From NCBI GenBank assembly GCA_001939945.1, contig MOEB01000008.1, positions 62,001 through 126,000 of the forward strand: a stretch of DNA of 64,000 nucleotides, written 5' to 3'. The translations under genes were made by a program, and so were the position numbers. Under the pieces are notes generated by a model. It did not search any database. It was not told where the DNA came from and was given only the letters and a program-made list of their open reading frames with translations. Below are positions 1 to 64,000 of the stretch, piece by piece. Position 1 is the stretch's first letter; each line of letters opens with the position of its first letter. This DNA is from Aerophototrophica crusticola. GTDB taxonomy: Bacteria; Pseudomonadota; Alphaproteobacteria; Azospirillales; Azospirillaceae.

Positions 1-1033
1 CCCCCTCCGACGCGCCGCCCGCCGCGGCGGTGACGGCGTTGGCCTGGGCGGCGCTCTCCTCGGCGATGGCGGCCATGGACTGGGCGCTGGCCTCCAACTC
101 CGTGGCGGCGCTGCCCACCCCGTCCACGATGCCCTTCACGCTCGCCTCGAAGGCCCCGGCCATGGCCAGCACGGCAGCCCGGCGGTCCAGCTCCGCCTGC
201 TCCTTCGCCCGCAACTGCTCCTGCTCCAGGGCGGCCATGCGCAGCTGGGCGGCGCGGAACTGGTCCAGCGAGCGGGCCATGGCGCCGATCTCGTCCCGGA
301 AGTCGGCATGGGGCACCTCGACCGACAGGTCGCCGCCGGACAGGCCGGCCATGGCGCCCTGGATGTTGCGCAGGGGCCGGGTCAGGCTGCTGCCGATGAT
401 GAAGGCGATGGCCAGGCTGGCCACGGCCAGGCCGACGATCAGGGCGATGAACACCCGGGCCTGCTCCCGGAACGCCGCCTCCAGGTCGTCCACATAGACA
501 CCGGACGCGATGACCCAGCCCCAGGGCTCGAACATCTTGCCGAAGGCGATCTTGTCGAACACGGGCCCCTGCGGGTCCGCGGGCTTCGGCCAGGCATAGC
601 GGGCGAAGCCGGGCTCCGGCAGCAGGGCCTGGCGGACGATCTCCTGGATCACCATCACGCCGTTGCGGTCCTTGATGCCGGAGCCGTCGGCCCCTTCCAG
701 CTTGGCGTTCACCCCGTGGAAGGCGTTGCGGTGCTCCCGCGTCCAGGCGAAGACATACTCGTTCCCGGCGAAGCGCACGGCCCGCAGGGCCTGCTTGGCC
801 TGCTCCTGCGCCTCGGCGTCGGTCATCTCCCCCGCCTGGGCACGGGCGTGGTAGCGGGCGGCCACCGACCAGGACGACTCCACCACATAGCGCACCGCCT
901 CCATGCGCTGCTCATACAGCGCGTCGCGGATGAAGCCCGCGGCGATGGCCGCCAGCACCGCCATGGACAGAAGGCCCAGCCCCGCGATGGCCCAGACACG
1001 GGCCGCGATGGACACCCGGTCGATCCTGATCAT
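1..1033 (-). CDS. methyl-accepting chemotaxis protein, 3' end outside window
   Basis: The first 344 codons of a chemoreceptor; the gene runs off the left edge. An N-terminal membrane segment (about residues 8-32) is followed by a periplasmic single-Cache domain with the typical GNEYVFAW and GWVIASGVYVDDLE stretches. A second membrane segment (about 180-205), a HAMP domain and the start of the signalling coiled coil come next. The methylation helices and the CheW-binding tip would lie beyond position 1. It should sense a small ligand in the periplasm and signal to CheA. The ATG at 1033 is the first start ahead of the hydrophobic segment. It is the last of four same-strand signalling genes (5205 down to 1). 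Confidence 0.9.
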   Translation of the reverse strand, partial: MIRIDRVSIAARVWAIAGLGLLSMAVLAAIAAGFIRDALYEQRMEAVRYVVESSWSVAARYHARAQAGEMTDAEAQEQAKQALRAVRFAGNEYVFAWTREHRNAFHGVNAKLEGADGSGIKDRNGVMVIQEIVRQALLPEPGFARYAWPKPADPQGPVFDKIAFGKMFEPWGWVIASGVYVDDLEAAFREQARVFIALIVGLAVASLAIAFIIGSSLTRPLRNIQGAMAGLSGGDLSVEVPHADFRDEIGAMARSLDQFRAAQLRMAALEQEQLRAKEQAELDRRAAVLAMAGAFEASVKGIVDGVGSAATELEASAQSMAAIAEESAAQANAVTAAAGGASEG

Positions 1034-1255
1034 GCACCCCTCCCCACCAAGCGCCCCGGACCGGGGCCAAGGATTTCCATGGGGCAGGAGATACCACCGG
1101 GGCCGGTATGGGATGGATCGCCCAGGGGTTCAGCGGGCGTGTGCTGAAGTATGCCGGGGTATGGGGGCGGTATGGGGTCGGGGGCATACCGGCGGGCCGG
1201 CGGGGAGCGTCCGCGCCGAACGGCCCCGCACCATCGCCTCGCCCGTCACGTCAAC

Positions 1256-4036
1256 TCACCCCACCCGCTCCCCCGCCAGCCTCGCCAGGGTCGCCGCCAG
1301 TTCCCGCACCTTCACCGGCTTCGTATGGAACGCGTCCGCCCCGCCGGCGAGCGCCCCCGCCTCGTCCAGGCGCTCGCTGTAGCCGGTGTAGAGGATGCAG
1401 GGCAGGTCCGGGCGGATCGCCTTCAGGCGGGCGATCAGGGCCATGCCCGTGGCGCCCGGCATGGTCTGGTCGGTGATGACCGCATCGAAGGCGTGGGCGT
1501 CCTCCTCGAACACCTCGGCCGCCTCCTCCGCGTTCTCGCAGACGGCCACCTCCAGGCCCAGGCGGCCCAGCCCCTCCAGCAGCATGTCGCCCATCTCCGT
1601 CTCGTCATCGACGACGAGCACGCGCAGGCCCCCCAACCCGGCCGGGCAGCCCTGGGCCGTGTCGGCCACCGCGGCCGTGGCCGTACCCCCGGCGGGGAGG
1701 CAGACCTGGAACAGGGTGCCCTCCCCTTCCATGGATGCCAGCGCCAGCCCGCCGCCATGGGCCTTGACGATGGCATGGACGGTGGCGAGGCCCAGGCCCG
1801 TGCCCTTCAGGTCCTTGGTGGTGAAGAATGGCTCGAAGACGGTGGCGAGCTTGTCCGGCGCGATGCCCTGGCCGCTGTCCCGCACCTCGAAGCAGACCAG
1901 CGGCACCCCCGGCTCCGCCACCAGGGCGCGGTAGCTGGGCCAGCCGGTGGCGGCCCCCGCCTCCCCGCATTGCTCGAACCGGCCGGCGGTCAGGCGGATG
2001 ACGCCCTTGTCCTCCGCCATGGCGTCACGGGCGTTGATGGCCAGGTTCATCAGCACTTGGACAAGCTGGGTGGCGTTGGCCAGGGCCGGCGGCAGGCCGG
2101 GGTCCGCCGCCACCTCCAGCCGCAGGCTGGACGGCATGGTGGGCTTCAGCAGCGCCGCCGCCTCCGCCAGCACCGCCGCCGGGGCCACGGGGGCGATGCC
2201 CGCCACCCCAGGCCGGGAGAAGGACAGGATGTGGCGGATCATCTCCTTCGACCGGTCGCCCACCTTGGCGGCCCGCTCGGCATAGGTCCGCTGGGGGCTG
2301 CCCGGGGGCAGGTCGGCCACCAGGAACTCCAGGTAGCCCATCATGGCGCCCAGCAGGTTGTTGAAGTCGTGGGCGATGCCCCCGGCCAGCCGCCCCACAG
2401 CCTCCAACCGCTGCTGCTGGACAAGGCGCGCCTCCATCTCCGCCTGCTCACGCGCCTGCCGTTTCGCCTCCGTCATGTCGCGCAGGACCATCAGCACGGA
2501 CCCGTCCGACAGCCGCGTGGCGCGCGCCTCCACGGCCTCGGCCCGCAAGCCGGCCAGGGTCTTCCAGGGCGCGATCTCCGCCGCCCAGGCCCCGTCCCGG
2601 GCCAGCCCATCCGGCAGGCCCGGCTCCACCGCCCCCAGCGCCGCCAGGGTGGGCGGGGCCAGCAGCGCCTGCCAGCGCCGGCCCATCACCTGCGCCCCGT
2701 CCGCGGCCCCCAGCAGGGCCAGGGCCGCCCGGTTGGCATAGGTGACCTGGAAGGCATGGTTGCAGGTCAGCACGGCGTCCTGCGCCTCGTCCATGGCGGC
2801 CGCCAGCCGCCGCATCTGCGCCCCGCGCTCCGCCAGGGAGCGTTGCAGGTCGGCCCGCTCGGCCAGGGAGACGCGGAAGGCCTCCAACGCCCTCGCCACG
2901 TCGCCGATGGCGTCCTGCCGGTCCAGCAGCGGCATGTCGGTGCGGGTGTCGCCGGCGTCCAGCCGCTGCACCGCCAGCCGCACCTTCTCCAGCGGCTGTC
3001 CCACCGCGGCGCGGATGCCCAACAGCACCACCCCGGCCACCAGCAGAAGCGACAGCCCGCCCGCCACCAGGATGGTGGTGCGGATGGCGGCGAAGGGTCG
3101 GCGCAGCTCCGTCAGGGGCAGGTCCACCAGCAGGGTGCGGCTCCGCTCCTCCCCCGACAGGTACAGCAGGGGCACGGCGATGCGGCGGAAGGTGTCGCGC
3201 CCTACGGCGATGTCACGCTGGAAGGGCGTGCCGTTGCGGATGTTCACCAGCTCCTCCGCCGTCAGGCGGGACAGGGGGTCGGTGCCGCTGAGGCGGTTGG
3301 TGCCGATGACGGAGAAGTCGGGGCTGTAGATCCAGGTCCCGTCATCGTTGACGACCCGGACGGTGCCGCCCAGGGGCCGCAGCTCGGCGAAGCGCAGGGC
3401 CAGGGCCTTCAACTCGAAATCCACGCCGGCCACGCCCACGAACCGGTCACCGACGAAGGCCGGCACGGCATAGGAGGTCATCAGCACCGGCTCCCCGAAG
3501 ATCGGGTAGTGGTACGGCGGGACCAGCACGGCCGCGCGCCGGTCGCGCGGGCCGGCGTAGAAGGGCTGCACGTCCGTGTCCGGGGGCGACAGCTCGAACC
3601 CCTCGAAGCCCTGGCGCTTGGCGAAATAGGTGAAGAAGCGCCCGGTCAGCGGGTCCGCCTCGGCGATGCTGGCATCGCGGAAGTCCGCGTCCCGCCCGAT
3701 CACGTCCGGCTCGGCCAGGAACCAGACCCCCAGCGCCGCCTCGCTGGCCAGCGCCGTGCGCCGGACCATGTCGGCCACCACGGCGCGGTCGGTGCGCCCG
3801 TTGGCCACCATGGCAGCGGCCACCTGGGCCAGGGTGTCCGCCGTGCGGGCGTTGCGCTCGAAGAAGGTCAGGATGCGGCTGCGCTCCCCCTCCGCCAGGT
3901 CGCGGCCGTAGGTGGCGGCAAAGCGGTCCACCACCGCCTCAGCCCCCGTCAGGGCCAGCAGGCCCGTCGCGCCCAGGCACAGGGCCACCACCGGCACGAT
4001 GGTCAGGATCAGTCGGGACCCCAGCGACAGGCGCAT
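1256..4036 (-). CDS. hybrid sensor histidine kinase (Cache-HAMP-PAS-HisKA-HATPase-REC)
   Basis: A 926-residue membrane kinase. An N-terminal membrane helix (10-30) is followed by a double-Cache periplasmic sensor (about 35-300), a second helix (about 310-335) and HAMP. A PAS domain (about 405-510) precedes the H-box AGGIAHDFNNLL. The ATPase domain has N-box NLAINARDAM and G-box DSGQGIAPDKL, then GTGLGLATV. A C-terminal receiver starts LRVLVVDDE with phospho-acceptor Asp in ITDQTMPG. The H-box type (HDFNNLL) is that of hybrid kinases which pass phosphate to the fused or a separate receiver. The single-domain receiver gene 12 bases upstream is an obvious partner. The ATG at 4036 follows GGGGGAAGG directly. 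Confidence 0.92.
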   Translation of the reverse strand: MRLSLGSRLILTIVPVVALCLGATGLLALTGAEAVVDRFAATYGRDLAEGERSRILTFFERNARTADTLAQVAAAMVANGRTDRAVVADMVRRTALASEAALGVWFLAEPDVIGRDADFRDASIAEADPLTGRFFTYFAKRQGFEGFELSPPDTDVQPFYAGPRDRRAAVLVPPYHYPIFGEPVLMTSYAVPAFVGDRFVGVAGVDFELKALALRFAELRPLGGTVRVVNDDGTWIYSPDFSVIGTNRLSGTDPLSRLTAEELVNIRNGTPFQRDIAVGRDTFRRIAVPLLYLSGEERSRTLLVDLPLTELRRPFAAIRTTILVAGGLSLLLVAGVVLLGIRAAVGQPLEKVRLAVQRLDAGDTRTDMPLLDRQDAIGDVARALEAFRVSLAERADLQRSLAERGAQMRRLAAAMDEAQDAVLTCNHAFQVTYANRAALALLGAADGAQVMGRRWQALLAPPTLAALGAVEPGLPDGLARDGAWAAEIAPWKTLAGLRAEAVEARATRLSDGSVLMVLRDMTEAKRQAREQAEMEARLVQQQRLEAVGRLAGGIAHDFNNLLGAMMGYLEFLVADLPPGSPQRTYAERAAKVGDRSKEMIRHILSFSRPGVAGIAPVAPAAVLAEAAALLKPTMPSSLRLEVAADPGLPPALANATQLVQVLMNLAINARDAMAEDKGVIRLTAGRFEQCGEAGAATGWPSYRALVAEPGVPLVCFEVRDSGQGIAPDKLATVFEPFFTTKDLKGTGLGLATVHAIVKAHGGGLALASMEGEGTLFQVCLPAGGTATAAVADTAQGCPAGLGGLRVLVVDDETEMGDMLLEGLGRLGLEVAVCENAEEAAEVFEEDAHAFDAVITDQTMPGATGMALIARLKAIRPDLPCILYTGYSERLDEAGALAGGADAFHTKPVKVRELAATLARLAGERVG

Positions 4037-4047
4037 CCCTTCCCCCG

Positions 4048-4428
4048 TCAGGCCGGCGCGGCGGCGCGGGCCCGCTCCACCAGGGCACGGATGGGCCCCA
4101 ACTCGCTGCCGCCCTTGCAGGCGGCCATGTCGGCGCCCAGCGCCAGGGCGGCGTTCAGGTAGGGGCTGCGCTGGCCGACGCAGCCGCCCGTCAGCGTCAG
4201 GATGGGCACCGTCCGCCCGGCCGCCCGCAGGGCGCGGACCAGTTCCAGCCCGTCCATGCCGGCCATGACGATGTCCACGATGGCCCCGGCGCAGGGCTGC
4301 CGCTCCAGGATGTCCAGTGCCTCGGCACCCGAGGCGGCGCCGATGCCGTCCACGCCGCTGCGTTCCAGCACGGTCATCAGGAACTCGCGGTAGTCCGGGT
4401 CGTCGTCGACCACCAGGATCGGCGGCAT
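4048..4428 (-). CDS. single-domain response regulator (CheY-like receiver)
   Basis: A stand-alone 126-residue receiver. It opens with ILVVDDDPDYREF (acidic pocket), carries the phospho-acceptor Asp in IVDIVMAGMDG, and has the conserved Thr/Ser strand ILTLTGG. No output domain follows, so it should act by protein contact or as a phosphotransfer step. It ends 11 bases before the hybrid kinase start on the same strand, which makes the two a likely pair. The residue normally occupied by the conserved Lys near the C-terminus is in MAACKGGSELG, a loose match. Confidence 0.85.
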   Translation of the reverse strand: MPPILVVDDDPDYREFLMTVLERSGVDGIGAASGAEALDILERQPCAGAIVDIVMAGMDGLELVRALRAAGRTVPILTLTGGCVGQRSPYLNAALALGADMAACKGGSELGPIRALVERARAAAPA

Positions 4429-4545
4429 GGGCGTCCTCCGTCAGCCTTCATGCCGCCACGGTAGCATCGGCCGTAGGATGGGCCGCCCGGTCCGGAGGGT
4501 TGCGCCCCCCTGTCCATCGGTATGCGGTCCACCCCATACCAGCGC

Positions 4546-5205
4546 TCAAGCCCGCGGCGCCGGGCTGCAAGCCGGAAGCAGGCCCAGCGCCTGCGCCCGC
4601 ATCACCGCGTCGGTGCGGTTCTTGGCGTCCAGCTTCTTCAGGATGCGGCGGACATGCAGCTTCACCGTCACCTCCTGCATGCCGAGTTGGCGGCCGATCT
4701 CCTTGTTGCTGCCCCCGCCCATCAGCCCGGCCAGCACCGCCTCCTCCCGCTCCGTCAGCAGGCGGCCGGCCGGCGCCGGGGCCGCCGCGGCACCCGGCTC
4801 CGCGCCGGCCATGGCAAGGGCCAGCGCCGCCGGCACGGTGGTGCCCCCCGCCAGCAGCAGCCGCACCGCCGCCACGAAGGCCGCCCGCGGCAGGGTCTTG
4901 GGCAGGAAGCCCACCGCCCCGCGCGACAGGGCGTCGAACAGCACCTCCGGGCTCTCCGCCCCGGTCAGCACGGCGACGGGGCCGGTCACCCCGGCCTCCT
5001 CCAGCACGGCCAGCCCGTCGCCGCCCTCCCCGCCCGCCAGGAACCAGTCCAGCAGCACCAAGTCGAAGGCCTGTCCCCCCAGCGCCGCCAGCCCCGACAC
5101 CCCCGCCACGAAGCAAAGCTCCGCCTCCGGCAGCTCCCGGCTCAGGTAAAGCTCCACGGCGTCCCGGTAGGCCGGGTGGTCATCAGCGACGAGGATGCGC
5201 GTCAT
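4546..5205 (-). CDS. NarL/FixJ-type response regulator, LuxR HTH
   Basis: 219 residues. The receiver (1-125) has VADDHPAYR, the phospho-acceptor in LVLLDWFLAG, TGAESPEV and the switch Lys in GFLPKTLP. The LuxR-type helix-turn-helix (about 150-205) has LTEREEAVLAGL, NKEIGRQLGM and EVTVKLHVRRILKKL, a canonical family pattern. It should bind DNA as a phosphorylated dimer. It is the first gene of the minus-strand signalling run ending with the chemoreceptor, so its targets may include that run. The ATG at 5205 gives the standard length of the family. Confidence 0.9.
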   Translation of the reverse strand: MTRILVADDHPAYRDAVELYLSRELPEAELCFVAGVSGLAALGGQAFDLVLLDWFLAGGEGGDGLAVLEEAGVTGPVAVLTGAESPEVLFDALSRGAVGFLPKTLPRAAFVAAVRLLLAGGTTVPAALALAMAGAEPGAAAAPAPAGRLLTEREEAVLAGLMGGGSNKEIGRQLGMQEVTVKLHVRRILKKLDAKNRTDAVMRAQALGLLPACSPAPRA

Positions 5206-5291
5206 GGCTTGCCGCTTTGGTTACACCATCCGGAAGTGTGCATGGATGGGGTGGGGTCCTGTCAACCTTCCCTAGTATCGTGGCTGCGGTC

Positions 5292-5306
5292 ATAAACCTT
5301 CGTTAA
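5292..5306. promoter_or_regulatory. CtrA-like box, one mismatch
   Basis: ATAA-N7-TTAA followed by CC, in the gap between the divergent LuxR-type regulator and the ion-channel gene. It differs by one base from the TTAA-N7-TTAA consensus of the alphaproteobacterial cell-cycle and motility regulator CtrA. TTAA is rare in this GC-rich sequence, but a single near-match is weak evidence. Confidence 0.3.
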
Positions 5307-5386
5307 CCCTAGTCCGCGTGGCGTTGAATCCTCTGGGGCCAAGGGCCTTCTTAATGTGCGCCCGCAGCACAGCCGGACGGTGCGCC

Positions 5387-6253
5387 ATGACCGACACGAC
5401 CTTGATCTCCCCTTCCCTCCCCGCCGCGGACAGCGGATTGCGGCGGTTCGTGGAGTCCGCCAGCTTCCAGCGCTTCATCATCGCCGTGATCCTGGTGAAC
5501 GCGGTGACACTGGGGCTTGAGACATCGTCCACCGCCATGGCGGCCATCGGCCCCGTCCTGTCGGCCCTGGACAAGGTCGCCTTGGCCATCTTCGTGGGCG
5601 AGTTCCTGCTGAAGCTCTGGGCCTATCGCCTGTCCTATTTCCGCGACGGCTGGAACGTCTTCGACTTCAGCATCGTCGCCGTGAGCGTGGCACCCCTGCT
5701 TGGGCTGGGGGCAGGCGGCAACCTGTCGGTGCTGCGTGCGCTCCGCATCCTGCGCGTCCTGCGCCTGCTGTCCGTGGTCCCGCAGATGCGCAGCGTGGTC
5801 CAGGCGCTGTTCGGCGCCCTGCCGGGGATGGGCAGCATCATCGGCGTGTTGGGGATCATGTTCTATGTCAGCGCCGTGCTCTCCACCAAGATCTTCGGCG
5901 CCAGCTTCCCGGAGGAGTTCGGGACCCTGGGCGACAGCATGTTCACCCTGTTCGCGGTGATGACGTTGGAAGGCTGGGCCGACATCGCCAAGCGGGTGAT
6001 GGAGGTCTATCCCTATGCCTGGCTGTTCTTCATCCCCTTCATCCTGGTGGCCACCTTCGCGGTGCTGAACCTGTTCATCGCCATCATCGTGAACAGCATG
6101 CAATCGCTGCACGAACAGCACGCGAAGGCGGAGGCCGAGGCCGACCGCCAGGCCGAGGCGGACGGCCGCAACCGCGTGGAGGCCGAACTCGCCGCCCTGC
6201 GCGCGGAGATCACCGCCCTGCGGGAAGCGTTGGGGGCAGGCAAGGGGACGTGA
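5387..6253 (+). CDS. voltage-gated cation channel, NaChBac/CavMr type
   Basis: 288 residues with the single-repeat six-helix plan of bacterial voltage-gated channels. S1 is about 28-45, S2 60-80, S3 90-107 and S4 112-132, with arginines every third residue (R117, R120, R123, R126). S5 is about 147-168, then a pore helix and selectivity filter TLEGWAD (193-199), S6 211-238 and a C-terminal coiled coil (245-285), as expected for tetramer assembly. NaChBac has Ser at filter position 4; here it is Gly, as in the calcium-selective prokaryotic channel CavMr. The start at ATG 5387 is preferred; a GTG 69 bases upstream would add 23 residues without homologous character. Confidence 0.9.
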   Translation: MTDTTLISPSLPAADSGLRRFVESASFQRFIIAVILVNAVTLGLETSSTAMAAIGPVLSALDKVALAIFVGEFLLKLWAYRLSYFRDGWNVFDFSIVAVSVAPLLGLGAGGNLSVLRALRILRVLRLLSVVPQMRSVVQALFGALPGMGSIIGVLGIMFYVSAVLSTKIFGASFPEEFGTLGDSMFTLFAVMTLEGWADIAKRVMEVYPYAWLFFIPFILVATFAVLNLFIAIIVNSMQSLHEQHAKAEAEADRQAEADGRNRVEAELAALRAEITALREALGAGKGT

Positions 6254-6261
6254 GCGGCCCC

Positions 6262-6831
6262 CTACCCCGGCAGCGTCTCCACCAGCCGGGCGTGGCCGCC
6301 GCAGGAAAGCTGGAACCGCACCCAGCGGAAGCGGCTGGGCGGGATCAGCAGGTGGGGGGAGGTGTTGGGGCCGGTCGCGGCCTCCACCGCCGGGGCGCCG
6401 GGCTCGAACCAGCCCAGCTCGCCCAGCCGCGCCTCCGCCGCCACGATCTCCCCCGTCGCGTGGGGCCAGAGGGAGGTGCCCATCAGGTCCGCCGCGGGCA
6501 CCCGCAGCTCCCTCTCCCGCTTCGGCGACAGGGCCAGCAGCCGGTGGGTCAGGTCGCAGACCAGGTGCACGGCCGTGGCGGCATCGCGCACCAGCCGCGC
6601 CAGCTCCCGATCCGCCGCGCTGTCCAGCCGGGCGGCCATCAGCAGGCGCAGGGCCTGTTGCTCCCCCGGATCGGGGGCGAGGCGGCCGCTCTCCCACCGC
6701 GACAGGGTGGCCTGGGACACGCCCAGCAGCTCCGCCGCATGGGTCTGCTTCACCCGCCGCAGCGCCCGCCAGGCCCGCAGCGACCGCCCCAGCCGGGACG
6801 GGTCGCGGCAGGCGATCACGTTTGCCTCCAT
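6262..6831 (-). CDS. XRE-family transcriptional regulator
   Basis: 189 residues. An N-terminal helix-turn-helix (about 14-70) reads LRAWRALRRVKQTHAAELLG then SQATLSRWESGRLAP, the XRE/Cro pattern. The C-terminal half (about 80-185) has no domain I can name with confidence; it resembles a small ligand-binding or PAS-like region. The gene converges on the ion channel (8 bases between the stops) and is divergent from the HAD gene at 6937, which it may regulate. The start at 6831 is chosen because the reading frame farther upstream lacks protein character and the HTH begins immediately after it. Confidence 0.82.
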   Translation of the reverse strand: MEANVIACRDPSRLGRSLRAWRALRRVKQTHAAELLGVSQATLSRWESGRLAPDPGEQQALRLLMAARLDSAADRELARLVRDAATAVHLVCDLTHRLLALSPKRERELRVPAADLMGTSLWPHATGEIVAAEARLGELGWFEPGAPAVEAATGPNTSPHLLIPPSRFRWVRFQLSCGGHARLVETLPG

Positions 6832-6936
6832 GCCCCGGCCCCCTTCCCCCCTGAATAAGTTATGCCGCCGCCCTGGTCCCGGATCATGGCAGAGTCCGCC
6901 GGACCCGCAAGGCCTGACCTGGAGTGAGAGCGCACC

Positions 6937-7653
6937 ATGTCCCCCGCCCCCTGCCCCCGCGTGGTCGCCCTGGATGGCGATGACACGCTGTGGGAGAACG
7001 AGACCAACTTCGTCACCTCCTATGCCCGCTTCCGCGAGTTGCTGCTGCGCCATGTGGACATGCCGCCGGCGGAGGTGGACCGGCTGTTGCTGGCGACGGA
7101 GAAGCGGAACCTGAAGGCCTATGGCTACGGCGTGAAGGGCTTCGTCCTGTCCATGCTGGAGACGGCCATCGACGTCACCGACGCGCGGATCCCCGCCAGC
7201 GACCTGAAGGAGATCCTGGGCCTCGGCCGCTGGATGCTGGAACACCCCCTGACCCCCATTGACGGGGCGGCGGAGGTGGTCACCGCGCTGCGCGACGCCG
7301 GGCATGAGGTCTGGCTGATCACCAAGGGCGACCTGTTCGACCAGGAAAGCAAGGTCGCCCGCTCCGGCCTGGCCGAGCTGTTCCACCGGGTGGAGATCGT
7401 GTCGGAGAAGGACCCCGCCACCTACCGCCGCCTGCTGGAGCGGCACGGCGTGGAGCCCGCGGACTTCGCCATGGCCGGCAACGCCATGCGGTCGGACGTG
7501 CTGCCCGTCCTGGCCATCGGCGCCCGCGCCTTCTTCATCCCCCACCCCCTGACCTGGGCGCATGAGGTGGTGCAGCCCCACCCGGGCGCGGCCTTCGTGG
7601 AGCTGAAAAGCTTGCGCGACCTGCCTGCGGCCCTGCGGGCCATGGCGGCGTGA
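6937..7653 (+). CDS. HAD-superfamily hydrolase
   Basis: 238 residues of the haloacid-dehalogenase fold. Motif I is VVALDGDDTLW (nucleophile Asp with the +2 Asp), motif II the Thr in VWLITKGD, motif III Lys in VEIVSEKDP, and motif IV near FAMAGNAMRSDV, where the expected acidic residues are partly replaced. The cap region lies between about residues 20 and 95. It is probably a phosphatase of a small metabolite; the substrate cannot be read from sequence. It converges on a second, unrelated HAD gene, with a parS-like palindrome between the two stops. Confidence 0.85.
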   Translation: MSPAPCPRVVALDGDDTLWENETNFVTSYARFRELLLRHVDMPPAEVDRLLLATEKRNLKAYGYGVKGFVLSMLETAIDVTDARIPASDLKEILGLGRWMLEHPLTPIDGAAEVVTALRDAGHEVWLITKGDLFDQESKVARSGLAELFHRVEIVSEKDPATYRRLLERHGVEPADFAMAGNAMRSDVLPVLAIGARAFFIPHPLTWAHEVVQPHPGAAFVELKSLRDLPAALRAMAA

Positions 7654-7660
7654 GGGCCGG

Positions 7661-7676
7661 GTTGCGACGTCGCAAC
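7661..7676. promoter_or_regulatory. parS-like centromere site 1
   Basis: Perfect 16-bp palindrome GTTGCGACGTCGCAAC, one of five identical copies within 3 kb around parAB. It sits between the convergent stops of two HAD genes, about 0.9 kb upstream of parA. Its length and GTT...AAC ends match the style of known chromid and plasmid parS sites. Confidence 0.8.
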
Positions 7677-7681
7677 TTCCC

Positions 7682-8338
7682 TCAGGCGGGCGGCGGGTGC
7701 AGCGCCTCCCCCAGGTCCCGGGCCACGGCGGCGGGTGGGTAGGTGGGGTACTCGTCCGCGGCGCCGGTGCGGTTGACCCAGATGGTGTCGATGCCAGTTG
7801 CCACGGCGCCAGCCACGTCCCACCGGTTGGAGGAGTAGAAGCGCAGGGTCCGCCCCCGCCAGGGGTCCAGCAGCCCATAGGCGGCGGGCGTCGGCTTGTA
7901 TGCCCCGACCGTATCCACCGACAGCACCCCGTCGAACAGGCCGGACAGGCCCGCCGCCCGGATGGCCCGGTCCAGCATGGCCGGCGTGGCGTTGGAGAAG
8001 ACAAGCAGCCCCTCCCCCCTTCCCTTTGCCGCTTCCAGCGCGGGCCGCACATCCGGGAAGGCGGCCAGCTCCGCATAGGCGCCCAGCAGCCGTGCTTTCA
8101 GGGCCGCATCGACCCCGCCCACCGCGGCGGCGGCATAATCCAGCGCCTCCCGCGTCAGCACCTCGAAGTCCCGGTAAGCGCCGATGCCGTTCAGCACCCA
8201 GGTGTACTCAAGCTGCCGGGACCGCCACAGCTCCGACAGCCGCCGCGCCTCCGGCCCCACCTCCGCCGCGTGGGCGGCCACGGCAGAATGCACGTCGAAC
8301 AGGGTGCCGTAGGCGTCGAAGGCGTGGACAGTGTCCAT
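7682..8338 (-). CDS. haloacid dehalogenase, type II
   Basis: 218 residues resembling (S)-2-haloacid dehalogenases. Motif I is AFDAYGTLFDVHS with the nucleophilic Asp; the family-typical Arg/Asn region lies in the cap. Motif II is LLVFSNATP, the catalytic Lys is in SVDTVGAYKPTPAAY, and motif IV is RFYSSNRWDVAGA with VNRTGA downstream. Family members convert 2-haloalkanoates to 2-hydroxyalkanoates with inversion; the physiological substrate may differ. The ATG at 8338 is chosen because GGGAGGA lies 5 bases before it, although an in-frame ATG exists 24 bases upstream at 8362. Confidence 0.88.
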   Translation of the reverse strand: MDTVHAFDAYGTLFDVHSAVAAHAAEVGPEARRLSELWRSRQLEYTWVLNGIGAYRDFEVLTREALDYAAAAVGGVDAALKARLLGAYAELAAFPDVRPALEAAKGRGEGLLVFSNATPAMLDRAIRAAGLSGLFDGVLSVDTVGAYKPTPAAYGLLDPWRGRTLRFYSSNRWDVAGAVATGIDTIWVNRTGAADEYPTYPPAAVARDLGEALHPPPA

Positions 8339-8478
8339 GGTGTCCTCCCGCTGTTCCGTCATGGGACCTTACCGGCCGGGGGCGGTCCTGCACAGCCCGC
8401 GGAAAGGGGGCAGGGCGGCCCCATCGGGCGGCTTGACCATGACCGTCGCCGTGGCGCATAGGGAACCGGCGCGGGTGA

Positions 8479-8494
8479 GTTGCGACGTCGCAAC
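8479..8494. promoter_or_regulatory. parS-like centromere site 2
   Basis: Second perfect GTTGCGACGTCGCAAC, 90 bases before the parA start codon and next to the dyads at 8504-8540. Spreading of ParB from here could also silence or tune parAB transcription. Confidence 0.8.
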
Positions 8495-8503
8495 CCCGGA
8501 CGA

Positions 8504-8540
8504 AAGTTGACCGTGATCAACTTGCCCTGTTGACCTTACG
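8504..8540. promoter_or_regulatory. two dyads upstream of parA, candidate operator
   Basis: AAGTTGA and TCAACTT flank six bases (8504-8523). Close behind, GTTGAC and GTCAAC flank CTTAC (8530-8546 region). Both dyads share the GTTGA half-site and lie 40-80 bases before the parA start. ParA here carries an N-terminal DNA-binding segment, as in plasmid type Ia ParA proteins that repress their own operon. Autoregulation through these dyads is inference. Confidence 0.4.
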
Positions 8541-8583
8541 TCAACCTTGGCCTAGGCTCCCCGGAGAGGATCGGAGGGGGCCC

Positions 8584-9570
8584 ATGGACGGCAGTGACCT
8601 GCGGGCGGTGCGGGAGGCGCGCGGTGAGACGCAGCAAGCCTTCGCGGAATGGCTGAACGCCCAACTGGGCCGGCGTTATGACAAGGGCCGCATCAGCCGG
8701 TGGGAAGGCGGGACGGAAAAGATCCCCCAGCCGGTCGCCGCCTTCCTGTCCACCCCGCCCAAGCGCGCCAAGACCACCGCAACCGTCGTGGCGTTGAGCA
8801 ACCAGAAGGGCGGCGTGGGCAAGACCAGCGCCGCCGTGAACATCGCCGCCGCCCTGGCCGGCCTGGGCCAGCGGGTGCTGCTGGTGGACGCGGACCCCCA
8901 GGCCAGCGCCACGGTGCACCTGGGCGTCAGCCAGGCGGACATGTCCAACGCCGGCCGCACCACCTACCACGTCATGCTGAAGGACCAGCCGGTCCTGTCC
9001 GCGGCGGTGCCGGTGAACGGGGGGCAGTTCCACCTGCTGCCCTCCACCATCCTGCTGTCGGCGGCGGAGACGGAACTGATCGCCGAGCCCATGGGCACGC
9101 TGGTCCTGCGGGAACGGCTGGCCGCGGCACGGCCCCAGTATGACTACATCCTGGTGGACTGCCCGCCCCACCTGGGCATGATGACCCTGAACGCCCTGGC
9201 CGCCGCCGACGGGGTGCTGATCCCCGTGCAGACGGAGATGCTGGCCCTGATGGGCGTGCCGTTGCTGCTGGACACCATCAGCAAGGTGCGCCGCCGCGGC
9301 AACCCGGACCTGTCCATCATCGGCATCCTGCCCACCATGTACACCGCCCGCCACACCCAGGACCGGGCCACCCTGGCCGACCTGGAGGAGCGGTTCGGCA
9401 AGGCCCTGCGGGTCTTCAGCCCCGTGCCGCGCTCCACCATCTTCCCCCAGTCCGTGGCCGCCGCCGTGCCCACGCTGGAGGTGGCACCCGACCCCGCCAT
9501 CACCGGCCCCTTCCGTGAGGTGGCCCAAGCCCTGCTCTCCGCCGACCAGGAGGCTGCACATGTCGCGTAA
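8584..9570 (+). CDS. parA: ParA partition ATPase with N-terminal HTH
   Basis: 328 residues. An N-terminal helix-turn-helix (about 5-55: VREARGETQQAFAEWL, then GRISRWEGG) precedes the deviant Walker A KGGVGKTS (75-82), the A' motif DADPQAS (about 98-104) and Walker B LVDCPPHLG (about 190). ParA dimerises with ATP on the nucleoid and moves ParB-parS complexes. The HTH-bearing architecture is that of plasmid rather than main-chromosome ParA. The start at 8584 has GGAGGGGG upstream. It overlaps parB by 11 bases, indicating translational coupling. Confidence 0.95.
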   Translation: MDGSDLRAVREARGETQQAFAEWLNAQLGRRYDKGRISRWEGGTEKIPQPVAAFLSTPPKRAKTTATVVALSNQKGGVGKTSAAVNIAAALAGLGQRVLLVDADPQASATVHLGVSQADMSNAGRTTYHVMLKDQPVLSAAVPVNGGQFHLLPSTILLSAAETELIAEPMGTLVLRERLAAARPQYDYILVDCPPHLGMMTLNALAAADGVLIPVQTEMLALMGVPLLLDTISKVRRRGNPDLSIIGILPTMYTARHTQDRATLADLEERFGKALRVFSPVPRSTIFPQSVAAAVPTLEVAPDPAITGPFREVAQALLSADQEAAHVA

Positions 9571-10411
9571 GCTGGCCCGCACCAACCCCGCCCTGGCCGC
9601 CACGGCCCCTGTCCTGCCCAGCGGCGGGGGAGGGGAAGGGCTGAACAAGCTGTTCGGCACCTCGGCCGATTTCCCGGAGCTGGTGGAGCTGGACCTCGGG
9701 CAGGTGCACCCCAACCCGGACCAGCCGCGCCGCCATTTCGATGAGGCCAGCCTGCGGGAACTGGCCGACAGCCTGAAGAACCAGGGCCAGCTCCAGCCCA
9801 TCCTGGTGAAGCGCCGGCCGGAGGGCGGCTATGTGATCGCCGCGGGGGAGCGGCGCTGGCGCGCCCTAGGACTGCTGGGCAAGCCCACCATCTTCGCCAT
9901 CGTCACGAAGGGGGAGCTGGACGAGGTGGCGCTGGTGGAGAACCTGCAGCGCCAGGACCTGGACGTGATGGAGACGGCGGCCGGCATCCTGCGCCTTGTC
10001 CAGAAGCACAAATACACGCAGGAGCAGATCGGCGCCGCCGTGGGGATGAGCAAGTCCGAGATCTCCCGCCTGCTGTCCCTGGTGGCCGTGGGCATGCCCG
10101 ACCGCATCCGGGAGGAATACCCGCAGTACCGGGATCGGGTCAGCAAGAGCCACATGTACCTGATCGCCGACTGTGAAAGCTTCGGCGGGCGGCTTGCCCT
10201 GTGGGAGCAGATCAAGGCCGGCGCCACCATCAAGCAACTACGCGCGGCCCGCAAACCTGCTAAGGCGCCGGTGCGCAAGACCCCTTTCATCCGCGCCATG
10301 GACGGCTTCGCCAAGGCTTTCGAAAAGCTGGAACCCAAGGACCTGTCCCGCGAGGACAAGGAGAAGCTCCACCGGCTGAAGCAGAAGATCGACGCCTTGC
10401 TCTGGGACTGA
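9560..10411 (+). CDS. parB: ParB centromere-binding CTPase
   Basis: 283 residues. The N-terminal ParB/Srx domain (about 40-130) has NPDQPRRHFDEASLRELADS and the CTP-binding motif AAGERRWRAL. The central helix-turn-helix has YTQEQIGAAVGMSKSEISRL (about 155-175), and a C-terminal dimerisation region ends with DKEKLHRLKQKIDALLWD. It should load at the GTTGCGACGTCGCAAC sites and spread. The start at 9560 has AGGAGG 7 bases upstream, inside the end of parA. A parS-like site begins at the base after the stop codon. Confidence 0.95.
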   Translation: MSRKLARTNPALAATAPVLPSGGGGEGLNKLFGTSADFPELVELDLGQVHPNPDQPRRHFDEASLRELADSLKNQGQLQPILVKRRPEGGYVIAAGERRWRALGLLGKPTIFAIVTKGELDEVALVENLQRQDLDVMETAAGILRLVQKHKYTQEQIGAAVGMSKSEISRLLSLVAVGMPDRIREEYPQYRDRVSKSHMYLIADCESFGGRLALWEQIKAGATIKQLRAARKPAKAPVRKTPFIRAMDGFAKAFEKLEPKDLSREDKEKLHRLKQKIDALLWD

Positions 10412-10427
10412 GTTGCGACGTCGCAAC
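10412..10427. promoter_or_regulatory. parS-like centromere site 3
   Basis: GTTGCGACGTCGCAAC starting immediately after the parB stop. Flanking bases extend the palindrome to 20 bp (10410-10429). Confidence 0.8.
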
Positions 10428-10461
10428 TCCGGCAGGCCGAGGCAGGGGAGGGGGACCGGGG

Positions 10462-10477
10462 TTGCGACGTCGCAACC
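10462..10477. promoter_or_regulatory. parS-like centromere site 4
   Basis: GTTGCGACGTCGCAAC, 50 bases centre to centre from site 3. Here the palindrome reaches 22 bp (10459-10480) through flanking G/C runs. Confidence 0.8.
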
Positions 10478-10633
10478 CCGAATGCCTGCTTCGGGCCCGT
10501 CCTTGTGGAACCGAACCGCCCCGTCGGTTCATAACCCGGCTCCCGGCCCGGATGGCCGACCTGTCCACCCCGGGGATGTGGTCAGCCACGCCGAGCCCGG
10601 CCGATATCGCGTTGGCGGGACCCCAGCTGCAAA

Positions 10634-10649
10634 GTTGCGACGTCGCAAC
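10634..10649. promoter_or_regulatory. parS-like centromere site 5
   Basis: Fifth copy of GTTGCGACGTCGCAAC, 172 bases from site 4, in the non-coding stretch between parB and ridA. Palindrome 18 bp with flanks. Confidence 0.8.
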
Positions 10650-11025
10650 TCGCCGCCACGCCGGCCGGTCAGGCCCTGCGGCTCGCATGCTTACTTCCCG
10701 GGGGCGACCGCGCTGCCGCCCTGGCTGGCGGGTTGCCCAATGCAGCCACGTCGTGGCCGTATCCTTACGGGCCGGGGGCAGAGGACGCGTCCGGGCCAGG
10801 GGGCGATGGTGGCCGCCGCCGGAGTGTGCCCACGGTCGGCATGAAAACGCCCTGAAACATCCGGCTGTCCGGCTTTTCCTCCCCCAGCCCGTAAGGAAGG
10901 GTGCGGGGCTATTCCCACGACCCCGCATGGCTGCCGGAGCCAGGGGTCCTCCCGTCCCTGCCGGTCCGGGGTGGCGCGGGCGGTACCGTCGGCCAGATCC
11001 TGGTGGAAGCGGCTGGGCGCCCCGG

Positions 11026-11436
11026 TCAGGACGGCAGCTCATCCGGCACCACGGCCGTGGCCTCGATCTCCACCAGCGCCTCCGGCTCCAGCAGGGAGAC
11101 GACCTGGGCCAGGGCCATGGCGGGGTAATGGTCGCCCATCACGTCGCGGTAGGCGGCGCCGATACTTTCCAGATTGTCACGATAGGCCTGGATGTCCGTG
11201 ACGTGGCAGGTGAGGCGGACCACATGCTGGGGCCAGGCGTTGGCCGTGGCCAGCACGGCGGTCACGTTCTTCAGGGCTTGGTGGAACTGGCCCACAAGGT
11301 CCTCCGCCGCGAACCGGCCGTCGGGTGTGCGGCCGGATTGACCGCCGGTGACCACCAGCGTGCCCTTGGCCGCCATCCCGTTGGCATGGCCGCGGGGCCG
11401 GGGCCAGCCAGGGGGATGCAGGGGGCGGGGCATCAT
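11026..11436 (-). CDS. RidA (YjgF/YER057c/UK114) family protein
   Basis: 136 residues. The opening PPGWPRPRGHANG, then VVTGGQSGRTPDG, and the C-terminal ALVEIEATAVVPDE are typical of RidA-like proteins, which form trimers and deaminate reactive enamine/imine intermediates or act on related substrates. The usual catalytic Arg region is near VVRLTCHVTD (about 82-91). Two ATG codons (11436 and 11433) are adjacent; either could start. The gene abuts the remnant of an acyl-CoA dehydrogenase, suggesting both belonged to one catabolic operon. Confidence 0.85.
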   Translation of the reverse strand: MMPRPLHPPGWPRPRGHANGMAAKGTLVVTGGQSGRTPDGRFAAEDLVGQFHQALKNVTAVLATANAWPQHVVRLTCHVTDIQAYRDNLESIGAAYRDVMGDHYPAMALAQVVSLLEPEALVEIEATAVVPDELPS

Positions 11437-11666
11437 GGACGCCCCCGGGAGGTAAGGTTGGGCAGGGGCTGGCGGGCAAGGACCACCTTCCGCACCTCCG
11501 TGGCACCTTCATGGATGCGCCAAGCCGGCCTCTCGCGGACCAGGCGGCGGGCGACGTGGCCGGACAACACGCCAAGCCCGCCGAAGTTCTGCACGGCGAC
11601 GTCCGCCACCCTTTCACGCCGTGCCAGCGTCTCTCGCACCAGACAGAGGGCGGTGGGGTTGCCCGG
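11433..11666 (-). pseudogene. acyl-CoA dehydrogenase C-terminal remnant
   Basis: About 70 codons matching only the end of acyl-CoA dehydrogenases: VQNFGGLGVLSGHVARRL, then RIHEGATEVRKVVLAR, corresponding to the family pattern of a Gly-rich FAD-contacting helix followed by Arg-x-x-x-E-G-(A/T)-x-E-V. The first 300 or so residues, with the catalytic base and substrate pocket, are missing; upstream lies the 3' end of an EamA transporter. This is a truncated, non-functional fragment. Its stop overlaps the RidA start codon. Confidence 0.7.
11441..11457 (-). repeat. stray iteron-like sequence near ridA
   Basis: GCCCCCGGGAGGTAAGG, identical over 17 bases to the iteron at 15075-15091 but 3.6 kb away from the main array. 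It lies just upstream of ridA. Confidence 0.6.
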
Positions 11667-11667
11667 G

Positions 11668-12543
11668 TCAGGGTCTGGCGGCGCGGGATTCCGCCCGAAG
11701 GTTCCAGACGATGCCGGCGATGATCAGGCCGGCGCCGGCGAAGACGTAAGGGTCCAACGCCTCCCCGTACATCAGCCAGCCCACGGTGGCGATCAGGGGG
11801 ATGCGCAGGAAATCCAGGGGCACCACGGCCATGGCGTCGCCATGGCGGTAGGCGTTGGTCAGGCACCAGTGGCTGGCGAGGCCACCCAGGCAGACGCCGG
11901 CCAGGGGCAGGGCATGCTGCCACCCCAGCACGCCCCAACCGCCGGGGTCGCTCCCCGCCAGCGCCAGGGGGAGCTGGAGCAGGTTCATCCACAGGATGAT
12001 GGTGAAGGTGCCTTGGCTGCGGGTCAGCAGCTTGGTGGCGATGTTCGTCGCCCCGAAGGCCAGGGCGGCGCCCAAGACCAGCAGCGCCTCCGGCCGCATC
12101 CCCTCCACCCCCGGCTTCAGCACCACCAGCACCCCGGCAAGCCCCAGCAGGATGGCGGCGACGCGCGGGGTGGTCAGCCGCTCCCCCAGGAAGGGGACAG
12201 CCAGCAGGGCCACCCAGACGGGGGTCGTGAACTCCAGCGCGAAGACGGTGGCGAGCGGCAGCAGGGTGACCCCCACCGACCAGGCATAGGTCCCCGCGAA
12301 ATGCGCCAGGTTGCGGGCCAGGTGCAGCCCGAACCGCCGGGGCCTCAACGATGGCCGCAGGGACGGCGCCACCAGCGCCGCGGCCAGCAGGATCACCGCC
12401 ACGGCACCATAGCGGATGGCCAGGATGTCGAACACGGGCAACACCCGCGCCACCTCCCGCAACGCCACCGCCATGCCCGAGAAGGACAGAAGCGCGCCCA
12501 TCATCCAGAGGACGACGGCCAGGATGTTTTTCTGCTGCGGCAA
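11668..12543 (-). CDS. EamA/DMT-family membrane transporter
   Basis: 291 residues with ten hydrophobic helices in two repeats of five, the drug/metabolite transporter plan: for example LWMMGALLSFSGMAVALREV, LLPLATVFALEFTTPVWVAL and the second half ending YVFAGAGLIIAGIVWNL. Such proteins export amino acids, nucleosides or drugs; the cargo is unknown. The start is uncertain: TTG at 12543 gives normal length and starts just before helix 1, while the first ATG (12504) would cut into that helix. Upstream lies a minus-strand terminator hairpin (12611-12642). Confidence 0.75.
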   Translation of the reverse strand: MPQQKNILAVVLWMMGALLSFSGMAVALREVARVLPVFDILAIRYGAVAVILLAAALVAPSLRPSLRPRRFGLHLARNLAHFAGTYAWSVGVTLLPLATVFALEFTTPVWVALLAVPFLGERLTTPRVAAILLGLAGVLVVLKPGVEGMRPEALLVLGAALAFGATNIATKLLTRSQGTFTIILWMNLLQLPLALAGSDPGGWGVLGWQHALPLAGVCLGGLASHWCLTNAYRHGDAMAVVPLDFLRIPLIATVGWLMYGEALDPYVFAGAGLIIAGIVWNLRAESRAARP

Positions 12544-12610
12544 GGCTGGGCTCGGGCTACGGGCGATACGGCCCCGGAATAGCCCTGCCCGGCGCCGGGG
12601 GGAAGCCTCC

Positions 12611-12642
12611 AAAAAGAAAGGCCCCGGGGATACCGGGGCCTT
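12611..12642 (-). terminator. rho-independent terminator after the rep operon
   Basis: On the minus strand a 10-bp stem AAGGCCCCGG pairs with CCGGGGCCTT around a five-base loop and is followed by TTTCTTTTT. It ends the rep - Xre/MbcA/ParS transcript, or acts as an attenuator in the leader of the EamA gene. Confidence 0.75.
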
Positions 12643-12735
12643 GAAGTCTGCTTGGGAGGAAACGCAACATCGTTGCAAGACCGTTATGACACGGTTTCGT
12701 TATCGAAACGTTTATAGGCTCGACGGAAATCCGGG

Positions 12736-13038
12736 TCAGGCGTAACCGCCGTCAGAGAGGCGGGCAAGGTGGTGCCGGAGGGCGTCCACCCGGCCGGCCT
12801 TCAGCAACCCCTCCGCCGTCTGGCCGCCGAAGCCGGGAAGCGGTTGGGTCTGGAACCAGGCCAGGGCACGCCCGGCCGAGCCGGCCCAGGGCCCCACGGT
12901 GCCGACCACGTCTGCCAGGGCCGCGGCCCGCTTGGCCACCTCCCCTGCCGCCATGCCCTCATGCCAGCCGATGGCGGCGCGGAGGGCCGGTTCCGGGAGG
13001 TCCAGGGTGGTCGCGAGCTGGGACAGGTCTGCGGGCAT
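12736..13038 (-). CDS. Xre/MbcA/ParS-type antitoxin-domain protein, no toxin partner
   Basis: 100 residues. The C-terminal half (RALAWFQTQPLPGFGGQTAE, then VDALRHHLARLSDGGYA) resembles the DUF2384 toxin-binding domain of MbcA/ParS/Xre antitoxins, where a Gly-Gly pair and a terminal dGxYA motif are typical. A helical N-terminal part may bind DNA. The normal partner, a RES-domain toxin, is absent here. The gene starts 16 bases after the rep stop with AAGGAG upstream, so it is co-transcribed with the initiator. A role in copy control or plasmid maintenance is inference. Confidence 0.7.
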   Translation of the reverse strand: MPADLSQLATTLDLPEPALRAAIGWHEGMAAGEVAKRAAALADVVGTVGPWAGSAGRALAWFQTQPLPGFGGQTAEGLLKAGRVDALRHHLARLSDGGYA

Positions 13039-13050
13039 GTCCAGTCTCCT

Positions 13051-13069
13051 TCCCTTACCGCTTGGGGGC
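13051..13069 (+). repeat. iteron overlapping the rep stop codon
   Basis: TCCCTTACCGCTTGGGGGC, an iteron copy that covers the last codons and stop of rep and abuts the ribosome-binding site of the next gene. Initiator bound here could affect expression of the antitoxin-domain gene. Confidence 0.6.
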
Positions 13070-14356
13070 CGCCCTCACGGGGGCCAGGATCTCCACCTCG
13101 GCGATGCTACCGGAGGAGAGGGAGGAGAGGGCGGCCTTGATGGTGGCCTCGTGGCTGCGGCGGGCGATGTCGGCGGTCACGGCGGTGCCGGCCAGCAGGA
13201 CCAGCCGGCGGGCGCCGCGGGGCGTTTCCTCGATCCGCTCCGCCTCCAGGTCGCGCAGCAGGGGGGCGGGGACATTGCGGGCGGCCAGGGCGTGCCGGGT
13301 GGCGGCCCACAGGGCCTGGGCGTCGTCGGCGTCGGGCAGGGGGGCCGGCGCCTCCAGCTTCTCTACATTGTTCACCCGGCGGGCGCGGCGGCCGGCGCTG
13401 TGGCGTTCCCGCTCCAGGAAGGTCTCCGCTGCCTCGTCCTCATCCTTTGCCAAGAAATCGAGGGTGATCTCCTCCACCTTGCGGCCGCGGCGCTTCATCT
13501 TGTCCTCGGGCATGGTGACCCGGAAGGGGGCGAGCTGGTTCACCTCCGCGATGGCGCGGTCGATGGTGCGGGTGCGCAGGATGCCGAAATCCTTGTACGC
13601 CCCCTCCGGCACGTTCAGCAGCCGGCGCAAGGTGTCGATGTCCAGGGTCAGGGACGGGTAGTCCATCTGGTAGCGCTGCATGCCGATCTCATACAGCTTC
13701 AGCGCGTAGGTGCTGGTGACCTTGACCATGGCCGGGCCGGACAGCTTGGCCCAGAGCTGGGAGGTGCGCTGCAACTCCAGGAAGGCGTCGGTGAACTGGA
13801 AGTGGATGTCGGCGGCGTCGCTCTCCACCTCGTCCTCCGGCCGGACATAGCTGGACAGGATGCGCAGCTCCGCCCGCGACCGCCGCCCGCGGAAGGGGCC
13901 GATGACCACCAGGCTGGATTCGTAGATCTCCTTCACCGCGTCGAAGATGCGCTCATTGCCCTTGTGGTTGCCGCGCACGACCTTCTTGGGCAGGCGGTAA
14001 AGCTTGTTGGAGAAGTTCTGGCTGCCGGCCAAGTGGATCATGAAGTTCAGCATCTTCTGCGCCGGCAAGGACAGGCGGGAGCCGTTGGCCGGGTAGCTGT
14101 AGACCGCCTCCGCCGCCTTGATCAGGTGCTTGTAGCCGTCCCGCTCGAAGGTGGCGGCGGCGATGCGGGCGGTGTTGCCCGCCGGCTCCACGGTGGCGAG
14201 GTCGGTGCCGGCAGGGTCCGCCGGCGGGTCGCCCACGTCGATGATCACCCCGCCGCCCGATTGCCGCGGGTCGAAGGGCACCACGGCGCCGGCTTGGGGC
14301 GTGCCGGGGCCGGGCCCGTCTTCCTGGGGCTGGCGCTTGCGTCGGGGGGTGGGCAT
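13055..14356 (-). CDS. RPA-family plasmid replication initiator
   Basis: 433 residues. I recognise the alphaproteobacterial replication-protein-A style initiator (Pfam RPA type, unrelated to eukaryotic RPA). It has a variable proline/aspartate-rich N-terminus (1-90), a conserved core with KMLNFMIHLAGSQNFSNKLY, and a winged-helix region TSTYALKLYEIGMQRYQ through LRRLLNVPEGAYKDFGILRT (about 200-270). A basic, RGRK-containing C-terminal half follows. It should bind the TCCTTAC-type iterons upstream of its own gene and open the origin. The ATG at 14356 is 37 bases downstream of an inverted half-iteron pair that probably serves as its operator. Confidence 0.85.
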   Translation of the reverse strand: MPTPRRKRQPQEDGPGPGTPQAGAVVPFDPRQSGGGVIIDVGDPPADPAGTDLATVEPAGNTARIAAATFERDGYKHLIKAAEAVYSYPANGSRLSLPAQKMLNFMIHLAGSQNFSNKLYRLPKKVVRGNHKGNERIFDAVKEIYESSLVVIGPFRGRRSRAELRILSSYVRPEDEVESDAADIHFQFTDAFLELQRTSQLWAKLSGPAMVKVTSTYALKLYEIGMQRYQMDYPSLTLDIDTLRRLLNVPEGAYKDFGILRTRTIDRAIAEVNQLAPFRVTMPEDKMKRRGRKVEEITLDFLAKDEDEAAETFLERERHSAGRRARRVNNVEKLEAPAPLPDADDAQALWAATRHALAARNVPAPLLRDLEAERIEETPRGARRLVLLAGTAVTADIARRSHEATIKAALSSLSSGSIAEVEILAPVRAAPKR

Positions 14357-14393
14357 GGGGTGTCCTGGCGCTGTCGAACCCCAGCCTAGGCAC

Positions 14394-14420
14394 TTCCTTA
14401 CGGGGGTGGCAAGTAAGGAA
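14394..14420. promoter_or_regulatory. inverted half-iterons, likely rep operator
   Basis: TTCCTTAC and GTAAGGAA face each other across eleven bases, 38 bases upstream of the initiator start. Iteron replicons commonly repress rep through an inverted repeat of part of the iteron that binds initiator dimers; this arrangement fits exactly. Confidence 0.6.
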
Positions 14421-14447
14421 AGGATGATAGGCCGGGGGACCAGGATT

Positions 14448-15093
14448 GTCCTTACCGCCCGGGGGCGAACCCTTACGCCCCGGGGTGTGGGGGACCCGCC
14501 CCCGCCCGGTAGGGAAGCGCACCCCCGCGGCGTAAGGACGGTTGGCCGGAAGCCCTGGAGTCAAGCGGGGTTGGCGCCCCCTGAATCCTTACTTGAATCC
14601 TGAACAGGTAAAAACAGGCCTGCAAGGCAGGATTTTGGGGGTGGGAGAGTGTTGGTGCGCTTGATCTGGGGTGGATATTGCTGTCGGAGGACGAATCGGG
14701 GCGACTCGGAGCCGGGGATGCTTGGCGTGATGGCCGACACGCGACTCGGATCTGTGGGGCAGGGAGCTTTTCCTTACCGCTCGGGGGCTTGGACCGCCCC
14801 CCGGCTGCCTTACCGGACGGGGGCTCTTGCCGTTGGTTTCCTTACGTCCTGGGGGCGTCGCGCGGCGCCGACCCCCGGTCGGCCCCCGGGCGGTAAGGAC
14901 AAAGCCGAGTCGATAACGGGCACGGGACGTAATGGCGCGGCTTTCCATGCCCCAAGGCGTAAGGACCGGCAGGTCCGCAAGGCTCCCCCGGGAGGTAAGG
15001 ACGCTGGAGGGGACAGCATCCCCCAGGGCGTAAGGATCGGGGGCGGCGGGGCAAGGGCTCCCGCCCGTCGACTCGCCCCCGGGAGGTAAGGAT
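14448..15093. repeat. replication origin with eleven iterons in two converging blocks
   Basis: Copies close to TCCTTACCGCCCGGGGGC occur in plus orientation at 14448-14466, 14470-14486, 14771-14788, 14807-14824 and 14838-14856. They occur in minus orientation at 14522-14539, 14882-14900, 14949-14966, 14985-15002, 15020-15037 and 15075-15093. The last eight form three plus copies facing five minus copies about a centre near 14869. Most invariant is the CTTAC core; the GC-rich tail varies. The comparatively AT-rich stretch 14581-14700 is the best candidate for strand opening. A 10-bp direct repeat GCGACTCGGA occurs at 14701 and 14741. No clear DnaA box was found by eye. No gene lies in the region. 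Confidence 0.82.
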
Positions 15094-16145
15094 CAGTCCT
15101 CCGGCTCCAGGCGGAAGGGCAGGGGCGGGGCGTCCAGGCGGCGTTGGATGCGGGCCAGGGCCCGTTCCGTGTCGGCCAGCAGGCCGGACAGGTCGTCCGC
15201 CAGCTCCAGCGGGTCGGCCTCCAGCGCAGCCGGGCGGGGCGGCGGGGGCTTGCCGGGCTTGGGCGACGGGGTGGGGTCCCCGGCGCGGGCGGGCTGCACG
15301 CGCTCCACCTCCTCCCGCACGGACTTCAGGTCCTCGGTGACATAGACCTTCCAGGTTTCCCGCCCGCTGGCGTCCACCAGGATGCCCAGCTCCGCCAACT
15401 CGGCCAGCAGCTTGCCCGCACCGCGCAGGCTCAGGTCGAAATGCTGGGCCACCTGGGCGGGCGTGACCGCCTGGCAGGCGGCTGCATAGTCCACCAGGGC
15501 GGGGAGCTGGCTGGTGGAGCGGCGCGGGCCCAGCCGGCGGCGCCAGGACCGCCAGGCGCGACGCAGGTCGATCAAGTCATCCAGGCCATTGCGCGCCTCG
15601 CCGGCGAGGTCGCGGCAGAGGGCCTCATGGAAGCCGGCGGCCAGGTCACGGGGGCTGCCCTCCGCCCGGAAGGCGCCGGAACCGGTGAGGCAGGGCAGGG
15701 GGCCGCTGCGGACCACGCCCGTGTCCAGCAGGTAAAGCGGCAGGGCGAGGCGCGCATCCTCCCGGGCGCCACCATCGGCGAGGTGGGCCAGCATGCCCCG
15801 GGCCGCGGCCTCCAGCAGATTGCGGCCGGGCTTGTGTTCGGCCTTCATGCGGGACAGGGCGGCCCGCACCCGGTCGTTGGGGGTGTTGGCCGCCAGGTTG
15901 CGCAGGCCCACCAGGACCTCCAGCGCATGCCGCTCCGCCCCGAAATCCGCCAAGTGGCGCAGGGGCAGGCCGGCCAGCAGCCCCCCCAGCCGGACCATGT
16001 CCACCATAAGCCCGTCGCTGGCCGCGGCCCGCGCCGCCTCGCGCACCATGGCGCGCTGGCGCCAGGCGGGCAGCAGCGGGTCGCCGCGCAACGCCTCATC
16101 CAGGCGGGCGACCCACAACAGGGCGGATTCGGGCAGGCTGAGCAT
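15093..16145 (-). CDS. origin-linked helix-turn-helix protein, DUF1612-like
   Basis: 350 residues. An alpha-helical N-terminal two thirds (LLWVARLDEALRGDPLLPAW, ALEVLVGLRNLAANTPNDRV) is followed by a winged helix-turn-helix (about 235-295: ACQAVTPAQVAQHFDLSLRG, AGKLLAELAELGIL, ETWKVYV) and a proline-rich tail. The layout recalls the DUF1612 plus HTH proteins found on rhizobial plasmids, but I cannot confirm the family. It is unlikely to be Fic-like, as no HPFxxGN motif is visible. Its stop codon lies within the last iteron of the origin, so it is physically locked to the replicon. The start at 16145 excludes an upstream frame without protein character. Confidence 0.65.
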   Translation of the reverse strand: MLSLPESALLWVARLDEALRGDPLLPAWRQRAMVREAARAAASDGLMVDMVRLGGLLAGLPLRHLADFGAERHALEVLVGLRNLAANTPNDRVRAALSRMKAEHKPGRNLLEAAARGMLAHLADGGAREDARLALPLYLLDTGVVRSGPLPCLTGSGAFRAEGSPRDLAAGFHEALCRDLAGEARNGLDDLIDLRRAWRSWRRRLGPRRSTSQLPALVDYAAACQAVTPAQVAQHFDLSLRGAGKLLAELAELGILVDASGRETWKVYVTEDLKSVREEVERVQPARAGDPTPSPKPGKPPPPRPAALEADPLELADDLSGLLADTERALARIQRRLDAPPLPFRLEPED

Positions 16146-16253
16146 GGGTTGCCAGGGCGCGTCGGTGCGGTCAGGGCATTTAGAGCCTTTGCCGCCCCGG
16201 AGGGAAGGGCCGGCGCTTGCCAGGGGCCGGGGGCCGCGGGCATGGTGGGCGGC

Positions 16254-16856
16254 ATGGCCGACCTTGCCGGGACCATCATCCCCCTGTACGAGCGCAACGC
16301 CCAGGGCTGGGACGCGATCCGGCCGCGCGCGCTGGTGGAGCGGCCCTGGCTTGACCGGTTCCTGGCGCTGGTGCCGGCCGGAAGCCGGGTGCTGGACCTG
16401 GGTTGCGGCTGTGGGGAGCCGATCGCGGCCCATTTGGCGGGACAGGGGTTTGCCGTCACCGGCGTCGATTCTTCCGCCGCGATGGTCGCGCTGTGCCGCG
16501 GGCGCATGCCGGGGCAGGACTGGGTGGTGGCCGACATGCGCGGCCTACGCCTGGGCAGCCGGTTCGCCGGCATCCTGGCCTGGGACAGCTTCTTCCACCT
16601 CTCCCCGGACGACCAGCGCGGCATGTTCCCCGTGTTCCGTGACCATGCGGCACCCGGGGCCGCGCTGATGTTCACCAGCGGGCCGCGGGCGGGGGAGGCC
16701 ATCGGCACCATGTTCGGCGAGCCCCTGTACCATGCCAGCCTCGACGGGGCGGAGTACCGGGCCCTGCTGCGGGACAACGGTTTCCGGGTCAGGGGCCATG
16801 TTGTGGAGGACCCGGCCTGCGGCGGGCGGACCATCTGGCTGGCGCAGGCTGGGTGA
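16254..16856 (+). CDS. class I SAM-dependent methyltransferase
   Basis: 200 residues. Motif I VLDLGCGCGEPIAAHL (about 43-58) binds S-adenosylmethionine, followed by VTGVDSSAAMVALCRGR and the post-I acidic residue in WVVADMRGL. The substrate strand is ILAWDSFFHLSPDDQ. This pattern is that of small-molecule methyltransferases of the Methyltransf_25 type; the substrate is unknown. Two in-frame ATG codons (16242 and 16254) are possible starts. It diverges from the origin-linked HTH gene and converges on a YihY gene. Confidence 0.85.
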   Translation: MADLAGTIIPLYERNAQGWDAIRPRALVERPWLDRFLALVPAGSRVLDLGCGCGEPIAAHLAGQGFAVTGVDSSAAMVALCRGRMPGQDWVVADMRGLRLGSRFAGILAWDSFFHLSPDDQRGMFPVFRDHAAPGAALMFTSGPRAGEAIGTMFGEPLYHASLDGAEYRALLRDNGFRVRGHVVEDPACGGRTIWLAQAG

Positions 16857-16883
16857 GTTCAGCGCCGCCGGAGCGTGCTCCCG

Positions 16884-17780
16884 CTACCCGGGGACACGCT
16901 CTGAACCCGGCGCCGCGGCCGTCCCCGGCTTGCCCGACCGGCTGCCCACCCGTTCCGCGAAGCAGCGGGTGACCTCCGCGCCGAACAGGAAGATGCTGGC
17001 GGAGTAGTAGACCCAGAGCAGCAGCAGCGCCAGCGACCCCGCGGCGCCATAGGCCGAGGCGATGCCGGCCTTGGCGATGTACAGGGCGATCAGCCCCTTG
17101 CCCACCTGGAACAGCAGGGCGGTGACCGCCGCCCCCAGCCACAGGTCGCGCCAGGGGATGCGGGTGTCCGGCAGCACCCGGTAGACCAGGGCGAACAGCA
17201 GGGTGAAGACCACCAGCGAGACGACCAGGTTCCCCACCGCCAGCAGCACCGCCAAGCCGGAGAAATACTGCGCGAACCAGGCCCCCATGGCGGCGATGAC
17301 GGCGCTGACCACCAGGGAGACGATCAGCAGGAAGCCGATCACCCCGATCAGGGCCAAGCCCTTCAGCCGCACCCGCACCAGCCAGGTCAGGGTAGACTCG
17401 GCCGGCGGCTCCGCCCGCCAGATGCGGTTCAGGCTGGCCTGCAGCTCGCTGAACACCGTGGTGGCGCCCACCAGGATGGTGACCAGGCCGATGACGCTGG
17501 CCAGGGTGCCCGACCTCTGGTCGCCGGCGTTCTTGACCACGGCCTGGATGGCCTCCGCCGGCTCCCGCCCCAGCAGGCGGTCGAGCTGTTCCGCCAGGGC
17601 GCCCTGCGCCGCCTCCGCCCCGAAGATGAAGCCGGCGATGGCCGTCACCAGCAGGAAAATGGGGGCCAGCGAGAAGGCCGTATAGAAGGCGATGCTGGCC
17701 GCCATGCTCATGGCGTTGTCATTGAACCAGTCGTACGCGGCCTGCTTGATGATGGCCAGCGTGCCCCGAAGCTTCCCCAT
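16884..17780 (-). CDS. YihY/virulence factor BrkB-family membrane protein
   Basis: 298 residues with six predicted membrane helices. It has the family signature near the N-terminus (DNAMSMAASIAFYTAFSLAP) and the conserved central VFSELQASLNRIW. The C-terminal helices include WLGAAVTALLFQVGKGLIAL and the conserved YGAAGSLALLLLWVYYSA. Formerly called ribonuclease BN, the family is now considered a membrane protein of unclear function. The ATG at 17780 follows AAGGGGGCAGGC; the upstream in-frame extension is not protein-like. Confidence 0.88.
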   Translation of the reverse strand: MGKLRGTLAIIKQAAYDWFNDNAMSMAASIAFYTAFSLAPIFLLVTAIAGFIFGAEAAQGALAEQLDRLLGREPAEAIQAVVKNAGDQRSGTLASVIGLVTILVGATTVFSELQASLNRIWRAEPPAESTLTWLVRVRLKGLALIGVIGFLLIVSLVVSAVIAAMGAWFAQYFSGLAVLLAVGNLVVSLVVFTLLFALVYRVLPDTRIPWRDLWLGAAVTALLFQVGKGLIALYIAKAGIASAYGAAGSLALLLLWVYYSASIFLFGAEVTRCFAERVGSRSGKPGTAAAPGSERVPG

Positions 17781-17883
17781 GCCTGCCCCCTTTCCCATGC
17801 CCGTGGGGACAACAGCCGCGGGGGCCCATCGGTTTTTGGCGGCGCGGCCCGGACCCCTAGGGGCCTTCGCGTGTTGACGGGGC

Positions 17884-18240
17884 ATGCAAGCGCAGAAACT
17901 CGAAGCCATCCTGGTGCGTGCCGAGGTCTTCGCCAGCCCCGAGGGGGACGGCCTGGGCCTGCGCGGACGCCTTCCCACCGGCAAGCAGGTCTCCGCCCTG
18001 GGCGCCACGGCCGACGCGGCGCTGGAAGGGTTCCGCTCGGAGTTGGAGACGGAGGCCCACCGGGTGCTGGGGGGCCAGTGGCTGGCCGTGCCGGTGGCGG
18101 AGGCCGACCCCACGCCCGGCCAGATGCGGCTTGACCGCGACTATGTCCTGCTGCCCATCGAGGCGCTGTCCGCCGGCCTGGACGTGCTGGGCGAGCTGCG
18201 CCAGGGCGACCGTGTGGCGGTGCCGGACGAGGAGGCGTAG
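17884..18240 (+). CDS. hypothetical protein, 118 aa
   Basis: No family recognised. A soluble, acidic small protein with regular G/C third-position codons, supporting real coding: MQAQKLEAILVRAEVF at the start and an acidic C-terminus GDRVAVPDEEA. It diverges from the YihY gene with about 100 bases between the starts. Ribosome-binding signal weak. Confidence 0.5.
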   Translation: MQAQKLEAILVRAEVFASPEGDGLGLRGRLPTGKQVSALGATADAALEGFRSELETEAHRVLGGQWLAVPVAEADPTPGQMRLDRDYVLLPIEALSAGLDVLGELRQGDRVAVPDEEA

Positions 18241-18308
18241 GTCGGCCACGGCGGCATTGCCTTGGCCTTGCGGCAGGGCCATAATCTTCCTGCAACAGGA
18301 CGACGCCC

Positions 18309-18503
18309 ATGTACCGCGCACGCCAAGGCTCAGCGACCGCAGCGACACGCCCCACCCCGGCCAACCCGCCGGGTGGGCTGCTTGACGCTTGTGAGAAGAG
18401 CCTTGCCGATGCCCGCGAAGGCCGGGTCGAAAGCCTTGAGGCGTTCGTCGATACCCTGCGGGCCCGGTTGGAGCGTATGCGGGCGGCCGGCCGGCAGTCC
18501 TGA
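18309..18503 (+). CDS. small protein, possible antitoxin
   Basis: 64 residues ending in a helical segment CEKSLADAREGRVESLEAFV followed by LRARLERMRAAG. This resembles the C-terminal tail of ParD/RelB-type antitoxins (a Gly-Arg step, then an amphipathic helix), but no DNA-binding half is evident. The next gene begins 12 bases later on the same strand. The pair is less GC-biased than its neighbours, as acquired modules often are. Function uncertain. Confidence 0.4.
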   Translation: MYRARQGSATAATRPTPANPPGGLLDACEKSLADAREGRVESLEAFVDTLRARLERMRAAGRQS

Positions 18504-18515
18504 CGACAGACCGAC

Positions 18516-18851
18516 ATGGCGCTCCAAACTGCTGATGTTCTGCGACGGGTCGATGCCCTCGCCGAGCATTACGAGCGGAAAGGATATGACCAAGCCCTGG
18601 CGAAGCTGATCGAGACGCTCGATATCGTCGCCGATGTGCTGAACCGTCCAGGCATGCCGTCAGGTACGAGGGCGTATCCCGCCAACTACCAATCCATGGC
18701 GAAGCTTGGCATCAGCTGGTTCAAGGTGAACGCCTATTGGATCGGATACGTGCCTTACCGGGGGCAATGGCTCCTGACCAACTTCTTTTATGAATCCAAC
18801 GACATGTCCAACCGGGTCCTGACGGACCTGGGGGTCATCCTGCCACTTTGA
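18516..18851 (+). CDS. hypothetical protein, possible toxin partner
   Basis: 111 residues with an alpha-helical N-terminus (VLRRVDALAEHYERKGYDQA) and a beta-rich C-terminus (SWFKVNAYWIGYVPYRGQWL, then TNFFYESNDMSNRV). The order helix-helix-strands is loosely like RelE/ParE toxins, without diagnostic residues. AT-richer codons (GAT, TAT, CTC) than flanking genes suggest recent acquisition. The stop is followed at once by a strong terminator hairpin. I call the toxin role a hypothesis only. Confidence 0.45.
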   Translation: MALQTADVLRRVDALAEHYERKGYDQALAKLIETLDIVADVLNRPGMPSGTRAYPANYQSMAKLGISWFKVNAYWIGYVPYRGQWLLTNFFYESNDMSNRVLTDLGVILPL

Positions 18852-18861
18852 GAACGGAAAA

Positions 18862-18889
18862 GGCGCGCGGGACCGGTGTCCCGCGCGCC
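18862..18889. terminator. bidirectional terminator hairpin
   Basis: A perfect 12-bp stem GGCGCGCGGGAC pairs with GTCCCGCGCGCC around CGGT, with A-rich sequence on the left and T-containing sequence on the right. It lies between the convergent stops at 18851 and 18933 and can serve both strands. Confidence 0.8.
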
Positions 18890-18932
18890 TTGCCTCCCTG
18901 AACAGACTTGTTGTTTTTTACTGCCGTCCGCG

Positions 18933-19592
18933 TCAGGCGGCGGCGGTGTTGCTGTCGTTGGTCGCGCTGAAGCCGTTGCCCATGGCCCAGATGGCGGCCT
19001 GGGTGCGGTTGCTGGCGTTGATCTTGCGCAGCAGGCTCTTCAGGTGGACCTTCACCGTGGCCTCGGTGATGGAGAGCTGGTTGGCGACCATCTTGTTGCT
19101 GTCGCCGCGGACCAGGCAGCGCAGGATCTGCTCCTCCCGCTGGGACAGGCCCTTGCGGCCGGCTACGCCGGTGGTGGCGCTGTGGGACACGCCGCCGCCA
19201 TTGACCAGGAGGGTGGCCAGCGAGCTGGGGAACACCTTCTCACCCAGCATCACCAGGCGGATGGACTGGGCCAGCGCCTGGGAGGACATGTCCTTCAGCA
19301 TGCAGCCGTCGACGCCGGCCTCCAGCGCCTCCGCCAGCTTGCGGGTGTCCACCGTGTCGGTCAGCAGCACCACGCGGGCCTTCGGGCAGGCCTCGCGCAG
19401 GGTGGACACGGCCTTGCCCATGCCCTCGCGGGCGTCGAACAGGACCACCTCCGCGGTCGCCCCCTGGTGGCGCACCTCTTCAGGATTGGAGCCGGTCGCG
19501 ACGATGGCGAAGCCGTTCTCCTGTAATAGGCTGCTGAGGCCCTGGCAGAACAAACGGTTCGAATCGACGAGAACGACGGGGGTGGGCTCCAT
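18933..19592 (-). CDS. NarL-type response regulator, LuxR HTH
   Basis: 219 residues. The receiver starts VVLVDSNRLFCQGL, so the usual pair of acidic pocket residues is reduced to one Asp. The likely phospho-acceptor is in VVLFDAREGMG; VLLTDT and CMLKDMS supply Thr and Lys. The LuxR-type HTH (about 150-205) has LSQREEQILRCLVRG, NKMVANQLSITEATVKVHLK. The altered pocket suggests weak or atypical phosphorylation. No kinase is adjacent. The upstream 345-base AT-rich region probably holds its promoter together with a CtrA-like near-match. Confidence 0.88.
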   Translation of the reverse strand: MEPTPVVLVDSNRLFCQGLSSLLQENGFAIVATGSNPEEVRHQGATAEVVLFDAREGMGKAVSTLREACPKARVVLLTDTVDTRKLAEALEAGVDGCMLKDMSSQALAQSIRLVMLGEKVFPSSLATLLVNGGGVSHSATTGVAGRKGLSQREEQILRCLVRGDSNKMVANQLSITEATVKVHLKSLLRKINASNRTQAAIWAMGNGFSATNDSNTAAA

Positions 19593-19937
19593 GGGGCAGC
19601 TCCATCAAAAGGCCAGTTACGTGGGCAGTAAGTTGCCGATCTTTTGGATGGTCGTAAACTACTCCTTAACCAATGTCCCTACCTTGTCACAAAATACCAG
19701 AAACTTTTTCTGTCCTCTCCATAAGTAATTATCACTTTCGTTTTGTCTCCCCAATTTCGTGTGGGAGATTGCACTTAAGGAGTATCGACGCGACCGTGTT
19801 TCCGGTGCGGATGGTTGCGACCAAAGCATCATCGCCACGTCGAACGCGCGCACCGTAGGCTGGCGGCCGGGGTGGCGGGGACTCGGCCGCCCGGAAACGG
19901 AAGGCCGCGTCGGCGGCCATGATGAGGGGAGGTGCCC
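19593..19937. promoter_or_regulatory. AT-rich divergent promoter region
   Basis: 345 bases between the divergent LuxR-type regulator and the EthD gene, with an unusually AT-rich core (about 19650-19780) for this genome. It contains TAAA-N7-TTAA followed by CC at 19655-19669, one mismatch from the CtrA box. I see no gene in it. Promoters for both neighbours are expected here; I cannot assign -35/-10 boxes with certainty. Confidence 0.45.
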
Positions 19938-20237
19938 ATGCACAAGCTGCTGGTCCTTTACGGCAAGCCCAAGGACCCCGACCATTTCCGTTCCTATTAC
20001 CGCGATGTCCACGTGCCCCTGGCCATGGCCCTGCCGGGGCTCCGGTCGGGCAGTTACGGCTTCGACGTGGCCGGGCTGGGTGGGGAGAGCCCCTATTTCT
20101 GCGTCTTCGAGGCCAGCTTCGACAGCGCCCAGGCCCTGGACGAGGCGCTGGCGTCGGAGCAGGGTCAGAAGACCGTCGCCGATGTGCCGAACTACGCCAC
20201 CGGCGGGGTGACCATCGTCCGGTTCGACGTGGCCTGA
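19938..20237 (+). CDS. EthD-domain protein
   Basis: 99 residues of the dimeric alpha/beta-barrel EthD family: an opening KLLVLYGKPKDPDHFRSYYR, then DVHVPLAMALPGLRSGSYG with the conserved His-x-Pro-Leu, and a closing strand VTIVRFDV. Members act in ring cleavage or ether degradation, or have unknown roles. The ATG at 19938 is 5 bases after GGGGAGG; a GTG six bases earlier is less likely. It converges on the secreted repeat protein across a hairpin at 20246-20272. Confidence 0.8.
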   Translation: MHKLLVLYGKPKDPDHFRSYYRDVHVPLAMALPGLRSGSYGFDVAGLGGESPYFCVFEASFDSAQALDEALASEQGQKTVADVPNYATGGVTIVRFDVA

Positions 20238-20245
20238 CAGGGAAA

Positions 20246-20272
20246 GGGCCGGGAGGAGGTTCCCCCCGGCCC
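20246..20272. terminator. hairpin between convergent genes
   Basis: GGGCCGGG pairs with CCCGGCCC across eleven bases, 9 bases after the EthD stop and 10 bases before the opposite stop. No T-run follows, so termination strength is uncertain. Confidence 0.45.
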
Positions 20273-20281
20273 CCGTCGGGC

Positions 20282-21271
20282 CTACTGGCCCGAGCCCTTC
20301 TTCTCTTGTCCGCCCTGGGTCGTGCGGCCCTCGGGTGGACCCTGGACGTTCTCGTTGCTGTCGCCCTGGCGCACCTCCCCCGTGCCGCCCACCACGCCCT
20401 GCCGCTGCCCGGCCAGGGAGTTCTGGGGCAGGGTGCCCGTGGGGGCGGCGGCGTTGCCGGAGTTGCTGCCGGCCATGTCGTTGCCCTGCTGGGTGGCCTG
20501 GCCCGTGGCCGTCCCCTGGCGCTGGCCCGGCAGGCTGTTCTGCGGCACGGCACCCGTGGTGTTGGACGAGCCGGTCGTGTCCGACGGGCCGGCCGCGCCC
20601 GCGTTGGCGCTGCGGTCGGGGGAGCCGCCGCCGCCCTGGGTGGTCCGGCCCTGGGGCGGGCCCTGGACGTCCTGGTTGCTGCCGCCCTGGCGGACCTCAC
20701 CCGCGCCGCCCATGGCGCCCTGCCGCTGCCCGGCCAGGGAGTTGTCGGGCAGGGTGCCGGTGGGGGCGGCGGAGGAACCGCTGCCGCTGTTGCTGCCCGA
20801 CAGGGTGCTGTCCTGCTGCACGCTCTTGCCCGCGGCGGTGCCCAGGCGGGAGCCGGGCAGGCTTTCCTGCGGCACGGCGCCGGTAGTGTTGGACGATCCC
20901 TGCTGGCCCGCGGCCGGGGCGTCGCCACCCCGCTCCGTCGAGGCGCTGCGGGTGGGCGGGTATTCGTAGGTGGTGGTGTTGCCCTCCGGCGCTTCCGACA
21001 CGGAAGCCTTGGCATCGGGCGGGATGTTGAGCTGGGGTTGGCCGTCCACCGCCCCCGCCCGGCCGTTCATGGCGCCGATGGCCGGGTTGCCGACGCCCTG
21101 CCCCTCCGTCGCCGTGGCGGGTGGCGTGCCGGCGGTGGGGCTCGTGGCGGGGTCCGTGCCGCTGCCGGCCGTCGCCTGGCCCAGGGCCGGCAAGGACAGG
21201 GCCGCCAGGGCCGCGCCCAGCAGGGCCGCGCGCCGGACGGTCGAGGGTCGGGTGTTCATGGGATGCCGCAT
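20282..21271 (-). CDS. secreted low-complexity protein with two ~90-residue repeats
   Basis: 329 residues. An N-terminal signal peptide (RRAALLGAALAALSLPALGQA, cleavage near residue 25) is followed by a Gly/Ser/Thr/Gln/Asn-rich chain. Two near-identical units of about 90 residues (about 123-213 and 233-323) each contain SSNTTGAVPQ, SLPG, then AAPTGTLP, NSLAGQRQG, GEVRQG and VQGPP-GRTTQGG. There is almost no hydrophobic core and no cysteine, so it is probably disordered in the periplasm or at the surface. The ATG at 21271 has GGAGG upstream. No known family. Confidence 0.75.
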   Translation of the reverse strand: MRHPMNTRPSTVRRAALLGAALAALSLPALGQATAGSGTDPATSPTAGTPPATATEGQGVGNPAIGAMNGRAGAVDGQPQLNIPPDAKASVSEAPEGNTTTYEYPPTRSASTERGGDAPAAGQQGSSNTTGAVPQESLPGSRLGTAAGKSVQQDSTLSGSNSGSGSSAAPTGTLPDNSLAGQRQGAMGGAGEVRQGGSNQDVQGPPQGRTTQGGGGSPDRSANAGAAGPSDTTGSSNTTGAVPQNSLPGQRQGTATGQATQQGNDMAGSNSGNAAAPTGTLPQNSLAGQRQGVVGGTGEVRQGDSNENVQGPPEGRTTQGGQEKKGSGQ

Positions 21272-21483
21272 GCCGTTTCCTCCGCTCATTGTCAGGCGGC
21301 AACCGGCCGCCCCTTGGTGGGGCGCCGTCACGGCGGGCCGGGGCCGGTCGGGCGGCGCTCGTTCGGAGGGATTCAACAATTGTCGGCACAGCTTTCTTGC
21401 GAGCCGGAAAAGAAGTACCTCCACAATCCCAAAGAAATAATCCGAATTCGCACGCATGTATGAATACTGCCGATCTTCGCGGC

Positions 21484-21498
21484 TTAAGTCCTTCTTAA
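21484..21498. promoter_or_regulatory. perfect CtrA-type box TTAA-N7-TTAA
   Basis: TTAAGTCCTTCTTAACC contains the exact consensus of the CtrA response regulator and lies 50 bases before the first gene of the SET operon, in one of the few AT-rich spots of the region. Whether this organism's CtrA uses it is inference. Confidence 0.5.
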
Positions 21499-21547
21499 CC
21501 ACGCCAGCCTAATAGAGGAAGTCCAGTCTTCTATAAGCGGGGGCGTG

Positions 21548-22126
21548 ATGTCGATGTTGTCACTTGTCGTGCGGCCAGAGTTGGCTCCCCACCGGCCGCA
21601 GGCCAAGCTGGCCCAATACCTGCACGTCTATGTCGCCCCGGCGTCGACCGGGGGACTGGGCCTGTTCACCGCCCGGCCGCTGGCCAAGGGCGACGTGGCC
21701 CTGAGGGTGACCGACGCCCGCTACCTGTCCCGGGCCATGAGCCGCAGCCAGCTCGTCTGGCAAGGCTATACCCATGCCGACATCTTCCAGGTGGGGCCGG
21801 ACCTGTTCATCCCGCCCTATGGCGGCCCGGACGACTTCACCAACCACAGCTGCGACCCGACCTGCGGCCTGAGGGTGGGCGGGGACGGGTTCAGCATGCT
21901 GGCCCTGCGCGACCTGCCGGCGGGGACCGAGCTGACCTACGACTACTCCACCCACCAGGAGCACGGGGCCGAGGACATGGAATGCCTCTGCGGCTCCCCC
22001 CTCTGCCGCGGGGTGGTGCGCAGCTTCTCCACCCTGCCGGAGCCGCTGCGGCGGCGCTATGCGGCCCTGGGCGTGGTGGCGCCCTTCGCCCTGGCCGCGG
22101 CCGGCATGGCCCCGGGCGGGCATTAG
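21548..22126 (+). CDS. SET-domain protein (putative protein-lysine methyltransferase)
   Basis: 192 residues with a full SET signature: GGLGLFTARPLAKGDVALR at the N-terminal side, DDFTNHSCDPTCGL (the NHSC-x-P motif forming the cofactor/substrate knot), AGTELTYDYST with the catalytic Tyr region, and a post-SET-like CLCGSPLCRGVV that could bind zinc. Such proteins transfer a methyl group from SAM to lysine. A bacterial SET gene at the head of a signalling operon is unusual. It ends 10 bases before the next gene. The target protein cannot be deduced. Confidence 0.88.
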   Translation: MSMLSLVVRPELAPHRPQAKLAQYLHVYVAPASTGGLGLFTARPLAKGDVALRVTDARYLSRAMSRSQLVWQGYTHADIFQVGPDLFIPPYGGPDDFTNHSCDPTCGLRVGGDGFSMLALRDLPAGTELTYDYSTHQEHGAEDMECLCGSPLCRGVVRSFSTLPEPLRRRYAALGVVAPFALAAAGMAPGGH

Positions 22127-22136
22127 GTCACCGGAC

Positions 22137-24800
22137 ATGCCGGCGGGACAGGCCCTGGCGCGGGGTGCCACACGCTTCCTGGCCCGTCCGGCGACGGTGT
22201 GGGAACTGGCGGTGCTGGGCGGGCTGGTGTCCGCCGGCGTGCTGGTGCTGACCACCGCCGGCGGTGCGCTGTACCTGGCCGACCAGGGCAGCGAGGGCAT
22301 GCCCCTGCTGTACCTGGCCCTGGCGGGCGTCTCCATGCCGCTGGCCTCGGCCCTGTCCGCCTCCCTGGCCCGGTGGCGGCCGGTGGCGGTGTTCCGGGGC
22401 CTGTGCGCCGTGTCGGCGGTGGCGGCGCTGGCCGCCTTCGGGGTGGAGGGGCGGCCGGCCCTGGCCTTCGCCGTGTACCTGGCGGCCTACCTGCTGGAGA
22501 TCCTGGTGGACACGCTCTACTGGATCATCGCGGCGGAGTACCTGCCAACCCGTGAGCTGAAGCGCCATACCCCGTTCCTGGCCATGTCCTTCGGCGGCGG
22601 CGGGGCGGTGGGCGGCGTGCTGGCCGCCCTGCTGACGGGCCATTTCCCCACGGCGGCCCTGCTGCCCCTGGTGGCCGCCCTGTTCGCGGCCGCGGCCTTC
22701 CAGCTTGTCAGGATCGAGAGGTGCCTGCCCGCCGTCGGCGACGGGGAGGAGGACGAGGAGGAAGCCGGCCCCGTGGCGGCCCTGCGCGCCGTGGCCCGGG
22801 CGATGCGGGGCTTCCCGCTGGTGCTGGTGGTCTGCGGCTCCGTCCTGCTGATGTCGGGCATGTTCTGCCTGCAGGATTACCTGGCCATGGCGGCCTATGC
22901 GGAGGCCTACCCGGATTCGGCGGAGCTGGCGGGCTTCCTTGCCGTGGTCTATTCGGCGCAGCAGGCGGCGGAGCTGTTGCTGCTGGCGGTGCTCAGCCCG
23001 CTGGTGCTGGACCGGTTCGGGCCCCTGGCGCGCAATTTGGTCTTCCCCCTGACCAGCCTGGCCGCCCTGGCGGCGCTGGGCCTGTGGTGGGGGCTGCCGG
23101 CAGCCATCCTGCTGCACGTGAACGCCAACGCTGTCTCCAACGCCGTGTTCGAGCCGGTGAAGACCCTGAACTATGCCGCCATCCCCCACCGGGTCTGCGG
23201 CCAGGTGCGGGTGCTGGTGGAAGGCATCGCCTATCCCGCCGGCATCGCCCTGTCGGGGGCGGGGCTTCTGGCGCTCCAGGCCGCGGGGGCCGGCCCGCGG
23301 GAGGTGCTGCCCATCGCCCTGGCCCTGGGCGTGCTGTTCCTGGCCGCGTCGGCCGCGGTGGGGGCCGGGTTCCTGCCCAGCCTGGTGCGCAGCCTGCGCC
23401 AGCGGGACGACGGCCCGGCCCCGCTGAAGTCCCTGGCGCGCATGGACCTGCAGGCCCTGCGCGCCCACCCGGACCCGGCCGTGCGCGAGGTGGGGGAGCA
23501 GTTGGCCCGCCGGTTCGAGACGGCCACCGTGCCGGACGGCGATGCCGCCGAGGCGGGACACACCCCGGAATGGGTGAGCGACGCCGCCGCCCTGGCGGAG
23601 GACGAGGACCTGGACGTGCGGGCCACAGCGGTGGAGGTGCTGGCCGCCGCTGCGCGGGACTGGCCGGCGGCGGTGGCCGCCCTGGGCGACAGGCTGGAGG
23701 ACCCGGCGGCCACCGTGCGCCACAGGGCGGCGGACGCGCTGGGCGGCTGCGGCAACAAGGGGGCCGCGGTGGCGGCAAGGCGGCTGACCTCGGCGCGGGG
23801 GGAGGTGGTGAATGCCGCCATCCGCGCCCTGGGCGCCATCGGGACCGCCCGGGCCCGCCGTTCCCTGCGGGCCCACCTGCACCCGCTCTACCAGCAGGCC
23901 CGCCTGAACCTGGCCCGCCAGGCCCAGGCGGAGAGCGTGGCCCAGGGCGGGGGAGGGGACGCGCGGGCCGGCCTGCTGGCCGCGGCCCTGGCCGACGGCA
24001 ACCGCCGCATCGTCTGGCAGGTGCTGACGGTGAAGGCGGCGCTGGGCAACCGGCGCGACGTGAACCTGCTGTACAACCTGGCCCGCTCCGCCGACCCGCG
24101 CACCCGCTCCGACGCGGTGGAGGCCCTGTCCAGCCTGCCCACGGGCAAGCTGCTGCGCCCGGTCCTCGACCTGCTGGACACCCCGGCGGAGGGGCGGCCG
24201 GCAACCGGGGCCGACGCGGCGCCCGCCCTGCCCGGCAGCCTGCCGGACGGGGTGCTGGCGGCGGCACTGGGGTCCCTGGCCCTGGCCACCCGGCTGGGAC
24301 CGCCCCTGGCCCGGGCGGAGGACGGGGAGCTGCGCCGCCGGCTGGAGCAGGTGCTTTTCCTGAAGTCCGTGGCCTTCTTCCGCTCCCTCTCCTTCGAGGA
24401 GATCGCCGCCCTGGCGGAGCGGGGGGAGCTGGTCACCCCCATGGCCGGCCAGGTGCTGGCGGAGGAGGGGGAGGCCGTGCGCCACCTGTTCGTCGTGCTG
24501 GAAGGCAGCGTGCGGCTGGTGGCCCGGGGCGCCACCCTGGCCACCCTGGGCGCCGGCGAGACGGTGGGGGAGACGGCCTATGACCCCGCCGCCCGGCACG
24601 GGGCCAGCCTGCTGGCCGGGCGGGGCACGCGCCTGCTGCGCTTCGGCCAGGCCGCCATCGCCGACTTGGTGGCGGAGCAGCCGCAGGTGCTGCGGGACGT
24701 CTGCCTGTCCCTGGAGGACCGGCTGGGCCGGGCGCTGGCCCGCGCCATGCCGGAACCCGTGCCGCCCCGCGGCGTCGATTCACCATGCAAAGCCGCCTGA
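22137..24800 (+). CDS. NTT/MFS-like membrane domain fused to HEAT repeats and a cNMP-binding domain
   Basis: 887 residues in three parts. Residues 1-420 form about 12 membrane helices with the motif NAVFEPVKTLNYAAIPHR and later VRVLVEGIAYPAGIALSG. This resembles the ADP/ATP translocase-like (NTT, Npt1/Npt2) branch, where F-P-x-K-x-x-x-Y precedes a conserved helix. Residues 430-720 are alpha-helical HEAT-type repeats (DLDVRATAVEVLAAAARDWP, ATVRHRAADALGGCGNKGAA, VVNAAIRALGAIG). Residues 735-870 are a cyclic-nucleotide-binding beta roll (VLFLKSVAFFRSLSFEEIAA, VLAEEGEAVRHLFVVLEGSV, ETVGETAYD). The fusion suggests a transporter or sensor gated by nucleotides or by protein contact. Start 22137, 10 bases after the SET gene. 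Confidence 0.8.
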   Translation: MPAGQALARGATRFLARPATVWELAVLGGLVSAGVLVLTTAGGALYLADQGSEGMPLLYLALAGVSMPLASALSASLARWRPVAVFRGLCAVSAVAALAAFGVEGRPALAFAVYLAAYLLEILVDTLYWIIAAEYLPTRELKRHTPFLAMSFGGGGAVGGVLAALLTGHFPTAALLPLVAALFAAAAFQLVRIERCLPAVGDGEEDEEEAGPVAALRAVARAMRGFPLVLVVCGSVLLMSGMFCLQDYLAMAAYAEAYPDSAELAGFLAVVYSAQQAAELLLLAVLSPLVLDRFGPLARNLVFPLTSLAALAALGLWWGLPAAILLHVNANAVSNAVFEPVKTLNYAAIPHRVCGQVRVLVEGIAYPAGIALSGAGLLALQAAGAGPREVLPIALALGVLFLAASAAVGAGFLPSLVRSLRQRDDGPAPLKSLARMDLQALRAHPDPAVREVGEQLARRFETATVPDGDAAEAGHTPEWVSDAAALAEDEDLDVRATAVEVLAAAARDWPAAVAALGDRLEDPAATVRHRAADALGGCGNKGAAVAARRLTSARGEVVNAAIRALGAIGTARARRSLRAHLHPLYQQARLNLARQAQAESVAQGGGGDARAGLLAAALADGNRRIVWQVLTVKAALGNRRDVNLLYNLARSADPRTRSDAVEALSSLPTGKLLRPVLDLLDTPAEGRPATGADAAPALPGSLPDGVLAAALGSLALATRLGPPLARAEDGELRRRLEQVLFLKSVAFFRSLSFEEIAALAERGELVTPMAGQVLAEEGEAVRHLFVVLEGSVRLVARGATLATLGAGETVGETAYDPAARHGASLLAGRGTRLLRFGQAAIADLVAEQPQVLRDVCLSLEDRLGRALARAMPEPVPPRGVDSPCKAA

Positions 24801-24812
24801 GGGAGGGCCGCC

Positions 24813-26744
24813 ATGCGCCTGCTGCACCGTGTCCTGGTCACCCTGTCCCTGGCGGGCGCCGCCCTGATCGCGGCCGACGCCGCCGTGCTGCACGCCGTGG
24901 TGGGGCGGGAGTTCCGCCGGGTGGAGTCCGGCCTTGCCGTAGATGACGCGCGGCGGGTCCTGCACGGCCTGTCCAACAACCTCAACCAGCTCCGCGCCTC
25001 CGCCAGCGATTGGGCGCAGTGGGACGACGCCCACGACTTCATGACCGGCGCCCAGGTGGACAGCTTCGTGGACGCCAACCTGGTCTTCCCCAGCTTCAAG
25101 GCCATCCAGGCCAATGTCATGGCCTTCGTCCGGACCGACGGGGACGTGGCCTGGATCGGCGCCTTCGACCTGGCCAGCGGCGAGGAGATGCCCCTGTCGC
25201 CGGAGGAGCAGGCCGCCTTCCTGCACCTGGGCTGCGGCGGCCCGCCGGAGCAGGGCTGCCAGCCCCGGGGCGAGCGGGCGGGACTGGCCGGGCTGGCCGA
25301 CCGGCCGCCCCTGCTGATGGCCTCCACCCCGATCCTGCGGGGGGATGGGTCCGGGCTGCCGGCCGGCGTGCTGGTGCTGGGGCGCTTCCTGGACGAGGGG
25401 GTGCAGAAGCGGGTGGCGGAGCAGGTGCGCGTGCCCTTCGCCCTGGCCCCCCTGGCCGACGCCATGGCCGGCCACCCCGCCGTGCGGCTGGGCGCGGAGG
25501 AGGTGTCGGCCGCCGCCTTCGCCGTGACGGAGACGGCGAACCTGATGGTGGTCAACCTCACCCTGGCGGGCCTGTCGGGCCGGCCGCTGCTGTCGCTCTC
25601 CACCTATCATGGGCGGGAGGTGATGGTGGCGGGGCTGGGGATGGTGAATTACGGGCTGGGGCTGCTGGTGGCGGCGTTGCTGGCCATCGGCGGGCTGCTG
25701 CTGTGGATGCTCCGGCAGCAGGTGATCCAGCCGGTGACCCTGCTGCTGGGCCGGGTGCTGCGGGCGCGCGGCGCCACCGACGACCCGGGCGCCCTCCGGC
25801 GGCAGGAGGGGCAGGGGGACGAGCTGGGCCTGTTGGCGGCCGAGTTCGAGCGCACCTTCGCCCAGCTGGACGAGACGCGGCGCCGGCTGGTGGAGCAGAG
25901 CTTCTACACCGGCATGGCGGAGCTGGCGGGCGGCATGACCCACAACCTCCGCAACGCGCTGACCCCGGCGGCGGTGCGGCTGTGGCGCCTGCAGGGGCAG
26001 ATGGATGAGAAGCTGCTGGCCCGGCTGGAGGCCGCGCTGGACAAGCTGCCGCCGGCGGAACCGGGGACCCAGCCTGCCCTGGTGGCGGCCTACCTGCGGG
26101 CGGGCCTGGCGGAGCTGCGCCGACAGGCGGCGACGGCCCGGGACGACCTGGGCGCCATCGGGGAGCAGGTGCGCCACATGCAGGCCATCCTGGCCGACCA
26201 TGAGCGCTTCAGCCGGACCGACCGTGAGGCGGAGCCGGTGGAGCCGCATGGGACGGTGGTGGCGGCCAGCAGGCAGCTGGTTGGCAGCCCCGCCGTGACC
26301 CTGGCGCTGGACCCGGGCCTGAGGGACCTGCCGCCCGTGGCCGGCAACGCCGTGGTGTTGGCCCAGGTCTTCGGCAACCTGCTGGTCAACGCGGAGGAAG
26401 CCATCCTGGCGACACCCCGGGGCGCGGGCACCATCGGCGTAGCCGGGCGGCTGGACGTCTCCACGGGAACACCGGTGGTGGAACTGCGGTTCACCGATGA
26501 TGGGCAGGGGATCCCGGCAGACCGGATGGCGCACATCTTCGAGCGGGGCTTCAGCACCAAGCGGCCGGAGAGCGGCGGCATCGGCCTGCACTGGTGTGCC
26601 AACAGCCTGGCCGGCATGGGCGGCAGCATCACCGCCGAGAGCGAGGGGCCGGGCCGCGGGGCCAGCTTCGTCGTGCGCCTGCCGGCCAGCCTGGCCGGTG
26701 ACCGGGACTGCGCCGGCCCACCGGCCCGGGGGAGGGTGGCATGA
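24813..26744 (+). CDS. CHASE4-domain sensor histidine kinase
   Basis: 643 residues. A first membrane helix (5-27), then a periplasmic CHASE4 domain (about 35-265) with the signature ASASDWAQWDDAHDFM, a second helix (about 275-298) and a short linker. The H-box is GGMTHNLRNALTP, followed by a long helical segment. The ATPase domain has NLLVNAEEAI, FTDDGQGIPADRM and GGIGLHWCANSLAGMGG. The His-Asn-Leu-Arg-Asn H-box and the GIGLHWCAN box set it in a divergent kinase group. It starts 12 bases after the NTT-HEAT-cNMP gene and overlaps the receiver gene by 4 bases, so the three are one operon. Confidence 0.9.
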   Translation: MRLLHRVLVTLSLAGAALIAADAAVLHAVVGREFRRVESGLAVDDARRVLHGLSNNLNQLRASASDWAQWDDAHDFMTGAQVDSFVDANLVFPSFKAIQANVMAFVRTDGDVAWIGAFDLASGEEMPLSPEEQAAFLHLGCGGPPEQGCQPRGERAGLAGLADRPPLLMASTPILRGDGSGLPAGVLVLGRFLDEGVQKRVAEQVRVPFALAPLADAMAGHPAVRLGAEEVSAAAFAVTETANLMVVNLTLAGLSGRPLLSLSTYHGREVMVAGLGMVNYGLGLLVAALLAIGGLLLWMLRQQVIQPVTLLLGRVLRARGATDDPGALRRQEGQGDELGLLAAEFERTFAQLDETRRRLVEQSFYTGMAELAGGMTHNLRNALTPAAVRLWRLQGQMDEKLLARLEAALDKLPPAEPGTQPALVAAYLRAGLAELRRQAATARDDLGAIGEQVRHMQAILADHERFSRTDREAEPVEPHGTVVAASRQLVGSPAVTLALDPGLRDLPPVAGNAVVLAQVFGNLLVNAEEAILATPRGAGTIGVAGRLDVSTGTPVVELRFTDDGQGIPADRMAHIFERGFSTKRPESGGIGLHWCANSLAGMGGSITAESEGPGRGASFVVRLPASLAGDRDCAGPPARGRVA

Positions 26745-27271
26745 CGCCGTTCCGGATCCTGGTGGCCGACGACGAGCGGCTTGTGCTGGAAGGGTACCGC
26801 ATCGTCCTGGAGGACCTGATGCGCGACACCCCGCCCCTGGCCGACCTGGAGGCGGCCCTGTTCGGCGGGGCGGAGACGGCCAGCCGCTACCTGCCCAAGG
26901 GATCCATCGAGGTGACCTGCCTGACCCAGGGCGCCGCCGCGGTGGAGGCGTTCCGCCAGGCGAAGGAGCAGGGCCGGCCCTATGGCGGGGTGCTGCTGGA
27001 CTTCCGCATGCCGCCCGGCATGTCGGGGCTGGAGGCGGCGCAGGCCATCCGGTCCATCGACCCGGGCGTGAACATCGCCCTGGTCAGCGGCTTCAGCGAC
27101 ATCGACATGGTGGATTTGGGCCGTACCGTGCCGCCGGCGGGGCGGATGTTCTTCCTGCAGAAGCCGTTCCAGGCCTATGCCCTGCAACGGCTGGTCCAGG
27201 CCTTCCGCGAGAGCTGGCAGAACGGCGGCCCCGCCGTGGTGAAGCGGATCGACCTGGGCGGGGAGGGGTGA
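26741..27271 (+). CDS. response regulator with extended receiver
   Basis: 176 residues. ILVADDERLVLEGYRIVLED opens the receiver, the phospho-acceptor is in GVLLDFRMPPGMSG, then IALVSGFSD and the Lys in FFLQKPFQAYAL. Between helix 1 and strand 2 there is an insertion of roughly 35 residues (DTPPLADLEAALFGGAETAS and following), longer than in CheY. No output domain follows. The ATGA overlap with the CHASE4 kinase gene marks it as the cognate partner. Confidence 0.88.
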   Translation: MTPFRILVADDERLVLEGYRIVLEDLMRDTPPLADLEAALFGGAETASRYLPKGSIEVTCLTQGAAAVEAFRQAKEQGRPYGGVLLDFRMPPGMSGLEAAQAIRSIDPGVNIALVSGFSDIDMVDLGRTVPPAGRMFFLQKPFQAYALQRLVQAFRESWQNGGPAVVKRIDLGGEG

Positions 27272-27292
27272 CCCCCCCGCCGCACGTCCGGC

Positions 27293-28813
27293 TCACGCCG
27301 GCTTGATGCCCTGGCCGTAGGTGAACAGGTCGCCCTTGTCGTAGGTGGCCTTCACCTGCCGCAGCCGGGCGTAATTGTCGCCGTAATAAGCGGTGGCCCA
27401 GTCCTTCAGGGACGGGTCGGGGAAGTTCTGGAAGGCGCCCCGGCCCTTGGTGGCGGTGTTCACGTCGGCATAGAACCGCTCCTGCCAGTCCAGGTTCTGG
27501 TCCACCAGGGACTTTGGGTCCTTCCTGTCCCACCAGTTCACCTCCGAGGAGAACAGCCAGTCATAGCCCCGGTGGACATAGGCCGTGGCGTCGGCGGCCG
27601 TGGCGTTCACCTGCCCGCCAACCTGGAAGAACTTGAAGGAGTTGCCCAGGCTGGTGCCGGGCATGTCGCGGGCCATGCGGAACATGGCGGCGACGGCGTC
27701 CCGGGTGATGTCCCGCGCCCGCATGTAGCTGGACTTCTCCTGGTAGAAGTACGGGTAGGTGAACTCGCTGAGCAGGTCCTGCGCCTGCCAGTAGGGGATG
27801 TCGCGCTTGATCACCTTCTGCGACGCCTTCTCCAGCACCGGGCCGAAGATGGCCTCCAGCGTCGTGCCGCACTTGTGCAGTTGGCCCAGGATGGAGACGG
27901 TGATCGGCCGCCCGGTCCCCGGCCTGGAATTCGCGGGCACCGTGGCGCTGATCTTGCTGCCGAACTCCGGCGGGGCCTCCGCCAGCCGGGTCAGCAGGGT
28001 GTGGAGCACCTCCTCCACCTCCGTGGCCCAGGTGATGTTGAAGAAGGTGACCGTGTCCACGGGCACGACCCGGAGGGTGAAGGACGTGTTGATGCCGAAA
28101 TTGCCGCCGGCCCCGCCGCGGCAGGCCCAGAACAGGTCCTTGTCGGCGCCGCTGTCCTGGATGTCGTCATGCAGCGTGCCGTCGGCGGTGACGATGCTGG
28201 TGGAATGCAGCAGGTCCGACGCCATGCCCAGCATGCGCATGTTGAAGCCGATGCCCCCGCCCAGCAGGAAGCCGGCCGCGCCCACCGTGTCGCAACGGCC
28301 GTGGGTGATGGTGCAGTTCAGCCGCTCCAGGGCCTTGTAGACGGCGCTGTTCAGGATGCCGCCGCCGATTTTGACCAGCCCCTCGGCCCTGGACAGCAGG
28401 GACACCTCGTCCATCAGGGTCATGTCGATCAGCAGGCCGGGGGTGGTGGAGAAGCCGGCATAGTTGTGGCCGCCGCTGCGCACCGCGAACTTGAAATCGT
28501 GCTTGCGGACCCAGGCCACGCAGGCCTGCACGTCCTGCTCGCTGGAACAGCGGGCGATGGCCGCCGGCAGGGTGTTGAAACGCAGGTTGTTCGGCCGGGC
28601 CATGTCGGCGAAGAACGGGTCATCCGGCAGCAGCACGCCCCCCTTCACCGCCCCGGCCAGATCCTTGAAGGCGGAGGCCTCGATCCGGGTGGCGCGGGCT
28701 TCCTTGGCCGACGCGGCGTGGAACGGCAGGACATTGGCGACGGTGGCCGCGGCCGCGACCTGCCCGGCGCCGGCCAGGAAGCTGCGGCGGCTCGGCTGGA
28801 TGGTCTTATGCAT
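27293..28813 (-). CDS. secreted berberine-bridge-type FAD oxidase
   Basis: 506 residues. A twin-arginine signal (PSRRSFLAGAG, cleavage after about residue 36) sends the folded flavoprotein to the periplasm. The FAD-binding domain has FAVRSGGHNYAGFS, whose His is the usual covalent FAD attachment, and HGRCDTVGAAGFLLGGGIGF, whose Cys could make a second covalent link. A C-terminal BBE segment reads NYARLRQVKATYDKGDLFTY. Related enzymes oxidise sugars, alkaloids or aromatic alcohols. It converges on the CHASE4 operon. Substrate unknown. Confidence 0.88.
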   Translation of the reverse strand: MHKTIQPSRRSFLAGAGQVAAAATVANVLPFHAASAKEARATRIEASAFKDLAGAVKGGVLLPDDPFFADMARPNNLRFNTLPAAIARCSSEQDVQACVAWVRKHDFKFAVRSGGHNYAGFSTTPGLLIDMTLMDEVSLLSRAEGLVKIGGGILNSAVYKALERLNCTITHGRCDTVGAAGFLLGGGIGFNMRMLGMASDLLHSTSIVTADGTLHDDIQDSGADKDLFWACRGGAGGNFGINTSFTLRVVPVDTVTFFNITWATEVEEVLHTLLTRLAEAPPEFGSKISATVPANSRPGTGRPITVSILGQLHKCGTTLEAIFGPVLEKASQKVIKRDIPYWQAQDLLSEFTYPYFYQEKSSYMRARDITRDAVAAMFRMARDMPGTSLGNSFKFFQVGGQVNATAADATAYVHRGYDWLFSSEVNWWDRKDPKSLVDQNLDWQERFYADVNTATKGRGAFQNFPDPSLKDWATAYYGDNYARLRQVKATYDKGDLFTYGQGIKPA

Positions 28814-28962
28814 AACTCTCCCCCCTACGGATTAACCCATAGGTTTATACAGTCAGATGCCTGTCCGTGGAAGCGGGCCGGCTGCCTGTCGGGCGAAGAG
28901 AAAGCTGCCGGCGTGGCTGAAAATGCTTGACCTTCCATGAGGGGGAAGGTCCAAGGTGGAGC

Positions 28963-29379
28963 ATGGGACGGGCTCGCTCGGCCCGGTTTCAAATTGGGGG
29001 ACGGCCCTTGCGGCGTCTGCTGGACAGGATGGGACGGGTTGGCGCGCTGGGGCTGGTGGCCCTGGTGGTGCTCGCCATGTTCGCCGCCACCCCCACCGCC
29101 CATGCCCACGGCCATGAGGCCGGGGCCGCCCATGACCACGGGCAGCATGTGGACGGCGCCGCCCAGGCGGTGGTCGCCGAAGACCATGGCAAGGGTGGGG
29201 TGGAGCCGCACTGCGACGCCTGCCTCGCCTGCCATGCCCACTGCCACTTCACCGGCGTGCTGGTGGCGGCGCCCGGCGGGCCCGCCCTGGCGCCCGTGGC
29301 GGCACCGCTCCCGGCCAAGGCCGCCCTGCCCCGGGGCCTTGCCCCGCCCCCCGGCCTGAGACCGCCCCTGGCCGCGTGA
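28963..29379 (+). CDS. His/Cys-rich periplasmic protein, likely metal-binding
   Basis: 138 residues. A hydrophobic export signal (VGALGLVALVVLAMFAATPT, cleavage before AHAHGHE) is followed by a histidine-rich segment (HGHEAGAAHDHGQHVDG) and a Cys/His cluster (EPHCDACLACHAHCHFTG). This is consistent with a metal sponge or chaperone, similar in style to DUF2946 proteins. The ATG at 28963 has GGTGGA close upstream; a second ATG at 29029 directly before the signal is possible. It stands at the head of the metal-efflux operon. Confidence 0.7.
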   Translation: MGRARSARFQIGGRPLRRLLDRMGRVGALGLVALVVLAMFAATPTAHAHGHEAGAAHDHGQHVDGAAQAVVAEDHGKGGVEPHCDACLACHAHCHFTGVLVAAPGGPALAPVAAPLPAKAALPRGLAPPPGLRPPLAA

Positions 29380-29457
29380 CGTCGGCCGAGGTGCGCCCAC
29401 GCGCATCCCGGCCCCCCCGTCGCGCCGTTCCAGCCACGTCCGAGGCCAGACTTCCCC

Positions 29458-31104
29458 ATGCCTACCCTGCTCCGCCGCGCCCTCTGCGCGCTGCTTCCCG
29501 CATTCCTGCTCCTTGCCCCGCCGGCCCCGGCCCATGAGGGCCATGACCACGGCGAGCAGGCCCCCGCCCCGGCCGTCTCCGGGGCGCCCACCCTCCAGGC
29601 GCTGGGCAGCGAGGTGCAACTCGTCGCCGTGGCGGACGGGGCTGGGCACCTGGTCCTCTATGTGGACCGGCTTGCCACCAACGAGCCGGTAACCGGCGTG
29701 TCGGTCAGCGTGTCCGCCGACGGCGGGCCCGAGGTGGCCGCCGCCGCGCGGCCCGACGGCACCTACCTGCTGGAGGCGCCCTGGTCGGAGGTGCCCGGTA
29801 CCCACCTGGTCGTCGCCACCGTGACGGGGGAGGGGCTGGCCGACCTGCTGGACGGGTCCCTGGTGGTGGGGGCGGACGCCGTGGCCGCGGATGGTGGCGA
29901 CGGCTGGGCCTGGGACGGCGGGCTGCTGCCCCTGGGCCTCGCCTTCGCCGTCGGGCTGGCGGTGGCGGTCGCCGCCGGCCGGCTCGGGCGCCGGGCCACG
30001 GCGGCGGCGGTCGTCGCCCTGCTGGCCCTTGGCAGCGCCCCGGCCGATGCCCATGAGGGGCATGACCATGGGGCGGAGGCGGCGGCGGCCCCGCCCAGCG
30101 GCTCCGCCCCCCGGCGCCTGCCGGACGGGTCCCTGGTGGTGCCCAAGGCGACGCAGCGGCTGCTGGAGGTCCGCACCCAGGTGGCCGCCGAGGGCAAGAT
30201 CGCCCGCACCGCCACCCTGGCGGGGCGCACGGTGGCCGACCCCGACGCCTCGGGCCGCGCCATGGCCAGCCAGAGCGGCCGGGTGGAGCCGCCGGAGGGC
30301 GGCATGCCCCGGGTGGGGCAGCGGGTGGAGGCTGGGCAGGTCCTGGCCTGGGTCGTCCCCGCCGTGGACACGGTGGAGCGCGGCGACGTGCAGGAGCGCA
30401 TTGCCGACGTGGAGAAGCAGTTGGAGATCGCCCGCCGCCTGGTGGCCCGGCTCTCGAAGCTGCAAGGCGTGGTCGCCCAGCGGGAGATCGATGACGCCCG
30501 CGCCGAGCTGGCGGGCCTGCAACGGCAGCGGGAGGCGCTGCAGCCCACCCTGGGCCGGAAGGAGGCGGTGCGGGCGCCCGTGTCGGGGACCATCGCGCGG
30601 GTGGGCGCCATCCCCGGCCAGATGATCGACGACCGGGACGAGGCCGTGCTGTTCGAGGTGGTGGACCCCACGCGCCTGCTGGTGGAGGCGGTGGCCTTCG
30701 ACCCGGCCCTGGCCGAGGGGGTCGCCGGGGGCACGCTGGTGGCCGGCGGCGGCCAGTCCGCCAAGCTGTCCTTCCTGGGCAGCGGTCCGGAGCGGCGGGA
30801 AAGCGCCATCCCCCTGGTCTTCCGGGTGGAGGGCACCACCGGCGCCCTGGGCGTGGGCACGGCGGTGCGGGTGCACGCCACCCTGGACGGCATCGTCGCC
30901 GGCATGGTGCTGCCGCGGGACGCGGTGGTGCGCGGGCCGGACGGGCTGCCCCTGGTCTGGGAGCAGGTGATGCCCCTGTCCTTCGTCCCCCGCCCGGTAA
31001 GGATGCGTCCCCTGGACGGGGACAGCGTGGTGGTGGAGGGGGGGATCGAGCCCGGCGCCCGGGTGGTGGTCCGGGGTGCCGCCCTGCTGAACCAGGTCCG
31101 GTGA
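29458..31104 (+). CDS. heavy-metal RND efflux periplasmic adaptor (CzcB/CusB type) with an extra N-terminal module
   Basis: 548 residues. A first signal peptide ends in PAHEGHDHG (about 25-32). A beta-sandwich-like stretch (45-140) is followed by a membrane segment and a second signal-like sequence ending [10 protein letters not shown] (about 197). The rest is a membrane-fusion protein: [19 protein letters not shown] (lipoyl half), a coiled-coil hairpin (about 315-365), then [20 protein letters not shown] and a C-terminal beta barrel. It joins the RND pump to an outer-membrane channel. The repeated HEGHDHG and double export signal suggest fusion of two ancestral genes. Confidence 0.85.
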
Positions 31105-31114
31105 GGGCGACGCC

Positions 31115-34100
31115 ATGTTCAACGCCATCGTCGGCGCAAGCTTGCGCAACCGGCTGCTGGTCCTGGCCGCGGCCCTGCTGCTCAGCCTCTACGGGGCCTT
31201 GGCCCTGCGGGACATGCCCATCGACGTCTTCCCCGACCTGAACCGCCCCACCGTCACCCTGATGACGGAGGCGGGCGGGCTGGCGCCGGAGGAGGTGGAG
31301 CAACTCGTCACCTTCCCCATCGAGACGGCCATGAACGGCATGCCCGGCGTCACCCGGGTGCGCTCCACCTCCGCCGCCGGCCTGTCGGTGGTCTATGTGG
31401 AGTTCGACTGGGGCACGGAGATCTACCTGAACCGCCAGCAGGTGGCGGAGCGGCTGGGCCTCTTGTCCGGCCAGTTGCCGGAAGGGGTGACACCCCACAT
31501 GGGGCCCGTCTCCTCCATCATGGGGGAGATCATGCTGATCGCCATGCGGGGCGACGGGGTGGACCCCATGGTGCTGCGGGACAAGGCGGACTGGGTGGTG
31601 CGGCCGCGGCTGCTGGCCATCCCCGGCGTGTCCCAGATCATCCCCATCGGCGGGGAGGTGCGGCAGCTCCGCGTCACCCCGGACCCGGCGCGCATGGCCC
31701 TGCTGGGCGTGGCGGCCGAGGATGTGGCGACGGCGCTGGAAGGCTTCGGCCGCAACACGGGCGGCGGCTTCGTGGACCAGCGGGCGTCGGAGTACCTGGT
31801 GCGCGGCGTGGCCCGCACGGCGCGGGTGGAGGATTTGGCGCGGTTGCCGGTGGCCTTCCGCGACGGGGTGGCCGTGCCCCTGTCGGCGGTGGCGGAGGTG
31901 GGCTTCGGCGCGCGGCAGAAGCGGGGCGACGGCGGCATGGGCGGGGAGCCGGCGGTGATCCTGGCGGTGCAGAAGCAGCCCGGCGCCGACACGACCACGC
32001 TGACCCGGGAGGTGGAGGCGGCGCTGGTGGAGCTGCAGCGGGCCATGCCGGCGGGCGTGACCGCGGACAAGGTGCTGTTCCGCCAGGCGGACTTCATCCA
32101 GGGCTCCGTCAACAACCTGCAGAAGGTGCTGCTGGAGGCGGCGGCCGTCGTCACGGTGGTGCTGTTCCTGTTCCTGCTGAACGTGCGCACGACGGTGATC
32201 AGCCTGGTGGCCATCCCGGTGTCCGTCCTGGTCACCATCCTGGTGTTCAAGGCCATGGGCCTGACCATCAACACCATGACCCTGGGCGGCCTCGCCATCG
32301 CCATCGGCGAGCTGGTGGACGACGCGGTGGTGGACGTGGAGAACATCTTCCGCCGCCTGCGGGAGAACAGGGCCTGCGGCAATCCCCGCACCGCCTTCCA
32401 GGTGGTGCTGGCCGCCAGCGCGGAGGTGCGGTCGGGCATCGTCTACGCGACCCTGATCGTGGTGCTGGTCTTCGTGCCCCTGTTCGCCCTGTCGGGCATC
32501 GAGGGGCGGCTGTTCGCCCCGCTGGGCATCGCCTACATCGTGTCGATCCTGGCCAGCCTGGCCGTGGCGGTGACGGTGACGCCGGTGCTGTCCTATTACC
32601 TGCTGCCGGGGCTGAAGACGCTGGAGCACCCGGAGGGGCGCCTGGTGCGGGCGCTGAAGCGGGGCAACGCGCGGCTGCTGGCCTTCGCCTTCGGCCACCG
32701 GCGGCTGCTGGTGGGCACGGCGGCCACGGCGGTGCTGCTGGCCGGGCTGGGGGCGGCGTCGCTGCCGCGGGCCTTCCTGCCGGCCTTCAACGAGGGGACA
32801 ATGCTGGTCTCCCTCAACCTCCAGCCCGGGATCTCCTTGGCGGAGTCCGCCCGGGTGGGCGCCTTGGCGGAGCGGCTGATCCTGGGCGTGCCGGAGGTGG
32901 AGGCGGTGGGCCGCCGCACCGGCCGGGCCGAGCTGGACGAGCATGCGGAGGGCGTGCACGTCAACGAGATCGACGTGGACCTCCGCCCCTCCGACCGGTC
33001 GCGGGACGAGATCCTGGCGGACATAAGGGACCGGCTGTCCGTGCTGCCGGTATCCGTGAACCTGGGCGCCCCCATCGCCCACCGGCTGGACCACATGCTG
33101 TCCGGCGTGCGGGCGCAGCTGGCCCTGAAGATCTATGGGGAGGACCTGGACACGCTCCGCGCCATCGCGGGCGAGTTGCAGGCACGGCTGACCGACATCC
33201 CCGGCCTGGTGGATCTGCAGGTGGAGCGGCAGGTGCGCATCCCGCAGGTGCAGGTGGTGGTGGACCATGAGCGGGCGGCCCAGCTGGGCCTGACCCCCGC
33301 CAGGGCCATGGAGCTGCTGCGCGCCTTCTCCGACGGCACGGTGGTGTCGGAGGTGGTGGACGGGGCCCGGCGCATGGAGGTGACCCTGCGCCTGGGCGAG
33401 GCGGACCGCACCGCGGACGGGTTGGCCGGGCTGCTGGTGGACACGCCGGCCGGCCGGGTGCCCCTGTCCCTGTTCGCCGAGGTGGTGGAGACCGACGGCC
33501 CCAACCAGGTGCAGCGGGAGAACGGCAGCCGCCGCATCGCCGTGCTGGCCAACACCGACGGCCGGGTGGACATGGCGGAGGTGGTGGCCGCCATCCGGGC
33601 GGAGATGGCCGCCATGCCCCTGCCCACGGGCTATTTCACCAGCCTGGAGGGCACCTTCCAGGCGCAGGAGGAGGCGGCGAGGACCATGGCCGCCCTGGCG
33701 GCGGTGTCCCTGGCCCTGGTCTTCCTGGTGCTGTACGGGCGCTACCGGTCCGTGTCGCTTGCCCTGATCATCATGGGCAACATCCCGCTGGCCCTGGTGG
33801 GCAGCGTGGTGGCGTTGTGGATCGCCGGGCAGCCCCTGTCGGTGGCCAGCATGGTGGGCTTCGTCACCCTGGCGGGCATCAGCGCCCGCAACGGCATCCT
33901 GAAGGTCAGCCACTACATCAACCTGGTCCTGCACGAGGGGGAGCGGTTCGACCGCGCCATGATCCTGCGGGGCAGCCAGGAACGGCTGGTGCCCGTGCTG
34001 ATGACCGCCCTGTCGGCGGGCGTGGCGCTGGTGCCCCTTATGATCGGGGCCGACCAGCCGGGCAAGGAGGTGCTGCACCCCGTGGCCGTCACCATCTTCG

Positions 34101-34231
34101 GCGGCCTGGTCAGCGCCACCCTGCTGGACACCCTGCTGACCCCCGTGCTGTTCGAGCGCTTCGGCCGCCCGGCGGTGGAACGGCTGGCCGCGGCGCAGCA
34201 GGACGCGGGCCAGCCGGCGGAGGCCTATTGA
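31115..34231 (+). CDS. heavy-metal RND efflux pump (CzcA/CusA family)
   Basis: 1038 residues, the usual size. It has 12 membrane helices in two halves, each followed by a large periplasmic loop. Family signatures include [40 protein letters not shown] and [14 protein letters not shown]. The proton-relay helix 4 reads [20 protein letters not shown], that is AIG-x3-DDA-x3-VEN instead of the DFG-x3-DGA-x3-VEN of Co/Zn/Cd pumps, so metal specificity may differ. It starts 10 bases after the adaptor gene. No outer-membrane CzcC-like gene is present in the window. Confidence 0.93.
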
Positions 34232-34299
34232 CCCCTTCCCAGACCAACCGGCCCCGGCAGGACGCCGGGGCCTTCCTATCGCAACAAGGGAGACCTGAC

Positions 34300-34680
34300 A
34301 TGACCCGTTTCCGACCCCTCGCCCTGGCGGCGGCCCTGCTGCTGGCGCCCGTCACCGCCCTCGCCCACGGGGAGGATGGCCGGCATGGCGGCACCCTGGT
34401 GGATGCCCCGCCCTACCACCTGGAACTGGTGGCCAAGGGCAAGGAGCTGACGCTCCATGTGATGGACGACAAGATGGCCCCGGTGGACGTGACCGGTGCC
34501 ACCGCTTCGGCCACGGTGCTGGCCGGCGGCAAGTCGGAGAAGGTGGAGCTGAAGCCCGCCGGCGCCGCGGCCCTGGCCGGGCAGGCCGGGACGGAGCTGG
34601 GCCACGGGGCGAAGGTGGTCGCCTCCATAACCCTGAAGGGCGCCAAGCCGGTGCAGGCCCGGTTCGAGGTGGGGCACTGA
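34300..34680 (+). CDS. periplasmic protein of the metal-efflux operon
   Basis: 126 residues with a clear signal peptide (LALAAALLLAPVTALA, cleavage before HGEDGRHGG). The mature part looks like a single beta-sandwich similar to the N-terminal domain of CzcB-type adaptors (HGGTLVDAPPYHLELVAKGK, then LTLHVMDD). The histidines at both ends (HGEDGRH, EVGH) could bind metal. It follows the pump gene by 68 bases with AAGGGAGA upstream of the ATG. A periplasmic metal chaperone is plausible; not proven. Confidence 0.7.
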   Translation: MTRFRPLALAAALLLAPVTALAHGEDGRHGGTLVDAPPYHLELVAKGKELTLHVMDDKMAPVDVTGATASATVLAGGKSEKVELKPAGAAALAGQAGTELGHGAKVVASITLKGAKPVQARFEVGH

Positions 34681-34682
34681 TA

Positions 34683-34818
34683 CCAAGCGCATGAGTTTTT
34701 GACTCATGCGCTTGGAGGCCGGCGACCGCCGGCCCGCGGGCCCATGCCCGCGTGAGCCAAGCCGCCGGATGGCGGCGCCCGGCGCCTGAGGGGCCGGTGA
34801 TCGTGACCGGTCACCGGC
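34683..34818 (-). repeat. structured dispersed repeat, copy A
   Basis: 136 bases between convergent genes, in reverse orientation to copies B and C. Five hairpins in a row occupy 34683-34715 (14-bp perfect stem CCAAGCGCATGAGT), 34717-34734 (GGCCGGC stem), 34735-34752 (CGCGGGC stem), 34761-34776 (GCCGCC stem) and 34793-34818. In repeat orientation the inner loops are GGTC, ATGG and ATCC. The 14-bp hairpin nearest the efflux operon may also terminate its transcript. Confidence 0.8.
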
Positions 34819-34858
34819 ACCCTCGAACGCCCCCGGCCCCCGGGTCCCCTGGAATGGG

Positions 34859-35764
34859 TCAGGGCAGCGGCGCGCCCATGGCGGTGGAGAGGATGCCGTA
34901 CCATTCGGTGCGGGTCATGCGCACCTTCAAGGCGTCCGCCGCCTCCCGCACCCGATCCGGCGTCTGGGTTCCCACCAGCGGGATCGGGCGTGAGGGGTGG
35001 GCCATGATCCAGGCATAGGCGGCGGCACTGCGCGATACCCCGTCCCGCGCGGCGATGCGGTCCAGCAGCGCCGTGACGGGCTGGGCCTTGGCCCCGTCCG
35101 GCTTGGCGATCCGCCCGCCGGCCAGCGGGGACCAGGCCAGCACGGCCATGCCCAGCTCCATGGCCTGGTCCAGGACCCCGTCGAACAGGGGGCCATGGGC
35201 CAGGGCGGAGAATTCCGGCTGGGTGGAAACCAGCTTGAAGGGCAGGTGGGCCTGCAAGGCCCGCACCTGGGCCGGGCTGTGGTTGGACACGCCCACGGCG
35301 GCGACCTTGCCCTGCTCCACCAACCCGGCCAGGGTGGCGGCCACCGCCGCCGGGTGGGACAACAGGTCGGGCCGGTGGATCTGGTAGAGGTCCACCCGCT
35401 CCACCCCCAGCCGCTTCAGCGACGCCTCGCAGGCCGCGGCCAGGTAGCCGGCGCTGCTGTCATAGGGCACGCCGGGGTTGATGCCGCCCTTGGTGGCCAG
35501 GAACATCCGGTCCCGCAGGCCCGGTGCCTCCCCCAGCACCCGGCCCAGCAGGGCCTCCGCCGCGCCGAACGGCTCCCCCGGCCCGGCATAGATGTCGGCC
35601 GTGTCGAACAGGGTGACGCCCGCCTCCAGGACCGTTTCCACCAGGGCCCTTGCGGCGGCCACGTCCTGCCCCCGGAAGCGCCACATGCCCCAGCCCAGGG
35701 GCGACAGGGGGACGGTCCCCGGGACCAGGGTGCGCGGGGATGTGTCGAGCGTCAGCCAGTCCAT
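34859..35764 (-). CDS. aldo/keto reductase
   Basis: 301 residues of the AKR (alpha/beta)8 barrel. The catalytic tetrad is visible: Asp and Tyr in TLFDTADIYAGPGEP, Lys in FLATKGGI and His in LYQIHRPDLL. NADP-binding elements near the C-terminus include VLAWSPLAGGRI and PLVGTQTPDRV. It reduces a carbonyl of unknown origin. The ATG at 35764 follows GGGAGGACCGC. The gene lies downstream of, and on the same strand as, the FAD/NAD(P)-binding protein gene; 72 bases separate them. Confidence 0.9.
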   Translation of the reverse strand: MDWLTLDTSPRTLVPGTVPLSPLGWGMWRFRGQDVAAARALVETVLEAGVTLFDTADIYAGPGEPFGAAEALLGRVLGEAPGLRDRMFLATKGGINPGVPYDSSAGYLAAACEASLKRLGVERVDLYQIHRPDLLSHPAAVAATLAGLVEQGKVAAVGVSNHSPAQVRALQAHLPFKLVSTQPEFSALAHGPLFDGVLDQAMELGMAVLAWSPLAGGRIAKPDGAKAQPVTALLDRIAARDGVSRSAAAYAWIMAHPSRPIPLVGTQTPDRVREAADALKVRMTRTEWYGILSTAMGAPLP

Positions 35765-35836
35765 GCGGTCCTCCCGGGAGATGCCCCGCATCATCGGGCG
35801 CCCCGGCCCTTTCCGCAACCCGTGCCGTGGGACCCC

Positions 35837-37285
35837 TCAGCCAGGCGGCGGTGCCGCCGCCTCGCGCAGCCCTTCCCCGGGGCGGGGGCCGTCGTCGGCG
35901 TGGCGTCGCAGGACGCCGCTCAGGGTCCGGGCCAGGGTCTGGGCCTGCACCCGGATGTCCGGCACGGCCGTCATCTCCCAGAAGGCGCCGCGGGTGACCG
36001 GGCCGATGGCATAGAGGCCCGCGGTGGTGCCGCCGTCCCGGCGCAGCAGCTGGCCGGACGGGGTGACGTCCAGGCCCAGGTGGTAGGGGTCCGGCCGGCC
36101 CAGCCCGTCCCGCAGCAGGGATTGGACCAGGGGGTCGCGGATGCGGGTCACGTCGCAGCTCGGCCCCGCGCAGTTGATGACGTGGTCCACCGCGGCCTCC
36201 TCCTCCCCGCCGCCGCGGGGGGACCAGCGGACGCGGATGCCGTCGCCGGTGTCCTCCAGCCCGCGCAGCCGGCCCGCCACGACCTTCAGCCGGCCGGTGG
36301 CCCGCAGCTCCTCCACCGTTTCGGCGACCTCCGGGGCAAGACGGTGGCGGTGGACATCCCACCAGGGGCGCAGGTGGCGCAGGAACCGGGCCTTGGCCTG
36401 GGGCGGAAGGTCCTGCCAATAGGCCCGGGTCAGGGGGCGGAGGCTGTCCACCACCGCGTGCCAGGACCGCCCCTCCGCGCCTTCCGCGTCCACACGGGCG
36501 CGCACCGCGCGCAAGGCCTGGGACAGGCTGCCGGGCAGGGAGGGGGGCAGGGGCATCACATGGGGGAAGGCGGGGGCGTGCCGGCGCGGCACCAGCCCCC
36601 GGCGCGACAGGGCGGTGATCCGGCCATGGTGGCCGCGGGCGCGCAGGGCCAGGACCATGTCCACCATGGTCAGGCCGGTGCCCACCAGCAGCACCCGGTC
36701 CAGGGTGCCGACGCTGTCCAGCGTGCCGGGCGCCCAGGGGTCCCCGTGGTAGCGGGGGCTGGCATGGATGGCGGGGTCGGCGCCGCCCGGCAGCTCCGGC
36801 GGGAAGTTGCCCACGGCCAGCACGCAGGCATCCACCGGGTAGGTGCGCCCCATGGCCACCGTCAGCTCCAGTCCCTTGCCCGTCCGGCAGAGGGTGACGG
36901 CGTCGTCCGGCACCAGCACCAGGCGCCCCACGGCCCCCGGCGCCCGCACGGCGCGGCTGAGCGTGTCCTGCAGGTAGGCGCCGTAGGTCTGGCGCGGCAC
37001 GAAGGACCCGGGCCCCACCGGGCCCGACACCGCGCCGTCCGGCTGTTCCCGCAGCCAGTCCAGGAAGTGGTTCGGCTGGTCGGGGAAGGCGCTCATGTTG
37101 GCGGCGCGCACGTTCAGCAGGTGCGCCGCGTGGCCGGTGGCATAGGCGACCCCCTTGCCGAAGCCGCGGGCCCGCTCCACCAGCAGAACCTTGGGCGCCG
37201 CCGGCCCGGCGGACAACAGGTGCAGCGCCAGCAGCGAGCCGCTGAAGCCGGCGCCGACGATGGCGACCACAGGCTGTGCCGTCAT
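35837..37285 (-). CDS. FAD/NAD(P)-binding protein
   Basis: 482 residues. An N-terminal Rossmann motif VVAIVGAGFSGSLLALHLLS, then GVAYATGHAAHLLNVRAANM and DQPNHFLDWL, match the FAD-NAD(P)-binding family (PF13454 type). A second dinucleotide site is VLLVGTGLTMVDMVLALRAR (about 195), and VINCAGPSCDVTRIRDPLVQ and YAIGPVTRGAFWE lie near the end. It is related in plan to N-hydroxylating monooxygenases, but the reaction is unknown. The start at 37285 has GGAGGGGGAGG upstream. Confidence 0.85.
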   Translation of the reverse strand: MTAQPVVAIVGAGFSGSLLALHLLSAGPAAPKVLLVERARGFGKGVAYATGHAAHLLNVRAANMSAFPDQPNHFLDWLREQPDGAVSGPVGPGSFVPRQTYGAYLQDTLSRAVRAPGAVGRLVLVPDDAVTLCRTGKGLELTVAMGRTYPVDACVLAVGNFPPELPGGADPAIHASPRYHGDPWAPGTLDSVGTLDRVLLVGTGLTMVDMVLALRARGHHGRITALSRRGLVPRRHAPAFPHVMPLPPSLPGSLSQALRAVRARVDAEGAEGRSWHAVVDSLRPLTRAYWQDLPPQAKARFLRHLRPWWDVHRHRLAPEVAETVEELRATGRLKVVAGRLRGLEDTGDGIRVRWSPRGGGEEEAAVDHVINCAGPSCDVTRIRDPLVQSLLRDGLGRPDPYHLGLDVTPSGQLLRRDGGTTAGLYAIGPVTRGAFWEMTAVPDIRVQAQTLARTLSGVLRRHADDGPRPGEGLREAAAPPPG

Positions 37286-37472
37286 GCCTCCCCCTCCCGC
37301 CGCCCGTGGGCCCGGTGCCCAGGAAAGCACGTCGGCGGTGCGCCTGCCAACGGCGGAGCATCGGCAGGGTTCCGGGTCACGCCCGTTACCCCGGTTTTGC
37401 TCCAGGTTTGGGGACATAGAAGGACCGGGGCGGATATGGCCAACCTTGGGCAGGGAAAGCTATGCTGCCGCG

Positions 37473-37796
37473 ATGGCAGAGATCGCGAAAACCCGGCTTT
37501 CCCGTTTGCGTGACGTCGGCTGGTCCGTATGGGACCCAATCGGCCTTTGCAGGCCCGGCACGTCTTGGCAGGACGACCCGGGGGCAGACGAGTATGATGG
37601 CTACCTGCTCAAAGTCGCGGGCATGCTGGCCCAGGTCGCGTCCGACAGTGCGTGCGTCGATTACCTGGTATGGGTTGAAACCGAGCACATGGGGTTGGGC
37701 GAACGCCCGGACACCCGTGAGCGTGCGGGTGAGACCGTCCGGGCCATCCGGGAAACCCTGTCCATGGTTCCCGGTAAGGACAGCCCAGCCCGCTGA
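37473..37796 (+). CDS. conserved small hypothetical protein
   Basis: 107 residues. The motif DVGWSVWDPIGL at the start and GADEYDGYLLKVAGML in the middle recur, as I recall, in small uncharacterised alphaproteobacterial proteins, sometimes in immunity-like contexts. The C-terminal helix RERAGETVRAIRETLSMV completes it. It is less GC-biased than its neighbours. It converges on the secreted protein gene with 5 bases between the stops. No function assigned. Confidence 0.6.
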   Translation: MAEIAKTRLSRLRDVGWSVWDPIGLCRPGTSWQDDPGADEYDGYLLKVAGMLAQVASDSACVDYLVWVETEHMGLGERPDTRERAGETVRAIRETLSMVPGKDSPAR

Positions 37797-37801
37797 CCGC
37801 C

Positions 37802-38572
37802 TCAGAACTTCAGGTTCGTGCGCAGGCCGAAGCTGGCGGCAGGGCGGGCCTCCAGGTCGCTGACCCGCAGGCTCAGATCCAGCGGCAGCGGGCCGGTGGC
37901 CTGGGGGCGCAGGCGGGCGGCGGCCTCCAGGGACAGGCGGTCGTCCTCCGACAGGCGGAACTGGGCGGAGCGCAGCATGCTGGCCGCCATGGGGTTGGCC
38001 AGGGACAGGACCACGGCACCGCGCTTGGCGCCGGGGGTGCCCTTCTCCGCGCCCACGTCCCAGGCCCAGCGGCCCGTGCGGCGGCAGCCGGACCAGGTGA
38101 CCTTTACCTGCCGCGTCTCGTCCGGGCCGAGGCCAAGCTTGGCCGACCCGCTGCTGGGGGCCCAGCCGCCGCAACGCCCCTCGTACCGGACCGAATGGCG
38201 GTAGCCCTGCTCCAGCCCCAGCGAGGCGGAGGTGCGCAGGCTGCGGGACAGGCTGGCCTCCATCCGGATGGCTTGGCCGGGCATGGACCTGGGGTCGACC
38301 TTCGCCTCCCCCTTGGCGCCGACGAAGCCGGCGACCAGGTCGGTGACCTTCTGCAATCCCTGCTCGGCCCCGGAGCGCAGGCTGGCCGCCAGGGTTGCCC
38401 AAAGGGCCTGCTGTTCCGGCACGGGGGCGGGCGCCACGAGCCCGCGGGGCTGGGGCCGGGAACCCGGCGGGCCGATCTGGGCCGCGGTCGGTTGCGGGGA
38501 GGCCGCGTGGCCGCCCAGGCTGGCCATCACGCACGCGACCAGAAGGATGGCGCCCGTCGTCCGCTGCCGCAT
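37802..38572 (-). CDS. secreted hypothetical protein, possible beta-barrel
   Basis: 256 residues with a signal peptide (AILLVACVMASLGGHA, cleavage near residue 24). After a proline-rich linker come alternating strands (ASLSRSLRTSASLGLEQGYR, RQVKVTWSGCRRTGRWAWDV, DDRLSLEAAARLRP, LDLSLRVSDL) ending with a C-terminal Phe (RTNLKF), as in outer-membrane barrels. Two Cys (GRCGG and SGCRR) could form a disulfide. No family recognised. Confidence 0.6.
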   Translation of the reverse strand: MRQRTTGAILLVACVMASLGGHAASPQPTAAQIGPPGSRPQPRGLVAPAPVPEQQALWATLAASLRSGAEQGLQKVTDLVAGFVGAKGEAKVDPRSMPGQAIRMEASLSRSLRTSASLGLEQGYRHSVRYEGRCGGWAPSSGSAKLGLGPDETRQVKVTWSGCRRTGRWAWDVGAEKGTPGAKRGAVVLSLANPMAASMLRSAQFRLSEDDRLSLEAAARLRPQATGPLPLDLSLRVSDLEARPAASFGLRTNLKF

Positions 38573-38761
38573 GGAGTTACCCCGCCTGTCGTACGATGCC
38601 GATGGGCTAGGGTCTAAGGGGTAACGCCAGGGTCGGGGTGTGACCGGAACGTGGGAAGGCTGGGGTCTGTTTGGGTCAAGGGTGCCGCGCGCCTTCGACC
38701 GGTATTGACAAGCGCGCGGCGCGCATCCTCCGCCCTGACCGCAGCCCAGGGAAGCCTGCCC

Positions 38762-39451
38762 TTGTCCGTCCGCCTGCGCCTTTTCCTGCTTGTCCTGGCC
38801 GCCCTGGCCTTGATGCTGGCCTGGTTGGTGCCGCTCGGCCCGGCCCTGGCGTGGCTGGAGGGCGCGGCGCGGCAGGCGGCGGTGTGGTCGCGGCAGCAGC
38901 CGGTCCCGGCGGCCCTGGGCTATGTGGGGCTGGTGGCGGTGGGCAAGCTGTCGCCCGTGCCGGGGGGCATCGCCCTGATGCTGCTGGGCGGGCTGCTGTT
39001 CGGCACCTTGGCGGGCGGGGCGCTGGCGGCCGTGGGGGCGGGGTTCAGCGCCCTGATCGTCGCCGTGCTGGGGCGCAGGCTGTTCGGCGACTATGCCGCC
39101 CGGCGGCTGGGGCCAAGGCTGGAGCACATCGCCGAGGCCATGGCGAAGGACGGGTTCTACTACCTGCTGGCCATGCGGCTGCTGCCCGTCCTGCCGGCCT
39201 GGATGGTGAACCTGGTGCCGGTGGCCGTGCCGGTGCCCCTGGCGCAGGTGGCGTTGGCGACGACGCTGGGCATCCTGCCCGTCTGCCTGCTGGTGGCCAG
39301 GGTGGGGGCCGAGGTCTCCGCCCTCACCCGCGCGCATGAGGCGGTGACCGCGGGGCTGCTGCTGGACCCCGCCGTACTGCTGCCCCTGCTGGCGCTGAGC
39401 GCCCTGTCCCTGGCGCCGGTGGTGGCCAAGCGGGTGCGCCGGGGGGCCTGA
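38762..39451 (+). CDS. TVP38/TMEM64-type (SNARE-associated/DedA-like) membrane protein
   Basis: 229 residues with hydrophobic helices and the family core GLVAVGKLSPVPGGIALMLL, GGLLFGTLAGGALAAVGAG, then RRLGPRLEHIAEAMAKDGFY, LLAMRLLPVLPAWMVNLVPV. Members are linked to lipid scrambling or membrane homeostasis. The start is uncertain: TTG at 38762, placed just before helix 1 and preceded by GGGAAG, is preferred; an in-frame GTG at 38651 would add 37 residues. A TTGACA-like -35 at 38705 supports the later start. Confidence 0.78.
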   Translation: MSVRLRLFLLVLAALALMLAWLVPLGPALAWLEGAARQAAVWSRQQPVPAALGYVGLVAVGKLSPVPGGIALMLLGGLLFGTLAGGALAAVGAGFSALIVAVLGRRLFGDYAARRLGPRLEHIAEAMAKDGFYYLLAMRLLPVLPAWMVNLVPVAVPVPLAQVALATTLGILPVCLLVARVGAEVSALTRAHEAVTAGLLLDPAVLLPLLALSALSLAPVVAKRVRRGA

Positions 39452-39503
39452 GCGGCGCGGGGGATGCCAAACCGTTCCCGCTTTGTGCTAAGCTGCGTCC
39501 GGG

Positions 39504-40691
39504 ATGGGACAGGTTCGGTCACGAAGGATGGATGCGGGGAGCCAGTCGGTCTGCCGGGATTGCGCCGCCGCCTTGGCCGGCCGCCCTTCGCGCTGCCCGG
39601 AATGCGGGGGGCGGCGGGTATTCTCCCACCCCGAGCTGCATGAGCTGCACATCGGCCACATCGACTGCGACGCCTTCTATGCCAGCGTGGAGAAGCGCGA
39701 CAACCCGGACCTGCGGGACAAGCCGGTGATCGTCGGCGGCGACGGGCGGGGCGTGGTCGCCGCCTGCTGCTACCTGGCGCGGATGGCGGGCGTGCGCTCC
39801 GCCATGCCGGTGCATGAGGCGCTGGAGCGCTGCCCCACCGCCGTGGTCCTGCCCCCCGCCATGGGCAAGTACAAGCAGGTGGGCAACCAGGTGCGCGCCA
39901 TCATGGAGGCCTTCACCGACCTGGTGCAGCCCCTGTCCATCGACGAGGCGTACCTGGACCTGTCCGGCGTGCGCGAGCGCCTGGCCATCAGCCCGGCCCA
40001 GGCGCTGGTGGAGGTCGTGCGGCGGGTGGAGTTCGAGCTGCGGGTCACCGCCTCCGTCGGCCTCAGCTACAACAAGATGCTGGCCAAGATCGCGTCGGAC
40101 CTGGACAAGCCGCGCGGCTTCTCCGCCATCGGCCGGGCGGAGGCGCAGGGCTTCCTGGAGGACAAGCCGGTCAAGATCCTGTGGGGCGTGGGGCCGGCCC
40201 TGGAGCGGAAACTGCGGGAGGACGGGATCACCCGGGTGGGCCAGCTGCGCCATCTGGGGGAGGCGCGGCTGGTGCAGCGCTACGGCGCCATGGGCCGCAC
40301 GCTCTACCGCTATTCCCAGGCCCAGGACGACCGGCAGGTCACCCCCGACCAGCCGAGCAAGAGCGTGTCGGCCGAGGACACGCTGGACTGGCCCACCGCC
40401 GAGCCGGCGGCCCTGGCCAGCCTGATGCGGCCGCTGGCGGAAAAGGTGGCCCAGCGCATGGCGCGGGAAGGGGTGGCCGGGCGCAGCGTGGTGCTGAAGC
40501 TGAAGACGGCGGACTTCCAGCTCCTCACCCGGTCCCGCCGGGTGGACCCGCCAGCCCGCTCCGCCCAGGTGATCCTGGACACGGTGCTGCCGCTGTTGCA
40601 GCGGGAGGCGGACGGGCGGGAGTTCCGCCTGCTGGGGGTGGGCTGCACCGACCTGCTGGAGGTGGGGGCCGAGCCGGACCTGTTCGCGTGA
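39504..40691 (+). CDS. dinB: DNA polymerase IV with N-terminal zinc ribbon
   Basis: 395 residues. An N-terminal Cys cluster (VCRDCAAAL, then RCPECGGRR) is followed by the Y-family palm: HIDCDAFYASVEKRDNPDL, DKPVIVGG, RGVVAACCYLAR, RSAMPVHEAL and the catalytic SIDEAYLDLSG. The thumb has ILWGVGPALERKL, and the little finger PSKSVSAEDTL onward. It performs translesion synthesis. The zinc-ribbon form is common in alphaproteobacteria. It ends DLLEVGAEPDLFA, without an obvious beta-clamp motif of the QLxLF kind. ATG 39504; ATG 39528 is an alternative. Confidence 0.92.
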   Translation: MGQVRSRRMDAGSQSVCRDCAAALAGRPSRCPECGGRRVFSHPELHELHIGHIDCDAFYASVEKRDNPDLRDKPVIVGGDGRGVVAACCYLARMAGVRSAMPVHEALERCPTAVVLPPAMGKYKQVGNQVRAIMEAFTDLVQPLSIDEAYLDLSGVRERLAISPAQALVEVVRRVEFELRVTASVGLSYNKMLAKIASDLDKPRGFSAIGRAEAQGFLEDKPVKILWGVGPALERKLREDGITRVGQLRHLGEARLVQRYGAMGRTLYRYSQAQDDRQVTPDQPSKSVSAEDTLDWPTAEPAALASLMRPLAEKVAQRMAREGVAGRSVVLKLKTADFQLLTRSRRVDPPARSAQVILDTVLPLLQREADGREFRLLGVGCTDLLEVGAEPDLFA

Positions 40692-40957
40692 TGTTGGCAC
40701 CGCCCGTCCGCACCCGCTTGGGCAGGCCTCGCAGGGGCATTTTCGCCCAAAATGGTACCCCGATGATGGGATACCCCGTAGCCGCAGGTGTTTTTCCTTG
40801 CCGTGCGGTCCAGACTCGCCCATGTGTGCGGGGTCAACCTGTTTCGGACCGCTGCCCTGCCACGCCTTCGGGTGTTCAGATCGCTGCTTTTCTGGACACA
40901 GACTGATGTGCCGGGCCGTTCGGTTTGGCACCGCCACCATGTTTCGGGAGGACTGTC

Positions 40958-41167
40958 ATGCCGATCGGCACAGTCAAATGGTTCAACGGGACCAAGGGTT
41001 ACGGGTTCATCCAGCCGGAGAACGGCGGGCCGGACGTGTTCGTCCACATCTCCGCCGTCGAGCGCGCCGGCATGCGTGACCTGGCCGAGGGCCAGAAGGT
41101 CTCCTACGAGGAGCAGCGCGACCCGAAGCGCGGCAAGACCTCGGCCGAGAACCTGAAGGCGGTCTGA
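40958..41167 (+). CDS. cold-shock protein, CspA family
   Basis: 69 residues forming one OB fold: [20 protein letters not shown] contains RNP1 (KGYGFIQ), and [14 protein letters not shown] contains RNP2 (VFVHIS). It binds single-stranded RNA/DNA. GGGAGGA lies upstream of the ATG. The 266-base gap before it, with no gene, could include a long 5' leader of the kind that controls csp mRNAs by temperature, although no structure is proven. A strong terminator follows. Confidence 0.95.
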
Positions 41168-41193
41168 CCAGACCCGCTTTCGGACCAGGGAAA

Positions 41194-41222
41194 GGGGCGC
41201 CCGGCGACGGGTGCCCCTTTTT
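41194..41222 (+). terminator. rho-independent terminator of the csp gene
   Basis: The stem GGGGCGCCCG pairs with CGGGTGCCCC (one G-U) around GCGA, followed by TTTTT. Confidence 0.9.
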
Positions 41223-41312
41223 CTGTTGGTGAACCAGCGATGACGTCTTCCCCGGGACCGGCCCGGGGGACAAGACCGGAGCGGCACCCACCGGGGTGCC
41301 GGGAGAAGGACC

Positions 41313-41540
41313 ATGGCGAAGAAGAAGCAGCCCGTGGAAACGGGCTATGTGCTGTATGACGTGCTCTACGAGGACGGCAACCGCACCTCCAACCGCCGCG
41401 TGCCGCGGTCGGAGATCGACACCTACAACGAGGAAGGCTCCATCAAGGCCTTCATCGAGGCCCAGGACCGCAAGATCGCCGAGATGTCCGGCAACCCCCG
41501 CGGCCCCATCAAGAGCATGACCAAGTCCCCGGGGCAGTGA
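41313..41540 (+). CDS. small conserved hypothetical protein, 75 aa
   Basis: Starts MAKKKQPVETGYVLYDVLYE and contains RRVPRSEIDTYNEEGSIKAF; the basic N-terminus and beta-alpha pattern are regular. GGGAGAAGG lies upstream of the ATG. Nearly all third positions are G or C, so it is certainly coding. No function known. Confidence 0.7.
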   Translation: MAKKKQPVETGYVLYDVLYEDGNRTSNRRVPRSEIDTYNEEGSIKAFIEAQDRKIAEMSGNPRGPIKSMTKSPGQ

Positions 41541-41590
41541 GGGGCGTCGGGATTTTCGGTCAGCCCCTCAGGAAACCACCCCTGGTGCTT

Positions 41591-41678
41591 CCCCCGCGCA
41601 GGCGGGGGTCCACTGTTTTTCAATCACAGGGACGGCACACGCCGGGTCAAGAACTGTGGGCCCCCGCCTTCGCGGGGG
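41591..41678. repeat. REP-like inverted repeat
   Basis: Two hairpins, CCCCCGC-GCAG-GCGGGGG (41591-41608) and CCCCCGC-CTTC-GCGGGGG (41661-41678), flank about 50 bases whose ends are themselves partly complementary (TCCACTG / CTGTGGG). This has the form of a palindromic intergenic element of the REP/BIME kind between convergent genes. Confidence 0.65.
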
Positions 41679-41757
41679 ACGCGGTTATCTTGGCTCGACC
41701 TGGAGGCTCAACCATCGGCCTTGGGCAGAAACTACCTGCCTGTCCCCGCCCCACGCC

Positions 41758-42021
41758 TCACTTCCGCGGCAGCATGGCCTCTTGGCGGAAGTCGGCGTTC
41801 AGCTTCTCGGTGGGCACGCACACCACCTTGACCCGGTCGTCCGCCGTCAGGTCCCGGCCCATCTGGGTATTGGCCAGGTAGGCGCTGCCCATCTTCAGAC
41901 AGGTGCCGGGCATGGAGACCTCCTCCGGCACGCGCATCACGCTCACGGCGGTCTGGCGGTTGCAGTCCTGCAGGTCGGGCGTGGCGGTCAGTGAACAGAC
42001 GAGGACGAGGGCGGTCAGCAT
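41758..42021 (-). CDS. small exported hypothetical protein
   Basis: 87 residues. A hydrophobic start LTALVLVCSLTATPDLQDC suggests export, with two further Cys (GTCLKMG, VVCVPTE). SMPGTCLKMGSAYLANTQMG is well ordered. GGAGG lies nine bases before the ATG at 42021. A small periplasmic protein of unknown role. Confidence 0.6.
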   Translation of the reverse strand: MLTALVLVCSLTATPDLQDCNRQTAVSVMRVPEEVSMPGTCLKMGSAYLANTQMGRDLTADDRVKVVCVPTEKLNADFRQEAMLPRK

Positions 42022-42423
42022 AGGATCAGGCCTCCAAGGGTGGACAGGCGGTCTTGATCCTCCCCTGGGGTGCCGGGCGGCAGGCGTGGCCATCCGGTCG
42101 TCCTTGCCGGGCCGGAAGCCCGGGACGCGCATCCGGCAGGCAGGTGCCTGGCCGCCTTGCTGCGCTGCACAATCGTACCGATAACCATATAGGGTCGGGG
42201 CGGGGTGGCACAGGGGACAAAAATGGGGTGCGACATGCTTGACCAGCTGGCGGTCAAGCGCCCGGCCGGGTAAGTCGTCGCGTGGGGGCTAAGCCGTCTG
42301 GTGATAGCCATCCTCTATCGGCACACGACGCCTCTGCATTGCGTCCATCCCCCCGGCCGTGGAAGGGTGCATCATCAGTCGGTGCCGGACGGCACCCAAT
42401 CGAGAATCGACCGGGAGGCGGGC
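42022..42423. other. upstream region of frmA
   Basis: 400 bases without a credible gene. The notable element is a perfect inverted repeat at 42237-42259. The left half probably carries the promoter of the divergent small exported protein. I see nothing else of note. Confidence 0.4.
42237..42259. promoter_or_regulatory. inverted repeat upstream of frmA, candidate operator
   Basis: GCTTGACC and GGTCAAGC, perfect 8-bp arms with seven bases between, 165 bases before the frmA start. Size and spacing suit a dimeric regulator. No regulator gene is adjacent. Confidence 0.4.
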
Positions 42424-43536
<1,113 letters not shown>

Positions 43537-43584
43537 GGCTCCGCCTCGACCCACTGGCGGCGACGCCGTAGCATCCCTTTTGTT

Positions 43585-43684
43585 CGTGTCTTCCGTGGAT
43601 CGTCCGTGTCGTCCGTGTCTCTTGCCCCTGGCGTCGGGCCGGGCACACGGACCGCACGGACATGCCACGGACAGGCACGGACCA
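43585..43684. repeat. GTCCGTG-rich inverted repeat between frmA and fghA
   Basis: Three TCCGTG words on the left (43585-43620) face four CACGGA words on the right (43644-43684), making a long imperfect inverted repeat around GC-rich sequence. It could form a stem in the frmA-fghA transcript and tune processing or expression of the second gene. Confidence 0.5.
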
Positions 43685-43705
43685 GCACCACCCGAGGGGC
43701 AGACC

Positions 43706-44554
43706 ATGGCCGCGCTTGAGACCATCTCCCGCCACCGCACCCATGGCGGCTGGACCGGGTACTATTCCCATGCCAGCCGGGAGACCGGCACCACCATGAA
43801 GGTGGGCGTGTTCGAGCCGCCGGCGGCCGAGAAGGGCAAGGTGCCCGTGCTGGTCTACCTGGCCGGGCTGACCTGCGACGAGACCACCTTCCTGATCAAG
43901 GCGGACGCCCAGCGGCTGGCGGCGGAGCTGGGCATCATGCTCATCGCCCCGGACACCAGCCCCCGTGGCCTGGACATCCCCGGCATCAAGGAAAGCTGGG
44001 ACTTCGGGGAGGCGGCAGGCTTCTACCTGAACGCCACCAACGAGCCCTGGGCCAAGAACTTCCGCATGGACGCCTATGTCACGGGGGAGCTGCTGGAGGT
44101 GGTGGGGGCGAGCTTCCCCAACGCCGACCTCAGCCGCCTGTCCATCTTCGGCCACTCCATGGGCGGGCACGGGGCACTGACCCTGGCCCTGAAGAACCCC
44201 GGCAAGTACAGGTCCGTCTCCGCCTTCGCCCCCATCGTGGCCCCCACCCAGGTCCCCTGGGGCCACAAGGCCCTGCCGCGCTACCTGGGCGAGGACAAGG
44301 CCGCCTGGGCCAACCACGACACGGTGGAGCTGCTGAAGGCCGGCCACAAGTTCCCCGGCCCCGTGCTGGTGGACCAGGGCCTGGGCGACAAGTTCCTGGC
44401 GGAGCAGCTAAGGCCCGAGCTGCTGGAGCAGGCCGCCAAGGAGGCCGGCGCCGACGTGACCGTTCGCCGCCACGAAGGCTACGACCACGGCTACTTCTTC
44501 ATCCAGACCTTCATGGACGACCACCTCAGGCACCACGCCAAGTACCTGACGTGA
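43706..44554 (+). CDS. fghA: S-formylglutathione hydrolase
   Basis: 282 residues of the esterase-D family. The nucleophile elbow is IFGHSMGGHGALTLALKNP (Ser in G-H-S-M-G). The acid is in VLVDQGLGDKFLAEQLRPE and the base His in GYDHGYFFIQTFMDDHLRHH. LVYLAGLTCDETTFLIKAD is the family opening. It releases formate and glutathione, the second step of formaldehyde detoxification after frmA. The ATG at 43706 gives the standard length. Also named frmB. Confidence 0.95.
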   Translation: MAALETISRHRTHGGWTGYYSHASRETGTTMKVGVFEPPAAEKGKVPVLVYLAGLTCDETTFLIKADAQRLAAELGIMLIAPDTSPRGLDIPGIKESWDFGEAAGFYLNATNEPWAKNFRMDAYVTGELLEVVGASFPNADLSRLSIFGHSMGGHGALTLALKNPGKYRSVSAFAPIVAPTQVPWGHKALPRYLGEDKAAWANHDTVELLKAGHKFPGPVLVDQGLGDKFLAEQLRPELLEQAAKEAGADVTVRRHEGYDHGYFFIQTFMDDHLRHHAKYLT

Positions 44555-44556
44555 CC

Positions 44557-44651
44557 CCGTAGGTCGGATTAGCGAAGCGTAATCCGACACCGCGCAGCTT
44601 CCCCACCGCCGTCGGATTACGGCGCCTCCCGGCGCCTAATCCGACCTACGG
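44557..44651. repeat. 95-bp terminal inverted repeat element
   Basis: The perfect 15-bp termini CCGTAGGTCGGATTA and TAATCCGACCTACGG enclose smaller internal copies of the same words (GCGTAATCCGAC, GTCGGATTAC). It has the form of a small non-autonomous palindromic element of the type often seen in proteobacterial intergenic regions. Its right end supplies the TAG stop codon of the Phd-like gene. Confidence 0.75.
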
Positions 44652-44873
44652 CCCATCGAAATCGGCGCGCTCCACTGCGGCCAAGACCACGTCGGTCGTG
44701 TCGACCGTCCGGTGCGCCCGCTGCGCGGCGGACTTCAGCCAATCATAGTGTTCGGCCGACATCAGGACGGATTCGCGCCGCCCATGGTTGGTGATGTCCA
44801 CGGGCTCGCGGCTTGCCTTTTCCAGAAACAAGCCCGGACATTTGCGGAAATCTGAGGCGCTGATGGTAGTCAT
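44646..44873 (-). CDS. orphan Phd/YefM-type antitoxin
   Basis: 75 residues: TTISASDFRKCPGLFLEKAS, then EPVDITNHGRRESVLMSAEH, YDWLKSA. This is the Phd/YefM pattern (N-terminal DNA-binding strand-helix, central Thr/Ser-Asn-His-Gly-Arg turn). No toxin gene follows; instead the gene runs into the end of the inverted-repeat element. AGGGGACG precedes the ATG at 44873; an upstream in-frame ATG at 44918 is less likely. Probably a decayed or solitary module. Confidence 0.75.
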   Translation of the reverse strand: MTTISASDFRKCPGLFLEKASREPVDITNHGRRESVLMSAEHYDWLKSAAQRAHRTVDTTDVVLAAVERADFDGP

Positions 44874-44933
44874 GGCGTCCCCTATCCAAAGCTCGGGTCG
44901 CTTGTCAGAGTACATCAAGAACGCCCGTTCAGG

Positions 44934-45710
44934 TCACGGCCCCCGCCCGCCGATCTCCGCCATGATCCGGGCGGCCGTCTCCGCCACCATGCCGCCCAGC
45001 ACGGCCATGCGCTCATCCGTGATCCGCGCCTTGGGGCCGGAGAGGGAGACGGCGCAGGCGGGGTCGCCGTGTTCGTTGAACACCGGGGCGGCGACGCAGC
45101 GCAGGCCCACGGCGTGCTCCTCGTCGTCCACGGCATAGCCGCGGGCGCGGGCGGCCTCCAGGTCGGCGCGCAGGGCCGCCAGGTCGGTGATGGTGCGCGG
45201 GGTGGCGCCGGGCAGGCCGGTGCGGGCCAGCAGCCGGTCCCGGTCCGCGTCCGCCAGGCCGGACAGCAGCGCCTTGCCCACGCCGGAGCTGTGCAGCGGC
45301 ACCCGCGCCCCCAGCCGGGCGAAGCTGCGCATCATCTCCCGGCACTCCACCTGGCCGAGGTAGACGGCGGCACCCGCCTCCTCGATGGCGAGGTTCACCG
45401 TCTCCCCGCTGCGCTCCATCAGGGTGCGCATGTGCGGGCGGGCCATCTGCACCACATTGCGGGTCTTCAGGAACCCGGCGCCGGCCACGAAGGCCTGCAC
45501 GCCGATGGACCAGAGCCGCGTCTCCGCGTCGAAACGCACGTAACGCTCGGCCTCTAACGAGGTCAGCAGCCGGTGGGCGGTGCTGCCGGCCAGGCCCACC
45601 GCCTTCGCCACCTCCGTCAGCGAGAGTCCCGAGTCGGACTGGGCCAGATGGTTCAGGATGGCCACGGCGCGGCCAAGCACCTGGACGGGGTTGGGGGCGT
45701 TGTCGGGCAT
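44934..45710 (-). CDS. IclR-family transcriptional regulator
   Basis: 258 residues. The N-terminal winged helix-turn-helix has VQVLGRAVAILNHLAQ, LSLTEVAKAVGLAGSTAHRL and LEAERYVRF. The C-terminal ligand domain has LHSSGVGKALLSGL and RGYAVDDEEHAVGLRCVAAP, then ACAVSLSGPKARI. IclR proteins sense small acids such as glyoxylate or aromatic intermediates. It is divergent from glcB with 152 bases between the starts, so control of malate synthase is the natural reading. Confidence 0.9.
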   Translation of the reverse strand: MPDNAPNPVQVLGRAVAILNHLAQSDSGLSLTEVAKAVGLAGSTAHRLLTSLEAERYVRFDAETRLWSIGVQAFVAGAGFLKTRNVVQMARPHMRTLMERSGETVNLAIEEAGAAVYLGQVECREMMRSFARLGARVPLHSSGVGKALLSGLADADRDRLLARTGLPGATPRTITDLAALRADLEAARARGYAVDDEEHAVGLRCVAAPVFNEHGDPACAVSLSGPKARITDERMAVLGGMVAETAARIMAEIGGRGP

Positions 45711-45862
45711 CGCGGTATCCGCGGTTCCGGGGAAGGTGGCGCACCCTACCACCCCTTCCACCATGCGGAAAGAGTTCCACGCCGCCTTGCACTGCAACCG
45801 GGCGAGGCTTATCCCTTCCCCGGCTGTTGTAAGCAAAGAACCGATCCGGGGGAGTCCGCACC

Positions 45863-48037
45863 ATGTCCCAGTATGTTGACGTCCATGGCCTGAAGGTTGA
45901 CGCGGGCCTGCACCGCTTCGTGACGGAGGAGGCGATCCCCGGCACGGGCGTGGAGCCGGCGGCCTACTGGCAGGGCTTCGCCGCCATCGTGACGGAGCTG
46001 ACGCCCACCAACCGCGCCCTGCTGGCCAAGCGCGACGACATCCAGGCCCGCATCGACGCCTGGCACCAGGAGCGCCGCGGCCAGCCCCTGGACATGGACG
46101 CCTATGAGGGCTTCCTGAAGGAGATCGGCTACCTGGCGCCGGAGGGGCCGGACTTCACCATCGGCACCACGAACACCGACCCGGAGGTGGCGCAGGTGGC
46201 CGGGCCGCAGCTGGTCGTGCCGGTGATGAACACCCGCTTCGCCCTGAACGCGGCGAATGCCCGCTGGGGCAGCCTGTATGACGCGCTGTACGGCACGGAC
46301 GCCCTGGGCGACGTGGGCGACCCGAGCGCCAAGGGCTATGACCCCGTGCGCGGCGCCGCGGTGATCGCCAAGGGGCGGGAGATCCTGGACCAGGCGGCCC
46401 CCCTGGCCGGCGCCACCCATGCCGACGTGACCGGTTACGCGGTGAGGGACGGGGCCCTGGCGGCAACGCTGGCGGACGGCTCCACCGTGGGCCTTGCGGA
46501 GCCTGCGAAGTTCGCCGGGTTCCAGGGCGACGCGGCCTCCCCCAGCCTCATCCTGCTGCGCAACAACGGCCTTCACCTGGAAATCGTCATCGACCGCGGC
46601 CACCGCATCGGCAGCGGCGACAAGGCGGGCGTGGCGGACATCGTGCTGGAGTCCGCCCTGTCCACCATCATGGACTGCGAGGACAGCATCGCCGCCGTGG
46701 ACGCGGAGGACAAGGTAACCGTCTACCGCAACTGGCTGGGCCTGATGAAGGGCACCCTGACCGCCAGCTTCGACAAGGGCGGCAAGACCGTGGACCGGGC
46801 CCTGAACCCGGACCGCGGCTATACCGGCGCCGACGGCAAGCCGCTGACCCTGCACGGCCGCAGCCTGCTGTTCATCCGCAACGTCGGCCACCTGATGACC
46901 ACCGACGCGGTGCTGCTGCCCGACGGCAGCGAGATGCCGGAGGGCATGCTGGACGGGCTGGTGACCTCCCTGGTCGCCCTGCATGACCTGAAGGGCCTGG
47001 GCAAGGTCCGCAACAGCCGCAGTGGCAGCGTCTACATCGTGAAGCCCAAGATGCACGGGCCGGAGGAGGTGGCCTTCACCGGCACCCTGTTCGACCGGAT
47101 CGAGGACCTGCTGGGCATGCCCCGCAACACCCTGAAGGTCGGCATCATGGACGAGGAGCGGCGCACCACGGTGAACCTGAAGGAATGCATCCGCGCCGTG
47201 AAGGACCGGGTCTGCTTCATCAACACCGGCTTCCTGGACCGCACGGGCGATGAGATGCACACCTCCATGCGGGCCGGGCCGATGATCCGCAAGGGCGACA
47301 TGAAGGCGACGCCCTGGATCGCGGCGTACGAGAACCAGAACGTGGACATCGGCCTGGCCGTGGGTTTCCGCGGCAAGGCGCAGATCGGCAAAGGCATGTG
47401 GGCCATGCCGGACCGGATGGCGGACATGCTGAAGGCCAAGGTCGGCCACCCGCAGGCCGGCGCCAACACCGCCTGGGTCCCGTCCCCCACCGCGGCCACC
47501 CTGCACGCGCTGCACTACCACCAGGTGGACGTGGCCGCCCGGCAGGCGGAGCTGGCCAGCCGCCCCCGCGCCAAGCTGCGCGACATCCTGACCATCCCCG
47601 TGGCCGACCGGGTCAACTGGTCGCCGGAGGAGATCGCGCAGGAGCTGGAGAACAACGCCCAGGGCATCCTGGGCTACGTTGTCCGCTGGGTGGACCAGGG
47701 CGTCGGCTGCTCCAAGGTCCCCGACATCCACAATGTCGGGCTGATGGAGGACCGGGCGACCCTGCGTATCTCCAGCCAGCACATCGCCAACTGGCTGCTG
47801 CACGGCATCTGCACCGAGGAGCAGGTGATGGAGGTGATGAAGCGCATGGCCGCCGTGGTGGACAAGCAGAACGCCAACGACCCGCTCTACCGCCCCATGG
47901 CGCCGAACTTTGGTGACAGCATCGCCTTCCAGGCGGCCTGTGACCTGGTGTTCAAGGGCGTGGAACAGCCCAACGGCTACACCGAGCCCCTGCTGCACAA
48001 GCACCGCCGGGCGCTGAAGGCGAAGCTGGCGGGGTGA
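45863..48037 (+). CDS. glcB: malate synthase G
   Basis: 724 residues, the length of malate synthase G. Recognisable stretches include [37 protein letters not shown] (acidic metal-binding region), [55 protein letters not shown] and [20 protein letters not shown]. It condenses glyoxylate and acetyl-CoA to malate, for growth on C2 compounds or glycolate. GGGGAG lies upstream of the ATG. It is divergent from IclR and followed by a glcG-like gene. Confidence 0.96.
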
Positions 48038-48060
48038 GCCATACCCCAATCAACCCATAC

Positions 48061-48090
48061 CCGTCATCCCGGCGAAAGCCGGGATGACGG
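48061..48090. terminator. GAAA-tetraloop hairpin after glcB
   Basis: CCGTCATCCCGGC and GCCGGGATGACGG form a perfect 13-bp stem around GAAA, followed by TTTGT. It is both a plausible terminator for glcB and a member of the common GTCATCCCGGC-type intergenic repeat. Confidence 0.7.
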
Positions 48091-48129
48091 TTTGTCGATT
48101 GGTTGTAGACGTACCTGGAAGGAATCCGA

Positions 48130-48540
48130 ATGCTCACCAAACTCGCCCTCTCCCTCGCCGACGCCAAGGCCATCGCGGCGGCGGCCACGGCGGAGGCGCA
48201 GAAGCAGGGCTGGACCGTGGTGGTGGCCATCGTCGATGATGGCGGCCACCTCATGTACCTGGAGCGGCTGGACGGCACCCAGCTCGCCAGCTCCACCGTG
48301 GCGCAGGAGAAGGCGCGGACGGCCCTGCTGTTCAAGCGGCCCTCCAAGGCGCTGGAGGACGTGGTGCTGGGCGGGCGCACGGTGATGCTGGGCCTGCCGG
48401 GCGCCACCCCCATCGAGGGCGGCCTGCCCCTGGTGAAGGACGGGCACCTGGTGGGGGCCATCGGCGTGTCGGGGGTGCAATCCTTCCAGGACGGCATCGT
48501 CGCCGCGGCCGGGGTTGCGGCACTGGAGCAACTTTCCTGA
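48130..48540 (+). CDS. GlcG/HbpS-family protein
   Basis: 136 residues of the GlcG/HbpS (DUF336) fold: LADAKAIAAAATAEAQKQGW, VVVAIVDDGGHLMYLERLDG, ASSTVAQEKARTALLF, then LPLVKDGHLVGAIGVSGVQS and a closing helix. GlcG is encoded beside glcB in glycolate operons of several bacteria; HbpS-type relatives bind haem. Its place 92 bases after glcB suggests the glycolate context, with a repeat-like hairpin between. Confidence 0.85.
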   Translation: MLTKLALSLADAKAIAAAATAEAQKQGWTVVVAIVDDGGHLMYLERLDGTQLASSTVAQEKARTALLFKRPSKALEDVVLGGRTVMLGLPGATPIEGGLPLVKDGHLVGAIGVSGVQSFQDGIVAAAGVAALEQLS

Positions 48541-48635
48541 GGCATTACCGCTTTGGGATAGAAGTTTCATGTAACTGTCACGATTTGGGGGTATGGGTGG
48601 CCCGCTGAACCCGGCCACCCCGGAGCCTGACCCCC

Positions 48636-50408
48636 ATGCCGGACCTCCCGGCCTTGACGCTGCTGGCCCGCATCCTGCCCGACGGCACGCCGTGGGCCAC
48701 GGTGTTGGACGGGCTGGTGCATGCCTTCCAACCCATCGTGCAGATGCGCACCGGCCGCTGCCACGGCTTCGAGGCGCTGTTGCGCGGCTGGGACAGGTTC
48801 GGCTTCGCCAACCCGAACGCCCTGTTCGACCGGGCGATGGCGGACGGGCTGCTGCCAGAGGTGGAAAGCGCCCTGATGGCCAAGGCGGCGGCCCGATTCG
48901 GCGCGTTGGCCGGCGCCACCGATTCCAAGCTGTTCCTGAACGTGGACGGGCGCCTGCCCGGCGCCGCGGAGAAGGTGGCGGGGCTGGCCCGGCGCCGGTC
49001 GCTGAACATCGTGCATGAGATCTCGGAGCGGGACACCACGGCGGTGGGGGAACGGCTGGCCGCCGCCGTCAGCCTGTACCGCAAGTCCCATGTGGGCATC
49101 GCGCTGGACGATTTCGGCGTGGGCTTCGGCGGGCTGAAGCTGCTGTATGAGGCCAAGCCCGATTACGTGAAGATCGACCGCTTCTTCATCGACGGGATCG
49201 AGCGGGACCTGCGCAAGCGGGCCATCGTCGGCTACCTGGTCGGCTACGCCCATTCCCTGGGCATCACCACCATCGCCGAGGGGGTGGAGACGCCGGCGGA
49301 GGTCTATGCCTGCCGCGACCTTGGCTGCGACTTCGCCCAGGGTTACCTGCTGGGCCGGCCCACCGTCTATGAGGGCAGCCTGCCGCCCACCTGCCCCGCG
49401 GCGGAGGGGCTGAACCAGAACGACCGCCGCCAGGGCAGCGCCGCGCGGGAGCGGGTGACGGAGCTGCTGGAGCGCATCCCGCCCCTGATGGCGGACGCCC
49501 CCCGCTCCACCCTGCTGGACCTGTTCGCCGACCCCAAGACCCCGCCCGCCGTGCCGGTGATCGGCCGGGACCGCACGCCCCGCGGGCTGATCCGGGAACA
49601 GGACCTGAAGCCCTACCTCTATTCCCGCTACGGCACGGACCTGCTGCGCAACAAGGTGGCGGGCAGCCGGCTGGACGAGTTCGTGGTGCCCTGCGCCGTC
49701 TGCGACATCAACACGCCGGTGGAGCAGGTGGTGGAGGCCTTTTCCGAGGACGCCACGGCCGACGGGGTGATCATCGTGGAGGGGGGCGAGTATGTGGGCT
49801 TCCTGGGCAGCCATGCCCTGGTCAAGCTGGTGCATGAGCGCCGCCTGGCCGCGGCGGCCGACCAGAACCCCCTGACCCGCCTGCCCGGCAACAACGCCAT
49901 CGTCCGCCACATCGACGCCATGCTGGCGGACACGGACCGCGGCCACATGGTGGCCTACCTGGACTTCGACAACTTCAAGCCCTTCAACGACGTGGCCGGC
50001 TTCCGCCAGGGCGACCGCGCCATCCTGATGTTCAGCGAGCGGCTGAAGGTGGCCGCCGCGGGGCTGGACGGCTTTTGCGGCCATGTGGGGGGCGACGACT
50101 TCGTCCTGCTGCTGAGCGGGGTGGGGGAGGAGCGGGCGCTGGCGGTGCTGCGGGAGCTGCTGGATCGCTTCCGCTCCGACGCGGAAAGCCTGTACGAGGC
50201 CCAGGACCGGGAGCGGGGCTGGTTCCAGGGCAAGGACCGGGACGGCACGCCCCGCCGCTTCCCCCTGCTGACCGCCAGCGCCGTCGCCCTGCTGCTGCCC
50301 CCGGGCCGGGGGGAGGGGCCGGGCGTGGACGGCGTGGTTCGCCTGATGGCCGCCAACAAGGCCGCCGCCAAGGCCGACCCGGGCAAGCTGGTGGTGGCGC
50401 GGGGGTAG
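48636..50408 (+). CDS. c-di-GMP EAL-CBS-GGDEF protein
   Basis: 590 residues, no membrane segments. The EAL domain (about 15-245) retains the catalytic set: FEALLRG, LFLNVDG, HEISERD, ALDDFGVGFGG, YVKIDR, IAEGVET and AQGYLLGRP. It is probably an active phosphodiesterase. A CBS-like pair (about 280-410) has IGRDRTPRGLIRE and IIVEGGEYVGFLG. The GGDEF domain (about 415-585) has FDNFKPFND and GGDDF in place of GGDEF. The domain order EAL first, GGDEF last, with CBS between, is the less common arrangement and suggests nucleotide-responsive control. Confidence 0.9.
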   Translation: MPDLPALTLLARILPDGTPWATVLDGLVHAFQPIVQMRTGRCHGFEALLRGWDRFGFANPNALFDRAMADGLLPEVESALMAKAAARFGALAGATDSKLFLNVDGRLPGAAEKVAGLARRRSLNIVHEISERDTTAVGERLAAAVSLYRKSHVGIALDDFGVGFGGLKLLYEAKPDYVKIDRFFIDGIERDLRKRAIVGYLVGYAHSLGITTIAEGVETPAEVYACRDLGCDFAQGYLLGRPTVYEGSLPPTCPAAEGLNQNDRRQGSAARERVTELLERIPPLMADAPRSTLLDLFADPKTPPAVPVIGRDRTPRGLIREQDLKPYLYSRYGTDLLRNKVAGSRLDEFVVPCAVCDINTPVEQVVEAFSEDATADGVIIVEGGEYVGFLGSHALVKLVHERRLAAAADQNPLTRLPGNNAIVRHIDAMLADTDRGHMVAYLDFDNFKPFNDVAGFRQGDRAILMFSERLKVAAAGLDGFCGHVGGDDFVLLLSGVGEERALAVLRELLDRFRSDAESLYEAQDRERGWFQGKDRDGTPRRFPLLTASAVALLLPPGRGEGPGVDGVVRLMAANKAAAKADPGKLVVARG

Positions 50409-50471
50409 GGGTTCCCTTCCACCCGGTGGCCGTGTTACCTGCGGCGACCGCCCGAAACGGGGACCCGCCCC

Positions 50472-50750
50472 ATGAACAAAGCCCAGCTCACCGCCTCCCT
50501 GGACCGGATGGACCGGCTCTATCCCAACGTGGCCCGTCCCGACTACCGGGACGAGGTGCTGAAGGTCGGCCGGGCCTTCCCGCCCCTGGCCCGCACCGCC
50601 AAGCAACTGGCCGACCTGCTGGCGGAACACCGGGGCACCAAGCATGACGTGCTGCTGGAACGGGCCGGGGACCGCATCCGCGACCTGCATGACAGCCTGC
50701 GGGAACAGGCGCACCGGCTGCTGGACGCCGAGGTCTGGGCCTATGACTAG
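50472..50750 (+). CDS. hypothetical protein, 92 aa
   Basis: All-helical small protein: LTASLDRMDRLYPNVARPDY, then VGRAFPPLARTAKQLADLLA and DRIRDLHDSLREQAHRLLDA. No membrane segment and no family recognised. It follows the EAL-GGDEF gene by 63 bases on the same strand. Confidence 0.65.
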   Translation: MNKAQLTASLDRMDRLYPNVARPDYRDEVLKVGRAFPPLARTAKQLADLLAEHRGTKHDVLLERAGDRIRDLHDSLREQAHRLLDAEVWAYD

Positions 50751-50792
50751 GGCGTGCTTTCGCTAGCCCCTGATTTTCTCAATGAACCATTC

Positions 50793-50824
50793 ACACGTTG
50801 GGGGTAGTCTCGGTGCCAACGTGT
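50793..50824. promoter_or_regulatory. inverted repeat upstream of the CHASE3 kinase gene
   Basis: ACACGTTGG and CCAACGTGT, perfect 9-bp arms separated by 14 bases, 56 bases before the kinase start. Candidate operator. Confidence 0.4.
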
Positions 50825-50879
50825 TAAGACCCGGCCCGGGCCTTGTCCCCGGGCGCCGGATGCCGGCACGCCCGCCCCC

Positions 50880-53555
50880 ATGCCTGCCGCCCGGTCGCCC
50901 ATGCCCGCCCTGCCCACCCTGCTGATCCCGCACAAGCTGCTGCTGGCGTTCACGGCCCTGGTCATGGTGGTGCTGGCGTCCACGGGCATCGTGCTGATTC
51001 AGCTCTACAACATCCAGGACGCCACCTCCTGGACCCGCCACACCCTCACGGTGCTGGAGACGGCGGACGAGGTGCGCGCCGCCATGGTGGACCAGCAGAC
51101 CGGCGTCCGCGGCTTCCTGGAGTCCGGCCGGGTGGAGTTCCTGGCCCCCTTCGAGCAGGGCCGCGCCGCGGTGGCCGGGGCCGAAGCGCGGCTGCGGGAG
51201 CTGACCCGGGACAACCCGGCCCAGCAGGCGCGCCTGGACCGGCTGGAGGGGGAGATCGCGGCCTGGCACCGGGACTATGCCGAACCGCGCCGGGCCATGC
51301 CGGCGGGCGTGCCTGATGATGCCCTGGCCGCCGAAGGCAAGCTGCACATGGACGCCATCAAGGCCGTGCTGGCGGAGGTGGCGGCGTCGGAGCGGCAGTT
51401 GCTGGAGCAGCGCGCCGCCCGCCAGGACCGGGCCTTCGCCACCGCCTATTGGGCGACGGGCCTGGGCGGGCTGGCCCTGCTGCTGGTGGCCTGGGTGGCC
51501 TGGGGCGTGCTGGCCCGCGGCATCGCCCGGCCCATCCGCCAGATGATCACCGCCATGCGCCGGCTGGCGGAGGATGACTTGGCCGTGGTGCTGCCCCCCG
51601 CGCGGGGGGAGGACGAACTGGCCCAGATGGCCGGCGCGCTCCAGGTGTTCCGCACCAACGCCCTGCGCCGGGCCATGCTGGAACGGCAGAAGGCGGACTC
51701 CGACCGCGCCGTGCGGCTGAGCGAGGCGCGGTTGCAGGGCATCTTCGCCAGCGTGCGGGAAGGCATCCTGACCTGCGACGGCACGGGTCGGGTGGAGACG
51801 GCCAATGCCGCCGCCCTGCGCCTGTTCGGCCTGCCCGCCGGCATGGTGCCGGACAGCGTGCGGCCCCTGTTGCACCACCCGGGCCGCCCCGGCCAGCCCC
51901 TGGACCTGGACGACCTGCTGTCGGCGGGGACGTCTGCCCTGGACGAGGTGGAGACCACGGGCCTGCGGGCCGACGGCTCGGCCTTCCCCGTGGAACTGGC
52001 CGTCAGCCGGTCGGGGGCGGAGGGGGACGCGCCGCTGACCCTGACCATCCGCGACATCACCGCCCGCAAGGAGGTGGAGCGGCTGAAGAACGAGTTCGTC
52101 AGCACCGTCAGCCATGAGCTGCGCACCCCGCTGACCAGCATCCGCGGCGCGCTGGGCCTTGTCACCGCGCTTGGCGCCACCCTGCCGGAGAAGGCCCGCG
52201 GCCTGATCGAGATCGCCCACCGCAACGCCGAGCGGCTGATCGCCCTGGTGAACGACATCCTGGACATGGAAAAGATCCAGTCCGGCAAGATGGAGTTCGC
52301 CTTCGCCCGGACCGAGCTGTACGCCGCGGCGCTGGAGGCGGTGGAGAGCAACCGCACCTATGCGGCCAACCGGAACGTCACCCCGCGGCTGGTGGCCTGG
52401 ATGGACCCGCTGCCCGTGGTGGCGGACCCCCAGCGCCTGCAACAGGTGCTGGCCAACCTGCTGTCCAACGCCATCAAGTTCTCCCACGAGGGGGACACGG
52501 TAACCGTCGCCGTGGCCCTGGACGGGGCGCGGGCGCGGGTGACGGTCCATGACACCGGCCCCGGCATCCCGGCGGCGTTCCGGGACCGCATCTTCCAGAA
52601 GTTCGCCCAGGCGGACTCCGCCGACACAAGGTCCAAGGGCGGCTCGGGCCTGGGCCTGTCCATCACCAAGGCCATCGTGGAGCGGCATGGCGGCGAGATC
52701 GGCTTCACCAGCGAGCCCGGGGACACGCGTTTCCACGTCTGGCTGCCCCTGGCGCCGGCGGAGGAGAAGCCGGGCCTGACCCTCTGCCCCGCGGAGGCGG
52801 AGGCGCCGTCCCGCCGGCTGCTGATCGTGGAGGACGACCCGGACATCGCCCGCCTGCTGCGCTTCATGGTGGAGCGGGCGGGGCTGGTGGCCGACGTGGC
52901 CCTGGACGCCCGCGCGGCGCGGGAGGCGCTGGCGGCCCGGCCCTACAGCGCCATGACCCTGGACCTGAAGCTGCCGGACGAGGACGGGGTCAGCCTGTTC
53001 CGGTCGCTGCGCCGCGACCCGCGCACCCGCGACCTGCCCATCCTGGTGATCTCCGCCACGGCCGAGGCCGGGCGGCGGGAGCTGAACGGCGACGCGGTGG
53101 GCATCATCGACTTCCTGGAAAAGCCGATCAACGAGCGGCGGCTGGAGGAGTTGCTGCGCGGCCACCTGGACCCCTGCGGCCACGACCTGCCCCGGGTGCT
53201 GTACGTGGAGGACGACCCCGACCTGCGGCACCTGGTGGAGGACATGCTGGCCGGCCGGGCGGAGGTGGTGGGCGCGCCCGACCTGGCCACCGCCCGGGCC
53301 CGGCTGTCCCAGGGCTGCTTCGGGCTGGTGATCCTGGACATCGGGTTGGGGGCGGAGTCCGGCCTGGACCTGCTGCCGGCCCTGTCGGCCCTGCAACCCC
53401 CGCCGCCGGTGCTGGTCTTCTCCGCCCAGCAGGTGGGGGCCGAGGTGTCGGGGCGCATAGCTTGCGCCCTGGTGAAGAGCCGCACCAGCAACGAGGAGCT
53501 GGCCCGCCGCATCCTTGAGATCGTGAACCAGCAGACGAGGGCCAAGCATGGTTGA
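50880..53555 (+). CDS. hybrid histidine kinase (CHASE3-HAMP-PAS-HisKA-HATPase-REC-REC)
   Basis: 891 residues. Membrane helices at about 20-42 and 190-212 flank a CHASE3 domain (ETADEVRAAMVDQQTGVRGF, LESGRVEFLAPFEQG). HAMP is ARPIRQMITAMRRLAEDDLA, then a PAS domain, H-box FVSTVSHELRTPLTSIRG, N-box LANLLSNAIKFSHEG and G-boxes DTGPGIPAAFRD, SGLGLSITKAIVERHGG. Two receivers follow: RRLLIVEDDPDIARLL with TLDLKLPDEDG, and RVLYVEDDPDLRHLV with VILDIGLGAESG. A separate receiver gene overlaps its end by 8 bases. The flagellin-control operon begins 525 bases after the kinase stop, hinting at a motility role. Confidence 0.92.
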   Translation: MPAARSPMPALPTLLIPHKLLLAFTALVMVVLASTGIVLIQLYNIQDATSWTRHTLTVLETADEVRAAMVDQQTGVRGFLESGRVEFLAPFEQGRAAVAGAEARLRELTRDNPAQQARLDRLEGEIAAWHRDYAEPRRAMPAGVPDDALAAEGKLHMDAIKAVLAEVAASERQLLEQRAARQDRAFATAYWATGLGGLALLLVAWVAWGVLARGIARPIRQMITAMRRLAEDDLAVVLPPARGEDELAQMAGALQVFRTNALRRAMLERQKADSDRAVRLSEARLQGIFASVREGILTCDGTGRVETANAAALRLFGLPAGMVPDSVRPLLHHPGRPGQPLDLDDLLSAGTSALDEVETTGLRADGSAFPVELAVSRSGAEGDAPLTLTIRDITARKEVERLKNEFVSTVSHELRTPLTSIRGALGLVTALGATLPEKARGLIEIAHRNAERLIALVNDILDMEKIQSGKMEFAFARTELYAAALEAVESNRTYAANRNVTPRLVAWMDPLPVVADPQRLQQVLANLLSNAIKFSHEGDTVTVAVALDGARARVTVHDTGPGIPAAFRDRIFQKFAQADSADTRSKGGSGLGLSITKAIVERHGGEIGFTSEPGDTRFHVWLPLAPAEEKPGLTLCPAEAEAPSRRLLIVEDDPDIARLLRFMVERAGLVADVALDARAAREALAARPYSAMTLDLKLPDEDGVSLFRSLRRDPRTRDLPILVISATAEAGRRELNGDAVGIIDFLEKPINERRLEELLRGHLDPCGHDLPRVLYVEDDPDLRHLVEDMLAGRAEVVGAPDLATARARLSQGCFGLVILDIGLGAESGLDLLPALSALQPPPPVLVFSAQQVGAEVSGRIACALVKSRTSNEELARRILEIVNQQTRAKHG

Positions 53556-53934
53556 CCTGACCACCGTCATGTATGTGGACGACGAGCCGGACATCCGCGC
53601 CGTCGTGGAGATGAGCCTGGAGATGGTGGCCGGGCTGAAGGTCGCCGTCTGCGCCTCCGGGCAGGAGGCGCTGGACCGGGTGGCGGGCGTGGCCCCGCAG
53701 CTGGTCCTGCTGGACGTGATGATGCCGGGCCTGGACGGGCCGGGCACCCTGGCCCGCCTGCGGGAACGGCCGGAGCTGTCCCACATCCCCGTGGTCTTCC
53801 TGACCGCCAAGGTGCAGCCGTCGGAGGTGGCGCGGCTGCGCGACCTGGGCGCGGCCGACGTGATCGCCAAGCCCTTCGACCCCATGACCCTGGGCGACCA
53901 GGTCAAGGCGGTGTGGAAACGCATCCAGGGCTGA
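53548..53934 (+). CDS. single-domain response regulator
   Basis: 128 residues. VMYVDDEPDIRAVVEMSLEM, phospho-acceptor in LVLLDVMMPGLDGPG, VVFLTAKVQ and the Lys in VIAKPFDPMTL: a complete CheY-type receiver with no output domain. It overlaps the hybrid kinase gene and is surely co-expressed with it. Confidence 0.92.
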   Translation: MVDLTTVMYVDDEPDIRAVVEMSLEMVAGLKVAVCASGQEALDRVAGVAPQLVLLDVMMPGLDGPGTLARLRERPELSHIPVVFLTAKVQPSEVARLRDLGAADVIAKPFDPMTLGDQVKAVWKRIQG

Positions 53935-53949
53935 GGCGGGCCGCCCCCG

Positions 53950-53975
53950 CGGGACTTTCGAATTCGAAAGTCCCG
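53950..53975. promoter_or_regulatory. 26-bp perfect palindrome
   Basis: GGGACTTTCGAA followed directly by TTCGAAAGTCCC, with one further paired base each side. It lies 15 bases after the receiver stop and 105 bases before flaF. With no loop it is a better operator or cruciform than a terminator, although on RNA it could still fold. Confidence 0.5.
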
Positions 53976-54079
53976 GGGCTCGCCAGTGCGGTTTCCATCC
54001 GGCAACCCTTCACCCCGCTTAAACCCCGGCACGCTAGGCTGGTCCCATCGCCCGACCCGCCGAGAGGGATGTGACCCCC

Positions 54080-54439
54080 ATGAGCGTTGCCGCCTATCGC
54101 CAGTCCCTGCGCGACACCGCCAGCCCCCGCCAGCTTGAGCGGAAGGTCCTGGCCCAGGTCACGGCGGAGCTGGAAGCCGCCGGGGCCGACACGGACGGCT
54201 TCGCCCGGGTGCATGCCGTGGACCGCAACCGCCGCCTGTGGGGCGTGCTGGTGGCCGACCTGGCCGGGCCGGACAACCTTCTGCCGGACCAACTGAAGGC
54301 CGGTCTGATCTCCCTCGGCCTGTGGGTCAACCGCTACAGCGGCGACGTGCTGACCAAGGGCAGCCCGCTGGCCCCGCTGATCGACGTGAACCGCACGGTG
54401 ATGCAGGGCCTCGCCGGCGGCAACAACGCGGCGGCGTGA
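54080..54439 (+). CDS. flaF: flagellar biosynthesis regulator FlaF
   Basis: 119 residues. AAYRQSLRDTASPRQLERKV, LAQVTAELEAA and GLISLGLWVNRYSGDVL are typical FlaF stretches. In alphaproteobacteria FlaF promotes flagellin synthesis and secretion, opposing FlbT. The ATG at 54080 is used rather than a GTG nine bases earlier. It is followed after 12 bases by flbT. Confidence 0.9.
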   Translation: MSVAAYRQSLRDTASPRQLERKVLAQVTAELEAAGADTDGFARVHAVDRNRRLWGVLVADLAGPDNLLPDQLKAGLISLGLWVNRYSGDVLTKGSPLAPLIDVNRTVMQGLAGGNNAAA

Positions 54440-54451
54440 CGGGGGGCGGCC

Positions 54452-54859
54452 ATGGGCCTGAAACTGAAGCTGAAGCCGTTCGAGAAGTTCGTCGTCAACG
54501 GCGTGGTGATCGAGAATGGCCGCCACCGCAACACGGTGACCGTGGCCAACCACGCCCAGGTGATGACCGGCCGCGCCATCATGCAGGCGGAGGAGGCGAC
54601 GACCCCCGCCCGCCGCGCCTATTACGCCATCCAGGCCCTGCTGCTGGACCCCGCCGGGGCGGCGGAGCGGCGGCCTACCTGCGACCTGCTGCTGGGCCAG
54701 TTGCGCACCGCCATCCGGGACCCGTCCATGGCCGCCCACCTGGCAGAGGCCAGCCGCTTCGTGGAGGCGGGCGACCCCTACAAGGCCCTGGCCGCCCTGC
54801 GCCCCGTCATGGCCTACGAGGCGGCCCTGCTGGCCCCGGCGGAGACGGCTGACGCCTGA
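54452..54859 (+). CDS. flbT: flagellin mRNA regulator FlbT
   Basis: 135 residues. It opens LKLKLKPFEKFVVNGVVIEN and continues AQVMTGRAIMQAEEATTPAR RAYYAIQALLLDP, the FlbT pattern. In Caulobacter FlbT binds the flagellin mRNA leader and promotes its decay until the hook is finished. The pairing flaF-flbT is conserved across alphaproteobacteria. Confidence 0.92.
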   Translation: MGLKLKLKPFEKFVVNGVVIENGRHRNTVTVANHAQVMTGRAIMQAEEATTPARRAYYAIQALLLDPAGAAERRPTCDLLLGQLRTAIRDPSMAAHLAEASRFVEAGDPYKALAALRPVMAYEAALLAPAETADA

Positions 54860-54877
54860 GCACCAGAGGAGGACCCG

Positions 54878-55189
54878 ATGAGCGATGCGAAGAAGGTGGA
54901 GGCGGTCAGCGCCGCCACCGCGCCCCGGGTGGCCGAGCGGGTCACCACGGACTCCCGCACCCGCGAGGCGCGGGAGGAGCGGGAGCCCGACCCGCCCCCG
55001 CCGCCCATCGAGCCCTCCCCCGCCTTCCGCCCCTACCGGGTCCAGCTCGACCCCCAGACCAGCCGCATCTTCACCGAAGTGATCGACCAGCAGACCGGCC
55101 AGGTCCTGTTGCGCATCCCGCCCGGCTATGCCCCGCCGCCCGAGCTTGAGGCGCAGGAGCCGCAGCCGCGCAAGGAGATCGAGTTATGA
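54878..55189 (+). CDS. FlaG-like flagellar protein
   Basis: 103 residues. The N-terminal half is acidic/proline-rich and probably disordered. The C-terminal half YRVQLDPQTSRIFTEVIDQQ, TGQVLLRIPPGY matches the FlaG consensus, in which a D-x-x-T-G-E/Q-V-(I/L)-R-x-I-P motif closes the domain. FlaG proteins influence filament length or assembly. Its end overlaps the next gene by 4 bases (ATGA). Confidence 0.75.
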   Translation: MSDAKKVEAVSAATAPRVAERVTTDSRTREAREEREPDPPPPPIEPSPAFRPYRVQLDPQTSRIFTEVIDQQTGQVLLRIPPGYAPPPELEAQEPQPRKEIEL

Positions 55190-56022
55190 TCGGGTCCATC
55201 TCAGGCTTCGGCGCCCGCGTGGGTGGGGGCATCGGCTCCACCCTCATGCAATGGACCCTGCTGACCCGCACGGAGCCGCGGCAGCGCGCCATGCTGGCGG
55301 AGCAGCCGGCGATCAAGCGAGAAGTGGCCTATCTGCGCCAGGCCCTGCCGGCCGTGGACAACGCGGAGGAGCTGGTCAAGGACGATCGGCTGCTGAAGGT
55401 GGTGCTGACCGCCTTCGGGCTGGAGGAGCAGGCCTATGCCAAGGCCCTGGTCAAGAAGGTGCTGGAAAGCGACCTGTCCGACCCCCGCTCCTTCGCCAAC
55501 CGGATCAGCGATCCCCGCTTCAAGGAGCTGGCGGCTTCCTTCAACTTCAAGGCCCTGGGTGGGCTGCGGCCCGACGACCCGAAATTCGTGGAGGCCCTGG
55601 CCAGCCGCGTGCTGACCCAGCGCTTCGAGGAACAGGCGGGGCAGTCGAATGAGGCCCTGCGGCTGGGCCTGTATTTCCGGCGCAAGGCCGGCGGCCTGTC
55701 CAACTGGTACCAGGTGCTGGCCGACCCCGCCCTGTCCAAGGTGGTGCGCACCGCGCTCGGCCTGCCGGAGTCCATCGCCCGGGTCAATGTGGACCGGCAG
55801 GTGGAGGAGATGAAGGAGCGCTTCGACTTGGCCAAGCTCAAGGACCCGAAGGAGCTGGACGGATTCCTGAAGCGCTTCGTGACCCTGTGGGACGTCAGCG
55901 GCCAGGGCGGCCAGCAACAGGCCAGCCCCCTGGTGGGCCTGTTCTCCGTCGGCGGCGCCCAACCCGGCCGGACGGGGCTGGACCCGTCCACCCTGCTGGC
56001 GGCGTCAAGGATGCGGCGGTAG
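55186..56022 (+). CDS. DUF1217 flagellar-associated protein
   Basis: 278 residues. LPAVDNAEELVKDDRLLKVV, LTAFGLEEQAYAKALVKKVL, SDPRSFANRISDPRFKELA and the later ADPALSKVVRTALGLPESIA are the repeated signature of DUF1217 proteins, found only with flagellar genes in alphaproteobacteria. Biochemical role unknown. It closes the flaF-flbT-flaG-like operon and converges on rtcR, 5 bases between stops. Confidence 0.85.
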   Translation: MIGSISGFGARVGGGIGSTLMQWTLLTRTEPRQRAMLAEQPAIKREVAYLRQALPAVDNAEELVKDDRLLKVVLTAFGLEEQAYAKALVKKVLESDLSDPRSFANRISDPRFKELAASFNFKALGGLRPDDPKFVEALASRVLTQRFEEQAGQSNEALRLGLYFRRKAGGLSNWYQVLADPALSKVVRTALGLPESIARVNVDRQVEEMKERFDLAKLKDPKELDGFLKRFVTLWDVSGQGGQQQASPLVGLFSVGGAQPGRTGLDPSTLLAASRMRR

Positions 56023-56027
56023 GGGGA

Positions 56028-57626
56028 TCAGGCCGCCTGGACGTCCGCCCAGGACAGGCCGAAGCGGGCCAGGTACTTGCGCAGGCGGTCGGCGTCGTTA
56101 ACGCTGCGTCGGTTAGCGCGGGAGGCGTTGAACAGGGCCCGCCCCGCCTCGCTGAGGGAGCGGCTCGCGCGGCAGGTGCGCACCACTTCCGCCAACTGGC
56201 AGCGGTCGAAGGCATCCAGGGCGGCCAGCCGGTCGGTGGGCAGCACCTCGGCAAGCCCGTCCTCCGCGACAGGCAGCGCTACGGTGCGCCAGCGGCGTTC
56301 CAGGCCGCGGATCTCCTCCTGCACCAGTTCCAGCGTGATGCGGCCGCCGGGGGCCAGGGTGGCCATGCGGGTGACACTGGCGGACAGGTCGCGGAAGTTG
56401 CCGGCCCAGCTGGCGGCCGGGCCGGTGGCGAAGGCCAGGTAGGCGCGCCGTGCCTCCGCGTTGAAAGTGGCGCGCGTGCCTTCACGGGCGGCGAAGCGGT
56501 CCAGCTCGTAATCCAGGTTCGGCTCGATGTCCTCCCGCCGGTCTGCGAGGCCCGGCAGCTCGAACGTCCAGAGGTTCAGGCGGGCGTAGAGGTCCTCCCG
56601 GAAGCGGCCGGCAGCCACCTCCGCGCCCAGGTCGCGGTTGGTGCCGGCGATGAGCTGGAAGTCCGACGCCACCTCCTTGTCCGCGCCCACGGGCAGGAAG
56701 CGCTTGTCCTCCACCGCGCGCAGGATCATGGCCTGCTCGTCCAGGCCCAGCTCCCCGATCTCGTCCAGGAACAGCAGGCCCTTGTCGGCGGCGCGCAGCA
56801 GGCCCGGCCGGTCGGCGGCGGCGCCGGTGAAGGCACCCTTGCGGTGGCCGAACAGGGCGGACATGGCCCCGTCGCCGCGCAGGGTGGCGCAGTTCACCTC
56901 CACGAAGGCCCCGTCCACCTGGTGCTGCTGGCGCTTCAGCTCATGGATGCGGCGGGCCAGCTGCGACTTGCCGGCCCCGGTGGGCCCCATCAGCAGGATG
57001 GGCGCGCGGCTGCGGATGGCCACCTGCTCGATGCGGTCGATCATGCGGTTGAAGGCGGCGTTGCGGGTGGCGATGCCGGACTTCAGGAAGGACGTGGCCT
57101 CCCTCGTCTGGGCCTGGAAGCGGGTGGCGATGCTGTCATAGCGGGACAGGTCCAGGTCGATGGCGCTCCACCGCCCGGCCACGGGCCCGTCATGGCCGCG
57201 CGGCGGGGAGGTCTGCAGCAGCCGGCCGGGGATGAAGCGCGCCTCCGTCAGCAGGAACAGGCAGATCTGGGCCACGTGGGACCCAGTGGTCATGTGCACC
57301 AGGTACTCCTCACCTTCCGTGTCGAAGGGGTAGAAGCGGGCGAAGTCCAGCAGCTTGCCGTACACCTCCTCGAAGTCCCAGGGATTGCGCAGCTCCATGG
57401 GCTGGGAGCGCACCTCCGTCCCGGGGGAGACCTGGGCGATGTCCACCCGCACCGTCTCGGCAAGTCCGGCGCTGCGCCGGTCATGGAACAGCTCCAGCCG
57501 GTGGACCATCAGGTCCTCATGCATGCACAGCCCGACATTGGGCCGCCATCGCTCCCACCGGGTGCTGGACTTGCCGCCCATGTCCAGGGTGGTGCCAAGG
57601 AAGCTGAGGACGACGGTGCGCTTCAT
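56028..57626 (-). CDS. rtcR: RtcR, CARF-domain sigma-54 activator of RNA repair genes
   Basis: 532 residues. The N-terminal RtcR/CARF sensor (about 1-185) has TVVLSFLGTTLDMGGK at the start and YLVHMTTGSHVAQICLFLLT with the ligand-contacting Thr-x-Gly-Ser/Thr-His pattern. The central AAA+ domain has Walker A GPTGAGKSQL, the sigma-54 contact loop GAFTGAAADRPG, Walker B GLLFLDEIGEL and an Arg finger region. The C-terminal part carries a weak Fis-type HTH. It activates the divergent rtcBA when damaged-RNA ends are sensed. The match to a sigma-54 promoter at 57756 supports this strongly. Confidence 0.95.
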   Translation of the reverse strand: MKRTVVLSFLGTTLDMGGKSSTRWERWRPNVGLCMHEDLMVHRLELFHDRRSAGLAETVRVDIAQVSPGTEVRSQPMELRNPWDFEEVYGKLLDFARFYPFDTEGEEYLVHMTTGSHVAQICLFLLTEARFIPGRLLQTSPPRGHDGPVAGRWSAIDLDLSRYDSIATRFQAQTREATSFLKSGIATRNAAFNRMIDRIEQVAIRSRAPILLMGPTGAGKSQLARRIHELKRQQHQVDGAFVEVNCATLRGDGAMSALFGHRKGAFTGAAADRPGLLRAADKGLLFLDEIGELGLDEQAMILRAVEDKRFLPVGADKEVASDFQLIAGTNRDLGAEVAAGRFREDLYARLNLWTFELPGLADRREDIEPNLDYELDRFAAREGTRATFNAEARRAYLAFATGPAASWAGNFRDLSASVTRMATLAPGGRITLELVQEEIRGLERRWRTVALPVAEDGLAEVLPTDRLAALDAFDRCQLAEVVRTCRASRSLSEAGRALFNASRANRRSVNDADRLRKYLARFGLSWADVQAA

Positions 57627-57755
57627 CAGGATTTATCCCGTCATATAAACACGCGCTCAGGATATCAGGAACCCGGGACCGTCTCCACATGGGCGACGAG
57701 GCGGGAGATGAGGGTTTCCGCGGCTTGCCGTCGCCTGCCATGGCCCGCGGAGCCG

Positions 57756-57772
57756 TTGGCACGGGCCTTGCC
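57756..57772 (+). promoter_or_regulatory. sigma-54 promoter of rtcBA
   Basis: TTGGCACGGGCCTTGCC has the -24 GG (57758-57759) and -12 GC (57770-57771) exactly ten bases apart, matching YTGGCAC-N5-TTGC. Transcription would start near 57783, giving about 100 bases of leader before rtcB. Confidence 0.85.
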
Positions 57773-57885
57773 ATAGGGGAAGGGCAAACCGAAGGGCAAA
57801 GAAGACGCTGGGGGTGCAGGGGGCGCGGGGCGACTTGGCCCCGCGCCCGCCCCCAGGCAGGATACGGTCGAGAGGAGTATGTGAG

Positions 57886-59112
57886 ATGAGCGAGCAGGCC
57901 TACGAGCTGCTGGACATGGGCGGCGGGGTCCCGGTGAAGATGTGGACCCGCGGCGTGCCGGTGGAGGACAAGGCGAAGGATCAGCTGGCGCGCACCGCCC
58001 GCATGCCCTTCGTGTTCAGTCACGTGGCGGCCATGCCCGACGTCCATACGGGGATCGGCGCCACCGTCGGGTCCGTGGTGGCCACCCGCGGCGCCATCAT
58101 CCCGGCGGCGGTGGGGGTAGACATCGGCTGCGGCATGTGCGCGGCCCAGACCACGCTCGTGGCCGCCGACCTGCCGGACCATTTGGACGGCGTGCGGTCC
58201 GCCATTGAGCGGGCGGTGCCGCACGGGCGCAGCGTCGGCCGGGGCCAGCGCGACCACGGATCCTGGGGGGAGCCGCCGGCCGAGGTGGTGGCCGCCTGGG
58301 CCACCCTGGCGGAGCGCTTCAAGCGGCTGGCCGAGAAGTACCCGGCGCTGGAGAAGGCCAACCACGTGACCCACCTGGGCACGCTGGGCACCGGCAACCA
58401 CTTCATCGAGGTCTGCCTGGACGAGGCGGACCGGGTGTGGGTGATGCTGCATTCCGGCTCCCGCGGGGTGGGGAACGCCATCGGCACCCTGTTCATCGAG
58501 CTGGCCAAGAAGGACATGCGTCGCTGGTTCATCAACCTGCCGGACGAGGACCTGGCCTATTTCCCGGAGGGCACGGACCATTTCGACGACTATGTGGAGG
58601 CGGTGGGCTGGGCGCAGGAATATGCCGCCCTGAACCGGCAGGTCATGATGCGGCACGTCATGGCCGCGCTGGGCCGGGCCATCCCGAAGCCCTTCGGGGC
58701 GGAGGTGCAGGCCATCAACTGCCACCACAACTATGTCCAGCGGGAAAACCACTTCGGCAAGAACGTGCTGGTGACCCGCAAGGGCGCCGTGCGCGCGGCC
58801 GCCGGGGTGATGGGCATCATCCCGGGCAGCATGGGCGCCAAATCCTTCATCGTCCGCGGGCGGGGCAACCCGCAGAGCTTCGACAGCTGCAGCCACGGGG
58901 CCGGGCGGGTGATGTCCCGCACCGAGGCCAAGCGGCGCTTCACCGTTGAGGACCACATCAAGGCGACGGAGGGGGTGGAATGCCGCAAGGACGCCGCCGT
59001 GGTGGATGAGACGCCCATGGCCTACAAGCCCATCGACGCGGTCATGGCGGCCCAGGCCGACCTGGTCGAGATCGTCCACACGTTGAAGCAGGTGGTCTGC
59101 GTGAAGGGGTGA
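57886..59112 (+). CDS. rtcB: RtcB RNA ligase
   Basis: 408 residues. Metal-binding Asp79 and Cys82 are in GVDIGCGMCA, then TLGTGNHFIEVCLDE, MLHSGSRGVGN and NCHHNYVQRENHFG, and the guanylylated His is in SFDSCSHGAGRVMSR. This is GTP- and Mn-dependent ligation of 2',3'-cyclic phosphate or 3'-phosphate RNA ends to 5'-OH ends. GAGAGGAG lies upstream of the ATG at 57886. It is followed after 34 bases by rtcA. Confidence 0.97.
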   Translation: MSEQAYELLDMGGGVPVKMWTRGVPVEDKAKDQLARTARMPFVFSHVAAMPDVHTGIGATVGSVVATRGAIIPAAVGVDIGCGMCAAQTTLVAADLPDHLDGVRSAIERAVPHGRSVGRGQRDHGSWGEPPAEVVAAWATLAERFKRLAEKYPALEKANHVTHLGTLGTGNHFIEVCLDEADRVWVMLHSGSRGVGNAIGTLFIELAKKDMRRWFINLPDEDLAYFPEGTDHFDDYVEAVGWAQEYAALNRQVMMRHVMAALGRAIPKPFGAEVQAINCHHNYVQRENHFGKNVLVTRKGAVRAAAGVMGIIPGSMGAKSFIVRGRGNPQSFDSCSHGAGRVMSRTEAKRRFTVEDHIKATEGVECRKDAAVVDETPMAYKPIDAVMAAQADLVEIVHTLKQVVCVKG

Positions 59113-59146
59113 CCCCTGGCGCAGGGCCGCCCGCGGGGGGAGACCC

Positions 59147-60166
59147 ATGATCACCATCGACGGCGCCGCGGGGGAGGGCGGGGGGCAGGTCCTCCGCACC
59201 TCCCTGTCCCTCGCCCTCTGCACCGGCCAGGCCTTCCGGATTGAGGACATCCGGGCTGGGCGGGAGCGGCCAGGCCTGATGCGCCAGCATTTGACGGCGG
59301 TGGAGGCCGCCCGTGCCGTGGGGGCGGCGGACTGCGAGGGTGCCGCACTCGGCTCCGGCACCCTGGAGTTCCGGCCGGGCACCGTGCGGCCGGGGGAGTA
59401 CCGCTTCGCCGTGGGCACGGCGGGCAGCGCCACGCTGGTGCTGCAGACCGTGCTGCCGCCGCTGCTGGCCGCGTCCGGCCCGTCGCGGCTGGTGCTGGAG
59501 GGCGGGACCCACAACCCCCACGCCCCGCCCTTCGAGTTCCTGGACCAGACCTTCCTGGCCCAGCTAAACCGCATGGGCCCGCAGGTGACGGCGACCCTGG
59601 AGCGGCCCGGCTTCTACCCGGCCGGGGGCGGGCGGATGGTGGTGGAGGTGGCACCGGCGGCCCGGCTCAGCCCGCTGGCGCTGGTGGACCGGGGCGACCT
59701 GCTGGGGGTGGAGGCGGTGGCGCGGGTCGCCGGCCTGCACCCGGACATCGCCGCCAAGGAGATCCAGGCGGCCCAGCGCGTCCTGGATTGGGGCGAGGAC
59801 TGCTTCCGGACAGAGGAGCTGCCGGCGGAGTGGGGGCCGGGCAACGTGCTGCTGCTTACCGCCCGCTTCGCGGCGGTGACGGAGGTGGTGGCGGGCTTCG
59901 GGGAGCGGGGTGTGTCCGCCCACACCGTCGGGGAGAAGGCGGCCAAGCGCATGGCCGGGTTCGTCGCCAGCGGGGCGGCGGTGGGGCCGTATCTGGCCGA
60001 CCAGCTGCTGCTGCCCATGGCCCTGGCTGGTCATGGGGAATTCACCACGGTCAAGCCGTCCCGCCACGCCCGGACCGACGCGGAGGTGATCCGGCACTTC
60101 CTGGGCACCCGGGTGGACTTCATCGAGGCGGCGGATGGGCCCTGGCGGGTGGAGGTGCGCGGTTGA
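59147..60166 (+). CDS. rtcA: RNA 3'-terminal phosphate cyclase
   Basis: 339 residues. DGAAGEGGGQVLRTSLSLAL at the start, RERPGLMRQHLTAVEAA, THNPHAPPFEFLDQTFL, RPGFYPAGGGRMVVEV and the adenylylated His in PSRHARTDAEVIRHF are RtcA hallmarks. It converts 3'-phosphate RNA ends to 2',3'-cyclic phosphate with ATP. It forms the rtcBA operon under RtcR and sigma-54. It converges on fliI, with structured repeat copy B between the stops. Confidence 0.96.
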   Translation: MITIDGAAGEGGGQVLRTSLSLALCTGQAFRIEDIRAGRERPGLMRQHLTAVEAARAVGAADCEGAALGSGTLEFRPGTVRPGEYRFAVGTAGSATLVLQTVLPPLLAASGPSRLVLEGGTHNPHAPPFEFLDQTFLAQLNRMGPQVTATLERPGFYPAGGGRMVVEVAPAARLSPLALVDRGDLLGVEAVARVAGLHPDIAAKEIQAAQRVLDWGEDCFRTEELPAEWGPGNVLLLTARFAAVTEVVAGFGERGVSAHTVGEKAAKRMAGFVASGAAVGPYLADQLLLPMALAGHGEFTTVKPSRHARTDAEVIRHFLGTRVDFIEAADGPWRVEVRG

Positions 60167-60177
60167 GGTATACCTTT

Positions 60178-60315
60178 GGCCGTTGATCGTGACCGATCAA
60201 CGGCCCCCTCAGGCGCCGGGCGGGCGCATCCGCGCCCTTGGCTTACGCGGGCACGGGCCCGCGGGCCGGCGGTCGCCGGCCTCCAGCCGCACGGGTCTGC
60301 GACCCATGCGGCTGG
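60178..60315 (+). repeat. structured dispersed repeat, copy B
   Basis: 138 bases between the convergent rtcA and fliI stops, with five hairpins. 60178-60205 is a perfect 12-bp stem GGCCGTTGATCG with loop TGAC. 60222-60237 is GGGCGC with loop ATCC. 60246-60263 is CGCGGGC with loop ACGG. 60264-60281 is GGCCGGC with loop GGTC. 60283-60315 is a 15-bp stem with one mismatch. It shares the conserved CCCTCAGGCGCCGGGC leader and TTGGCTTACGC linker with copy C. Confidence 0.8.
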
Positions 60316-60317
60316 CT

Positions 60318-61712
60318 TCACCGCGTCCTGGCCGGCAGCCCCCGCTTCGGCGGCGCGGGCTCGGGCTCTGGCGGCGGGGCCGGGGTGTCGAGGGCGGAGA
60401 GGAGGGCGGACAGGCGGGTGAAGGCGTCGGCGGCCGGCGTCGTCTCCCCCTTCTGCTGGCGCAGGAAGGCTTGCAGCGGATCGTGGGCGGCGATGGCGCG
60501 GTCCACCTCCCCGTCGCTCCCCTGGCGGTAGGCGCCGAGGCGCACCATTTCCTCCATCGCCTCGTAGCGGGACAGCAGGCGGCGGGCGGCGTCGGCGGTG
60601 GCGTTCTCCGTGGCTGAATGGCAGGCGGGCAGGGCGCGGGACACGCTCTTCAGCACGTCCACGGCGGGGTAGCGGCCCCGCTCCGCTACCGTGCGGGACA
60701 GGACCAGATGGCCGTCCAGGATGCCGCGCACGGCGTCGGCTACCGGCTCGTCATGGTCGCCGCCTTCCACCAGCACGGTGAAGACGCCGGTGATGTCGCC
60801 GGCCCTGTCCTGGCCGGGGCCCGCCCGCTCCAGCAGGCGGGGCAGCTCGGCGAAGACGGACGGGGGATAGCCCTTGCTGGTGGGCGGCTCCCCGGCGGCC
60901 AGCCCGATCTCCCGCTGGGCCATGGCGAAGCGGGTGACGCTGTCCAGCAGGCAGAGCACGTCCTGCCCCTGGTCGCGGAAATACTCCGCGGTGGCAAGGG
61001 TCAGGTAGGCGGCCTGGCGGCGGGCCAGGGCCGGCTCGTCGCCGGTGGCCACGATGACGACGCTGCGGGACAGGCCGTCGGCGCCAAGGTCCTCCTGGAT
61101 GAACTCCTGCACCTCCCGCCCGCGCTCCCCGATCAGGCCGATGACGTTCACCTGGGCCGCGCTGGATCGGGCCAGCATGGACAGCAGCGTGGACTTGCCC
61201 ACGCCGGACCCGGCGAAGATGCCCAGGCGCTGGCCGCGGCACAGGGGCACGAAGGCGTCCAGCACGCGGATGCCGGTGTCCAGCCGGTCACCCATGCGCC
61301 GCCTGGCATAGGCAGGGGGCGGCGCGGCGCGGAGGGGCCGGTTCTCGTCGCCGCGCAGCAGGGGGCCCTTGCCGTCGAGCGGCTTGCCGAAGGCGTCCAC
61401 CACCCGGCCCAGCCAGGACGGGCCGGGGCGGACCAGGGCGCTGCTGCCCGCCTGCTCCACCACGCAGCCCAGGCCGATCCCCTCCACCGGGGCGAAGGGC
61501 AGCAGCACGGCCCGGCCCTGGCGGAAGCCCACCACCTCGGCCGGGACGGGGTTGCCGGACCGGGTGAAGGCCAGGCAGCCGTCACCCACGGCCAAGCGCC
61601 GCTCCAAGCCTTCGACCTCCAGCGCCAGGCCGGAACAGGCGGCAATCTGGCCGCGGAAGCGGGCGCCGGCGATCTGCTCGATGTCGGCCAGCAGGCCGGC
61701 CAGGACGGTCAT
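60318..61712 (-). CDS. fliI: flagellum-specific ATPase FliI
   Basis: 464 residues from the preferred ATG at 61712 (an ATG 36 bases upstream at 61748 is possible; the later one has GGTGAG at good distance). Walker A is AGSGVGKSTLLSML (about 167-180), then ALIGERGREV-like IGERGREVQEF, Walker B VLCLLDSVTRFAMAQREIGL and SKGYPPSVFAELPRLLERAG. It energises the flagellar type III export apparatus. It is divergent from flgB; the 155-base gap carries TTTAAA-type inverted repeats. The C-terminus is Pro/Glu-rich. Confidence 0.95.
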   Translation of the reverse strand: MTVLAGLLADIEQIAGARFRGQIAACSGLALEVEGLERRLAVGDGCLAFTRSGNPVPAEVVGFRQGRAVLLPFAPVEGIGLGCVVEQAGSSALVRPGPSWLGRVVDAFGKPLDGKGPLLRGDENRPLRAAPPPAYARRRMGDRLDTGIRVLDAFVPLCRGQRLGIFAGSGVGKSTLLSMLARSSAAQVNVIGLIGERGREVQEFIQEDLGADGLSRSVVIVATGDEPALARRQAAYLTLATAEYFRDQGQDVLCLLDSVTRFAMAQREIGLAAGEPPTSKGYPPSVFAELPRLLERAGPGQDRAGDITGVFTVLVEGGDHDEPVADAVRGILDGHLVLSRTVAERGRYPAVDVLKSVSRALPACHSATENATADAARRLLSRYEAMEEMVRLGAYRQGSDGEVDRAIAAHDPLQAFLRQQKGETTPAADAFTRLSALLSALDTPAPPPEPEPAPPKRGLPARTR

Positions 61713-61760
61713 GGGTGGGCTCACCAGGATGGGAACGGGTCCGGGCATCCTGGCCGGGGC

Positions 61761-61820
61761 GGTTTAAAGCGGCTTAAAGCGGGGCCCGTCGGCCGGGGGG
61801 CTTAAACCGCGCTTTAAACG
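61761..61820. promoter_or_regulatory. TTTAAA inverted repeats between fliI and flgB
   Basis: Four CTTAAA/TTTAAA words in two pairs (61761-61780 and 61801-61820), with GGTTTAAAGC mirrored by GCTTTAAACG. Each pair is TTAA-N7-TTTA or its mirror, one base from the CtrA consensus. Position between divergent flagellar transcripts suits a shared regulator. Confidence 0.45.
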
Positions 61821-61867
61821 GGGCATGGAAAGGTCAGGCCGACTTCAACCGGCGGGGTACCCCTCCC

Positions 61868-62263
61868 ATGGACCTGTCTTCCATCGGCCTGTTCCAGCTT
61901 GCCGGGCGGCGCATGGAGTACCTGGGCAGCCGCCACCAGGTGATCGCCCAGAACGTGGCCAACGCCGACACGCCGGGCTTCCGGGCCAAGGACCTGAAGC
62001 CCTTCGACTTCCAGGCAGCCATGGCCCGCACCGGCGTGGCCCAGGCCCAGACCGCCGCTGGCCACCTGGAGGGCCTGCGCCAACCCGCCGGGTTCCGCGC
62101 CGACCGCCAGGCGACCGTCTATGAGACCGCCCCCGCCGGCAACGGCGTGGTGCTGGAGGAACAGATGCTGAAGGCCGCGGAGGTGCGCCAAGCCTACGAC
62201 CTGGCCGCCAACCTGTTCCAGAAGCATGTGGGCATGCTGCGCGCGGCTTTTACAAGCCGTTAG
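61868..62263 (+). CDS. flgB: flagellar rod protein FlgB
   Basis: 131 residues. LFQLAGRRMEYLGSRHQVIA, QNVANADTPGFRAKDLKPFD is the rod-protein N-terminal motif, and the C-terminal EEQMLKAAEVRQAYDLAANL, FQKHVGMLRAAF is the matching coiled coil. It is the proximal rod subunit exported by the flagellar type III system. First gene of flgB-flgC-fliE-fliQ. Confidence 0.95.
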   Translation: MDLSSIGLFQLAGRRMEYLGSRHQVIAQNVANADTPGFRAKDLKPFDFQAAMARTGVAQAQTAAGHLEGLRQPAGFRADRQATVYETAPAGNGVVLEEQMLKAAEVRQAYDLAANLFQKHVGMLRAAFTSR

Positions 62264-62343
62264 CGTTCCCTCAGGCGCCGGGCGCGCGCATCCGCGCGCT
62301 TGGCTTACGCGGCCATGGGGCCGCGCGGCGGCAGTCGCCGCCG
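62264..62343 (+). repeat. structured dispersed repeat, copy C (short form)
   Basis: 80 bases starting directly after the flgB stop, inside the flagellar operon. It keeps the three core hairpins: 62284-62299 GCGCGC with loop ATCC, 62308-62325 CGCGGCC with loop ATGG, and 62326-62343 CGGCGGC with loop AGTC. It lacks the two outer hairpins of copies A and B. The stems differ from A and B by paired changes. Confidence 0.8.
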
Positions 62344-62385
62344 GGGCGTCCCCACCGGGTCCGCCCTTCGTATCGGAGAACCGGG

Positions 62386-62805
62386 ATGTCCCTCGACCCC
62401 CTCGCCACCTCCTTCGGCATCGCCGCCTCGGGCATGAAGGCCCAGGCCACCCGGCTGCGGGTAGTGGCGGAGAACCTGGCCAACGCCAACTCCACCAGCG
62501 AGACGCCGGGCGGCGACCCCTACCGCCGCAAGACCGTGGTCTTTGCCGCCGCCCTGGACCGGGCGATGGGGGCGGAGAAGGTGGAGGTGAAGCGGGTGGG
62601 GCGCGACACCGGCGACTTCCGGCTGTCCTACGACCCCGGCCACCCCGCGGCCAATGCCGACGGCTACGTGAAGCTGCCCAACGTCAACAGCCTGGTGGAG
62701 GCCATGGACATGCGGGAGGCGGGCCGGTCCTATGAGGCCAACCTGAACCTGCTGCAACAGGCCCGCGGCATGCTGGGCCGCACCATCGACATGCTGCGGG
62801 GCTAA
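62386..62805 (+). CDS. flgC: flagellar rod protein FlgC
   Basis: 139 residues. SFGIAASGMKAQATRLRVVA, ENLANANSTSETPGGDPYRR is the FlgC N-terminus with the diagnostic N-x-x-T-x-x-G-x-P-Y-R-R-K. The C-terminus NSLVEAMDMREAGRSYEANL is also typical. Proximal rod subunit. GGAGAA lies upstream of the ATG. The 122-base gap after flgB is filled by repeat copy C. Confidence 0.95.
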   Translation: MSLDPLATSFGIAASGMKAQATRLRVVAENLANANSTSETPGGDPYRRKTVVFAAALDRAMGAEKVEVKRVGRDTGDFRLSYDPGHPAANADGYVKLPNVNSLVEAMDMREAGRSYEANLNLLQQARGMLGRTIDMLRG

Positions 62806-62808
62806 CCC

Positions 62809-63120
62809 ATGACCATCGTCCCCGTCGCCGGCGTCGCCCAGGCCTATGCCGCCGGCAAGCTCCCCGGCCTCGCCGGCCCGGTGGGGGAGGCGCTGCCCGC
62901 CCGCGGCAGCTTCCCCGACATGGTGGCCAAGGCCGTCAAGTCCGCCGTCAACACCGTCCGCCAGGGGGAGGAGGTCGCCGCTGCCGGCCTCCAGGGCAAG
63001 GCCAGCGCGCAGGAGGTGGTCCAGGCCACCATGTCCGCCGAGCTGACTGTGCAGGCCGTGGTGGCCGTGCGCGACAAGCTGGTGAACGCGTACCTGGACA
63101 TCATGCGGATGCCGATCTGA
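62809..63120 (+). CDS. fliE: flagellar hook-basal body protein FliE
   Basis: 103 residues. The C-terminal half SAQEVVQATMSAELTVQAVV, AVRDKLVNAYLDIMRMPI is the FliE signature. FliE joins the MS ring to the rod. It starts 3 bases after the flgC stop, so the two are translationally coupled. Confidence 0.92.
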   Translation: MTIVPVAGVAQAYAAGKLPGLAGPVGEALPARGSFPDMVAKAVKSAVNTVRQGEEVAAAGLQGKASAQEVVQATMSAELTVQAVVAVRDKLVNAYLDIMRMPI

Positions 63121-63128
63121 CGCCCGTC

Positions 63129-63217
63129 CCCTCTCCCTGGGGAGAGGGTCCGCCGAAGGCGGGGGTGAGGGGGACGGGTTCCTCGAAACCTGCCCCCTCT
63201 CCCCTCCGGGGAGAGGG
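63129..63217. repeat. CCCTCTCCC-type intergenic hairpins
   Basis: Two stem-loops, CCCTCTCCC with GGGAGAGGG (63129-63148) and CCCTCTCCCC with GGGGAGAGGG (63195-63217), lie in the 216-base gap between fliE and fliQ. Further CCCTCTCCCC words occur at about 63303-63312. This is a common repetitive class in GC-rich proteobacteria; no gene lies in the gap. Confidence 0.65.
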
Positions 63218-63336
63218 TTGGGGTGAGGGGGTGCCAGGAGCAGGCAAATTCCCCGGTCCCTACGCCTACCTCCCTCACCCGTCCCGGGCTGAGCCCGGTC
63301 CACCCTCTCCCCAGGAAGAGGGGACAAGAGGTCGAC

Positions 63337-63600
63337 ATGAACCAGGCCGACATCCTTGAGCTGCTGCGGTCCGGCATCTGGACGGCGATCCTGGCCTCCG
63401 CCCCCGTGCTGGGCATCGGGCTGGTGGTGGGGTTGGCTATCTCCCTGCTCCAGGCGCTGACGCAGGTGCAGGAGGCGACGCTCAGCTTCGTGCCGAAGAT
63501 CGTGCTGATGCTGGTGGGGGTGGTGCTGTCGCTGCCCTTCATGTTCGGGCTGCTGTCCACCTTCATGGAGCAGGTGGTCGCCCGCATCGGCGGGCCATGA
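63337..63600 (+). CDS. fliQ: flagellar export apparatus protein FliQ
   Basis: 87 residues with two membrane helices (about 16-40 and 52-75). SAPVLGIGLVVGLAISLLQA, LTQVQEATLSFVPKIVLML is the FliQ signature. It is part of the export gate with FliP and FliR. The stop overlaps the next start (ATGA). Confidence 0.95.
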   Translation: MNQADILELLRSGIWTAILASAPVLGIGLVVGLAISLLQALTQVQEATLSFVPKIVLMLVGVVLSLPFMFGLLSTFMEQVVARIGGP

Positions 63601-64000
63601 AACCCGTCCTCGCCCTCCTGGGCCTGCTGGCGGCCTCCCCCACCCTGGCGGGCCACCCGCCGGAGACCGCCTGTCTGACCGCCATCCGGCAGGCGGAACG
63701 GGAACAGCGCATGCCCGGCAAGCTGCTGCTGGCCCTGGGCGTGACCGAGGCGGGGCGGGAGGTGGACAAGCGCCTGACCGTCTGGCCCTGGACCGTGAAC
63801 GCGGAAGGCAGGGGCCGCTACTTCCCCAGCAAGGACGCGGCCATCGCCCATGTGCGGGCCCTGCGCGCGAAAGGCGTGCGCAGCATCGACGTGGGCTGCA
63901 TGCAGGTGAACCTGCACTGGCACCCGAGGGCGTTCCCCGACCTGGAGACGGCCTTCGACCCGGCCAGCAACGTGGCCTATGCCGCGGGCATGCTGAAGGG
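63597..64000 (+). CDS. lytic transglycosylase (SLT-type), 3' end outside window
   Basis: The first 134 codons. A signal peptide (LALLGLLAASPTLAG) is followed by an SLT-like domain: ACLTAIRQAEREQRMPGKLL, LALGVTEAGRE with the catalytic Glu, then SIDVGCMQVNLHWHP and FDPASNVAYAAGMLK. It probably cuts peptidoglycan to let the flagellar rod pass, given its coupling to fliQ. The sequence is cut by the window edge. Confidence 0.85.
   Translation, partial: MKPVLALLGLLAASPTLAGHPPETACLTAIRQAEREQRMPGKLLLALGVTEAGREVDKRLTVWPWTVNAEGRGRYFPSKDAAIAHVRALRAKGVRSIDVGCMQVNLHWHPRAFPDLETAFDPASNVAYAAGMLK

Follow-up and report, generated by a model that had tools for sequence, protein, structure and literature searches.

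Four adjoining genes for a SET protein, an NTT-HEAT-cNMP protein, a CHASE4 kinase and a receiver look like a single signalling unit in Aerophototrophica crusticola

Four close-packed genes of Aerophototrophica crusticola raise the question of whether a SET-domain methyltransferase, a nucleotide-translocase-like (NTT) protein with HEAT repeats and a cyclic-nucleotide-binding-type domain, a CHASE4 sensor kinase and an enlarged receiver have met by chance or work together. The genes lie 3' of a TTAA-N7-TTAA box in the window (the whole 64-kb stretch of DNA that was analysed), with all frames open and intact (Table 1). Each gene starts with ATG, and the spacings of 10, 12 and -4 bases given by the initial annotation, along with its perfect box, are confirmed by the frames and a pattern scan. 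The domain families that it named are also correct, with Pfam matches above cut-off for SET, HEAT_2, cNMP_binding, CHASE4, HATPase_c and Response_reg. A literature search, which covered few subscription journals, turned up no description of the four genes as a unit. To us the genes look like a single unrecognised signalling unit and not like chance neighbours. The explanation preferred here, put forward tentatively and as something short of probable, is a CtrA-controlled membrane signalling unit in which the kinase and receiver would act via an NTT-HEAT protein that the SET protein modifies, the whole being tied to lifestyle switching.

Table 1. Features of the operon, with positions in the window
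Feature	Position	Strand	Basis
TTAA-N7-TTAA box, candidate CtrA-type full site; next base C, cf. TTAA-N7-TTAAC	21484..21498	+	Sequence match; conservation 5' of SET
SET-domain methyltransferase, 192 aa; NHSC, TYDY, C-x-C-G-x3-C	21548..22126	+	Pfam SET; PDB profile; orthologue alignment
NTT-HEAT-cNMP protein, 887 aa	22137..24800	+	Pfam HEAT_2, cNMP_binding; fold match AtNTT1; profile match C. pneumoniae NTT1
CHASE4 sensor histidine kinase, 643 aa	24813..26744	+	Pfam CHASE4, HATPase_c; His 377 alignment
Enlarged single receiver domain, 176 aa	26741..27271	+	Pfam Response_reg; residue alignment

The case for a unit begins with gene order. The SET gene stands directly 5' of the NTT-HEAT-cNMP gene in all ten loci found, from nine genomes, and in seven of the ten the kinase and receiver genes follow to give the same four-gene order. 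The initial annotation had staked its grouping on whether the neighbours are kept together in any relative, and when this was tested they were. Across the four genes, dN/dS is 0.13-0.19 (G095 versus G096, Skermanella genus group). Architecture and conservation can be taken from the sequences directly. The unit is rare: SET orthologues (E < 1e-90) turn up in 7 of 82 family genomes and 2 of 385 class genomes, NTT orthologues in just those genomes too, and 10 of the 11 genomes of its own genus are without it. The GC content of the operon is 74.5% against 71.5% for the window, and its GC3 is 0.93-0.95 compared to 0.95 and 0.98 in two neighbour genes, so there is no compositional sign of a recent foreign island. 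Its presence in a single genome of the genus may reflect loss or older transfer. As for its surroundings, an FAD/BBE oxidase gene 3' of the operon is present in 9 of the 11 genus genomes, including this one, and is not seen as a unit member; among the 11, this genome alone has the gene at 15096-16145.

The box, TTAAGTCCTTCTTAA, is the sole exact TTAA-N7-TTAA in the window (mean 0.00 in 100 dinucleotide shuffles). Genome-wide (6.06 Mb), the pattern occurs at 7 places and a control, the pattern read backwards, at 8; without enrichment, the weight of the box rests on its position and conservation. It lies 59-72 bases 5' of SET in the orthologous loci, where it is exact in six of ten and within one mismatch in eight, whereas 205,715 background positions in these loci gave 0 exact and 9 within one mismatch. 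A single genus accounts for five of the six exact boxes. A point absent from the initial annotation is that the box matches the published consensus of a CtrA full site, TTAA-N7-TTAAC (as quoted in PMC3692519), which makes it a candidate for such a site, and the genome encodes CtrA (equivalog match of 410.9 bits, cut-off 350). Six further exact boxes are present in the genome, one of them preceding STAS and CheZ genes and another a PAS-receptor gene. A promoter/terminator scan of the operon region found no sigma-70-like site and a single terminator-like match, at a frequency not above shuffles. Since the unit is so rare in the class and so patchy in its own genus, it does not belong to the core of the CtrA programme.

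The largest protein has an NTT-fold membrane domain (~1-425), HEAT repeats (~430-735; HEAT_2 52.7 bits) and a cyclic-nucleotide-binding-type domain (~745-870; cNMP_binding 39.3 bits). For the membrane domain, MFS_1 falls below cut-off (28.1 versus 33.4 bits) and Pfam TLC (PF03219, the NTT family) is not matched, so the NTT label rests on fold and family profile. With a model built from 4 sequences (pLDDT 67.3 overall), a Foldseek search of the membrane domain returned AtNTT1 as its best match (E 2.8e-9). Structural alignment (VIA) of residues ~5-421 gave AtNTT1 a Z of 33.1 (rmsd 3.3, 409 aligned) and LacY 26.4; two chlamydial NTT1 structures, with Z of 26.2 and 23.7, are no better than LacY. 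A profile of 13 NTT-like domains has C. pneumoniae NTT1 as its best PDB match (E 1.1e-5, a modest score), and among these domains PF03219 matches four, the window protein not being one of them, and MFS_1 matches eight. K142 is nearly invariant and R143 invariant in the 13, and both align with the K-R of C. pneumoniae NTT1. Fold and profile together bear out the membrane domain type proposed initially. In the third domain, the phosphate-contact arginine of the GE...R-x-A cassette, which we take as a marker of the cyclic-nucleotide pocket, aligns in this protein and in L026, L027, L028 and L030 and is missing in the other five of the ten loci (L021, L022, L064, L065 and L029). This weakens the case for a canonical cAMP sensor, and the role of nucleotide sensor suggested for the protein is, as judged from its sequence, unproven.

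Alternatively, the protein could be a regulated exchanger of nucleotides (ATP/ADP, NAD or similar), in which the NTT domain truly transports and the kinase, the receiver, the cNMP-type domain and SET only tune activity or expression. We regard this as doubtful, if worth serious thought. An ATP/ADP translocator is the best fold match, K142 and R143 are conserved, and the accessible part of PMC5381601 suggests that NTT-HEAT-cNBD fusions may be regulated carriers of ATP. However, identity to characterised NTTs is only ~13%, Pfam TLC is unmatched, and the genome, at 6 Mb, is not reduced as in intracellular users of NTTs.

The SET gene product scores 49.1 bits with Pfam SET (cut-off 22.4) and keeps NHSC, TYDY and CxCGx3C in all 9 aligned window-type sequences, catalytic and post-SET motifs that we assume to mark lysine methyltransferases. 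Its best match in a PDB profile search is ASH1L (E 4.9e-18), with BurB lower (2e-10); its structure model, at pLDDT 49.5, is too poor for a fold search. Protein lysine methylation by this enzyme is plausible on its motifs. An alternative that we find unlikely gives SET a small-molecule substrate, in the manner of BurB, and has the NTT protein handle or sense what SET produces or S-adenosyl compounds. The substrate of BurB, a methionine S-methyltransferase, is the free amino acid (PMC12542666), and related NTT-HEAT genes do occur close to genes for BurB-like SETs and PLP decarboxylases (L024, L025 and L079) or near a more distant SET and a decarboxylase (L080). The window type, however, has N-H-S-C, T-Y-D-Y and a SET-I insert, whereas BurB-like SETs have L-(L/S)-H-x-C, T-(M/I)-D-Y or close to it and a SET-I ~12 residues shorter; ASH1L also outscores BurB. 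The 10 window-type loci, each 12.7 to 64 kb long, gave no decarboxylase match, and the genome's own BurB-like/decarboxylase pair is at a separate site (L143). With neither the BurB signature nor a decarboxylase neighbour, assignment of the window SET as a BurB-type enzyme is not supported.

The kinase matches CHASE4 (85.3 bits) and HATPase_c (60.2 bits) and not Pfam HisKA. Many kinases have divergent dimerisation domains, so a missing HisKA match does not rule out a kinase. By eye, the H-box is at His 377 in G-G-M-T-H-N-L-R-N, and this histidine is invariant in 7 aligned kinases. In the receiver (Response_reg, 45.1 bits), D10-D11, D87 and K141 are invariant in 8 aligned sequences. The phosphotransfer residues of both proteins are therefore intact, as expected of a two-component system predicted from its sequence.

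The place of these two genes is less fixed than that of the SET-NTT pair. They lie 3' of it in seven loci and 5' in two, both from Defluviicoccus, where the receiver is fused to PAS-GGDEF-EAL, a c-di-GMP-type enzyme (L029/L030). In L028 the kinase is 3' but follows a Gcw_chp gene, after which the contig ends, and in G017 the kinase frame is broken. Since position and architecture both vary, the kinase and receiver may have joined a SET-NTT core later. A stronger claim, which we consider improbable, is that SET-NTT is the only functional pair and that the kinase and receiver are an independent neighbouring two-component system sharing its promoter; the unvarying SET-NTT adjacency, set beside these shifts, speaks for it. 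Against it, a homologous CHASE4-type kinase and enlarged receiver have re-associated with the pair in differing orders, and the kinase and receiver genes overlap by 4 bases, and the NTT and kinase genes by 10, each in five of seven loci. The four proteins also show correlated pairwise identities (r 0.94-0.98), although common species history alone yields high r as well.

A wider idea looks past this operon to a second NTT-HEAT type, found with BurB-like SET and/or PrmC-like methyltransferases, decarboxylases and SpoIIE/STAS-type partner switching. NTT-HEAT proteins might be recurrent partners of S-adenosylmethionine-dependent methyltransferases, with the NTT domain sensing or moving SAM or SAH while adjoining phospho-signalling genes tune methylation to methyl-donor supply, but we give this little credence. 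Pfam TLC matches occur in 27 of 398 genomes, and wider stretches were examined for 5 of these and for the genome studied here. A 1,175-residue NTT-like frame (L138, G489) has no SET, MTase or decarboxylase match on its 10.8-kb contig, and the shorter frames with Pfam TLC matches (L139-L142) likewise have none. A universal link between NTT proteins and methyltransferases is rejected on this account. Finally, an accidental grouping of unrelated genes, for which the unit's absence from most of its genus could be cited, has next to no probability and is refuted by conserved synteny, the four-gene order being kept in several genera together with a conserved 5' box.

In the preferred reading of a CtrA-controlled membrane signalling unit, the mechanism we infer would run as follows. 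CtrA would act on the operon at a set cell-cycle stage or in a motile/sessile programme, and the CHASE4 kinase would read a periplasmic signal and phosphorylate the receiver. The receiver, which has no output domain of its own in the window, would work by docking, the likeliest site being the HEAT tail of the NTT protein. The NTT protein itself would either transport a nucleotide-like ligand or serve as its receptor. SET, always encoded just 5' of NTT, would methylate a lysine of another unit member, NTT/HEAT being the likeliest, and so set the sensitivity of that partner. In Defluviicoccus the equivalent receiver is part of a fusion with a GGDEF-EAL enzyme, so the pathway probably ends in control of c-di-GMP or lifestyle.

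In free-living bacteria (Skermanella), the unit gives the NTT-HEAT(-cNBD) protein a testable genetic context, made up of a CtrA-type switch, a sensor kinase and receiver, and a methyltransferase gene adjoining in 10 of 10 window-type loci. If SET does modify a signalling or membrane partner, this would be a bacterial lysine-methylation circuit, encoded on the chromosome and linked to the cell-cycle regulator of Alphaproteobacteria; a literature search with few subscription journals covered found no description of one.

How, then, does the unit compare with known systems? NTT-HEAT-cNBD fusions are described in Major et al. 2017 (PMC5381601) as widespread, present in free-living bacteria and of unknown function. 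The operon, the families, the NTT-type domain and the conserved grouping of the initial annotation stand; the fusion by itself is not new, having been published in that year. Judged by the accessible part of that paper, the window protein has the same three-part build with a divergent NTT domain that Pfam TLC fails to match, and linkage to SET, a CHASE4 kinase, a receiver and a CtrA-type box goes unmentioned there. The ATP/ADP translocators AtNTT1 and Chlamydia pneumoniae NTT1 (PDB 9j3m, 9j3n) share the fold and K-R motif of the NTT domain and match that domain only, not the HEAT or cNMP parts. With ASH1L/NSD/MLL-type SET lysine methyltransferases, the window SET shares an NHSC-x-PN-like motif, E-L-T-Y-D-Y and the post-SET cysteines; unlike them, it is a stand-alone bacterial protein. 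BurB is likewise a small bacterial SET protein, and BurB-like proteins occur near a second, related NTT-HEAT cluster, but the window SET differs from it in signature, SET-I length and partner. The kinase and enlarged receiver are homologous to those of Defluviicoccus, though here the receiver stands alone without c-di-GMP domains. With the CtrA regulon of Alphaproteobacteria, the operon shares a TTAA-N7-TTAAC-type site 5' and a CtrA in the genome, from which its regulation is predicted.

The four-gene unit of the window is real and conserved, and it is also rare and patchy in its distribution. Its four frames, their spacings and the upstream box are confirmed on the sequence as the initial annotation described them. 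All four genes start with ATG, the intergenic gaps are 10, 12 and -4 bases, and the Pfam matches above cut-off are, gene by gene, SET; HEAT_2 and cNMP_binding; CHASE4 and HATPase_c; and Response_reg. A convergent FAD/BBE oxidase gene with a weak TAT-signal match lies downstream of the operon and is found in 9 of 11 genus genomes.

Positions of the operon, its box and other features (G, genome, with G000 the window's own; C, contig; L, fetched locus)
Feature	Sequence	Positions	Strand
CtrA-type box	window	21484-21498	+
SET gene	window	21548-22126	+
NTT-HEAT-cNMP gene	window	22137-24800	+
CHASE4 kinase gene	window	24813-26744	+
Receiver gene	window	26741-27271	+
FAD/BBE oxidase gene	window	27293-28813	
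Split kinase gene	L021 (G017)	7137-9118	
Transposase-like frame, SET-like fragment	L030 (Defluviicoccus)	2062-2930	
Exact box before STAS and CheZ genes	L068 (G000:C1:697117)	3018	
CtrA-like paralogue	L090 (G000:C224)		
Own second-type NTT cluster	L023 (G000:C266:17000-31000)		
BurB-like SET and decarboxylase	L143 (G000:C109:92000-104000)	5018-6896	
PP2C-like phosphatase frame	L080 (G463)	10560-11459	

The initial annotation would have called the grouping accidental had no relative kept these neighbors together. The grouping is kept: with each locus counted once, SET adjoins the ATP/ADP translocator (NTT)-type gene, directly on its 5' side, in 10/10 loci of nine genomes (own, L021 of G017, L022 of G022, L064 of G095, L065 of G096 and L026-L030). 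The order SET-NTT-kinase-receiver is found in seven of the ten (own, L021, L022, L064, L065, L026 and L027). In L028, a Gcw_chp gene separates NTT from the CHASE4 kinase and the contig stops there; in L029 and L030, kinase and receiver are positioned upstream of SET. Pfam finds CHASE4-HAMP-HATPase and PAS-GGDEF-EAL in L030, where the enlarged receiver, split across two frames, was detected via BLAST. L029 has HAMP-HATPase and Response_reg, followed by GGDEF and EAL motifs seen by eye only. In the two Defluviicoccus copies the frames are interrupted at some points, and the genes were read in pieces. Inspection by eye shows a short fragment resembling SET and a transposase-like frame upstream of the unit's kinase in L030. 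The L021 kinase is split over two frames, by sequencing error or decay, with SET, NTT and receiver intact.

Among 40 relatives, the 887-residue NTT protein finds some match in 18, mostly to its cNMP-type part, and full-length orthologues, own genome excluded, in two (G017 and G022). Five loci in four named organisms came out of a collection scan: two in Defluviicoccus sp. SSA4 and one each in Skermanella stibiiresistens, S. aerolata and a Rhodospirillales MAG. Exact matches of a 200-base stretch of each identify the two named Skermanella genomes as G097 and G094. SET orthologues (E < 1e-90) occur in 7/82 family genomes, with matches of weaker score only in 12 more, and NTT orthologues occur in the identical seven, the G094 protein aligning in two pieces; G001 and G002 have only a second NTT type. 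In a class draw of 385 genomes, both genes are in the same two, own and G017. Between G095 and G096, dN/dS is 0.126 for SET, 0.192 for NTT, 0.175 for the kinase and 0.134 for the receiver. Across the four proteins, identity values for pairs of loci are correlated (r 0.94-0.98; 15 or 21 pairs), for which common species history alone would also be sufficient.

The box, TTAAGTCCTTCTTAA, is the sole exact TTAA-N7-TTAA in the window; shuffled sequence would not be expected to contain one. Genome-wide (6.06 Mb) the pattern occurs in 7 places against 8 for its reversed control, which makes it rare without being enriched. The CtrA full site is quoted as TTAA-N7-TTAAC (PMC3692519), and the base after the window box is that C. 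Exact boxes lie at -64 or -72 from SET in six loci (own, L021, L064, L065, L026 and L027), one-mismatch boxes in L022 (-61) and L030 (-59), and a two-mismatch box in L028 (-60). No box was found in the range tested upstream of SET in L029, where the SET start is uncertain; another assumed start gives a two-mismatch site. As background, 205,715 positions of the same ten loci hold 0 exact boxes and 9 within one mismatch. Between own and Skermanella, the half-sites are constant and the seven-base spacer differs. Since five of the six exact boxes come from one genus, independent support amounts to own, Skermanella, G022 and Defluviicoccus L030.

The own genome encodes a CtrA equivalog (L088; 410.9 bits, cut-off 350). 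A diverged CtrA-like paralogue scores 152.5 bits to the same model. Besides the window's box, the genome has six exact ones: one is followed by a small frame and then STAS and CheZ genes, and another lies just 5' of a PAS-receptor gene. The remaining four have no STAS/CheZ or PAS-receptor-like link; their neighbors are ATP synthase delta, an RTX-type gene and, by eye, a radical-SAM-like frame and glycosyltransferase-like frames.

The function proposed for the unit is unproven, and its basis is at sequence level: a conserved unit, intact active-site residues and a CtrA-type site. CtrA would control the operon, the kinase would pair with the receiver, and the receiver may dock on the HEAT tail of the NTT protein. 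SET would act on a partner within the unit, and the end effect could be on c-di-GMP or lifestyle; in one lineage the receiver is fused to GGDEF-EAL. CtrA affects encystment in the related Rhodospirillum centenum, where, going by a cited title, it also affects swarming; cyst formation there is driven by cGMP bound to a CRP homologue (PMC4340629, PMC4681086). Given these precedents, encystment, swarming and cyst formation are candidate phenotypes for the unit.

A second NTT-HEAT protein, of 1,051-1,067 residues, is found in own (L023), G002 (L024) and G001 (L025), with cNMP_binding below cut-off in L023 and L025. Next to it are genes for a PrmC-like methyltransferase, a HAMP sensor and a divergent SpoIIE phosphatase, identified by Pfam in L023 and L025 and by BLAST in L024; L025 also has Pfam matches to HATPase_c_2 and STAS. 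The own cluster, which holds the sensor, phosphatase and methyltransferase, is possibly a partner-switching system around the NTT-HEAT protein. L024 and L025 also carry a PLP decarboxylase and a SET protein like BurB, the L025 copy matching BurB (PDB 9l4t) at E 2e-44. A phylum draw of 398 genomes, queried with the second-type NTT, gave two more loci: L079 (G694), with BurB-like SET and decarboxylase, and L080 (G463), with an NTT-HEAT-cNMP gene, then decarboxylase and SET. A divergent PP2C-like phosphatase frame, seen by eye, adjoins that NTT gene. A methyltransferase gene is thus near the second-type NTT in 5/5 loci found by NTT alone. The neighborhood check covered 6 of 27 genomes with TLC matches; L138 and four further TLC-hit loci have no methyltransferase gene nearby. 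Away from its NTT genes, the own genome has a BurB-like SET adjoining a PLP decarboxylase, which is 76% identical to the one beside the L025 SET; the pair is a candidate S-methylmethionine/DMSP-amine path.

A model of the 887-residue protein, built from 4 sequences (pLDDT 67.3), best matches AtNTT1 (Foldseek E 2.8e-9; Z 33.1, rmsd 3.3, 409 aligned). LacY follows at Z 26.4, level with chlamydial NTT1 structures (26.2 and 23.7). A profile of 13 NTT-like domains has C. pneumoniae NTT1 as its top PDB match (E 1.1e-5); Pfam finds TLC in 4/13 and MFS_1 in 8/13, and the window protein has MFS_1 below cut-off as its only such match and no TLC. The arginine that contacts the cyclic phosphate in the cNMP-type domain is, by alignment, present in 5/10 loci and absent in 5/10, which makes a conserved cAMP or cGMP function unlikely. 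For NTT-HEAT-cNBD fusions, cAMP has been suggested to adjust ATP uptake (PMC5381601).

No description of the four-gene unit was found in the literature searched. NTT-HEAT and NTT-HEAT-cNBD fusions have been described as proteins of unknown function (Major et al. 2017, PMC5381601). BurB methylates methionine en route to DMSP (PMC12542666); the decarboxylase of this route is BurI (PMC7496086). In the PDB, the SET profile matches histone lysine methyltransferases best, ASH1L among them, with BurB ranked lower, and the NHSC, TYDY and post-SET cysteines are retained in nine aligned window-type sequences. None of the 10 window-type loci has a match to the second cluster's decarboxylases or PrmC-like methyltransferase, and in SET-I the window-type protein is about 12 residues longer than BurB-like proteins. 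The components are already known; their combination is new.
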